This document shows positions 1 to 34,464 of a stretch of DNA of 34,464 nucleotides, in pieces. A program made the position numbers and the translations under genes. Within the stretch, counting starts at the first letter, position 1. Each line of letters starts with the position of its first letter. This DNA comes from a virus: the IMG/VR virus record IMGVR_UViG_3300017963_000164, positions 1-34,464 of that record, one strand, 5' to 3'. Below the pieces are notes generated by a model. The model saw nothing but the letters and a program-made list of their open reading frames with translations. It did no database searches and was not told the DNA's origin.

Positions 1-96
1 AAAAACGTATATTTCGTTTCGACTAGGATAGTTTATAACGCAATCCAAAACGTGAATGGAATTTGCACTGATGGCGATGCGCTATATATCGCTGTT
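1..96. repeat. Left copy of 96-bp terminal direct repeat
   Basis: Bases 1-96 are identical to 34369-34464. The open reading frame that starts at 34201 stays in phase when the two copies are merged, so the repeat is either the overlap left by assembling a circular or circularly permuted genome, or a short true terminal repeat. The unique length after merging is 34,368 bases. The preserved reading frame and the position inside a gene favour an assembly overlap. Confidence 0.95.
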
Positions 97-597
97 GACG
101 TTAGGGTTGGCACCCCTCCCGGCCCCACAACTTACGGCACAGGGATCTATAAGATCAGCCGAAACGCAAAACGTCTGCAGGTAATTAACGGTACTGGCAA
201 GGGGACTCTTGGGAACGCAGAGGAGAACTATCAGGATATCACGTTTGACGGCAGACAAATCACGACAATGAGAGACCCAAATGCCCTTGGCACTCAATAC
301 ACATATGATTATCATCCAGAAGGCGGTGCGTCTTCTTTGAGGCCTACAGCGATGTCTCAAGAGTTGCGTGCCATCGCTTGGAACGGGAAGCATCATTTTG
401 TTGTTCGTGAGCGTAGTGGTGGAATGTTGGCGGATGTGTTTGATTTAATGGATCGTGACGGGAACTTTTTAAAGTCTGGTGGGAACTTAAACTTTAAGAC
501 TGTAACAGGGATAGATTTCGCAGAGTTTGAGAACACGGTGCGCATGGGCGCATTGGGTGGTCTGCGAGGCAAGTACATTGTGACTGTTTATAACTAG
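1..597 (+). CDS. Virion/tail-associated protein, C-terminal part (gene crosses the contig joint)
   Basis: This is the 3' part of a gene that begins at 34201; joined through the terminal repeat the protein is 254 residues. No start is needed at base 1, because the frame is open from the first base, so the ATG at 52 is internal. The protein is rich in Gly, Tyr, Trp and Asp with short beta-strand-like blocks (DGEMFWIGT early, then CTDGDALYIAVDV, then DITFDGRQITTM), which resembles the repeated blades of a beta-propeller. It follows a tail-fibre-like gene with overlapping stop and start codons and precedes small late genes, so a tail or receptor-binding accessory role is likely. No family is recognised with certainty. 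Confidence 0.8.
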   Translation, partial: KNVYFVSTRIVYNAIQNVNGICTDGDALYIAVDVRVGTPPGPTTYGTGIYKISRNAKRLQVINGTGKGTLGNAEENYQDITFDGRQITTMRDPNALGTQYTYDYHPEGGASSLRPTAMSQELRAIAWNGKHHFVVRERSGGMLADVFDLMDRDGNFLKSGGNLNFKTVTGIDFAEFENTVRMGALGGLRGKYIVTVYN

Positions 598-605
598 GAG
601 GATCA

Positions 606-803
606 ATGGCGGCGTTTGAAGAAAAGGATATTCGGGAAATGTCGTTCCCGAAGGAACAGTTCTGGAACTGGTTAAGGAACAACGTGCCTAATGGCATATT
701 GGACAACTATGCATATGTGGACTTGGACATGTCTTGGTTTTTCGTTGAAGACCCGGATGACACAAGTCGCGTAGTTGTGAGGAAGTTAAAAGTAAACGTT
801 TAG
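606..803 (+). CDS. Small hypothetical late protein (65 aa)
   Basis: A 65-residue acidic protein rich in Trp and Asp. The start is well supported by AGGAGG a few bases before the ATG. It has no signal peptide, membrane segment or motif that I recognise. It lies directly after the tail protein and before a Cys-rich protein and the lysis genes, so it is probably co-transcribed with the late genes. Function unknown. Confidence 0.7.
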   Translation: MAAFEEKDIREMSFPKEQFWNWLRNNVPNGILDNYAYVDLDMSWFFVEDPDDTSRVVVRKLKVNV

Positions 804-821
804 TAAGAACAGGTTGGGAAT

Positions 822-1148
822 GTGTCGAGAAAGCGTTGTCTGCGGACTCTTGAAGAGTGGAACCGGGACGTTGATCTTGGCATTGTGGATGAACCAAACC
901 CTCCAGTTGATGGGTGTCCTAACACTGGGATAGGGTGTCCGAAATGTGGGGCGCATGTGACAGACTTAGTGGGGCATAAGGTGTTGACGGCTATAAGCAA
1001 AGATCCGTTGGTTGTGCAGGAAGGTCAGATCATTTACTGCCATGTTTGTGGGTGGGGAGGATGTCGAAAGATAGTGAAAAACAAGTACACGGATTTCAAG
1101 CGCAAGAACAACGGGGACAACGGAGGAGATGGGCGCAGATCCAAATAG
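822..1148 (+). CDS. Small protein with four-cysteine zinc-ribbon-like motif
   Basis: A 108-residue protein starting at GTG. It has a CPKC pair near residue 40 and a CHVC pair near residue 73, with a further Cys after GWGG, a layout typical of a treble-clef or zinc ribbon. The tail is Lys/Arg/Asn/Gly-rich and low in complexity. It overlaps the next gene by 20 bases, which suggests translational coupling. Zinc binding is inferred from cysteine spacing only; the biological role is unknown. The GTG start lacks a strong Shine-Dalgarno, so the exact start is uncertain. Confidence 0.65.
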   Translation: MSRKRCLRTLEEWNRDVDLGIVDEPNPPVDGCPNTGIGCPKCGAHVTDLVGHKVLTAISKDPLVVQEGQIIYCHVCGWGGCRKIVKNKYTDFKRKNNGDNGGDGRRSK

Positions 1149-1458
1149 GGAGCAGCCGACCATTCAGGTGCCCGAGATTTTTAGGGTACGGCGTGACCAG
1201 GCTGTCAGTCTTATCTCCATACCTGTTGTGCTCACTATTATTGGTTTGTTGTTTGGTTTCGCTCGGTCTATTTACACAGACCGGGATGCGCGTATTCAAC
1301 TTATTCGCTCCGAAATACGAGAGACATACAAGGACGCTGCCCATCAATGCGAGCGAGAGGTCGAAAGGCTTGAGGCCCGGCAAGAAAAGAGACTGGACAA
1401 TCATGAGAGACGACTTGTCTGGATCGAACAAGCGGTAAACAAGAGTGAGAAAGATTAA
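1129..1458 (+). CDS. Single-pass membrane protein with coiled coil; spanin- or holin-like
   Basis: A 109-residue protein with a GGAG-type ribosome site before the ATG. An N-terminal tail of about 25 residues is followed by one hydrophobic segment (near residues 25-45, AVSLISIPVVLTIIGLLFGF) and a long charged helix with heptad-like spacing to the C-terminus. This topology is typical of inner-membrane spanin subunits (Rz-like). It directly precedes and overlaps the endolysin gene, and a lipoprotein that could be the outer-membrane partner lies at 2084-2329. An alternative is a class III-type holin. Assignment rests on topology and context. Confidence 0.65.
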   Translation: MGADPNREQPTIQVPEIFRVRRDQAVSLISIPVVLTIIGLLFGFARSIYTDRDARIQLIRSEIRETYKDAAHQCEREVERLEARQEKRLDNHERRLVWIEQAVNKSEKD

Positions 1459-1855
1459 ACGCATAGTGATCCACTGCTCTGCCAGCCCTCAAGAGGTCAA
1501 TGGGAAGATGATTGACGTTGAGGATGTTGATAGGTGGCACAGGGACCGTGGCTGGAAGTGTTGCGGTTATCATGCGGTTATTATCAAGACTGGTCAGGTG
1601 CAGCGCGGCCGTTCTGATGAGGAGGAGGGAGCTCATGCCAAGGGTGCCAACAAGGATAGTCTTGGCGTGTGTCTTATTGGGGATGATTGTTTTACTGTGG
1701 CTCAGCTTGTGTCATTGAGGGGCCTTTTGAAGATGTGGATGACTCAGTACCACTTAAACTCTAAGGATATTTATTGTCACTATCAGTTGAACAGCAACAA
1801 GACGTGTCCCAACTTTCGTTGGGAGGACATCAGGGAGTTATTCTTTAAACAGTAG
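1445..1855 (+). CDS. Endolysin: N-acetylmuramoyl-L-alanine amidase (T7-lysozyme type)
   Basis: A 136-residue Amidase_2 family protein, close in length to T7 lysozyme (about 150). This zinc enzyme cuts the amide bond between N-acetylmuramic acid and L-Ala in peptidoglycan. Visible family features are IVIHCSAS at residues 7-14 (zinc ligand His10), the WHRDRGW and GYHAVI blocks, the GANKDSLGVCLIG stretch, and CHYQLNSNKTCPNF (His112, Cys121 and the KTCP motif, matching the second and third zinc ligands and catalytic Lys of T7 lysozyme). The GTG start at 1445 lies 14 bases inside the previous gene. There is no signal peptide, so release needs a holin. Confidence 0.93.
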   Translation: MRKIKRIVIHCSASPQEVNGKMIDVEDVDRWHRDRGWKCCGYHAVIIKTGQVQRGRSDEEEGAHAKGANKDSLGVCLIGDDCFTVAQLVSLRGLLKMWMTQYHLNSKDIYCHYQLNSNKTCPNFRWEDIRELFFKQ

Positions 1856-1863
1856 GAGGTCCT

Positions 1864-2049
1864 ATGAAGCCTGGCATACAAACGACTGAGTGGTGGGTGA
1901 CGCTGTTAAGTGTCTTGGGAACGGTGCTTGCCTTGGTCATGGATAAGATTCCGGCCGACAGCGTTTGGGCTGTTGTGTTGGGATCCGTGGCTGCGGTCAT
2001 CACCTATATCCTTGGCCGGTCCTGGGTTAAGAGCAAGGAGGGCAGTTAG
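1864..2049 (+). CDS. Holin-like small membrane protein
   Basis: A 61-residue protein with two predicted membrane segments (about residues 11-25 and 34-51) joined by a short turn that contains DKIPADS, and a short positively charged tail. The start is supported by AGGAGG before ATG. Size, topology and position straight after the amidase gene fit a class II holin, which would form inner-membrane holes to release the amidase. No sequence family is recognised. Confidence 0.75.
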   Translation: MKPGIQTTEWWVTLLSVLGTVLALVMDKIPADSVWAVVLGSVAAVITYILGRSWVKSKEGS

Positions 2050-2050
2050 A

Positions 2051-2083
2051 ATGGGGTGGTCAAGCTTATATCAGAGCTTGTAG
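2051..2083 (+). other. Possible 10-codon leader reading frame
   Basis: GGAGGG at 2038-2043 is at ideal spacing for the ATG at 2051, which opens a 10-codon frame (MGWSSLYQSL) whose TAG (2081-2083) abuts the ATG of the lipoprotein gene at 2084. It may serve for translation re-initiation rather than make a functional peptide. The competing frame that starts at GTG 2056 uses the same ribosome site with longer spacing. Confidence 0.3.
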
Positions 2084-2247
2084 ATGCCTGGAATACTTGG
2101 CAAAACAACCGCCGTGCTGCTGCTTATCGTAAGCGCCAGCGTAGGGGCATTGAGCGCCGGTTGCGTCAAGCGGCTAGATTGCGACAAGGTAAAAGTCCAA
2201 CAATTAAGGCAACTTCTGTGCCCAAAACTGGAAAAGTTCTGGAATGA
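2056..2247 (+). CDS. Small basic protein overlapping the Rz1-like gene
   Basis: A 63-residue Arg/Lys/Gln-rich protein starting at GTG, with a helical amphipathic N-terminus (ISELVDAWNTW) and a very basic middle. It has no membrane segment, so it does not look like the usual Rz partner. It overlaps the lipoprotein gene (2084-2329) in a different frame for 164 bases, and both frames have normal-looking composition, so nested genes are possible. Translation is uncertain because the ribosome site at 2038-2043 could instead serve the ATG at 2051. Confidence 0.45.
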   Translation: MVKLISELVDAWNTWQNNRRAAAYRKRQRRGIERRLRQAARLRQGKSPTIKATSVPKTGKVLE

Positions 2248-2329
2248 CTGTGAGAAGGACTTGGAGCAGTGTGAAAATGACGTTGTGGATTGCGACGTTG
2301 AGCGTGAGCGCTGTTTGTTGGGTCGGTAA
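2084..2329 (+). CDS. Rz1-like outer-membrane spanin lipoprotein
   Basis: An 81-residue protein with a classical lipoprotein signal: basic N-terminus, hydrophobic core (AVLLLIVSASVGAL) and lipobox LSAGC, giving acylated Cys27. The mature part is short, charged and helical with several Cys residues. An Rz1-type o-spanin would pair with an inner-membrane spanin to fuse the two membranes at lysis; the likely partner here is the protein at 1129-1458. The gene lies last in the lysis module and is partly nested in the frame that starts at 2056. A lipobox argues for a Gram-negative host. The family call is from topology and context. Confidence 0.65.
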   Translation: MPGILGKTTAVLLLIVSASVGALSAGCVKRLDCDKVKVQQLRQLLCPKLEKFWNDCEKDLEQCENDVVDCDVERERCLLGR

Positions 2330-2387
2330 TGGTTTGGGTCGATTAGGGGGGAGATCGTTCGTTTAAGGGGCATATAGATAGCATTTT

Positions 2388-2469
2388 GGGGGGGCTTCTC
2401 GGGTAACTTGTGGCTGTTTGCCGCTGCCATACTTCGTCACTTCCTTCATTCCGAGCCCCCCCTCTTTTT
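2388..2469 (+). terminator. Terminator-like hairpin after the lysis module
   Basis: Left arm GGGGGGGCT with a TCT bulge and then CGG (2388-2402) can pair with CCGAGCCCCCCC (2451-2462), a 12-bp GC-rich stem. The right arm is followed by TCTTTTT. The loop is long (about 48 bases), which is atypical. Its position, between the late/lysis genes and a strong promoter, supports a role in ending late transcription. Confidence 0.55.
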
Positions 2470-2470
2470 G

Positions 2471-2499
2471 TTGACAAAACTATTACTGAGTAATAGTAT
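2471..2499 (+). promoter_or_regulatory. Near-consensus sigma70 promoter for the early genes
   Basis: TTGACA (2471-2476), a 17-base spacer and TAGTAT (2494-2499) form a strong sigma70-type promoter just after the terminator and 23 bases before the next start codon. It is the best promoter seen in the window and would drive the gene series from 2522 onward. The spacer is filled by the palindrome at 2479-2497, so it is probably a repressible promoter. Confidence 0.8.
2479..2497. promoter_or_regulatory. Operator palindrome, site 1 (perfect)
   Basis: ACTATTACTGAGTAATAGT is a perfect 9+1+9 palindrome inside the promoter spacer and overlapping the -10 box. Its core TATTACTGAGTA occurs again at 6976-6987 and 7950-7961, both near gene starts. 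A small XRE-type regulator is encoded at 7713-7901. The arrangement is that of a phage operator; the link to that protein is inferred. Confidence 0.75.
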
Positions 2500-2521
2500 T
2501 AAAGAGTAGGAGGTGGGTTGT

Positions 2522-2695
2522 ATGGATAAGAAAAATAAACAATTACAGGACCTTGTGAGAGAATTGAGGGACCAGAGAAACAGGCAGTTACAGGACCTTG
2601 TGAAGGAGTTGAGAGAGGAGCTAGCGGGGATGGATCGCAGGTGGTCTACCCCTGTTAGCAGCTGGTCTAAGGACAATGGGGGGGATAGGCGATGA
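2522..2695 (+). CDS. Small coiled-coil protein with internal 15-residue duplication
   Basis: A 57-residue charged protein. The ATG at 2522 is placed well behind AGGAGG (2508-2513); the GTG at 2513 overlaps that site and is unlikely. The blocks QLQDLVRELRDQRN and QLQDLVKELREELA form a direct duplication with a 45-base period (2540-2570 and 2585-2615), giving a predicted helix with Leu/Val heptads. It is the first gene behind the strong promoter. Function unknown; dimerisation is likely. Confidence 0.7.
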   Translation: MDKKNKQLQDLVRELRDQRNRQLQDLVKELREELAGMDRRWSTPVSSWSKDNGGDRR

Positions 2696-2880
2696 CTGCT
2701 TGGCTTAGGCGTCTCTGGTGTTCTTTGACGGGCCACGGTGACCAGTATCAAGTTCTGCATGGCCTGGGTCCTCAGCCTGTTGTGACCGTAAGATGTGTTA
2801 GGTGTGGAGCAAGCAAGGTGTTGCCGGTGGCTATAGCAGACAAGGCGATCAAGGACGGAACCATAGGCGAATGGATATAG
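2692..2880 (+). CDS. Small zinc-ribbon-like protein (62 aa)
   Basis: A 62-residue protein whose ATG overlaps the previous TGA (ATGA), indicating coupling. It contains W-x-C-x3-GH near the N-terminus and CVRCG near residue 38, a pattern seen in small phage proteins with a one-metal Cys/His site. No further domain is recognised. Early-region position; function unknown. Confidence 0.65.
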   Translation: MTAWLRRLWCSLTGHGDQYQVLHGLGPQPVVTVRCVRCGASKVLPVAIADKAIKDGTIGEWI

Positions 2881-2883
2881 CCC

Positions 2884-3039
2884 GTGCGTTTGACTCCATT
2901 TTTCGCGCGGGCAAGGCCCGTGTATTTCACGGCGATTGCATGGGCCGGTCTGCGGGAGCATGTTGCCAAACCGCAGACTAATTGGCGTGGGGCGGCCAAG
3001 CGGCGTTTTGGTCGCCTTCACGCCCAGGAGGATCAATGA
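2884..3039 (+). CDS. Small basic protein (51 aa)
   Basis: A 51-residue Arg/Ala-rich frame starting at GTG 2884 directly after the preceding stop, and ending in ATGA overlap with the next gene. It fills an otherwise empty gap in a tightly packed gene series, which is the main support. The sequence includes FTAIAWAGLREHV, then a basic C-terminus. No strong ribosome site precedes it; it may depend on coupling. Function unknown. Confidence 0.5.
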   Translation: MRLTPFFARARPVYFTAIAWAGLREHVAKPQTNWRGAAKRRFGRLHAQEDQ

Positions 3040-3455
3040 CTCATGTAAGAGACACGTCAATCGAAGCCTATAACAAGATCAGACAGGAAGGGTTGTTGTC
3101 TAAGCTTCGCTTGTTGGTCTATGAAGCGCTGTTCAACTACGGGCCGATGACTCAAAGAGAAACTTACGAGAGTCTTGTTCGTAGGGGTCACGACATTAGA
3201 GAGTACAGCATCAGGCCGCGCTTTGTTGAGATGATCGACATGGAAGTTATCAAGGAGACTGGCACGCGTTTATGTAAGTTCTCACAAACCAACTCTATTG
3301 AATACGACGTGACCAGCAATCTTCCTAAGAAGCCGGAGGCTGATACCAAGAAGCCAAGGCACATAGATCCTAAAGAGCTGAAGCTGTTCATGGCTGACAT
3401 AGGAGTCGGCTATATCCATAGGATACAGATAGAGAAACATTGGAATATCAGTTGA
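3036..3455 (+). CDS. Winged-helix-like protein (139 aa)
   Basis: Start at ATG 3036 behind CAGGAGG and overlapping the previous stop; an upstream in-frame ATG at 2982 lacks a ribosome site. Residues about 20-75 (LRLLVYEALFNYGPMTQRETYESL, then IRPRFVEMIDMEVIKETGTR) look like a winged helix: helix, turn, recognition helix, then a two-strand wing. The C-terminal half is Lys/Pro-rich and then helical. Such proteins often act as transcription regulators or replication accessory factors in phages. Function is inferred from fold-like pattern only. Confidence 0.65.
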   Translation: MTHVRDTSIEAYNKIRQEGLLSKLRLLVYEALFNYGPMTQRETYESLVRRGHDIREYSIRPRFVEMIDMEVIKETGTRLCKFSQTNSIEYDVTSNLPKKPEADTKKPRHIDPKELKLFMADIGVGYIHRIQIEKHWNIS

Positions 3456-3511
3456 TGAATGTCGGGGGGCAGTGACTGAGTTTAACTTATTCTTAAGAGC
3501 GGAGAGAAGTA

Positions 3512-3910
3512 ATGGCCGAAACATTCCACGATAAGTTCAGAGCTAACATGCAAGCCCTTGGTCTACCGGCACCAAAGGAACTGTTCGCCACGCTCGCAGC
3601 CACGCTGGCCACGCTCAAAATGGCTGTCTCCCTTATTGGGAAACTAGGCAAGGGAGCCACCGTAGCCGAGGTATTCGGGGCAGGCATCGCCGCAGAAAAA
3701 ATGGCACTCATAGCTGCCCTTCCAGCCATTTACTACCTAGGAGCCTGTATAGGGTCGCTCGCCGTTGCCACAGGGGAGAAGCTCGCAGACAAGGTGACAT
3801 ACCCACTAACAACAGCACTGAACACCTGCTCGAGGCACGATATCCCCTTCGTTGAAGGACTCATGCACTCCGAGAATAGACCGTTTAGAAAGAAGCAGAG
3901 GATAGCATGA
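3512..3910 (+). CDS. Hydrophobic membrane-associated protein (132 aa)
   Basis: A 132-residue Ala/Leu-rich protein with two to three hydrophobic segments (about residues 25-45, 50-65 and 66-88). It is preceded by GGAGAG and overlaps the next membrane protein by ATGA. No family is recognised. Its pairing with the 45-residue membrane protein that follows suggests a membrane complex, perhaps an early takeover or exclusion function, but nothing in the sequence proves that. Confidence 0.65.
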   Translation: MAETFHDKFRANMQALGLPAPKELFATLAATLATLKMAVSLIGKLGKGATVAEVFGAGIAAEKMALIAALPAIYYLGACIGSLAVATGEKLADKVTYPLTTALNTCSRHDIPFVEGLMHSENRPFRKKQRIA

Positions 3911-4044
3911 TCTGGGTAATTCTTGGGACACTGCTGCTGTTAACCATGTCCATCGTGGTGGAGGCACAGTTCTTGTTAATCCTCTACGGCGCCGCACTGG
4001 CTGTCGGAATCGTGATCTTTTGCATTGATAGGATGAAGAGATGA
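3907..4044 (+). CDS. Small two-segment membrane protein (45 aa)
   Basis: A 45-residue frame joined by ATGA overlaps both to the gene before and to the gene after, which strongly suggests that it is translated. It is almost entirely hydrophobic (WVILGTLLLLTMSIVV, then FLLILYGAALAVGIVIFC) and ends in a basic DRMKR. Likely two membrane helices. Function unknown. Confidence 0.65.
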   Translation: MIWVILGTLLLLTMSIVVEAQFLLILYGAALAVGIVIFCIDRMKR

Positions 4045-4679
4045 GCAGCTTTATAGATAACTTAAAACGCCTCGGAGTATGCCCTGAAGCCATCAAGTGG
4101 GCAGCTAACTATAAAACGATAGAGGAAGCATGGAACGTCTGTGACAGAGGAGACTGGTTACTTTGGTACGCTGGGAAGATGTCTGGTAAACCGGGTAGTG
4201 ATAGACGCAAGAAATTAACTCTAGCTGCTTGTCAGTGTGCCAGGCTGGCGTTGCCATATACAGACGATGATAGAGCAGAACAGACTATAGTCATAGCAGA
4301 GCAGTGGGCTCTTGGGAATGAGTCTGTGACGCTTGAGGATGTTAAAAACGCTGCTTCCGCCGCCTACGCCTCCGCCGCCGCCGCCTACTCCGCCTACTCC
4401 GCCTACTCCGCCTCCGCCGCCCACGCCGCCGCCTCCGCCGCCTCCGCCGCCTCCGCCTCCTACGCCTCCGCCGCCGCCTCCTACGCCGTTTCCGCCGCCT
4501 CCGCCTACGCCTCCTCCTACGCCTCCTACGCCTCCTACGTCGCCTTCGCAGCCGCAAAGAAAGAAGTTTTGAAACAGTGTGCAGACATCGTAAGACAGTT
4601 CTACCCTGAACCACCGATTGTCTCGCTAATTAACAGGAGGAACAATGCCAACCAAAAAGAAACCCTATGTAATCTGTAG
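4041..4679 (+). CDS. Phage protein with Ala-rich (GCC-NNC)n repeat tract
   Basis: A 212-residue protein. Residues 1-100 form a globular domain (MSSFIDNLKRLGVCPEAIKW, then DRGDWLLWYAGK, then LAACQCARLALPY), a type seen in many environmental phages and faintly like Imm5-type immunity proteins. Residues about 104-170 are nearly all Ala, Ser and Tyr, predicted as one long helix or antifreeze-like rod. The C-terminus (KKEVLKQCADIVRQFYPEPP) is again normal. Other frames across the tract give Pro- or Arg-rich artefacts; the Ala frame is the one continuous with normal coding on both sides. The 3' end overlaps the next gene by 35 bases. Function unknown. Confidence 0.8.
   Translation: MSSFIDNLKRLGVCPEAIKWAANYKTIEEAWNVCDRGDWLLWYAGKMSGKPGSDRRKKLTLAACQCARLALPYTDDDRAEQTIVIAEQWALGNESVTLEDVKNAASAAYASAAAAYSAYSAYSASAAHAAASAASAASASYASAAASYAVSAASAYASSYASYASYVAFAAAKKEVLKQCADIVRQFYPEPPIVSLINRRNNANQKETLCNL
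4351..4548 (+). repeat. GCC-rich coding microsatellite (Ala/Ser/Tyr tract)
   Basis: About 200 bases built from GCC alternating with TCC, TAC or GCC. It lies in frame in the gene at 4041-4679 and encodes Ala-Ser-Tyr repeats. The tract could change length by slippage or recombination in 3- or 6-base steps without frameshift, and may be mis-sized in the assembly. Confidence 0.85.
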
Positions 4680-4941
4680 AACCTATAGCGCTGGTGTGTT
4701 CGCAGGCACACTCCAATCAAGAAAAGGTAAGGAGGCCGTGTTAACAAATGCTAGACGTATCTGGTACTGGGATGGCGCGGCAAGCCTAAGCCAACTTGCA
4801 ATGGAGGGAACAAGCAAACCAGAAAAATGCAAGTTCCCGTGCGAGGTGAAGGAAGTAACTTTGACTGAGGTCGTTGAAATATTGAAGGTTACTGAGAAGG
4901 CTAGAAAAAGCATTAAGGACGTTCCAATATGGAGTGTATAG
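4645..4941 (+). CDS. DUF6948-like phage protein (98 aa)
   Basis: A 98-residue protein with AGGAGG before the ATG. The pattern KPYVICRTYSAGVFAGTL, then GKEAVLTNARRIWYWDGAASLSQLA, then CKFPCEV and a conserved Trp near the C-terminus, matches what I recall of the DUF6948 family, widespread in phages and of unknown function. It ends at an amber TAG (4939-4941), after which the same frame stays open through the next repeat tract as Ala/Thr repeats and a short basic tail until a stop near 5200. The next likely gene begins 12 bases inside its 3' end. Confidence 0.82.
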   Translation: MPTKKKPYVICRTYSAGVFAGTLQSRKGKEAVLTNARRIWYWDGAASLSQLAMEGTSKPEKCKFPCEVKEVTLTEVVEILKVTEKARKSIKDVPIWSV

Positions 4942-5147
4942 AGAAACAAGGCGACGGCTACGGCTGCGGCGGCGGCTACGGCGACGGCTGCGGCGACGGC
5001 GACGGCGACGGCTACGGCGGCGGCTACGGCGACGGCGACGGCTGCGGCGGCGGCTACGGCGACGGCGACGGCTGCGGCTACGGCGACGGCTGCGGCTACG
5101 GCGGCGGCTACGGCGACGGCTGCGGCTACGGCGGCGGCTACGGCTAA
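4929..5147 (+). CDS. Gly-Asp/Tyr/Cys repeat protein (72 aa)
   Basis: A 72-residue frame beginning MECIEKQ and then purely (Gly-X)n, with X being Asp, Tyr, Cys or Gly, up to TAA at 5145. A weak AAGGA ribosome site lies 10 bases ahead, inside the preceding gene. All codons end in C. Because the DNA is a GGC-NNC repeat, all three + frames are open; the Gly frame has its own start and ends exactly at the tract's end. The alternative Ala/Thr frame is in phase with the preceding gene behind an amber stop. Translation and function are uncertain. Confidence 0.5.
   Translation: MECIEKQGDGYGCGGGYGDGCGDGDGDGYGGGYGDGDGCGGGYGDGDGCGYGDGCGYGGGYGDGCGYGGGYG
4950..5144 (+). repeat. GGC-rich coding microsatellite
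   Basis: About 195 bases of GGC alternating with GAC, TAC, TGC or GGC. It is the second such tract within 600 bases of the first (4351-4548), with the G-rich rather than the C-rich strand on top. Open in all + frames. Confidence 0.85.
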
Positions 5148-5158
5148 ACAATATGCTG

Positions 5159-5217
5159 CACGGGCGGCTGCTAGGTTAATTCATGGGGATGATGACTAGG
5201 GAAAGTGGTCGCCCGTG
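5159..5217. repeat. Perfect 8-bp inverted repeat
   Basis: CACGGGCG (5159-5166) and CGCCCGTG (5210-5217) are exact reverse complements separated by 43 bases, in the gap between the Gly-repeat frame and the membrane protein gene. The right arm lies just before the ribosome site of the gene at 5235. No T-run follows, so it is not a clear terminator; it may affect mRNA stability or translation. Confidence 0.5.
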
Positions 5218-5234
5218 TGGGAGGAAATAAAAAG

Positions 5235-5750
5235 ATGAGCATCAAGAATGACTTAGACGAACTGAAAAAAGAGATCAAACCTGTCATCCCAACAAAACGA
5301 AGGCTCTTAAAATGGACAATAGCTTTGTGCGTTATTGTGGTTGGCTTAACAACAGTGTTCGCAGTGACGGGTTGGTTTCAAGAGGGTGTTCAGGTCTCAC
5401 GACAAGAGTTCGGTCCCAAAGAGATGCTGCGTAAATACGAGTGGTTCAAAGACGCTGCCTCAATGCTGGACAAGAAGCGGGCCGACATTGCGGTCTACCA
5501 TTCCAGGATAGGTGCCCTAATCAAGTCATACGAAAACGTGTCGAGAACCGAGTGGCCGAGAGATGACAGAGAGCAAATTGGCCTTTGGTATACTGAAGTC
5601 GCTGGAGTCAAGGCGAGCTATAACGCTCTTGCGGCTGAGTACAATTCCCAGATGACCAAGTTCAACTGGAGATTTGCAAACAAGGGCATGTTGCCCAAGG
5701 GCGCGGACGACCCGTTGCCTAGAGAGTTTAAACCCTACGTTACTCAATAG
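5235..5750 (+). CDS. Membrane-anchored protein with periplasmic helical domain (171 aa)
   Basis: Start at ATG 5235 behind GGAGG; an upstream GTG at 5205 is less likely. Residues 1-25 are charged, residues about 26-48 form one membrane helix (WTIALCVIVVGLTTVFAVTG), and the rest is helical with a conserved-looking end (ALAAEYNSQMTKFNW, then FANKGMLPKGADDPLP). It loosely resembles LemA-type proteins, but I do not claim membership. It sits 8 bases before a lipoprotein gene with which it may form an envelope complex. Confidence 0.7.
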   Translation: MSIKNDLDELKKEIKPVIPTKRRLLKWTIALCVIVVGLTTVFAVTGWFQEGVQVSRQEFGPKEMLRKYEWFKDAASMLDKKRADIAVYHSRIGALIKSYENVSRTEWPRDDREQIGLWYTEVAGVKASYNALAAEYNSQMTKFNWRFANKGMLPKGADDPLPREFKPYVTQ

Positions 5751-5758
5751 GAGGAGCC

Positions 5759-6325
5759 ATGAAAACGAGATTGTTTGTGTTGCTGTTGTCCATATTTGTG
5801 TTTGGTTGTGAGGAATACGGGACTAAAGAAGCAATTAGTTCTTCAGGTGTAAAAGCAACAAAAGTGCAGATAACAACAAACGTTAAAGGTATAACGGTTG
5901 AGCAAGAGAACGTGAAACAGCGGCTGTTGTTAGACAACAAACCGGGTTCAATTAAGCATCTCTATGTGATCTCGGCCTATTCCGGACAAGTGATCGTCTA
6001 CAGCACAGTAAAAGGCAAGGTTACAAGTAGTGGTAAACGGCTGACCCCGTATCATATTGCTGCTATTGACGGCCAATATGTGAGCAGAGCTCACCAAGGG
6101 GCTGAGGTAAATATTGGTGGTACTAATTTTGTTACGGGCGAAGTCATTCAAGATGATGGTACCTATGGCCACTCTGTTCCCTATGTTTATTGGTGGGATA
6201 CCAAGGGAGTATACCACCAACACTATGTTTCAGGTGGCCAAATACTTCATGTGTCCAGTGAACCACTGAAGGTAAAGGGGATCATTATCAATATGGAACT
6301 GATGCACGGAATGAGGCAACCATAA
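5759..6325 (+). CDS. Predicted lipoprotein (188 aa)
   Basis: AGGAGG precedes the ATG. The N-terminus MKTRLFVLLLSIFVFGCEEY is a textbook lipoprotein signal with lipobox VFGC (acylated Cys17). The body is beta-rich (KHLYVISAYSGQVIVYSTVKGKV, then YHQHYVSGGQILHVSSEPL, then IIINMEL). Early-region phage lipoproteins are often superinfection-exclusion factors, but here that is only a suggestion. It is paired with the membrane protein upstream. Confidence 0.72.
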   Translation: MKTRLFVLLLSIFVFGCEEYGTKEAISSSGVKATKVQITTNVKGITVEQENVKQRLLLDNKPGSIKHLYVISAYSGQVIVYSTVKGKVTSSGKRLTPYHIAAIDGQYVSRAHQGAEVNIGGTNFVTGEVIQDDGTYGHSVPYVYWWDTKGVYHQHYVSGGQILHVSSEPLKVKGIIINMELMHGMRQP

Positions 6326-6353
6326 CACAGCTATTAAAGGAAAACACAGGAAG

Positions 6354-6380
6354 CTTTAATAAGAGAAGGCGTTATTAAAG
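6354..6380. promoter_or_regulatory. Perfect 9-bp inverted repeat before the 6384 start codon
   Basis: CTTTAATAA (6354-6362) and TTATTAAAG (6372-6380) flank a 9-base loop holding the only purine-rich ribosome-site-like bases (GAAGG) before the ATG at 6384. A further copy of TATTAAAG is at 6332-6339. It could be a protein-binding site or an RNA hairpin that hides or presents the ribosome site. Confidence 0.5.
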
Positions 6381-6383
6381 ACG

Positions 6384-6647
6384 ATGAACCCTGTAGCTAA
6401 GGTGGAGATTGTTGTTGAGGTTACTAGGCGATGTGCAAACCAGTTCATCGGAACCATCAGCGAGAGCGGCAGGACATACAAGGGAGTTGCGACAAACAAG
6501 TCTGATGCTGTGCAAGCAGCGATCAAGAAGTGGGCATCAACCATTGATGCTGCTGGGGTGTGGGGCAAGAGATGGACAAACGGTCAGTTGTTGGTAAAAG
6601 TTGGGTATGGGCAAGGCCGAAAACCCTGTTGTGAAGTCTGTCCTTGA
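6384..6647 (+). CDS. Small hypothetical protein (87 aa)
   Basis: An 87-residue protein with alternating hydrophobic strands (VAKVEIVVEVTRRC, then FIGTISESGRTYKGVATNKSDAVQAAIKKW), a pattern like a small beta-beta-alpha DNA- or RNA-binding fold. It overlaps the VRR-NUC gene by 41 bases. No family recognised; function unknown. Confidence 0.6.
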   Translation: MNPVAKVEIVVEVTRRCANQFIGTISESGRTYKGVATNKSDAVQAAIKKWASTIDAAGVWGKRWTNGQLLVKVGYGQGRKPCCEVCP

Positions 6648-6957
6648 GTATCTTCACATACTGGAAAAGAGGCTGAAGGGAGCTTGCTTTTTCTGGAGAA
6701 ACAACAACGTATCTGTTTATGATCGCACCAAAAGTGTCTATCGTAGGATGCCGTTTGGTTGCATCTATGGGGTGCCCGACATCATTGGGCTAATGTATGG
6801 GCGCATGGTTGGCATTGAGTGCAAGTCAGAGAAGGGCACAATGTCAAAGGCCCAGAAGGAGTTTATGAAGCGCATGATCGAGGCCGGTGGTGTGTACATA
6901 TTAGCGCGCAGCGTAAAGGATGTGGAGAAGGGGCTTGATATCCAGCCTGGTAACTGA
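6607..6957 (+). CDS. VRR-NUC family nuclease (116 aa)
   Basis: Start chosen at ATG 6607; the TTG at 6601 is in frame but less likely. The protein shows the compact PD-(D/E)XK layout of the VRR-NUC domain: an N-terminal helix with E, the stretch GVPDIIGLMYGRMVGIECKSEKG (D, then E-x-K), SKAQKEFMKRMIEAGGVYILARSV, and the C-terminal helix. Stand-alone VRR-NUC proteins of about 100 residues are common in phages and act as structure-selective endonucleases, such as Holliday-junction resolvases. It sits with ERF and a Zn-finger protein in a recombination/replication cluster. Confidence 0.9.
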   Translation: MGKAENPVVKSVLEYLHILEKRLKGACFFWRNNNVSVYDRTKSVYRRMPFGCIYGVPDIIGLMYGRMVGIECKSEKGTMSKAQKEFMKRMIEAGGVYILARSVKDVEKGLDIQPGN

Positions 6958-6973
6958 TTTTTTTTGCTGTTAA

Positions 6974-6987
6974 ACTATTACTGAGTA
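6974..6987. promoter_or_regulatory. Operator-like site 2 (one and a half arms)
   Basis: ACTATTACTGAGTA shares 14 consecutive bases with the perfect palindrome at 2479-2497 but loses the outer right arm. It lies 12 bases before the GTG start at 6999. No good -10 box fits around it, so it may act on its own or on the ribosome site that it overlaps. Confidence 0.55.
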
Positions 6988-6998
6988 GGGGTGTTGCT

Positions 6999-7541
6999 GT
7001 GTTAGACAAGGGTACATTTTGGGAAGAGTTGCAGATCATGTTTCAGGCACACCATGTCTTCAAGCCACAGGATAAAGTGTCTGTATTTTATAGGTTCTTC
7101 AAGAACGAGAAGCCAGAGCACCTACGGGGGGCGTCTGAGCTTGCAGCCAAAGAACTTGAAAAGTTTCCAACGGTTGCAAGGTTTTCGATGATGCTTGACA
7201 GGGTAAAGCGTGACGATCCGTCTTGTCAGCGCAAGAAAGAGGATTGTCATTTTTGTAAGGGTAACGGGACGATAAGCGCGCAAGATGAGTCTGACAGGTG
7301 GTTTACGTTCGCTTGCAACTGCCCCAATGCAGTCCATTATGGCTACCCGGCATGGCGTTCTAAGCACCGAGAAACATTCAGGATTTATAACTGTTATGTG
7401 GACATGGTGACACATCCAGAGCTTTATCATCGGGGCCTCGCGTTATTGAAAGCTAATCGCGTGCATATGCCCGAAGATATTGAACAAAAAATCCTAAGAA
7501 GGATAGACCGTATTCATGACAATCAAGAGCCGCCATTCTAG
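6999..7541 (+). CDS. Zinc-finger protein, possibly replication-related (180 aa)
   Basis: GTG start with AGGGG ahead. Residues 1-65 (helical, EELQIMFQAHHV, then VSVFYRFFKNEKPEHLRGASELAAKELEKFPT) recall the N-terminal helical domain of phage helicase-loader proteins of the G39P type. A Cys cluster follows (CHFCKGNGTI, then FACNC), like a DnaJ CxxCxGxG finger. The C-terminus is charged. Placement between a nuclease and a recombinase suits a replication role. The helicase-loader idea is an inference from pattern. Confidence 0.75.
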   Translation: MLDKGTFWEELQIMFQAHHVFKPQDKVSVFYRFFKNEKPEHLRGASELAAKELEKFPTVARFSMMLDRVKRDDPSCQRKKEDCHFCKGNGTISAQDESDRWFTFACNCPNAVHYGYPAWRSKHRETFRIYNCYVDMVTHPELYHRGLALLKANRVHMPEDIEQKILRRIDRIHDNQEPPF

Positions 7542-7716
7542 GTTAAGGCAAGAAGGGGCCGTGTTTGGGTTCGCACCCATGCCTAGCCCTTCATTGCGTC
7601 GAGATCGCCCGTCTAAGGGCAATCTGGAGCGTTTTAGCCGTATATTGGGAAGGCTCGGGGTAGAGGTTATGAGTTGGGAGCGATACAAGCAGTGGGATAA
7701 GAGGGACGAGGGATGA
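7516..7716 (+). CDS. Small basic hypothetical protein (66 aa)
   Basis: A 66-residue Arg-rich frame that overlaps the previous gene by 26 bases and ends in ATGA overlap with the XRE gene. The C-terminal half (LERFSRILGRLGVEVMSWERYKQWDKR) is amphipathic. The overlaps on both sides are the main evidence for a real gene. Function unknown. Confidence 0.55.
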   Translation: MTIKSRHSRLRQEGAVFGFAPMPSPSLRRDRPSKGNLERFSRILGRLGVEVMSWERYKQWDKRDEG

Positions 7717-7901
7717 AGCCACATGAGATCAGACAGCTAAGGCGGTTTCTGGGCCTTACACAGGTTGAGTTTTCAGACATTCTTGGGTTGGCACCGATCA
7801 CGGTATCCAGCTATGAGCAGGGACGTCGCAAGCCCTCACAGTGCGTGGTGCAACTTCTTCGTTACGTGAAGAGGGACGCCATGGGATCCATGAGGAAATA
7901 G
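7713..7901 (+). CDS. XRE-family helix-turn-helix regulator (62 aa)
   Basis: A 62-residue Cro/CI-type protein that is almost only a DNA-binding domain: IRQLRRFLGLTQVEFSDILG, then APITVSSYEQGRRKPS. The two HTH helices (TQVEFSDIL and APITVSSYEQG) and the following RRKPS fit the family, which binds operator palindromes as dimers. It ends about 49 bases before a copy of the palindrome also found in the early promoter, so it is the natural candidate repressor for all three sites, probably acting as a timing switch. There is no dimerisation domain beyond the HTH. Confidence 0.88.
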   Translation: MKPHEIRQLRRFLGLTQVEFSDILGLAPITVSSYEQGRRKPSQCVVQLLRYVKRDAMGSMRK

Positions 7902-7943
7902 GAAGGCGAAGAATAGCACAAATTGGTTGCATGATCTATGGCC

Positions 7944-7972
7944 TTGAGGTATTACTGAGTAATAGTTACCTT
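7944..7972 (+). promoter_or_regulatory. Probable promoter with operator site 3, upstream of ERF
   Basis: TTGAGG (7944-7949), 17 bases, then TACCTT (7967-7972) is a weak sigma70-like pair. The spacer begins with TATTACTGAGTAATA (7950-7964), a perfect palindrome identical to the core of the site at 2479-2497. The spacing mirrors the stronger promoter at 2471. It would drive the recombinase and sugar-island genes. Confidence 0.6.
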
Positions 7973-7991
7973 ATGTATGAGGAGGAAAGCT

Positions 7992-8630
7992 ATGAAGGAA
8001 GTGTATGGGAAGGTGCTCGCTATACAAAGCGAGATGACGAAACTGCCCAAGAATGGGTACAACTCTTTCCACAAGTACGCCTACGTCACCGAGGCTGATG
8101 CCATGGAGATGTTCAGGGACTTGTGCGTCAAGCACGGTGTTGTCGTGATCCCCACCATCTCCATTGTTGCCCACAACGGAGATCTCACCACCATCAATGC
8201 CTCGTATCGCATTATCGACTGCGATACGGGAAAGGAGATAACGTGTGAGATCCCCGGCCAAGGCCAAGACAAGGGAGACAAGGGAATTTATAAGGCGATA
8301 ACAGGTAGTTATAAGTACTTCATTATGAAAACATTTATGATTCCCACCGGTGACGATCCAGAGCGTGACGAGGGCGTGAAGCCAGTGCAAACCAAGAAAG
8401 CCTATACGCCGACGGCATCAAGCTCAAGCAACCCGCTGTGGTCCTCTGAGTTCAAAGGGAAGATGTATCTACACGCGATCCCATGCAAAGAGTTCTCAGA
8501 AGAAGAACTCGCTAACGCTGGGCTGAAGCAGGGCAAAAAGAGCTGGTACATGGAGTACGACGAAGACACCTACAAACACCTCGAGGAACTCCTCTATAAC
8601 ATGAAGGACACAAGCGATGTCCCGTACTGA
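7992..8630 (+). CDS. erf: ERF-family single-strand annealing protein
   Basis: Start at ATG 7992 behind GAGGAGG; the ATG at 7977 precedes the ribosome site. The 212-residue protein carries the ERF-type core: VLAIQSEMTKLPKNGYNSFHKYAYVTEAD, then LCVKHGVVVIPT, then NASYRIIDCDTGKEI, and GDKGIYKAITGSYKYFIMKTFMIPTGDDPERDE, which is the family's most diagnostic block. ERF proteins anneal complementary strands in phage recombination and genome circularisation. The C-terminal part is variable with an acidic end (DTSDVPY), as in many annealing proteins that bind SSB-like partners. Confidence 0.92.
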   Translation: MKEVYGKVLAIQSEMTKLPKNGYNSFHKYAYVTEADAMEMFRDLCVKHGVVVIPTISIVAHNGDLTTINASYRIIDCDTGKEITCEIPGQGQDKGDKGIYKAITGSYKYFIMKTFMIPTGDDPERDEGVKPVQTKKAYTPTASSSSNPLWSSEFKGKMYLHAIPCKEFSEEELANAGLKQGKKSWYMEYDEDTYKHLEELLYNMKDTSDVPY

Positions 8631-8727
8631 CAAGAAAGACCCCAACAAACCAATCATTGACTTCCTTGGTTCCCTTTCCAAGCTCATGGTAAAGATTACC
8701 AAAAAGCAAGGGGAAACAAAGAAATGA
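8617..8727 (+). CDS. Very small basic protein (36 aa)
   Basis: A 36-residue frame that begins inside the end of the ERF gene and ends in ATGA overlap with the next gene, so it fills a gap exactly. The sequence is Lys-rich with a short amphipathic helix (IIDFLGSLSKLMVKI). No recognised family. It may be a peptide partner of the recombinase or simply a coupling frame. Confidence 0.5.
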   Translation: MSRTDKKDPNKPIIDFLGSLSKLMVKITKKQGETKK

Positions 8728-8921
8728 TCTATGTCGTTATTGCGTGGCTCGTCATACTCACTGGAATATGGGTCTTCCAGCTGGTCCGCAAGGGAAAGCC
8801 GCGCTCAACCCAACGCCGTGACCAAGAGATCGACCTGGTTGTGGAAGATATCCGAGATCACGGCGTTGGGTACTTAGAAATCACAAGAATAGATCCTGAC
8901 AAGGTGTTCTATCGTGAATGA
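8724..8921 (+). CDS. Single-pass membrane protein (65 aa)
   Basis: One N-terminal membrane helix (MIYVVIAWLVILTGIWVFQLV) followed by a charged cytoplasmic-type domain (RRDQEIDLVVEDIRDHGVGYLEI). It is coupled by ATGA to the previous frame and overlaps the next gene's GTG by 8 bases. Function unknown; it could anchor a process at the membrane or be an unrelated small protein. Confidence 0.65.
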   Translation: MIYVVIAWLVILTGIWVFQLVRKGKPRSTQRRDQEIDLVVEDIRDHGVGYLEITRIDPDKVFYRE

Positions 8922-9858
8922 TAAAGTTGTTCTGATAGTTGGCGGAACAGGAACGCTTGGTCAAATGATTCTGCCAAAACTTATAGACACATCAACAAAC
9001 GTTAGAGTTCTCTCAAGGGGAGAGCATAAACAAGTAGAGCTTGCCCACAAGCACAAAGACGTTGAGTTTATGCTTGGCGATGTTGCAGACCGTGAACGCG
9101 TAGAAATAGCCTGCCGTGGTTGCGATGAAGTCTACCACTTCGCCGCCATCAAACACGTCCACAAAGCAGAGCGTGACGTTCACCAGGCCATCAAGACAAA
9201 CGTTCTCGGGACTCTCAACGTAATCAATGGCTGTATCCGAAACAACGTGAGCAAGTGCATATTCACAAGCACAGACAAGGCCGTTGAACCCCTTAACGTA
9301 TACGGGGCATCGAAACTACTGGCAGAACGTGCGTGGATAGCTGGCAACCAAGGAGCACACAACTCTAGGTTTTCTGCTGTGCGCTACGGCAACGTCCTTG
9401 CCTCTAGTGGTTCAGTCCTTGAGCTGTGGCTGAAGCAACGCGACAAGCAAGAAGCTCTTACCATAACAGATCCAGAGATGACGCGCTTCTTTCTAACCGT
9501 GGAAGAAGCCGCCACGTTTGTCTTCCAGTGTATGCAAGAGATGGAAGGTGGCGAGGTGTTCATCCCCAAGGTCAAGGCTACCTCCATGAAGATGATGGCC
9601 AATATGTTGTCTGACAGAATCAAGAAGACCGGCGTAAGACCTGGCGAGAAAATGCACGAGGTCTTGATAAGCAAGAACGAGATGATGCAGGCAAGAGACG
9701 CGGGGCATTGCTTTATCAGATACCCAGACACTGACTGGTTCACCTTTGAAACAAAGGGACAGTGGTTGCCGAAGGATTTCGAGTACACATCCCTAACAGC
9801 CCAACAGTACACAGACAATGAACTGAGGGACTTGCTATGTACTTTATTGCAGAAATAG
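8914..9858 (+). CDS. Nucleotide-sugar 4,6-dehydratase, PseB/FlaA1 type
   Basis: A 314-residue extended short-chain dehydrogenase. It shows the Rossmann NAD(P) motif GGTGTLG (10-16), YHFAAIKHVHKAE, TNVLGTLNVI, FTSTDKAVEPLNVYGASK (catalytic Asp-Lys near 120 and YxxxK at about 130-134), RYGNVLASSGSVLELW and TDPEMTRFFLTVEEA. This set is typical of PseB/FlaA1/CapD-type UDP-N-acetylglucosamine 4,6-dehydratases, the first step in pseudaminic-acid and related sugar pathways. C-terminal RPGEKMHEVL is also characteristic. The GTG start overlaps the previous gene. First gene of the sugar island; substrate is inferred from family. Confidence 0.92.
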   Translation: MNDKVVLIVGGTGTLGQMILPKLIDTSTNVRVLSRGEHKQVELAHKHKDVEFMLGDVADRERVEIACRGCDEVYHFAAIKHVHKAERDVHQAIKTNVLGTLNVINGCIRNNVSKCIFTSTDKAVEPLNVYGASKLLAERAWIAGNQGAHNSRFSAVRYGNVLASSGSVLELWLKQRDKQEALTITDPEMTRFFLTVEEAATFVFQCMQEMEGGEVFIPKVKATSMKMMANMLSDRIKKTGVRPGEKMHEVLISKNEMMQARDAGHCFIRYPDTDWFTFETKGQWLPKDFEYTSLTAQQYTDNELRDLLCTLLQK

Positions 9859-10478
9859 GCTCATGCCACATGGGCAAGCTGGACTATGCCAAGGAGGCCA
9901 TTGACCTTGCAGCTGAGGCCGGCGCTGATGTCTGTAAGTTTCAGTTATTCAGAGGCAAACAGTACACCAAGAGCGGAAACATCGAGCTAAGCGAGGATCT
10001 GTGGCGCGACATCGTGGAGTATGCAAAGGACCGAATACCAGTCACTGCAAGTGTGTTCGACAAACATACCTATTTGATGATTAGGGGTTGCTCTGGCTTG
10101 CCGTTTATCAAGTTCGCCTATTCTCAACTTCACAACTACGACTTGCAGAGCAGGGCATACCGGGCTGGATATGACATTATCGTCAGCTGTGACCACATGA
10201 CTTATAAGATACCGCATCACAAGGCCAAGAAGCTCTATTGCGTGCCCGAATACCCGGTAAAATATAAGATTGATTTCGAGGGTTGTTTTCCCAAGTTCGA
10301 TGGGTTCTCAGATCACACCTATGGATTAGAGCAGACATTCGCCGCAGTACGTCGTGGTGCACAGATCATCGAGAAGCATTTCAAGCTAGATCATGATGAC
10401 ATTGTGTGCCCTGATGCTGAGTTCGCTATCACACCAAACAAACTAAGGGTTCTTGTTAAGCACTTGAGGGAGATATGA
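9837..10478 (+). CDS. Short NeuB/PseI-type nonulosonate synthase
   Basis: A 213-residue protein of the NeuB family, which condenses phosphoenolpyruvate with an amino-hexose to make sialic, pseudaminic or legionaminic acid. Family motifs are AEIGSCHMG (5-13), GADVCKFQ (near 35), VTASVFDKHTYL, PFIKFAYSQLHNYDL, SCDHMTYK, CVPEYP, FSDHTYGLEQTFAAVRRGA (near 158) and IIEKHFKLD (178-186). Usual family members have about 340 residues with a C-terminal SAF (antifreeze-like) domain that covers the active site; it is absent here and the barrel is trimmed. It overlaps the dehydratase by 22 bases and the next gene by ATGA. Activity of so short a form is unproven. Confidence 0.88.
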   Translation: MYFIAEIGSCHMGKLDYAKEAIDLAAEAGADVCKFQLFRGKQYTKSGNIELSEDLWRDIVEYAKDRIPVTASVFDKHTYLMIRGCSGLPFIKFAYSQLHNYDLQSRAYRAGYDIIVSCDHMTYKIPHHKAKKLYCVPEYPVKYKIDFEGCFPKFDGFSDHTYGLEQTFAAVRRGAQIIEKHFKLDHDDIVCPDAEFAITPNKLRVLVKHLREI

Positions 10479-11191
10479 AGGTTCTAGTCATTGGTGGAAA
10501 TGGCTCTATAGGCAAGCGCTATTGTGCCATCTTGCGTTATCTCAAGGTGAACTATGAGATTTACGAGATCAACGATGTGTTGGCTAATTCGGCGCCACCA
10601 GAGGCTGACAGGTGGCTGATCGCATCTCCCACTTCAACCCACTTCGAGTATTGTATGGAAGCTATTAAGCGCAGGAAGCCATTCTTGTGCGAGAAGCCGC
10701 TATCTAAGTCTCTGGATCAGTGCAGGGAGATCAGGGATGCTGCCCAAGCGGCTGATGTTGATGGCCGGGTGGTATGTAATTACAAGATAGCATTTGAGAT
10801 AAATTTTGGTGGGACTGTGTTTGAAGGGGCGCTGCCCTACAAATACGAGTATTTCAACACTGGCAAAGACGGTGTGTTTTGGGACTTGTGCCAGTTGATA
10901 TACATGAATCCCAACCTGTTGATAGACACAGATAGCCCGACATGGTGTTTGTGGATGCACCAACCGAAGCAGCCATCCAGGACTTTCGTAGACGCAGAGA
11001 AACCACAACCAAGCATATTCATCCTGGAATGTCTTGAGCAATCTTATCGCCAAATGATTCAAGCGTGGTTTCGAGATAACCCGAAATGGCCAAATCTTGG
11101 CATAGAATCTCTATGGTCTTTAGATGACGGAGTAAATATGACCAAGGCGGTTATTGAAAGAATGGAAAGAGAAAAGGTGAAGATTTTATGA
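10475..11191 (+). CDS. Gfo/Idh/MocA-type NAD(P)-dependent sugar oxidoreductase (short)
   Basis: A 238-residue protein with an N-terminal Rossmann fold (VLVIGGNGSIGKRY, 4-17), the ASPTSTHFEYCMEAIKRRKPFLCEKPLSKS block including the family's EKP motif near residue 73, and a reduced C-terminal domain; typical members have 320-370 residues. Such enzymes oxidise or reduce hydroxyl groups of sugars, and they occur in nonulosonate-like clusters. It is coupled by ATGA to the NeuB gene. The exact step is unknown; creation of a keto group for the class III aminotransferase downstream is one possibility. Confidence 0.85.
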   Translation: MKVLVIGGNGSIGKRYCAILRYLKVNYEIYEINDVLANSAPPEADRWLIASPTSTHFEYCMEAIKRRKPFLCEKPLSKSLDQCREIRDAAQAADVDGRVVCNYKIAFEINFGGTVFEGALPYKYEYFNTGKDGVFWDLCQLIYMNPNLLIDTDSPTWCLWMHQPKQPSRTFVDAEKPQPSIFILECLEQSYRQMIQAWFRDNPKWPNLGIESLWSLDDGVNMTKAVIERMEREKVKIL

Positions 11192-11197
11192 GCGGAA

Positions 11198-11326
11198 ATG
11201 TCTGAGGCTATATTTTTCAGCTTGATTGTAATGGCGAAACTTCAAGACAAAGAAACGGAGATTGAATCTTATGAAGACGCTAATAGGAATACAAGTCAGG
11301 GCCAGAAGCACCAGGCTTCCGAATAA
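11198..11326 (+). CDS. Possible small protein (42 aa)
   Basis: A 42-residue frame lying between the oxidoreductase and cytidylyltransferase genes and overlapping the latter by 56 bases. It starts MSEAIFFSLIVMAKLQ and is then polar. No good ribosome site precedes it, and it may be a chance frame; the gap it fills is only 79 bases. Confidence 0.25.
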   Translation: MSEAIFFSLIVMAKLQDKETEIESYEDANRNTSQGQKHQASE

Positions 11327-11939
11327 GCACCTTGAGGAGATCGGCGGCAAGAGCTGCTTGCAGCACGTCTGGGACAGTGCACAGGACGCCTCCAAGGTGA
11401 AGCGCAGTGGTGAGGAGGTCGTAGTTTCCTTGCTTGTTCCGGAGGATGAGAAGCTTGCGTTTGTTAACCTTGGCTTCGATCCCATCTTCTATGGTGACGG
11501 TGCCGACCTTCTTGGCCGTTATGCCTCGGCTGCCATACATTATAGCGCTGATCGCATCGTCAGGGTTACAGGTGACTGTCCCATGTTGCCTCCAATGTTG
11601 ATCCTAAAGTGTATGGAGCAGTTACAGACCGTTGATTACAGCTCCAATACTACGGAGCGCACCTACCCAGACGGTTATGATATACAAGGGTGTTCCAAGG
11701 AAGCCTTGTTATGGTTCTGCCATAACCAGAACGGAGAGAGGGAGCACCCCTTTGTTTTATTCGACAAGAACCAGATGGTGCGTGAGCAGTTCACAGCGGA
11801 CGGGTTCAAGTGGGGTCAGATTATCAATGCGGAGTGTATTAATCAACGCAAGGTGTCGTTGGATACAAGGGAAGACCTCGAATGTATAAGGCGTTTTTAT
11901 GATGCAATGCGAGCACCCAAGGTGGTGTCGGCGAGCTGA
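11271..11939 (+). CDS. CMP-nonulosonate-type cytidylyltransferase (SpsF-like)
   Basis: Start at ATG 11271 with GGAG 10 bases ahead. The 222-residue protein begins GIQVRARSTRLPNKHLEEIGGKS, the nucleotide-binding signature of the acylneuraminate cytidylyltransferase/SpsF family (RxxSxRLPxK), followed by LGRYASAA and RVTGDCPMLPP (near residue 97; metal-binding Asp). The C-terminal part has REHPFVLF and SLDTREDLE, typical of SpsF-like members. It would activate a nonulosonic-type acid with CTP. Next to a NeuB-type synthase, this strongly suggests production of a CMP-sugar donor. Confidence 0.9.
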   Translation: MKTLIGIQVRARSTRLPNKHLEEIGGKSCLQHVWDSAQDASKVKRSGEEVVVSLLVPEDEKLAFVNLGFDPIFYGDGADLLGRYASAAIHYSADRIVRVTGDCPMLPPMLILKCMEQLQTVDYSSNTTERTYPDGYDIQGCSKEALLWFCHNQNGEREHPFVLFDKNQMVREQFTADGFKWGQIINAECINQRKVSLDTREDLECIRRFYDAMRAPKVVSAS

Positions 11940-13104
11940 GCGGGCTATCGCTCAGACAACCTGCACCAATTCCAAGCGCCCATCGGCGTTTATTGAGGGC
12001 ATTTATCCTACTCATGTCGCAAAGGGGCATGGGTGTTATCTCTATGATGTTAAAGGAAACAGGTACATAGATTTCGTAGGGGGACTTGGCACCAATATTC
12101 TTGGTTACGGTCATCCGAAGGTTACTGAGGCGGTGGTAAAGTATGCCTATCGTGGTCCGTCGTTGTCACTGCCTCACACCTTGGAGGTTGAGGTGGCCGA
12201 GAAAGTGAAGGACATGTTTCCGTTTATTGAGAAGGTACGCTTTTTCAAAACGGGTTCGGAGGCATGTTCTGCTGCGGTGCGTATAGCCAGAGCGTACAAT
12301 AGTTCTGGGAACTATGTTATCAGCGATGGCTATCATGGGTGGCATGACTTGTTCACATCCATGTCGAGTCCTGCTTTGGGGGTCCGTGATTCATTCTGTG
12401 CTGTAGACACCTTCTCATACAACCCAACCACCTACTACGCAGCATGTTGGATCACGGAACCCCTCCATTTAGATGCTTCTCCTGATCGGATTAAGGAAGT
12501 GCGTCGTTGGATGGGGTTAGCTGAAAAGAACAATTTTGTTACAATTTTCGACGAAATTGTGACCGGTCTTCGCGTGCCCAACCACAGCGTGGCTAGCTGG
12601 TGGAAATTAAAGCCTGATTTGATCTGTCTTGGGAAGGGGATAGCGAATGGTTATCCGTTATCCATAGTGGGTGGCAGGTCGGAGGTGATGGATTGTGGCG
12701 AGTGGTTTTGCTCTTCTACTTATGCTGGTGACGTGGTGTCTTTGGCGGCGTGCCAGGCGACGCTCAACGAGGTATCGAAGAACAAGAGCGTGGAGGACCT
12801 CTTCTTCTATGCGGACAATTTCTTATCCTCGTTGAACAGCATTTTAGACCTGATCGATGTTGAGATCGAGGGCTATGGCACCAGGGGCTTGCTTGACGTA
12901 TCTACCCGTAACGCTGCCCTGCTTATGCAAGAGTGCTGTAAGGCCAACATATTATTGGGAAAAGCTTATTTCTTTTCATGGGCTCATCTTGAGGCTGAGA
13001 TCACAGAGCATGTCCTGAACGTTATAGGAGACGTTGTAGAGCGCATCAAACGGGGCAGGACGCGCCTTGAGGGGCCCATGCCGATACAAACCTTCAAGAG
13101 GTGA
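11899..13104 (+). CDS. Class III PLP aminotransferase, GSA-aminomutase-like
   Basis: A 401-residue fold-type I PLP enzyme. Visible motifs are YLYDVKGNRYIDFVGGLG, FFKTGSEACSAAVRIARAY (PLP phosphate-binding region), SDGYHGWHD, VTIFDEIVTGLR (cofactor Asp near 218) and LGKGIANGYPLSIVGG (Schiff-base Lys near 246). It resembles glutamate-1-semialdehyde aminomutase, but in this setting it probably puts an amino group on a keto sugar. Standard pseudaminic pathways use an unrelated DegT-type aminotransferase, so this is an unusual substitution. It overlaps the previous gene by 41 bases; ATG 11899 gives a somewhat variable N-terminus. Confidence 0.9.
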   Translation: MMQCEHPRWCRRAERAIAQTTCTNSKRPSAFIEGIYPTHVAKGHGCYLYDVKGNRYIDFVGGLGTNILGYGHPKVTEAVVKYAYRGPSLSLPHTLEVEVAEKVKDMFPFIEKVRFFKTGSEACSAAVRIARAYNSSGNYVISDGYHGWHDLFTSMSSPALGVRDSFCAVDTFSYNPTTYYAACWITEPLHLDASPDRIKEVRRWMGLAEKNNFVTIFDEIVTGLRVPNHSVASWWKLKPDLICLGKGIANGYPLSIVGGRSEVMDCGEWFCSSTYAGDVVSLAACQATLNEVSKNKSVEDLFFYADNFLSSLNSILDLIDVEIEGYGTRGLLDVSTRNAALLMQECCKANILLGKAYFFSWAHLEAEITEHVLNVIGDVVERIKRGRTRLEGPMPIQTFKR

Positions 13105-13108
13105 GAGA

Positions 13109-13432
13109 ATGGACGTTACAGCGGCAGCAGAGGCTTTAGGGGTGGATTCTCGGTGGCTATCCAGGGCCATATGGCATCATCGTGTGCCCTTATTCGGTCG
13201 TCGTTGTTATATGGGCGGTGTTGTGTATGAGGCTAAGCCTGGTGCATTGCGGTGGTTGGTGGACAGGTCACCTGATGCCATCGTCTATGCTTATCGGCGC
13301 AAGCATTGTTCAGAGGCTGTCAAATACGAAGTGTTATCAAAGCGTTATGGTGTGTCTCGTTACGAAAAGGGGCAGTTGCCTAGTGGTTATGCAGACTTAG
13401 AGCACACAACGCTATGGTTAGCGGAGGCTTAG
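13109..13432 (+). CDS. Small protein with HTH-like N-terminus (107 aa)
   Basis: Start at ATG 13109 just after GAGGTGAG. The N-terminus (VTAAAEALGVDSRWLSRAIWHH) looks like a MerR/excisionase-type helix-turn-helix, followed by a compact domain with two further helices and KRYGVSRYEKGQLPSGYADL. It lies inside the sugar island between the aminotransferase and the acetyltransferase. DNA binding is a guess; no family is recognised. Confidence 0.55.
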   Translation: MDVTAAAEALGVDSRWLSRAIWHHRVPLFGRRCYMGGVVYEAKPGALRWLVDRSPDAIVYAYRRKHCSEAVKYEVLSKRYGVSRYEKGQLPSGYADLEHTTLWLAEA

Positions 13433-13435
13433 TTG

Positions 13436-14038
13436 ATGGTATCTGTAGATCGTAACGAGTTGAAGTTAAGGTTATCTCCTGAGTTACCTCATGAGCAGTT
13501 AAAGTGGCGCAATGATGCTCGTATTTGGCGTTGGTGTCGTCAGAATCACATCATCACCAGGGCTCAGCAGATGGAGTGGTTGGATCGCATAGAGATGGAT
13601 CCTGCGATACAGATGTTTGGTATTGACTCATCCAAAGCCGGGTTAGTTGGGACCTGTGGTTTAACGGGGATCAACACCTATCATCGCACGGCTGAGTTTA
13701 GCCTATTTATAGGTCCTGAGTATCATGGCCATGGTTATTCACGCCCAAGCCTGGTCCTATTATTGGATTATGGGTTCAACCGGATGAACCTGAAGTGCAT
13801 CTACGGAGAGGTGATAGCTGGCAACCCAGCGTTAAGCCTATTCTTATCTGTTGGTTTCCGTGAGGAGGGTATTCATCATTGTCGGTACTTCAAGCATGGC
13901 AAGTATCATGACGCAGTGAGCATCTCTATCACGGATGGTGAGTACAGGAAGAGGGGTATATATGAGACGGTATTTGATGATTCTATTGATGCTGGTGATG
14001 GTTGGCATGTTATTCGGATGGTGGACAAGGACCGCTGA
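13436..14038 (+). CDS. GNAT-family N-acetyltransferase, PseH/RimJ type
   Basis: Start at ATG 13436 with GGAGG 9 bases ahead. The 200-residue protein has a GNAT core: LRLSPELPHEQLKWRNDARIW, then GLTGINTYHRTAEFSLFIG, the acetyl-CoA region PEYHGHGYSRPSLVLLLDYGF, and LKCIYGEVIAGNPALSLFLSVGF followed by a Tyr-bearing strand. PseH-type enzymes N-acetylate 4-amino sugars in the pseudaminic pathway. Placed after an aminotransferase, this is a good candidate for acetylating the new amino group. The C-terminal 40 residues are extra; the gene overlaps the Cys-rich peptide gene by 77 bases. Confidence 0.85.
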   Translation: MVSVDRNELKLRLSPELPHEQLKWRNDARIWRWCRQNHIITRAQQMEWLDRIEMDPAIQMFGIDSSKAGLVGTCGLTGINTYHRTAEFSLFIGPEYHGHGYSRPSLVLLLDYGFNRMNLKCIYGEVIAGNPALSLFLSVGFREEGIHHCRYFKHGKYHDAVSISITDGEYRKRGIYETVFDDSIDAGDGWHVIRMVDKDR

Positions 14039-14156
14039 GTGTGTGTGGTGTCCTAGTTACACATGTTATGGGTCCTGTCCTAGTGGTTGTGTGTGTGTTA
14101 CCCCTCCTGGTCAAGTTGGGGGCAAGTGCTATGGCATAGGTGTAGTGCCTGAATGA
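13962..14156 (+). CDS. Small secreted Cys-rich peptide (64 aa)
   Basis: Start at ATG 13962 with GAAGAGGGG ahead. An N-terminal signal-like segment (MRRYLMILLMLVMVGMLFGWW) is followed by about 40 residues with eight Cys (C-x2-C-x4-C-x3-C-x3-C-x-C-x10-C pattern after the first, plus Gly/Pro), resembling knottin-like or disulphide-stabilised peptides. Export to the periplasm or outside is likely. It lies at the end of the early operon and overlaps the acetyltransferase. Function unknown; an envelope-directed or competitor-directed role is possible. Confidence 0.6.
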   Translation: MRRYLMILLMLVMVGMLFGWWTRTAECVWCPSYTCYGSCPSGCVCVTPPGQVGGKCYGIGVVPE

Positions 14157-14344
14157 ACGGACTAGTAGCTTTAGTTATTGTTTTTCTTTTTTCTCTTTTG
14201 TCTTTTGCAGCTGGCTGGCTGATATGTGCTTCTACCAAGAAGGACATGCCTAAGTCAGTCAGTAGGTCTAACTCAGAGTACCCTGTATGTAGGGATGATG
14301 ACGAGACAGCATACAGGAGAGAGAGAGAAGTAGGTCGGATATAA
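14153..14344 (+). CDS. Small membrane protein (63 aa)
   Basis: Coupled by ATGA to the Cys-rich peptide. One N-terminal hydrophobic helix (LVALVIVFLFSLLSFAAGWLI) and a charged, probably cytoplasmic tail (DDDETAYRREREVGRI). Last gene before a long non-coding stretch. It could be the membrane partner of the preceding secreted peptide, for example an immunity or transport factor, but there is no direct evidence. Confidence 0.65.
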   Translation: MNGLVALVIVFLFSLLSFAAGWLICASTKKDMPKSVSRSNSEYPVCRDDDETAYRREREVGRI

Positions 14345-14912
14345 CACGGACATTAGGGGTTTGGGCACCCCCTGTGCGCGGCTATGGCCTCAAGCAGAGC
14401 TACGCCCCCTCTGGAGTCTTCTGGGTAGCTTCCGGGAAAAGAGAAAGAAAAAAGAATCCATCTACTCTGAGGTTCTTACTTCTCTTCATCTGTTCTCTCT
14501 TACTCCGTGTGCCCTTTAATACGCTCTCTCCTCGAGTTAGTTGGTGTCTCGTACCACGTTGATGGTCACATACCTGTCCGGTACCGTTACATGCAGTAAG
14601 TCCGAATAGGGGCGGAGTTATCTCCAGTCCGCTCCCTCCCACATGATTGGGCGCCTCATAGGCCATACCGATGGGACCATCTCCTAACACGGTAGGGGTT
14701 AGCTCCCCTACTGAGGGATTTTGAACAGATCCCAATGAACTGCATTTGTTGCTTGTTTTGAAAAGGTCTATGTGGTAGGTGGTGTTCATACGTAGTTCGT
14801 TCCTAGAGTCATAGTCGGGGCCAGCAGGATGTCAAGCATCTTCTGGCCTCGACTAGCATCTAGGCTATTACACTTGCCTTTCTAATAACAAAAGCATTAC
14901 ACTGTAACAGTC
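14345..14912 (+). ncRNA. 568-base gene-free stretch with many hairpins; candidate structured RNA
   Basis: No convincing gene lies here on either strand; a 129-codon minus-strand frame (14400-14789) has no ribosome site and unnatural composition. Complementary pairs seen by eye include ACACGGA/TCCGTGT (14344-14350 with 14504-14510), AGCTAC/GTAGCT around 14398-14434, GATG/CATC near 14670, TAGGGG/CCCCTA (14693-14710), GGGAT/ATCCC (14715-14733), TGAAC/GTTCA (14735-14788) and a 19-bp hairpin at 14812-14855. The row of consecutive stems with a long-range closing pair is what a large structured RNA would show. Alternatives are a packaging or origin region or a transcript leader. Confidence 0.4.
14812..14855. 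other. Exceptionally strong hairpin
   Basis: TAGTCGGGGCCAG then AGGATG (left, 14812-14831) pairs with CATCTTCTGGCCTCGACTA (right, 14837-14855): about 19 base pairs with two G-T pairs, one bulged C and a 5-base loop (TCAAG). No T-run follows, so a simple terminator is unlikely. It lies 58 bases before the first packaging gene and could be an RNA element or a protein-binding DNA site, such as a packaging or methylase/ParB site. Confidence 0.7.
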
Positions 14913-16043
14913 ATGGCTGGCAAAAGCGGTCCCACACAACTCCAGATCGAATACGTTGAACCACAAACACTCGTCCCAGATAAGACCAACCCACGATCCA
15001 TTACAGAAAAAGAACTGTCTAAGTTGCGGAAAAGCTTAGATACTTTCGGATTCGTTGAACCCATCATAGCTAGACGAGAAGATAACTTAATCATAGGCGG
15101 GCATCAACGCGTTAAGGCGAACAAAGAGGCAAAGATTCCGGTTATTTATGTTGAAGGGATGTCAGACGAGAAGGCAAGGCTGCTCAATATCGCACTGAAC
15201 AAGATACAGGGCGAGTTCGATGAGCCAAAGCTACGAGCCGTACTACAAGCCCTACATGAAGACGGAGCAGACCTAACACTGTCAGGCTTCGATGAAGCAG
15301 AACTGAAACCACTAGTAGCAGTTGGAACAGATCTCCTCACAGATCCAGATGAGGTGCCGGAAGTTAAAGATGAAGATGTTTATGTGAAAACGGGGGATTC
15401 ATGGAATTTGGACGGGAGTATTGTAACTTGTTGTGATTCAACAGATATTATGATTAACAGGGATGTTTTGACAGATCCGCCCTATGGTATGAAAGCAGTA
15501 GAAAATAGCGGAGTTTTAAAAGCCAAAGGGTACCCTCCGATTTGTGGAGATGTGGATAACACGGTTGCCTGTAAATTTGCTAAACAGATGAATGATCTAC
15601 CAAGTCATAAAGTTGTTTTGTGGGGCGCTAATTATTATTCTAATGTTTTGCCAGCATCCTCATGCTGGATTGTCTGGGACAAGAAAAACGGGCTTTCAGA
15701 TCAAATGGACTGTGAACTAGCATGGACAAACATAAATGGAGTAACTCGAAAATTTGAGTGTGCAACAGAGAAAGTAGATAGAAAACACCCTACACAGAAG
15801 CCAGTAGCGTTGCTGGCTTGGGTTTTGGAAAGATTCGACATGGGGGAAGATATTTATGATCCATTCGGTGGGGCAGGCTCTACTTTGATCGCTTGTGAAC
15901 AAACAGGCCGCAAATGTGTCATGATGGAAATCGACCCATACTACTGTCAGGTGATTATAGAAAGATGGCAAAACGCAACGGGAAAAAAAGCAAAGCTGTT
16001 GCAACGCGGCGAGGACGCAAAGGACTCTACTCCCCAGAGATAA
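14913..16043 (+). CDS. ParB-like nuclease / DNA methyltransferase fusion
   Basis: A 376-residue protein. Residues 10-110 form a ParB/Srx domain (LVPDKTNPRSITEKELSKLRKSLDTFGFVEPI, then IIGGHQRVKA). Residues about 150-360 form a beta-class N6-adenine or N4-cytosine methyltransferase: TDPPYG (motif IV, near 188), WGANYYSNVLP, HPTQKPVALL and DPFGGAGST (motif I, near 316), then EIDPYYCQVIIERW. Such fusions are common in phages next to terminase genes. The methylase half is shorter and visibly richer in A/T (about 15350-15900) than the ParB half. No Shine-Dalgarno precedes the only in-frame ATG. Likely role: marking or protecting phage DNA. Confidence 0.92.
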   Translation: MAGKSGPTQLQIEYVEPQTLVPDKTNPRSITEKELSKLRKSLDTFGFVEPIIARREDNLIIGGHQRVKANKEAKIPVIYVEGMSDEKARLLNIALNKIQGEFDEPKLRAVLQALHEDGADLTLSGFDEAELKPLVAVGTDLLTDPDEVPEVKDEDVYVKTGDSWNLDGSIVTCCDSTDIMINRDVLTDPPYGMKAVENSGVLKAKGYPPICGDVDNTVACKFAKQMNDLPSHKVVLWGANYYSNVLPASSCWIVWDKKNGLSDQMDCELAWTNINGVTRKFECATEKVDRKHPTQKPVALLAWVLERFDMGEDIYDPFGGAGSTLIACEQTGRKCVMMEIDPYYCQVIIERWQNATGKKAKLLQRGEDAKDSTPQR

Positions 16044-16369
16044 CAGAAGAGATCTGTAAGATCCTCGCAGCAGGTTGTACCGATAAAGATGCCTACGAAT
16101 ACGTCGGCCTTAACCATGACTCGTTCTATAAGTGGTTGAACAAACACGCTGAATTTGCTGAGGCAGTAAAAAGAGCCAAAACCAAAGCACGAGTCGCAGT
16201 AACCAACAAACTCGTTGAACTTATCAATGACAAAAACCTAGGAGCCATCGTGTGGTGGCAGAAAAACCGCGACCCAGAAAACTGGAAAGACTCCCCAGAA
16301 GTCGTCGTCCAGTCCAATACCCAAGTAAACGTGGTCGCTAATGGCGAAAAAGCCTCACTACCTATCTAA
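15965..16369 (+). CDS. terS: Terminase small subunit
   Basis: Start at ATG 15965, since upstream residues belong to the overlapping methylase frame. The 134-residue protein has a basic N-terminus, an HTH region (YSPEITEEICKILAAGCTDKDAYEYVGLNHDSFYKWLNKH) like the DNA-binding domain of small terminases, a helical oligomerisation part and WWQKNRDPENWKD, a block common in these proteins. It would recognise phage DNA for packaging. It overlaps the large-subunit gene by 29 bases. Confidence 0.85.
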   Translation: MAKRNGKKSKAVATRRGRKGLYSPEITEEICKILAAGCTDKDAYEYVGLNHDSFYKWLNKHAEFAEAVKRAKTKARVAVTNKLVELINDKNLGAIVWWQKNRDPENWKDSPEVVVQSNTQVNVVANGEKASLPI

Positions 16370-17693
16370 GCCTAAAACCGTAGGCACCATCAAACTCCAC
16401 GAAAAACAGGGACAGGTGTTCTTCGCCGATAAGAAGTACAGGGAAATACTAGCCTGTGCAGGCGAACAAGGTGGCAAGAGCTTCATGGGGGCACTGTGGC
16501 TCGCTAAACAAGTCTGTGAAGATCAGAACTATGCGTATAACTATGTCGTAGGCGCCCCAACCTACAAGATCATGGAACAATCAACCAAGATCGCCTTCAA
16601 CCGAGTGTTCACCAGTGTTTATGGTGCACCAGAAGGGAAAACAGACAGTTTCAAGCTGAAAACAGGCGGCAAAATATACTTCCGCTCCTCTACTGACCCA
16701 GATTCGGTCATAGGTATTCCCGACTGTAAGGCAGCGTGGGTGGATGAGCTGGGGAAGTGCTCAAGATTGTTCTACTATAACGTCAGAGGCAGGCTGGCAC
16801 GACTACAAGGCCGTGTACTAGGTACTACCACCCCCTATGCGCTCAACTTCGTCAAGAAAGAGATCATAGACCCCGCAGAACGGGGAGACAGAGAGGACAT
16901 CTTCTACCGTAAGTGGGCCTCCGTTGAGAACCCAAGCTACCCCAAGGAAGAGTACGAGCGTAACCGAGCCCTCCTGCCACCCAAGATCTTCGCCATGCGG
17001 TTCGGCGGTGAACATGAACAGATGGAAGGGCTGGTATACGACTGCTTCAGCCACGCCAACGTCATAGAGCCCCATGACCTACAAGACGCCATACACTATG
17101 CCGGGGTGGACTGGGGACACCGTAACCCGTTTGCCATGACTATACGAGCCGTCACACCAGAAGGACGTCACTACACGGTAAGTGAGTTCAAGAAGGCCGG
17201 CCTTACACCAGATGAGATGCTAGACGCCGCCAAGGCCAAGCACAGCGTGTTCAACATCAAGACCTTCTTCTGTGACCCCTCCAACCCAGCTATGATATTG
17301 GCCCTACAGCGTGCCGGCCTGTCTGCTTGCGGCTTTCATGAGGCATCGCCCCAACATAAGCAGATAATGTCGGGTGTAGAGGCCCACTATGCCCTCATCA
17401 AGTCCAACAACTACTTTGTGTTTAAAGGCCGCTGTCCACACCTAGAAGACGAGTACTCCACCTACCACTACGACAAGGACGTCGAGGGCAAGAACCAGAA
17501 GGAAAACCCCGTCGCTGAAGATGACCACCTGATGGACTGCGAGCGATACGTTACAGTAGGTACATTGCATTTGACATACAACATGGGCGTCAGTAGAATG
17601 ACTGCCGATAAGGTACCGTCCAACCCATTTACGCGCAATGTCGATAGACTACTCAGACCCAGCCGGCAGGAAAAGCGTTGGGATGACTACTAA
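16341..17693 (+). CDS. terL: Terminase large subunit (packaging ATPase and nuclease)
   Basis: A 450-residue motor protein. Walker A ACAGEQGGKS (residues about 38-47), Walker B AAWVDELGK (near 130-138), and the coupling-type GTTTPY stretch belong to the ATPase. The C-terminal RNase H-like nuclease shows AGVDWGHRNP (first Asp near 255), FFCDPSNP and DDHLMDCERY (near 394). It pumps DNA into the prohead through the portal and cuts it. Length and order fit the family. The AGEQGGKS form of Walker A is typical of environmental podo- and siphoviruses. Confidence 0.96.
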   Translation: MAKKPHYLSKPKTVGTIKLHEKQGQVFFADKKYREILACAGEQGGKSFMGALWLAKQVCEDQNYAYNYVVGAPTYKIMEQSTKIAFNRVFTSVYGAPEGKTDSFKLKTGGKIYFRSSTDPDSVIGIPDCKAAWVDELGKCSRLFYYNVRGRLARLQGRVLGTTTPYALNFVKKEIIDPAERGDREDIFYRKWASVENPSYPKEEYERNRALLPPKIFAMRFGGEHEQMEGLVYDCFSHANVIEPHDLQDAIHYAGVDWGHRNPFAMTIRAVTPEGRHYTVSEFKKAGLTPDEMLDAAKAKHSVFNIKTFFCDPSNPAMILALQRAGLSACGFHEASPQHKQIMSGVEAHYALIKSNNYFVFKGRCPHLEDEYSTYHYDKDVEGKNQKENPVAEDDHLMDCERYVTVGTLHLTYNMGVSRMTADKVPSNPFTRNVDRLLRPSRQEKRWDDY

Positions 17694-17939
17694 GTGGGCA
17701 AGATAGATGACATTCTAAAGTCCCGACAAGCTCCCGGCATCCACATCAAAACCACGTTCTCTCCTTACTTTAATCATGGGCTCGGCAAGTGGATACACAA
17801 GCCAAGCGACGTACAAGAGAACATCAAGAAGCTGAATGACGAGACTGGCATGGATGTAGTCGAGATGGGTAACGACGACCATCCAGATGACCTCAAGCCA
17901 GAACGCAAGCCATACCCATCGCTGAATGAGTTTGATTAA
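17694..17939 (+). CDS. Small protein between terminase and portal (81 aa)
   Basis: GTG start immediately after the TerL stop; the TAATG junction at its end starts the portal gene. It has an acidic C-terminus (NDDHPDDLKPERKPYPSLNEFD) and no recognised domain. Small genes at this place are common in phage packaging operons. Function unknown. Confidence 0.65.
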   Translation: MGKIDDILKSRQAPGIHIKTTFSPYFNHGLGKWIHKPSDVQENIKKLNDETGMDVVEMGNDDHPDDLKPERKPYPSLNEFD

Positions 17940-19714
17940 TGGAAAAAGGCATCGGAATTGTAGACTTACACGCCCAAGTCCGTGATGAGCCCAGGTCAAC
18001 CGAGCAGAGCGAGGAACAGCAAGATACAGCCAAGATGGTCAACGAGCTTTGGCTTCGCTCTAAAAGGAGGCTTCAGACCTCGTTCAGACGGTTTCAAGAG
18101 AACAGAGACTTTTTTCTAGGTAGGCAGTGGAGTCGTAGACGTCCATCATATCGCTGTAGCGAGGCCATCAACATATGTTGGGCATACATCCAGACTCTTG
18201 TGCCAATCATGACGGATAACCGCCCCAAGACTGAATACAAGCCACCAGAGCCAGATGACCGTGAGTTTTCAGAGATCCTAACTCAGGTCAACGACTCTCT
18301 TTGGGAGAAGTACAGTTGGGACTTCACTCTGACACAGGCCATCATCGACTCCATGATCTATGACTATAGTCATATGGGTGTGTTCTGGAATCCAGAGCTA
18401 GAGGATGGCATGGGCGACGTCGAGCTGAAGCTCATGTCGCCTTGGAACTGCTTCCCGGACCTGTCAGTGCCTGACATCAACCCGTTTGGTCGCTACTTCA
18501 TCCATGCTGAGCCTGTCCCATTAGGGGAGATGAAAAGACAGTATCCAGAGCAGGCCCATCTGCTGCACTCAGACGTTGAGTCACTGATGGACCGTGTTGG
18601 TAGGGATGAAGACCGCAAGACCATCTTTCACAGCCCCCAGGATGCTGGAAGACCCGAGCCAGAACCGGAGATGACTGAGCTAGATAAGCCCATCATGAAG
18701 GTTCAATGCTGGCTAAGAGACAACACGACCATTGAGGAGTGTCTTGAGGACGACGACGGCAACAAGAGGACTGTGACCAAGCGTAAGTGGCCAAATGGTC
18801 GCTATATTGTCATAGCCAACAACATCATCCTTCGTGATGAGGAGATGCCATACAAGGATGGCATGATCCCAGTGGTTAAGCTGGTAGATCATGGGTTGCC
18901 ACGTGAGTACGCTGGAATGGGTGAGATTGACCAGGTTAAGGGGATTCAGAGGCTGGTCAACACGACCACTTGCTATATCGCAGATACCATGAAGCAGAGC
19001 GGCAACCCCATCTGGCTGTTCGGGGCAACGTCTGGTGTGGAAGTGGACAACGTAACCAACGAGCCTGGCCTTAAGATCACAGCAACCGATGTTAACCAGG
19101 TTAAGCGGTTCGCTGGTGAGGGGATGCCTGGCTATATCATGTCCTATTTGGACAACCTTCTTGGTCTTGGCAACCTGGTGTCTGGTGTGCAGGACACGAC
19201 TCGTGGAGCAGTACAGCCCGGCGTAACGTCAGGGTTGATGCTTGAGGGCTTCATTGAGGCTGCTCAGACAAGGATTAGGCTTAAGAATAGGAATTTGGAT
19301 AAGGCCATTAGGGAGATTGGACGCATGGTGGCATCAAGGATCATGCAGTTCTATGGTGTGCCCAGGGTGTTCAGGATCACCAACAAGCAGGGCTTCCCTG
19401 AGTTCTTTGAGTTCTTTGTTACAGAAGAGGGCAACCAGCAGTACGCTCATATCAAGCGTGCTGCCAATGGCCCCAACATGGGTTTTGACAAGAAGCTGGT
19501 TAAGGGGATGCCTGATGTATCTGTGACAAGCGGTAGCGCTCTTCCGTTTGTTAAAGCTCAGAAGGCTGCAACTGCTATCACCCTGTTTAATAACGGGATT
19601 ATTGACGAGGAAGAGGTCTTAAAGGCCCATGATTGGCCGAACAAGGAAGAGGTCTTACGTCGTGTCGTGGAGAGGAAGCAGGCCATGGCACAGCAAGCAG
19701 GAGGTGGACAGTGA
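17939..19714 (+). CDS. Portal protein
   Basis: A 591-residue protein directly after the terminase genes. Residues 40-100 (SKRRLQTSFRRFQENRDFFLGRQW, then INICWAYIQTLVPIMTDNRPK) are typical of the portal clip and wing in the P22-like portal group; the middle has YDYSHMGVFWNPEL and LMSPWNCFPD, and residues 320-410 carry the DQVKGIQRLVN and TTRGAVQPGVTSGLMLEGF (crown/barrel helix) blocks. Portals form the dodecameric ring at the capsid vertex. Length is in the usual range. Confidence 0.92.
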   Translation: MEKGIGIVDLHAQVRDEPRSTEQSEEQQDTAKMVNELWLRSKRRLQTSFRRFQENRDFFLGRQWSRRRPSYRCSEAINICWAYIQTLVPIMTDNRPKTEYKPPEPDDREFSEILTQVNDSLWEKYSWDFTLTQAIIDSMIYDYSHMGVFWNPELEDGMGDVELKLMSPWNCFPDLSVPDINPFGRYFIHAEPVPLGEMKRQYPEQAHLLHSDVESLMDRVGRDEDRKTIFHSPQDAGRPEPEPEMTELDKPIMKVQCWLRDNTTIEECLEDDDGNKRTVTKRKWPNGRYIVIANNIILRDEEMPYKDGMIPVVKLVDHGLPREYAGMGEIDQVKGIQRLVNTTTCYIADTMKQSGNPIWLFGATSGVEVDNVTNEPGLKITATDVNQVKRFAGEGMPGYIMSYLDNLLGLGNLVSGVQDTTRGAVQPGVTSGLMLEGFIEAAQTRIRLKNRNLDKAIREIGRMVASRIMQFYGVPRVFRITNKQGFPEFFEFFVTEEGNQQYAHIKRAANGPNMGFDKKLVKGMPDVSVTSGSALPFVKAQKAATAITLFNNGIIDEEEVLKAHDWPNKEEVLRRVVERKQAMAQQAGGGQ

Positions 19715-19902
19715 CAGTAAAACAGTTTGAGGATCTAGTTGTTTCACTAGAGGCTACTCAAGCCTCCTCTGCTGATGTCGGCATCGACGTGTTGCGTTGG
19801 GCGCTGGATGAGCTTAAGAAGAAGGCTCCCAAGGTGACATCTAAGCCGGTTGTTACGGCGCCGCCAGCTGAAGTGAAGAAGGTGAAGCATGGGAAAAAGT
19901 AA
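19711..19902 (+). CDS. Small hypothetical protein (63 aa)
   Basis: GTG start behind GGAGGTGG, with GTGA overlap to the portal stop. An N-terminal helix (FEDLVVSLEATQ) is followed by a Lys/Pro/Val-rich tail. It overlaps the next small gene by 14 bases. Function unknown; virion accessory or assembly factor by position. Confidence 0.65.
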   Translation: MTVKQFEDLVVSLEATQASSADVGIDVLRWALDELKKKAPKVTSKPVVTAPPAEVKKVKHGKK

Positions 19903-20041
19903 GGCCGACACGAAGAAAGAGGCTAGGAAGAAAGCCTTTGAGCGTCTTATCAAGGCAGACTCATTCCTAACACGCCGCATTGCCAAGGTGGACAAGATAT
20001 TAGCCGACGAGGATACGATGCTGAAGAAGAGGGGGAAGTGA
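19889..20041 (+). CDS. Small Lys-rich protein (50 aa)
   Basis: A 50-residue charged helical protein (KADTKKEARKKAFERLIKAD), with GAAGAAGGTGA before the ATG and overlaps with both neighbours. Function unknown; basic character might suit DNA or scaffold contacts. Confidence 0.6.
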   Translation: MGKSKADTKKEARKKAFERLIKADSFLTRRIAKVDKILADEDTMLKKRGK

Positions 20042-20208
20042 TGCCTTTCGTATCTCAAGCACAGCGTCGCTTTATGCACGCCAAGCATCCCAAGATCGCC
20101 AAGGAGTTCGAGGAAGCTACACCGAAAGGTGTTAAGTTGCCGGAAAAGGTAAGGAAAAAGAGAATCAGAAGAGAAGCCATGAAACGAATGGCCGGGAGGG
20201 AAACGTAG
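20041..20208 (+). CDS. Small phage protein of FVSQAQRRFMHAKHPKIAKEF type (55 aa)
   Basis: A 55-residue protein whose N-terminus (PFVSQAQRRFMHAKHPKIA) matches a short sequence pattern often met in structural regions of tailed phages. The rest is basic. It begins on the last base of the previous stop and ends just before the next ATG. Function unknown. Confidence 0.7.
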   Translation: MPFVSQAQRRFMHAKHPKIAKEFEEATPKGVKLPEKVRKKRIRREAMKRMAGRET

Positions 20209-20505
20209 ATGCCGGAACAAATGCAACCACAACAGCAACAAGCACCACCGCAGGGTGATCCTATGGAGGCTATTCAGACTCTTGGGGCGTCCTTGCAAGC
20301 AATGGTTGAGGGCTTCAGAGGATCTCAGAACCCAGCCGCACAGAAAGCGTCTGAGATGTTCGCTCAAGCCCTTACCTATTTCAATCAAGGCGTTCAGGTC
20401 TTGGGGGGCGCTGGGGCACCAGAAGGGCCCGTTCCAGAGGGACAGGCTCAGGGCACCCAGCCTGTTGAGGCAGCAGGTACATCACAACCAGTTCCTATTG
20501 GTTAA
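20209..20505 (+). CDS. Gln/Pro/Ala-rich head-region protein (98 aa)
   Basis: A 98-residue low-complexity protein: Gln-rich N-terminus, a central helix (AIQTLGASLQAMVEGFRG, then ASEMFAQALTYFNQGVQVL) and a Pro/Gly-rich tail. It directly precedes the scaffold-like gene and may be an assembly cofactor. No family recognised. Confidence 0.65.
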   Translation: MPEQMQPQQQQAPPQGDPMEAIQTLGASLQAMVEGFRGSQNPAAQKASEMFAQALTYFNQGVQVLGGAGAPEGPVPEGQAQGTQPVEAAGTSQPVPIG

Positions 20506-20514
20506 GGAGGCAGT

Positions 20515-21408
20515 ATGCCGGATGAAGGGGTTATCAACCCTACAGAAAGTCAGGATTCTCTGTTCTCGTCCAACCCTACGGGTGATACTGGACAGACGGA
20601 TGTGATGACTGGTGAAGATGTTGGGCAACAACAGCAGGCTCAACAGAAATCAGGCATCGATCTAGATGCAGAGGTCCCCATAACTTACCGGGGGGATACG
20701 ATACCAGTCCCTCTAAAGAAGCTAGTTAATCACTATCAGCTAAGGCATGACCTTCAAGAGAACCAAGCGGCCTTCAAACAAGAGAAGGCACAGTGGGAAG
20801 CAGAGAAGCAGCGTTATGAGGAAGCATCTCGTCTATACGACAAATATCATGCTGTGGATCAACATGCCGTACAGAATCCCGACTGGTGGCAGCATGTTTC
20901 TGAGGCCTACAACAATCGAGGTTCCTTTACGGGTGATGAGGAGATCAGTCCTCAAATTGCTAATACGCTGAACCAGGTTACTCAGACTTTGGAGTCTATG
21001 AATCAGAAGATCCAGAGTTTCGAGAGCAAGTTCAGCGAAGTCGAGGTTAAAGAAGAAGAGAAACTCATCGATCAGGAGTACACGTCCTTGAAGAAGGAGT
21101 TTGAGTTCTTTGACTTCGAAAGTCCAGATGAGTCGGGGTTAACCCCCAAAACTCGCATCCTGAAACATGGTGCGGATCATGGGTTCCCCACGTTCAAAGC
21201 CGCGTTTTTCGACCTCTATGGCAACCAGTTGATTAAGACAGCCAAAGAAGGAGCTATGAAAGAAACGACGGAGGCGATCAAGAAGTCCAAGCAGGCCGGT
21301 GTTATCAACGTTGGGGCAACAGCTGGTCCCACCGAGGCGAAAGTCAACACCAGGCAAAGCTGGGACGAGATGACAGAGAAACTTAAACAAGAATACGGAG
21401 TAATTTAA
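20515..21408 (+). CDS. Putative scaffolding protein
   Basis: A 297-residue acidic, coiled-coil protein placed directly before the major capsid gene, with AAGGAGG before ATG. It has a Gln-rich N-terminus, the block VPITYRGDTIPVPLKKLVNHYQLRHDLQENQ, a long helix (KQEKAQWEAEKQRYEEASRL), and a second coiled coil (LNQVTQTLESMNQKIQSFE), ending with a short basic/helical tail. This order and composition are typical of phage capsid scaffolds. Assigned by context and composition. Confidence 0.8.
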   Translation: MPDEGVINPTESQDSLFSSNPTGDTGQTDVMTGEDVGQQQQAQQKSGIDLDAEVPITYRGDTIPVPLKKLVNHYQLRHDLQENQAAFKQEKAQWEAEKQRYEEASRLYDKYHAVDQHAVQNPDWWQHVSEAYNNRGSFTGDEEISPQIANTLNQVTQTLESMNQKIQSFESKFSEVEVKEEEKLIDQEYTSLKKEFEFFDFESPDESGLTPKTRILKHGADHGFPTFKAAFFDLYGNQLIKTAKEGAMKETTEAIKKSKQAGVINVGATAGPTEAKVNTRQSWDEMTEKLKQEYGVI

Positions 21409-21410
21409 CA

Positions 21411-22334
21411 ATGGCACTTACTTGGGATAATGTTAACGCGATCAGTCGCAAATATTATGTGCCCAAGTTGGTGGACAACATCTTCGACAGCAATGCCTTC
21501 TTCATGAGAATGAAGAAAAAAGGCAAGATGCCAACCTATAGTGGCGGCACAAAGATTATGCAGCCGATCATCTATGCCACAAATACAAGTGGTGGGTGGT
21601 ATTCCGGAGATGCAAACCTGACCATTGACGCAGTTGATACAAAGACTGCGTTGGAGTTCAACCCGAAGTTTGGCTATCAGTCGATTACTGTGCTTCGCAC
21701 TGACATTTTGAAGAACAGTGGCGATGCGGCGGTGATCGATCTTGTTAAGGCTGAGTTTCAGGTAGCTGAGCGGTCCATGCGTGATCGCTTTGGTACTGGT
21801 TTGTTCTCGGACGGTACGGATAGCGAGTCCATCACTGGGGCAAGAGTGTTTTGTTCAACGAGTTCGACCTATGGTGGGATTTCTCAATCCACCTATTCAT
21901 GGCTCCAAAGCCAGGTAGACTCTAGTAGCACAACGCTAACGATTCCGACCTTGCAGACTCAGTTTGAGGCTGCGAGTGAGGATAATGACATGCCGACTGT
22001 CGCTTTTACGACCGGCACGCTGTACAACGCATATTATGGCCAGTTACAGCCGCAGCAGCGTTTTAGCGATGGCGACACGGCACGTGGCGGGTTTAAGAAC
22101 ATCCTGTATAACGGCATCCCCGTTATGATTGACAGTCATGTACCTGCGAATCACTGGTTCTTCTTCAATGAGAACTACATTGATTTGCGTACACACAAGG
22201 ATGAGAACTTCCGCTTTGAGCCGTTCCTGCGTGTCCCGCAGAACAACGTGAACTATGCGAAGATTTGGTGGGCTGGTGAGCTGGTTTGCTCAGCTCCTCG
22301 CTACCAGGCTCTTCTCAGTGCATTGACTGGTTAA
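21411..22334 (+). CDS. Major capsid protein
   Basis: A 307-residue protein starting two bases after the scaffold stop. Features are an N-terminal RKYYVPKLVDNIFDSNAFFMRMKKKGK, a central EFNPKFGYQSITVLRTDILKNSG region with an axial-domain-like helix (VAERSMRDRFGTGLF), and a C-terminal FRFEPFLRVPQNNVNYAKIWWAGELVCSAPRYQALL. This is a pattern I associate with HK97-fold coat proteins of environmental phages. Position between scaffold and decoration gene supports it. It has an acceptable size for a T=7-type head. Confidence 0.88.
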   Translation: MALTWDNVNAISRKYYVPKLVDNIFDSNAFFMRMKKKGKMPTYSGGTKIMQPIIYATNTSGGWYSGDANLTIDAVDTKTALEFNPKFGYQSITVLRTDILKNSGDAAVIDLVKAEFQVAERSMRDRFGTGLFSDGTDSESITGARVFCSTSSTYGGISQSTYSWLQSQVDSSSTTLTIPTLQTQFEAASEDNDMPTVAFTTGTLYNAYYGQLQPQQRFSDGDTARGGFKNILYNGIPVMIDSHVPANHWFFFNENYIDLRTHKDENFRFEPFLRVPQNNVNYAKIWWAGELVCSAPRYQALLSALTG

Positions 22335-22345
22335 GGGGGTGAATC

Positions 22346-22870
22346 ATGACAACGCCTTATGGATATAGGGTTAGCTTTCGTGATTCCGTGTCGAGCGTAA
22401 CTGCGACGATCCCTTCCGGTTATGCACTTGGCATGGAACGCATTGATGGTGGAACAACTTATCGTTATTGTTACAATGCTGGTAACTCCCAGATTGGGCC
22501 AGGTTACTGCTTCAAGACAGTAGGCGGCGGAAGTGGCCCCTACAGCATCACGATTTCGACAACAACCGAAGTCATTTCGGATACGCTTGGCGTCATTCCT
22601 GGTGCTCACAATACGGCCACAACCGGTACTTACTTCTGGGCAGCAACCAAGGGCGAGGTTGGGAAGCTGCTTGTGTCGAACGTTTCCATTGCTACAGACG
22701 CAGCTATCGCTGTGGCTGCCAATGGCGCCTTGACCAAGCTGACATCCAACACCGCTGCAATCGGCATCAACCTTGGAAACAGCAACGGAACAGGAGCAAC
22801 CGACACACTTAGTGGCGACTTCTTGATCGACTGTGAGTCTCTCAAGTACGCCATGACAATCGAGGCATAA
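22346..22870 (+). CDS. Probable capsid decoration protein, Ser/Thr/Gly-rich
   Basis: GGGGGTGA precedes the ATG. The 174-residue protein is rich in Ser, Thr, Gly and Ala with beta-strand-like stretches (PYSITISTTTEVI, TGTYFWAATKGEVGKLLVSNVSIATDAAIAVAANGAL), and has the look of a head decoration or fibre protein. It lies between the major capsid gene and the Maf-like glycosyltransferase gene, overlapping the latter by one base. Its many exposed Ser/Thr make it a natural candidate substrate for that enzyme; that is inference. Confidence 0.72.
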   Translation: MTTPYGYRVSFRDSVSSVTATIPSGYALGMERIDGGTTYRYCYNAGNSQIGPGYCFKTVGGGSGPYSITISTTTEVISDTLGVIPGAHNTATTGTYFWAATKGEVGKLLVSNVSIATDAAIAVAANGALTKLTSNTAAIGINLGNSNGTGATDTLSGDFLIDCESLKYAMTIEA

Positions 22871-23937
22871 TGTCTAAGGAAATCCTTTCACTTGGCAGGG
22901 AGTACCAGCCACTTATTAGCAGGCCACCGCAGGCCGAGCAGGACATGTATCGACAAGCATGTTCTGCGGATGACATCACGGTGAAGTCCTGGAAGCATAC
23001 CTGGCTGGAGAACTACAGATCCATTCGGGATAAGTACGGTGGGTTCGAGAATGTGACTTATGGCAAGTTGCAAGGCAAGAACAGACACCGCCCTGCTATC
23101 GTTATCGGGGCCGGGCCATCTGTTGGTAGATCGCTGGAGGCATTGAAAGAGTCGGGAGATATTTTGAGCATTTCCTGTCTACATAACTATGCCTACTTCG
23201 AGGACAACGAGTGGCACCCTGATTACTACCTAACGCTTGATGCTGGCGCGGTGGTGATTGATGACATGGTGGAAGCCGGAACGAAGGAACGTGAACATTA
23301 CTTCGAAACAACGAAGGACAAGCACCTCATTGCTTGTAGTTTCACGGATCCACGCTTGCTAGACTTGTGGCAGGGAGAGGTGAGCATTTTCAACTGCTTG
23401 ATTCCCAATCTGGAGTTTCAGAAGGAATTGAACGCGATTGAACGCTTTTCCCACTACATCTCTAGCGGTGGCAACGCCCTTGGCGCTTCGATGTATACGG
23501 CCAAGGTAATCATGGGCTCAAACCCGATCATGTATGTTGGAGCTGACTTCTGTTTTTCCCATGACAAGAAGTTTCATAGCTGGGGCAGCAAGTACGACGA
23601 TGTGGGCAACGCGATACGTTGTTTCGACGTGTTTGGTATGCCGCGTTATACTTGGCAGAGTTACTACAACTTCAAGATCTGGTTTGAGTACATTGCCTGC
23701 AAGGTTCCTGGTATTTGGATTAACTGTTCAGATGGCATCTTAGGTGCTTATCGTGACGGGAACATCAGCCAGTTCGTTTACCAGGAACTAAAAGAAGCGC
23801 TTGTGCAGTATACGATGGCCGACGTTATTTACAGGCACAAGATCAACGATAAGGGCGAGAAAATAGAGGAAAAGACGTACAAACTGAGCGACTATTTTTC
23901 TAACACCAAACATGAAGACGATCTGATATTGTTTTAG
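22870..23937 (+). CDS. Maf/DUF115-family glycosyltransferase-like protein in the head operon
   Basis: A 355-residue protein. It contains the MAF_flag10/DUF115 (MptE-like) core: HRPAIVIGAGPSVGRSLEAL (near 75-93), HPDYYLTLDAG (near 118-128), ISSGGNALGASMYTAKVIMGSNPIMYVGADFCF (197-229) with HDKKFHSWGS after it, the latter being the family's SGG/GxDxxxxxxxxH hallmark. Maf proteins transfer nonulosonic acids from CMP-sugars to Ser/Thr of flagellin. Here the gene is placed among head genes and the same genome encodes a CMP-sugar pathway (8914-14038). It would act in the cytoplasm during virion assembly. Enzymatic activity is inferred from family. Confidence 0.85.
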   Translation: MSKEILSLGREYQPLISRPPQAEQDMYRQACSADDITVKSWKHTWLENYRSIRDKYGGFENVTYGKLQGKNRHRPAIVIGAGPSVGRSLEALKESGDILSISCLHNYAYFEDNEWHPDYYLTLDAGAVVIDDMVEAGTKEREHYFETTKDKHLIACSFTDPRLLDLWQGEVSIFNCLIPNLEFQKELNAIERFSHYISSGGNALGASMYTAKVIMGSNPIMYVGADFCFSHDKKFHSWGSKYDDVGNAIRCFDVFGMPRYTWQSYYNFKIWFEYIACKVPGIWINCSDGILGAYRDGNISQFVYQELKEALVQYTMADVIYRHKINDKGEKIEEKTYKLSDYFSNTKHEDDLILF

Positions 23938-23947
23938 GAGTTTAACA

Positions 23948-24244
23948 ATGGCGTATACAGTAACCACAAGGAAACATTGGGTTGGTGGCGATACGCGGGC
24001 CGTGGCGTTGGAAGTCACTGCTGATGCGGCAACACAGAATGTGAACACCAACTTGAAGTACATTCACTTTTTCACGGCGACGCCGAAAAGCATGGTAGCT
24101 TATACAACGCTGTCCGCTGGCATTGCCGCTGGTTGGGTCATCAACAAGAACAAGCTGGCGGCTGGAACGGCTGCGAATGGTTATTTGGCAGTATCTAATG
24201 CCACAAGCGGGGATGAATACGAGATCGTCGCCTATGGCCGTTAG
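23948..24244 (+). CDS. Small virion protein (98 aa)
   Basis: AGGAG precedes ATG. A 98-residue Thr/Ala-rich beta-type protein (TVTTRKHWVGGDTRAVALEVTADA, then AAGWVINKNKLAAGTAANGYLAV). Context suggests a head or connector decoration protein. No family recognised. Confidence 0.7.
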   Translation: MAYTVTTRKHWVGGDTRAVALEVTADAATQNVNTNLKYIHFFTATPKSMVAYTTLSAGIAAGWVINKNKLAAGTAANGYLAVSNATSGDEYEIVAYGR

Positions 24245-24255
24245 GGGGTTGAATC

Positions 24256-24627
24256 ATGGCAACTGTGTCAAGATTTCCCATTACACTTACGACTGACTCA
24301 ACGCTTACTTCCAACTTTGCCATGCCTGGTCAGTGGCGCTTTACAGCGCTTGAGGTGCCACCAACGTCAGATTGGTGCATTACAGCGACCTGTGCGATCT
24401 TTGTCCGTGCTGCTGGTGCGGCTGACGGAACCTATTATGAGGGTTCTATCGTCAACCCGGCCGGCGTTGGCACGGGCGGCCTTCCGTGGAAGGCTGGCCT
24501 AAGCAACACAGTCAGCGGGTCCGTTATGGAGTGTCCTCCGCTGCAATATGCGGAACATTTCAAGATTGAAACAACAAACACATCAACAGCTGCCGCTATG
24601 TTCTATGCTATTGGAACGCCCGGCTAG
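24256..24627 (+). CDS. Small virion protein (123 aa)
   Basis: The start has the same GGGGGT-GAATC-type ribosome site as the decoration gene at 22346. The 123-residue protein is Thr/Ala/Gly-rich with beta-strand character (FPITLTTDSTLTSNFAMPGQWRF, then IVNPAGVGTGGLPW). Probably a head protein; another possible glycosylation substrate. Confidence 0.7.
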   Translation: MATVSRFPITLTTDSTLTSNFAMPGQWRFTALEVPPTSDWCITATCAIFVRAAGAADGTYYEGSIVNPAGVGTGGLPWKAGLSNTVSGSVMECPPLQYAEHFKIETTNTSTAAAMFYAIGTPG

Positions 24628-24635
24628 GAGGAGAG

Positions 24636-25052
24636 ATGGTACAGCCGTATACTCAAACCACCCATGAGGTGGTCAACTGGAAGGCTAAGGTCTGGAACGA
24701 TGATGACAAGGACTATGTGGAAGACTTCAAGGGAGAGACGATAAGGGTCCCAGCCAAGGGGTATATCGTTATGGACTTTCTTGAAGCTAGGGCTTTTTTG
24801 GGCAAGGGGACGCCGATCAAGAAAGATGGCCAAGGTAGGGTTCTGAATCCGAAGATGCTTAGGACAGAGAAGATACACCCAGATTTTTCCGAGAAAGAAA
24901 AGATCGAAGCTCAGAAGATTGCAGAGTTCAACAAGGATCATGATGAAATTGTAACGCAGATGAAAAATGCTGGTACAGTTGGTGAGGCCACGCCAGATCC
25001 GACGTCCCCGATGCCACGTAGGCGAGGGAGGCCACCTAAAAGTGACCGTTAG
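24636..25052 (+). CDS. Virion-region protein with C-terminal AT-hook-like motif (138 aa)
   Basis: AGGAGGAG precedes ATG. The N-terminal part (HEVVNWKAKVWNDDDKDYV, then AKGYIVMDFLEARAFLG) is a compact domain; the end carries PRRRGRPPK, a good match to the AT-hook consensus (basic-GRP-basic), which inserts in the minor groove of A/T-rich DNA. An inner-capsid or packaging role is possible. It overlaps the next gene by 11 bases. Confidence 0.7.
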   Translation: MVQPYTQTTHEVVNWKAKVWNDDDKDYVEDFKGETIRVPAKGYIVMDFLEARAFLGKGTPIKKDGQGRVLNPKMLRTEKIHPDFSEKEKIEAQKIAEFNKDHDEIVTQMKNAGTVGEATPDPTSPMPRRRGRPPKSDR

Positions 25053-25683
25053 CGAATTTGAAAACGAGGCACGGAGATTGGGTGACTTCGAGTCTGATAC
25101 GTTCATCTCAAGCTCCGAGATATACAAGGCCATTGAGGCGGTGTGTCAGGAAATCTTGGCGATCATTGGCCTGATCGAGACAGAGGACACGTCGATCACC
25201 ACTGTTGCGAGCACGCAAGAGTACGACTATCCAACGAGGATGGAGTTTGTTGAGCGTGTGCGTTATGACGGTGACGATCTACAGAAGATCGGCTTCCGTG
25301 AGTGGGATATTGACAAGGGCTCAACGGATCCAGAGGGAACGCCAAGAAAGTTCGTGATCTGGAACAAGAAGCTCTATCTGGTTCCAACACCAGACGAGGC
25401 CAAGACGCTGACCATCTTTGGCTATAGCCGGCACGAGGATGTCAGCGCAGCAACGACGATTGCTATCCCAGAGATCCTGCACCATAGGATGATAAACAAG
25501 ATCGTCTATCGTCTTTTAATGAAAGATAAGGATTACCAGGGGGCCAAGTTCTTTCTTGATGAGTGGAGAAACTACGACTTGCCTGCGATCTATGACTACA
25601 AGCGTCAGTATAGAACAGGCGGCAAATATCAAGTGGTTACTTCAGAAGAGGATGTGAACACCACGGAGTATGGGATTATATGA
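25042..25683 (+). CDS. Head-tail connector/adaptor protein
   Basis: GTG 25042 with GGGAGG ahead is chosen; the frame upstream of it lies inside the previous gene. The 213-residue helical protein (FENEARRLGDFESDTFISSSEIYKAIEAVCQEILAIIGL at the start; LHHRMINKIVYRLLMKDKDYQGAKFF near the end) fits the size, helix pattern and position of phage adaptor proteins that join portal and tail. Call is by context and pattern. Confidence 0.7.
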   Translation: MTVSEFENEARRLGDFESDTFISSSEIYKAIEAVCQEILAIIGLIETEDTSITTVASTQEYDYPTRMEFVERVRYDGDDLQKIGFREWDIDKGSTDPEGTPRKFVIWNKKLYLVPTPDEAKTLTIFGYSRHEDVSAATTIAIPEILHHRMINKIVYRLLMKDKDYQGAKFFLDEWRNYDLPAIYDYKRQYRTGGKYQVVTSEEDVNTTEYGII

Positions 25684-25686
25684 TCG

Positions 25687-27567
25687 GTGGCCAATCCTCA
25701 AAAGGTCAAATGGTATTATGAGCGGTTTGACGGTGGGTGGAACACTAAGGCTAGTCCTGGTGACTTAGATCCGTCTGAAAGCCCTGATCTACTTAACGTT
25801 CAATTCGACGACACTGGTGGAGTCGCTACCAGGGATGGCTCTGCCATTCTTAACACACAAGCCATTGGCTCTGCCCCTATTGACCAGGCAGCTTCTTATA
25901 ATGGCTCGATGGTTGTGTGGGCTGGTGGTGACATGTATGCCAAATCTGGCACGACGTTTGTCACTATTGCGTCTGCTCAGAGCCAGTTCGTATCTGGAGT
26001 TAAGGTTGCTTATACGGTCTATCAGAACCTTCTTATGTTTTCAGATGGGACCGGCGGGCCCTGGAAATACTCTGATCGTGACGCCTTTTACCAACTAGGT
26101 ATTAGTACACCGTCGGCGTGCACCGGGGCCTCCGGGGGCTCTGGTCCCATCTCAGCTGGCACTTATTACTACAAGGTCAGCTATGTTAACTCGCAGGTTG
26201 TGGAAGGTGAGGCTGGGTCAGCCTCTGTTGGTGTTGTTCTGACCAACACAGCTGCTGTAGACCTTACAGACATTCCAGTCGGGGCTACGTCGCTTGGCGT
26301 AGATGCCAGAAACATCTACAGGTCGACCAGTTCAGATGGGCCGTTCTACTACATAGCCCAGCTTGCTGATAACAGCACAACAACCTACACGGATACGACA
26401 GCGGTGGGTGACGAGTCCACCCAGACAGACGTTGATGATGCTACGGCGCCCAATCCGTGGAACACGGTAGCTGCGGATCAGGAGAGGCTGTGGTTTGACA
26501 ACAAGACTTCAGACAAGACCATCCTGGGTTATACGGAGCTAGCCAACCCGTTCATTTCTGAGGCTCTGAATCTGTTCAACATGGGCAAGGGGGATGGTCA
26601 GGACATCTTGGCCTTGGTGCCAATGCAGGACTTATTGGCTGTGTTCAAGGACAACTCTATCTGGATCATCTTTTACAATGGATCCACGGCACCGACGTCC
26701 TGGCAGAGGCATAAGACGCAGATTCCAAGGGGCATTGTGTCCAAGTACGCTTGGGCCAAGACAAGGGATGGCATCTTGTACTTCGGCAAGGACAACGAGA
26801 TTCCCACTGGGGCTCATATTATGACCGGCGTGGACTCTGCCATGACCACAGATGGTTTTGTCATAACTGATGAGATCGCAGATAAGATCGAGAATCAGTT
26901 CTTCAACATGGAAACGGCACACTTCGACCTAATCGAAGGTGTTACCTATAAGAACAAGCATTACTTCAGCTTCCCCAAAGACGGGGACACGTCGTTTCCT
27001 GCTCATATCCTTGTGTATGACGACACCAGGGTTACTAAGCAGGGTCAGCCTGGCATTTGGTATCCATGGGATGGAATCAACGTCAACACATGGGTTGTGC
27101 ATGACGGTGTGTTGTACTCAGGAGATTCCCAGGCCACGGGGTATGTCAGGAAGCTGTTTGCCGGTGTCTACAACGACTCTGGTGAGGCCATAAACAGCTA
27201 TTTCTGGGCTGCTGAGGCTGGTGGAGAGAAAAAGATCGAGGATCATGTGAAGACCTGGAGGAAGGCCGACCTCTGGTATGGCTTGCTTGGTGCATGGAAT
27301 ATGCGCCTTAAGTGGAGAGAAGGCGGGGCTGGCGGTGTTGGTAACACGACCAACATTGACTTAACGCCCGGCGGCACTTTGTGGGGAGCTTTCAACTGGG
27401 GAGAGGAAGACTGGTCTGCTGGTAACGAGAGACAGAGGCTTAGGTATTCCTTGGGCATTTTGCACACTAAGCTGGCCCAGATTGGCTTTGACAACAATGA
27501 CACTGTTGGCCAAGCCTTCTCGGTATATAGGGCCATTTTATCTGCAAACTTGAAATCAGAGAGGTAA
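25687..27567 (+). CDS. Large beta-propeller-like tail protein (P22 gp10-like nozzle type)
   Basis: A 626-residue protein starting at GTG 25687. It opens KWYYERFDGGWNTKASPGDLDPSESPDLLNVQFDDTGG, a lead often seen in tail nozzle/stabilisation proteins, and then shows repeated blade-like units (GGDMYAKSGTTFVTIASA, then TVYQNLLMFSDGTGGPW, then QDILALVPMQDLLAVFKDNSIWII, then DGILYFGKDNEIPTGAHIM). An inserted Fn3-like beta domain (GTYYYKVSYVNSQVVEGEAGSASV) lies near residues 155-245. Related proteins in P22 (gp10) close the short tail. The podovirus assignment rests partly on this gene. Confidence 0.75.
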   Translation: MANPQKVKWYYERFDGGWNTKASPGDLDPSESPDLLNVQFDDTGGVATRDGSAILNTQAIGSAPIDQAASYNGSMVVWAGGDMYAKSGTTFVTIASAQSQFVSGVKVAYTVYQNLLMFSDGTGGPWKYSDRDAFYQLGISTPSACTGASGGSGPISAGTYYYKVSYVNSQVVEGEAGSASVGVVLTNTAAVDLTDIPVGATSLGVDARNIYRSTSSDGPFYYIAQLADNSTTTYTDTTAVGDESTQTDVDDATAPNPWNTVAADQERLWFDNKTSDKTILGYTELANPFISEALNLFNMGKGDGQDILALVPMQDLLAVFKDNSIWIIFYNGSTAPTSWQRHKTQIPRGIVSKYAWAKTRDGILYFGKDNEIPTGAHIMTGVDSAMTTDGFVITDEIADKIENQFFNMETAHFDLIEGVTYKNKHYFSFPKDGDTSFPAHILVYDDTRVTKQGQPGIWYPWDGINVNTWVVHDGVLYSGDSQATGYVRKLFAGVYNDSGEAINSYFWAAEAGGEKKIEDHVKTWRKADLWYGLLGAWNMRLKWREGGAGGVGNTTNIDLTPGGTLWGAFNWGEEDWSAGNERQRLRYSLGILHTKLAQIGFDNNDTVGQAFSVYRAILSANLKSER

Positions 27568-27570
27568 GAG

Positions 27571-28197
27571 ATGGCTGTTGTTGATGAGCTTAAACGTAGC
27601 TTTGCTGAAGCGCGACGAGGCGCGAAGATGAGAGCCGCTGACGTACAAAGGCAAGGGCAGCAGCAACTAAAGAGGGCTGGCGTTGTTCTTGGTGTTGGTG
27701 GGTCTGGTGCGATCGCCAAGGAGGCTGGTAAGCAGAGGCGCAACATTATGATGCAGACTGGCACTGAGTTGTCTCAGCTTGGAGCTGCGGAGGCTGGTGC
27801 ATTAGAGCAACGAGAGGAACAGAAGAGGCAGAGAACGTTTGCTGAGCAGGAAGCCTTGAAGCAACGTGAGTTTGCAATGGGTGAGGCTGAGAAGGAGAGA
27901 GCGCAGCGGGAGCGTGAGTTCTCGAGGCAGTACGGGTTAGCACAGCAGCAGTTCGGCTTCCAGCAAGAACAGTTCGCAGAGGCTAAGAGGCAGTTCCAAC
28001 AAGAGTTTGATCTAAACAAACAGATCAGCCTTATCAACTCAGCATTGGCTCTGAGAGAGTCTGATTTGGTCAACCCCAGGAAGTGGCGCGATCTTAGTGG
28101 CTTGTTGCAGACGCTGGGTCTTAGCTCACAACCAGTGGTGAGGCCTGTTGGTCGTGAAAACATGTATGGTCCATATACTGGATATGAATACGCATAG
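27571..28197 (+). CDS. Probable internal virion/ejection protein, coiled coil (208 aa)
   Basis: A 208-residue Gln/Glu/Arg-rich protein with a long coiled-coil core (LEQREEQKRQRTFAEQEAL, then EKERAQREREFSRQYGLAQQ, then QFAEAKRQFQQEF). N-terminal Ala/Gly-rich helix (AGVVLGVGGSGAIAKEA). Position after the tail nozzle gene and composition fit podovirus ejection proteins that leave the head with DNA. Function inferred. Confidence 0.7.
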   Translation: MAVVDELKRSFAEARRGAKMRAADVQRQGQQQLKRAGVVLGVGGSGAIAKEAGKQRRNIMMQTGTELSQLGAAEAGALEQREEQKRQRTFAEQEALKQREFAMGEAEKERAQREREFSRQYGLAQQQFGFQQEQFAEAKRQFQQEFDLNKQISLINSALALRESDLVNPRKWRDLSGLLQTLGLSSQPVVRPVGRENMYGPYTGYEYA

Positions 28198-28205
28198 GTG
28201 GTGTG

Positions 28206-28547
28206 ATGGCTATTCAACCTGTTATCCCTAGAAAACCTGGGAGGGGCGGCCTTGCAGACTTTGCATCTGGCGCCCTAGGCTTGTTGGCGGCTATTCCTGG
28301 TCCACAGCAAGCTGTGTTGGCACCGGCTGCGGCTGGTGCCCAGTTTGGGCTAAGCCAAACAGACAAGGGTGGTCCAGCACCCCAGTCACCTCTTGTCAGT
28401 GTTGCTAACAGGGATCCTGGCGTTCAAAAGCTCAGGGTTACTGAAGCTTCAGAGGCTTTGCAACGCACCACGTTGTTCAGTCCAGACCAGAAAGAGAGAC
28501 TAGCTAAGACGCTAGGGTTTGCTCAGCAGAAATTTGGAGGGGCATAA
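28206..28547 (+). CDS. Small Ala/Pro/Gly-rich virion protein (113 aa)
   Basis: ATG 28206 is preferred over GTG 28203. It has a hydrophobic segment (FASGALGLLAAIPG, then AVLAPAAAGAQFGL) and a short C-terminal helical end (FSPDQKERLAKTLGFAQQKFGG). Overlaps the next gene by one base. Likely a small ejection or tail component; no family recognised. Confidence 0.65.
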   Translation: MAIQPVIPRKPGRGGLADFASGALGLLAAIPGPQQAVLAPAAAGAQFGLSQTDKGGPAPQSPLVSVANRDPGVQKLRVTEASEALQRTTLFSPDQKERLAKTLGFAQQKFGGA

Positions 28548-29743
28548 TGGCCATTATCTCAGTACAGCCGATCCCCAATAGAGAGAAGGACGACCTGGAG
28601 AAGATAGCTTTGGGTCTGCAGATCGCAACGTCAGCGTTGCAGATCCCGTTTAGCATTGCTGGGTTTATTAAGGATGCTAGGGCTGGGAAAGCAGATGAGC
28701 AGCTGAAGAAAATCGAGGCGGCTGGGAAGGTAGAGGCGCTTGAGCCAGTTAGAAAAACTGAAATGGTGCCACAGGCAGAAGATCCTATTTCGGCTGCCTT
28801 GACCACTAGAAGGGATGGTCTGATAGGGGTAACCAGATTAAAGCCCCAAGAGGGTCCTGGGGTTATGGCGTTGCCTGACGTGTTCCCGTCTCAGCATGAA
28901 GCTGGAGTAAGGTTCAAGGCCATAAAAGACGACACTGCTGCCATTATGAAAAGACTTCAGATGTCAAAGCTTGCAGAGGATCAGGCACCATTGACTGATG
29001 TGCAAAAGAAGTGGCTTGAGGGCATTGAACCCGGGTCTTCTGTGTCGATAAGGACGCAAGGCCAACTAGCGAAGAACTTGTTGCCCATTATGAGCTTTGC
29101 CCTGCAAAAGGGGAAAGAGGAGAAAAGAGTAGCAAAAGAAGAGAGAGAGCTTGACCTGACACCGGGTCAGTTGGCTATCGATAAGGCGTTTGCCAAAGAT
29201 TATTCAGAGTTTGTTGCTGGCGGTGGTTTTGCTGATGCCAGAAAGAACATAGATCAGCTTAAGGACGTAAGAGATAAGTTGAAAGAGGGCAAGTCAAACT
29301 ACACTGGCCCGATTATTGGAAGTGTCCCGAAAAGAATTAGAACCATCACCAACCCAAAATCTGTTTCAATGCAAGAGGCTGTTGAAGAGGTTGTGCAAAG
29401 AAACCTTCGCCTTGTATTGGGCGCGGCATTTACAGAGAAGGAAGGTACGAGACTCATCGAACGAGCTTATAACACATCTCTGGAAGAGAATGAGAACCTT
29501 AAGAGACTCAATCGTCTCATTAATCAAGTTGAAAGTGCATACAAAGCCAAAGAGTCTGCTGCAAATTACTTTTCCAAGAACGGCACATTGAAAGGTTGGG
29601 TCGGAACATTGCCAGCTGGGCCGCAAGACTTCCTGAAGGAGGAAAGGGACCCTGACATCGAGGCATATTCTAAGCAGTACAATCTTGAGTACGATCAAGC
29701 GAAGAAGATAATTGACAGGAGGAGAGAGGCCAGTGGCGAATGA
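28547..29743 (+). CDS. Probable internal virion protein (398 aa)
   Basis: A 398-residue Lys/Glu/Ala-rich helical protein. An N-terminal hydrophobic stretch (LGLQIATSALQIPFSIAGF) is followed by long charged helices (KGKEEKRVAKEERELDLTP, then ARKNIDQLKDVRDKLKEGK) and the block LRLVLGAAFTEKEGTRLIERAY that occurs in other ejection-type proteins. Overlaps the next gene by 11 bases. Ejection role by context. Confidence 0.72.
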   Translation: MAIISVQPIPNREKDDLEKIALGLQIATSALQIPFSIAGFIKDARAGKADEQLKKIEAAGKVEALEPVRKTEMVPQAEDPISAALTTRRDGLIGVTRLKPQEGPGVMALPDVFPSQHEAGVRFKAIKDDTAAIMKRLQMSKLAEDQAPLTDVQKKWLEGIEPGSSVSIRTQGQLAKNLLPIMSFALQKGKEEKRVAKEERELDLTPGQLAIDKAFAKDYSEFVAGGGFADARKNIDQLKDVRDKLKEGKSNYTGPIIGSVPKRIRTITNPKSVSMQEAVEEVVQRNLRLVLGAAFTEKEGTRLIERAYNTSLEENENLKRLNRLINQVESAYKAKESAANYFSKNGTLKGWVGTLPAGPQDFLKEERDPDIEAYSKQYNLEYDQAKKIIDRRREASGE

Positions 29744-31325
29744 TATAAATCTGGAAAGCCTTACTGCCAAACAAAGGGCGTTGTTGGCCCCTCCATCTGA
29801 AGAAGAACTTGCTGCGTCAAGAAGGGTGCTTCAGACGGCGCCAAGTGAAATAGAAATGCAAGAGACTCGCGTTGCGGAAGCAATGCCCAAGGTTGCGCAA
29901 GTGTCCACAGGCGAAGCTCTGGGGCGTGGCTTTGCGTCTGGTGCTACGTTTGGATTTGGTGACGAGCTTAGCGCTGTAGCAGAAAAGGCCATTGCGCTTG
30001 TTAGACAAAAGATGCCGTTTATGAGCGAGTCAGAGGTGGCCAATAGAGTACTCAGCAAGCCTCTTGGCGAGCTTATAAGAGAGAATCGACAAGAGATCGA
30101 AGAGACTAGGGAAGCCCGTCCTAAAACATTCATGGCTGGTGAAATGCTTGGCGGCATAAGCACCACTGCCCCATTAGGGGTTGCTGGGGCAACGAGGGGT
30201 GTGGCAGCCCCTGCGACTGGGCTGCTGTCTAAAGTCGTAAGGCCAGCTGCGGCTGTAACAAGGACGCTTGCAAGGCGCCCAGGGCAGACTGGGCTGCTTA
30301 TAGGTGCAACAGGTGGGGTTGGAGAAGGTGAAGGCTTTAGCGGAAGGCTTGGCGCTGGCTTGATAGGTGGCGGCCTTGGTTATGGCATTGGCAAGGTGTT
30401 TGGCACACCCAAGAGCCTTGAAAACGCAGCACAAGATTATGGCAGGCGAGCTGTGGGGTTTATCAAGTCTACTATCAAAAAGGCTGGTGGTTTGGACAAG
30501 GTAAACCAATCAGTAGAGACATTGCTTGAAAAGGGGATCATAAGAGGCGGGATTTCGGAGATTGCCCAAAACATTGATAATCTTAAGATGCAAGCCGGTC
30601 GCCAGATTGGGCGCATATTGAAAACTCTTGATAAGGCTGGCTTCAAAGCTCTCAACTCAGAGCAGCTTATAACCAAGATAGCAAGCTCAAGGATGCCTGG
30701 GACTCAGAGAACTATAGGCGAGTTGCTTGAAGATCCGTTGTTTAAAGCCATCAAGAATCCGTTTCAAGAACTTGCCGAGTCCATTCGTTTTAACATAGGA
30801 GATGAAAGCACTTTTGCTGCAGCGCAAAACCTAAAACAGGCATTGAGACAGCGTGGTTGGAAGCTAGGAGAAGAGTTGCCAGGCAAAGAGCTGTTTAGAG
30901 AGGCGTATAAGATTGTATCGAACGCTGTTGATGAGGCTGTTACCAAAGCTCAGCCCGTTATTAAAAATAAGGGGTTGGCCAAAAGATTTATCGGCGCCAA
31001 GAAGGCCTATCAAGCTGCAAAGACAGCAGAAATTGGTGTCGAAGATGCCGTTCAAAGAATGGCTGGAAACAGAAAGCTTGGTTTGACTGACCTTATTTTT
31101 GTCAGCAACCAGTTGGCCCAGGGGAGGCCAGCAGCCGCAGCAGCAACTCTTGTAGGAAAGAAAATCATGGAGTCTGGAACCGTTAAGAGTGGTTTGGCTA
31201 GGGCTGCGTTTGCAGCATCGAAGCAGATGCCGGCAGTACAAACGGCAGCAAAGTTGGCTGGTCCACCGGCTGTGGCAGCAACAACGCCGTTAGTTCGCAG
31301 GCCTCTTGCAGAGGGGGGAAGATAA
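29733..31325 (+). CDS. Large probable internal virion/ejection protein (530 aa)
   Basis: GTG 29733 is placed well after AGGAGG; the ATG at 29712 lies before the ribosome site. The 530-residue protein has an acidic helical N-terminus, then Ala/Gly-rich segments with glycine-zipper character (SGRLGAGLIGGGLGYGIGKVFG near residue 205), which in phage ejection proteins and toxins form membrane-inserting helices, followed by a long helical C-terminus (EDAVQRMAGNRKLGLTDLIF). It would help the DNA cross the host envelope. Family not recognised by name. Confidence 0.75.
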   Translation: MANDINLESLTAKQRALLAPPSEEELAASRRVLQTAPSEIEMQETRVAEAMPKVAQVSTGEALGRGFASGATFGFGDELSAVAEKAIALVRQKMPFMSESEVANRVLSKPLGELIRENRQEIEETREARPKTFMAGEMLGGISTTAPLGVAGATRGVAAPATGLLSKVVRPAAAVTRTLARRPGQTGLLIGATGGVGEGEGFSGRLGAGLIGGGLGYGIGKVFGTPKSLENAAQDYGRRAVGFIKSTIKKAGGLDKVNQSVETLLEKGIIRGGISEIAQNIDNLKMQAGRQIGRILKTLDKAGFKALNSEQLITKIASSRMPGTQRTIGELLEDPLFKAIKNPFQELAESIRFNIGDESTFAAAQNLKQALRQRGWKLGEELPGKELFREAYKIVSNAVDEAVTKAQPVIKNKGLAKRFIGAKKAYQAAKTAEIGVEDAVQRMAGNRKLGLTDLIFVSNQLAQGRPAAAAATLVGKKIMESGTVKSGLARAAFAASKQMPAVQTAAKLAGPPAVAATTPLVRRPLAEGGR

Positions 31326-32036
31326 ATGGCTGCTCCATCGTTAAGCTACACACTGACAAACGGCACTGCAGCAGATGCCGACCAGGTGATGCAGAATCTG
31401 AACGATCTGCTGCTGGGATACACGGACGGCACCAAGGATCTGACAATCTCAGCGTTGACTTGTAACGGCAACGTGGCTTTAGGTGACGCATCGAGTGACA
31501 CCATCACGTTCACTGGTCAGGCTGCTTCTGGGTTGGCGCCAAATGCAGACGGCACGTTAGATCTGGGAAGCACAACCAACAAGTGGCAGAACATCTATGG
31601 AGAGTCGCTTAGGATAGACAATACAGCAACAGACGGCGGGGCGATCTACTTCGATGCTGGGACGACTGAGTACATAAAGGCGAGCGCAGACGGTACAAAT
31701 TTAGAAATCGGCGGGTTCACGTCGTGGACTGGTCCATCGTCAAAATCGGCAATTTCTGGATGGGCGCATTTTACCGGAACGGACACGCCAGTTACGATCA
31801 ATGAAAGTTGGAATTTAGATTCCATTACAGATGGTGGCGCAGGAATTTATACAATGAACTGGGATGTAGATTTTGCTGCGAGTGGTGGATATTTCATAAG
31901 TGTTAGCGGGAACGCTCAAAGTCAAAGTATTTCAACGCGAGCCGCTGACAGTACGCAAGTGCGTTTTTATAACTTGGCCGGAACGTTGGTGGACTCGTCC
32001 ATTTGTGCTGTGCTCGTAGGAGGTGCAAGGGTATGA
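31326..32036 (+). CDS. Tail fibre/spike protein (236 aa)
   Basis: A 236-residue beta-rich protein with the fibre lead NGTAADADQVMQNLNDLLL, repeated beta turns (DGTLDLGSTTNKWQNIYGES), and a C-terminal domain (WTGPSSKSAISGWAHFTGTD, then ESWNLDSITDGGAGIYTMNW) that looks like the exchangeable receptor-binding tips of small phage fibres. The DNA becomes more A/T-rich from about 31735, which suggests that the tip has been swapped by recombination. Confidence 0.8.
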   Translation: MAAPSLSYTLTNGTAADADQVMQNLNDLLLGYTDGTKDLTISALTCNGNVALGDASSDTITFTGQAASGLAPNADGTLDLGSTTNKWQNIYGESLRIDNTATDGGAIYFDAGTTEYIKASADGTNLEIGGFTSWTGPSSKSAISGWAHFTGTDTPVTINESWNLDSITDGGAGIYTMNWDVDFAASGGYFISVSGNAQSQSISTRAADSTQVRFYNLAGTLVDSSICAVLVGGARV

Positions 32037-32440
32037 TTAAAAACAGAGTTTATGAAATGCCAGACGGAAGTGTGCATGTTGTAACGTTTGCACCCAATGC
32101 AAGAAAGCAAGGGGAATCGGATCAAGACTTCGCAAACCGAATCTGGGAAAAGATGAAGCTCAAAGACCCCACGTTGCCCGATGCTTATGTCGATATAGAA
32201 AAAGCAGACATGCCAGAACGCGTTGATGCTGACGGTGTGTCGATACGAAATCAGTGGCGTTTAAAAAACAAGAAGCTGCAAGTAGATCCATCAGTCAAAA
32301 ACTTTTATCGCAAGTTATACGATGACCAAAAGTCACTGGACGCCCTATTAGACAAAGATGAATGGACAGACCAGGAACTGAAGCAGATAGAGAAACTTCG
32401 CAACAAGGTTGAAAGGTGGAAGGCAAAACTGAGTGGCTAA
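32033..32440 (+). CDS. Hypothetical protein, possible fibre-assembly helper (135 aa)
   Basis: ATG 32033 with GGAGG 9 bases ahead, and the previous stop overlapping. The 135-residue charged, helical protein (YEMPDGSVHVVTFAPNARK, then DQDFANRIWEKMKLKDPTLPDAYVD, then QELKQIEKLRNKVERWK) stands between two fibre genes; such small helical proteins often are tail-fibre chaperones. Function not proven. Confidence 0.68.
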   Translation: MIKNRVYEMPDGSVHVVTFAPNARKQGESDQDFANRIWEKMKLKDPTLPDAYVDIEKADMPERVDADGVSIRNQWRLKNKKLQVDPSVKNFYRKLYDDQKSLDALLDKDEWTDQELKQIEKLRNKVERWKAKLSG

Positions 32441-32903
32441 GTTCATCCTGCGTAAGAGTGTCCGCGCCCATGCGGACAAGCCCATTCTTGAGGAAAAGGG
32501 CGATCTTCTCGGCTTCGATGGAGTCTCTTGGGCTCGTATCCCCATAGGTGAAACAGAAGGCCATGTGCTTCAAGTCAGCAGCGCATCGACGTATGGTGTC
32601 AAGTGGAGTTCTACCACGGGGCAGACTGGCGTGCCGACAACAAGGAGTCTTGTTGCTGGTAACGGGTTGACCGGTGGTGGTGATCTAAGCGCTGACAGAA
32701 CGTTTAATGTTGGGGCTGGCTCAGGCATCATTGTTGGGGCGGACGATGTTGCAATCATATCGGCCGGTGTAACGCCTGGTACATATCAAACGGCTGACAT
32801 AACAGTTGATTACATGGGAAGAGTGACCTCTGCGGCAACGGGTGCTGGAGGTGGTGGTGGCACCTATGCACCATCGGACAGCTTCCTTTTGATGGGTGGA
32901 TAA
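32433..32903 (+). CDS. Tail fibre protein with phage adhesin motif (156 aa)
   Basis: GTG start. After a variable N-terminus (DLLGFDGVSWARIPIGETEG) comes the well-known fibre motif TRSLVAGNGLTGGGDLSADR followed by TFNVGAGSGI and a VGADDVAI repeat, seen in many phage tail fibres and collar fibres, and a Gly-rich end. Overlaps the previous gene by 8 bases. Role in host binding or as a fibre shaft is likely. Confidence 0.82.
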   Translation: MAKFILRKSVRAHADKPILEEKGDLLGFDGVSWARIPIGETEGHVLQVSSASTYGVKWSSTTGQTGVPTTRSLVAGNGLTGGGDLSADRTFNVGAGSGIIVGADDVAIISAGVTPGTYQTADITVDYMGRVTSAATGAGGGGGTYAPSDSFLLMGG

Positions 32904-33232
32904 TGGCGAACACGAACAAGATACTTGGCCAAGCCTCGTTGACGTCTGGTGCGACCATAACGGTGTACTCGGCACCAGCTGCAACGGAGGCTATTGTTAG
33001 CACCGCTTATATCTGTAACAGGGACAGTTCAGACACAACCTTTAGGCTCTTGGCGGCAGTAAGCGCTGCTGCGTCGGCTAACGAGCAGTATCTCTATTAT
33101 GACGTGGCGCTTCCGGCTAATGACACGTTTGCTGCCACGGTGGGGATGACGCTTGGAGCGTTGGACGAGGTTAGGGCGTCGTCTCCTGATGGTGCTGTTA
33201 GTGTGACACTTTTCGGCGTAGAAGTAAGCTGA
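32903..33232 (+). CDS. Small virion-associated protein (109 aa)
   Basis: A 109-residue beta-type protein (GATITVYSAPAATEAIVSTAYICNRDSS, then NDTFAATVGMTLGALDEVRA) coupled to the fibre gene by a one-base overlap. This pattern is common in small phage tail-tip and head-decoration proteins. Downstream is a 6-2-6 palindrome (ATGTTA-TT-TAACAT at 33232-33245). Function unknown in detail. Confidence 0.68.
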   Translation: MANTNKILGQASLTSGATITVYSAPAATEAIVSTAYICNRDSSDTTFRLLAAVSAAASANEQYLYYDVALPANDTFAATVGMTLGALDEVRASSPDGAVSVTLFGVEVS

Positions 33233-33277
33233 TGTTATTTAACATGTTTCCAAGCGAAATAGCATAATGGTGACACT

Positions 33278-34201
33278 ATGAGCCACGGACCAACAAATCC
33301 AGGCAAAGACCCTGTTAGCATATCTGGCCCAGTGTCTGGAGTGATGAGCACTTCTGGCATTGTTGATGTTAGTGGCCCTATAGGCATTACAGGAACGGTT
33401 AACACGTCAGGCACTGTGAACAATGCTCTTTCCGGAGTGTTCAGTGCTAGTGGTATTGTAGACGTTTCTGGCCCCATAGGGATAACCGGAACGGTAAACA
33501 CGTCTGGAACGGTCAACAATGCTATCTCTGGTGTTGTAAGCACTTCGGGCATTGTGGATGTTTCGGGGCCTGTTGCGATCACTGGAACCGTCAATACATC
33601 TGGAACTGTGAACAATGCCATATCCGGAGTGGTTAGCACGTCAGGCATTGTTGATGTGTCTGGTCCTATTGGGATCACGGGAACGGTTAACACGTCCGGG
33701 ACGGTCAATAACGCCTTGTCAGGTGTGATGTCAGTATCTGGGCCTGTGACGTCGTATGTCCAGTTACAGACATCCAACGTATCTGAAACCAACCCCATGT
33801 ATGTTGGTGCTGCGGTTGAGAACTCATGGCTATCTGTGGGGACTATCACGACAAGTTATAACGACGTGCTTACTAACACGGTAAGCACTGACATCAGCAG
33901 GATAACTGGTTGCCTTTATGCTGACGTGTTCCTTTCCATTACCAAGGGGAACTCGCCAACAGACTTGCGGTTTTACATAGAAGGAACTGACGACTCTGTG
34001 AGTTATTACGCAATCAGGGATGGCTGGGAGTCCCTTTGGATATATGACGACACGATTGTTGGGAGTTCGGGACGAAGCGAGTGTTTGAGGATTCGCATAC
34101 CTGCTGACACTTTCCGCATAAGAGTTCAGGCTGGTGGAACCACATCTTCGGCAACGTTTTCGCTGGACACCTTCAAGATAAAACAAATCTCATTCAGGTA
34201 A
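33278..34201 (+). CDS. Tail fibre/adhesin with four 32-residue repeats (307 aa)
   Basis: The 307-residue protein has four consecutive 32-residue units at residues 20-147 (unit core SGIVDVSGPIGITGTVNTSG), then a fifth partial one, and a globular C-terminal domain (residues about 170-307) with FYIEGTDDSVSYYAI and FRIRVQAGGTTSS. The repeats are Ser/Thr/Gly/Val-rich and would form a beta-solenoid or triple-stranded stalk ending in a binding head. Its stop overlaps the next gene's ATG (TAATG). No strong ribosome site. Ser/Thr density makes it a further possible glycosylation target. Confidence 0.78.
   Translation: MSHGPTNPGKDPVSISGPVSGVMSTSGIVDVSGPIGITGTVNTSGTVNNALSGVFSASGIVDVSGPIGITGTVNTSGTVNNAISGVVSTSGIVDVSGPVAITGTVNTSGTVNNAISGVVSTSGIVDVSGPIGITGTVNTSGTVNNALSGVMSVSGPVTSYVQLQTSNVSETNPMYVGAAVENSWLSVGTITTSYNDVLTNTVSTDISRITGCLYADVFLSITKGNSPTDLRFYIEGTDDSVSYYAIRDGWESLWIYDDTIVGSSGRSECLRIRIPADTFRIRVQAGGTTSSATFSLDTFKIKQISFR
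33335..33718 (+). repeat. Four tandem 96-bp coding repeats
   Basis: Units at 33335-33430, 33431-33526, 33527-33622 and 33623-33718. The encoded 32-residue units are nearly identical, but the DNA differs at many third codon positions, so the protein sequence is being kept while the DNA drifts. A partial fifth unit follows. Not a CRISPR: no spacers, and the frame is coding throughout. Confidence 0.92.
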
Positions 34202-34464
34202 TGGCTGGCTTTCTGGCATTGTACGACCCGGGCACCTATCAACAGGTGTGGAGCGCTGCAATAGGAAGCCCATGGAACTGTAACGCAGTTTGTTGGGACG
34301 GCGAAATGTTTTGGATTGGAACGTCTTTTTACATCGGCGCATACAAAGTTGATGATGCTGGTGCTTTAAAAAACGTATATTTCGTTTCGACTAGGATAGT
34401 TTATAACGCAATCCAAAACGTGAATGGAATTTGCACTGATGGCGATGCGCTATATATCGCTGTT
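34201..34464 (+). CDS. Virion/tail-associated protein, N-terminal part (continues at base 1)
   Basis: The gene begins at ATG 34201 (overlapping the previous TAA) and runs off the end; joined over the terminal repeat it continues at 1-597, for 254 residues in all. N-terminus AGFLALYDPGTYQQVWSAAIG then WDGEMFWIGTSFYIGAYKVDDAG, beta-propeller-like. See the entry for 1-597. Confidence 0.85.
   Translation, partial: MAGFLALYDPGTYQQVWSAAIGSPWNCNAVCWDGEMFWIGTSFYIGAYKVDDAGALKNVYFVSTRIVYNAIQNVNGICTDGDALYIAV
34369..34464. repeat. Right copy of 96-bp terminal direct repeat
   Basis: Identical to 1-96; begins within a run of six A (the repeat takes the last five). Marks the circular joint of the contig. 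Confidence 0.95.

Follow-up and report, generated by a model that had tools for sequence, protein, structure and literature searches.

What does a glycosyltransferase-like gene of the DUF115/Maf family do among the head genes of a virus? The window, by which we mean the whole stretch of DNA analysed here (IMG/VR virus record IMGVR_UViG_3300017963_000164, 34,464 nt), carries such a gene at 22870-23937. An identical 96-nt direct repeat is present at both termini (1-96 and 34369-34464), which makes it probable that the record is a whole genome, with 34,368 unique bases, and an amidase gene suggests a bacterial host. The DUF115 enzyme lies beside the capsid gene in a virus with sugar genes of its own, and for this reason such viruses probably sugar-coat their own particles; we infer, with somewhat more confidence than doubt, that the DUF115 protein is a phage-encoded nonulosonate (NulO) transferase decorating virion proteins, a reading that takes in its donor, its acceptor, the O-linkage and the activity itself. 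Terminase, portal, capsid, adaptor and head-closure-like genes form a single block, in which the following features matter here:

17939-19714, + strand: P22/SU10-type portal (PF16510, E 3.2e-30)
21411-22334, + strand: major capsid protein, candidate acceptor (NF033394, 250 bits against a cut-off of 80; phrog_9953, E 6.5e-55)
22346-22870, + strand: 174-aa Ser/Thr-rich protein directly 3' of the capsid gene, with a homologue at the same place in relatives; probably a virion or decoration protein and a candidate acceptor
22870-23937, + strand: DUF115/Maf-type putative CMP-nonulosonate protein transferase, 355 aa, core domain only (ATG start, TAG stop)
23948-24244, + strand: 98-aa Thr-rich small protein, candidate acceptor, with a homologue immediately 3' of DUF115 in four relatives
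24256-24627, + strand: 123-aa Ser/Thr-rich small protein, candidate acceptor, with a homologue in the same order in four relatives
24636-25052, + strand: 138-aa head-module protein restricted to the clade of the window
24967-25683, + strand: SU10-type adaptor (PF24175, E 4.8e-15)

Elsewhere in the genome, a ParB-N domain is fused to an N6/N4 DNA methylase (14913-16043), and there are two low-complexity ORFs, one with Ala/Ser/Tyr repeats (4041-4679) and one with Gly-Asp-Gly-Tyr/Cys repeats (4929-5147); a related record (L081, 6832-7603) has a comparable repeat gene after a comparable partner gene, as at 4041-5147 in the window.

The family assignment made in a first-pass annotation of this locus is borne out by a match to PF01973 of 54.2 bits (gathering cut-off 34.6, E 1.9e-14), while the NCBIfam PseD domain is matched at E 1e-4, far under the cut-off of that model. 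When the single sequence was searched against the PDB with phmmer, the sole meaningful match was 5mu5, the Maf of Magnetospirillum (E 2e-5). A profile of nine short viral DUF115 relatives matched 5mu5 at E 3e-17 and 8sd5, an archaeal HPPK/MptE, at E 6e-8; with a profile of 26 DUF115 sequences, the values were 1.6e-27 and 3.4e-13. An AlphaFold2 model built from the 26 sequences (pLDDT 77.3, pTM 0.78), which replaced a first model of pLDDT 60, aligns with 5mu5 at Z 22.6 (rmsd 2.9 Å over 242 residues), and with 8sd5, ST8SiaIII and Cst-II at Z 15.0, 10.2 and 9.6, respectively. The comparison with Magnetospirillum Maf that had been proposed as a check thus finds the glycosyltransferase fold present, a fold common to the GT29/GT42 sialyltransferases. 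Only residues 237-514 of 5mu5 are matched; the viral protein has neither the N-terminal Rossmann-like nor the C-terminal helical domain of Maf.

The motifs GxGPS, SGGN, GxDF and NCSDG are all kept, and the residues that are invariant among six members of the clade, at 31-51% identity to the window protein, are G80, G82-P83-S84, H105-N106, D124, G200-G201-N202, G224-D226, F235-H236, W262, N285 and G289. Judging by the shared fold, the conserved motifs would form a CMP-sugar pocket.

The first-pass annotation had correctly described a one-base overlap with the preceding gene, the TAA stop of 22346-22870 sharing its A with the ATG of DUF115 (TAATG), and had taken co-translation as a sign of cis-acting specificity. 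This latter step does not hold: of the 55 pairs of neighbouring genes in the window, 8 overlap by 1 or 4 bases, and most relatives have 12-143 bases between DUF115 and the gene before it. The overlap is thus commonplace, is not conserved among relatives, gives no special signal and lends no support to cis specificity. The Ser/Thr-rich flanks are real (Ser+Thr 23.6% for 22346-22870, 17.3% for 23948-24244 and 22.0% for 24256-24627) but not unique; the other proteins tabulated lie mostly at 6-16%, with the capsid at 17.6% and tail-end proteins at 19-28%. A fibre-like protein (33278-34201) made up of ~32-aa repeats rich in Ser, Thr and Gly has a Ser+Thr content of 27.7%, the highest in the table, and is for that reason also a possible acceptor. 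Conserved Ser/Thr columns in the flanking proteins and the capsid did not pick out any single acceptor.

The strongest evidence on the role of DUF115 comes from a sialic-acid-like (nonulosonic) sugar cassette at 8914-14038 of the same complete genome, absent from the first-pass annotation, together with the co-occurrence of such genes in relatives. The cassette contains:

8914-9858, + strand: PseB-like UDP-GlcNAc 4,6-dehydratase (TIGR03589, 280.7 bits against a cut-off of 407.75; 2gn4, E 5e-67)
9837-10478, + strand: short NeuB-type nonulosonate synthase, 213 aa (PF03102, 83.7 bits against a cut-off of 22.1, E 1.8e-23)
10475-11191, + strand: Gfo/Idh/MocA-type oxidoreductase, 238 aa (PF01408, E 2.7e-11)
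11262-11939, + strand: SpsF-like cytidylyltransferase, putative CMP-sugar synthetase (PF02348, E 1.6e-11; 6oew, E 6.8e-12)
11899-13104, + strand: class-III (HemL-like) aminotransferase (PF00202, E 1.5e-37; relatives in the PDB)
13067-13432: 121-aa protein between the aminotransferase and the acetyltransferase
13433-14038, + strand: GNAT N-acetyltransferase, PseH/SpeG-like (PF13302, E 2.8e-13; 6dau, E 1e-17)

The short NeuB keeps the motifs AEIG, CKFQ, SDH and EKHF and stops after the barrel, without the C-terminal SAF domain, as it does in two other phages (L078, L079). As far as the genes can be read, the cassette could plausibly lead from UDP-GlcNAc to a CMP-nonulosonate. None of its enzymes reaches an equivalog cut-off in the PseB, PseH and PseI models (NeuB against PseI, 67.7 bits, cut-off 340.25; the GNAT against TIGR03585 for PseH, 54.5 bits, cut-off 93.1), no PseC (DegT-type) or PseG homologue was recognised among the proteins scanned, and the aminotransferase that is present is of class III. 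With no match at equivalog level and no PseG, the sugar cannot be named.

We propose the following sequence of events. A compact DUF115/Maf-type glycosyltransferase would be produced late, together with the head proteins, while the cassette would supply, wholly or partly, a CMP-activated nonulosonic-acid-like sugar by dehydration of UDP-GlcNAc, transamination, N-acetylation, NeuB condensation with PEP and CMP activation. DUF115 would then place this sugar on Ser/Thr of abundant virion proteins, candidates being the capsid protein, the 22346-22870 protein and the two small Ser/Thr-rich proteins at 23948-24244 and 24256-24627.

Relatives of the window DUF115 were obtained only via a motif pattern and profiles; single-sequence searches with it, which covered phages, plasmids and both viral and genome contigs, gave none, and single-sequence scans with the major capsid protein, portal and PseB found none either. 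A scan with a short-NeuB profile gave 14 viral loci, and 10 of these 14 records also carry PF01973, six of them with the NF033394 capsid family. In the window, DUF115 lies among the head genes, as first annotated, with a single gene between it and the major capsid gene, and its position among head genes is kept in all six NF033394 relatives; although these were found by short NeuB alone, each has DUF115 on the strand of the capsid gene, 0.6-0.8 kb past it. Four relatives (L113, L114, L115, L117) repeat the order of the window, with the capsid gene, a 22346-like or small protein and DUF115, followed by a 23948-like gene, a small Ser/Thr-rich protein and a 24636-like gene. The cassette is seen in full or in part in four records (L084, L088, L089, L090), and in two more only its pair of GNAT and short NeuB was seen (L081, 8691-9787; L083, 7532-8616). 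DUF115 distances track those of the capsid (r 0.88, Mantel 4/720) and of the portal (r 0.94), and this co-divergence, as far as sequence distances tell, fits a long residence of the gene in the head block.

Eleven complete phages with a related capsid (Mx8, Mx9, BUCT555 and others) served as controls, and neither NeuB (0/11) nor PF01973 (0/11) was found in any of them. The difference between the window with its six relatives and these DUF115-less phages (7/7 vs 0/11) has a Fisher P of 3e-5, a value that is uncorrected for kinship and compares seven genomes picked by NeuB with eleven picked by capsid. The 23948-24244 product has no homologue in the DUF115-less phages of the capsid family, and for 24256-24627 they gave only one marginal, out-of-frame-order match (E 0.049). 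Among viral DUF115 records taken as motif or profile matches with their context ignored, NeuB is present in 12 of 30, against none of nine DUF115-lacking records in the same pattern scan (Fisher P 0.02); in many of the viral DUF115 records no NeuB is seen, though most records are fragments. A tblastn search with NeuB matched 3 of 50,697 phage records; as two of the three (W02, W03) lack DUF115, a phage can have NeuB and no DUF115. The same 50,697 records gave no match to other viral DUF115 queries.

Beyond the capsid family of the window, DUF115 directly follows the capsid gene in four viral records (L016, L031, L061, L066) and lies close behind it in a fifth (L067); it directly follows the major tail gene in two (L010, L032) and directly precedes it in three (L019, L051, L057). 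In L080 (6164-19716) two DUF115 genes stand just before the capsid gene, which is followed in turn by cytidylyltransferase, NeuB and tail completion genes, a third DUF115, the major tail protein and the tape measure, and in L054 (5321-8996) NeuB, a NeuC-like epimerase and a NeuA-like cytidylyltransferase stand directly 5' of DUF115, with terminase and portal following. Exceptions are L014 and L026, where DUF115 lies several genes from the capsid, behind an adaptor and a methyltransferase gene. The chance of adjacency in four of six arrangement types is ~5e-4 by a rough binomial estimate at 8% each, the types not being fully independent. Radical SAM/SPASM and sulfotransferase-type genes are found after capsid-linked DUF115 in L066 (7014-7907), L067 (9515-10321) and L016 (11822-12787), and perhaps stand for further virion modification. 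The statement that this family is normally found with flagellin genes agrees with the literature on cultured bacteria but not with uncultivated viral contigs, where DUF115 repeatedly lies beside capsid or tail genes; no flagellin family was found among the window proteins scanned. We tentatively suggest, as an idea that could go either way, that a self-sufficient system for sialylation-like modification of the virion is widespread among uncultivated tailed phages. It would combine a nonulosonic sugar made by the phage with DUF115 transferases dedicated to this task, and some genomes would have separate transferases for head and tail.

Other explanations have to be weighed against a virion-directed NulO transferase. 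The Pfam name and some database entries would make the protein an MptE/HPPK-like pterin kinase, and HPPK/MptE does have the same fold and the GxGPS motif, with 8sd5 matched at the Z score and 26-sequence profile E-value given above; a profile limited to the clade of the window barely separates the two (Maf E 0.01 vs HPPK 0.054). We nevertheless regard a pterin kinase as very improbable, since the HPPK match is weaker than that to Maf by Z and in the broader profiles and the single sequence matches Maf only. Moreover, the Maf alignment reaches model residue 316 while that of HPPK ends at 287, which leaves Maf alone in sharing the segment after NCSDG, and of the matches of the viral DUF115 profiles only that to Maf covers the NCSDG segment, which HPPK lacks. 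DUF115 also associates with NeuB and CMP-sugar genes, and the scanned window proteins gave no sign of any further pterin or folate gene. Its place among structural genes could suggest that a DUF115 enzyme has lost catalysis and become a structural or chaperone-like protein of the virion; this we consider highly unlikely, as motifs invariant across six sequences at 31-51% identity are unlike a decayed enzyme. The first-pass annotation had itself raised a structural component devoid of enzymatic residues, and the retained motifs speak against it.

The two remaining explanations accept an active enzyme. Instead of the virion, DUF115 might modify glycans or proteins at the surface of the infected host, perhaps as a block to superinfection; phage enzymes that act on host nonulosonic acids have been reported (PMC12053666, PMC6586298), and the sugar cassette would fit a host-directed or a virion-directed role alike. 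A host-directed role appears unlikely to us, because DUF115 is kept within the head/tail gene block in several lineages and because the separate capsid and tail copies in L080 would then be needless. It is similarly doubtful that a virion-acting glycosyltransferase uses another donor, CMP-Kdo or a host CMP-sugar, with the cassette serving another purpose. If its own donor is lacking, CbMaf does accept CMP-Kdo as well as CMP-Neu5Ac (PMC11339370), the cytidylyltransferase at 11262-11939 resembles KdsB too, and NeuB was not seen in many viral DUF115 records; within the capsid family, however, presence and absence of DUF115 and NeuB coincide. Decoration of virion proteins with a NulO made by the cassette therefore remains our preferred reading.

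The enzyme family, candidate acceptors and a putative source of the sugar are found together in one 34-kb genome. With this arrangement repeated in uncultivated phages of unrelated lineages, a sialic-acid-like coating of phage particles becomes testable. If our reading holds, names such as 'pterin diphosphokinase MptE-like' that databases attach to viral proteins of this kind need correcting, and viral DUF115s would provide compact enzymes for study. Our search of the open-licence literature turned up no account of DUF115 in the glycosylation of phage virions. Phage capsid glycosylation as such is already known elsewhere, in few cases, among them Che8 and Rita. To our knowledge, the glycosyltransferases of these two mycobacteriophages are not of the PF01973 family, and no NulO cassette has been reported there. 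What they share with the window virus is a phage-encoded glycosyltransferase, linked in their case to virion glycosylation as far as the account of Freeman et al. 2023 in PMC11256854 goes; the glycan on the capsid is demonstrated for Che8/Rita, whereas for the window virus it is predicted. The rare-sugar pathways of Megavirinae are likewise virus-encoded and make bacterial-like rare sugars for the particle, but these are giant eukaryotic viruses with capsid fibrils and other sugars (PMC10117803). MptE/HPPK (8sd5) shares the fold and GxGPS, but is shorter, lacks the NCSDG segment and has a pterin context. In the literature, Maf proteins are flagellin enzymes, some of which choose their acceptor with the help of a partner protein or of a TPR domain at the C-terminus (PMC11339370, PMC13317340). 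The window DUF115 resembles Maf (5mu5) in its PF01973 core fold and its GxGPS, GxD and NCSDG motifs, and like Maf genes it adjoins the gene for an abundant self-assembling surface protein and is linked to NulO synthesis genes; unlike the 666-aa 5mu5, it is a core-only protein of 355 aa, encoded by a phage, beside capsid genes.
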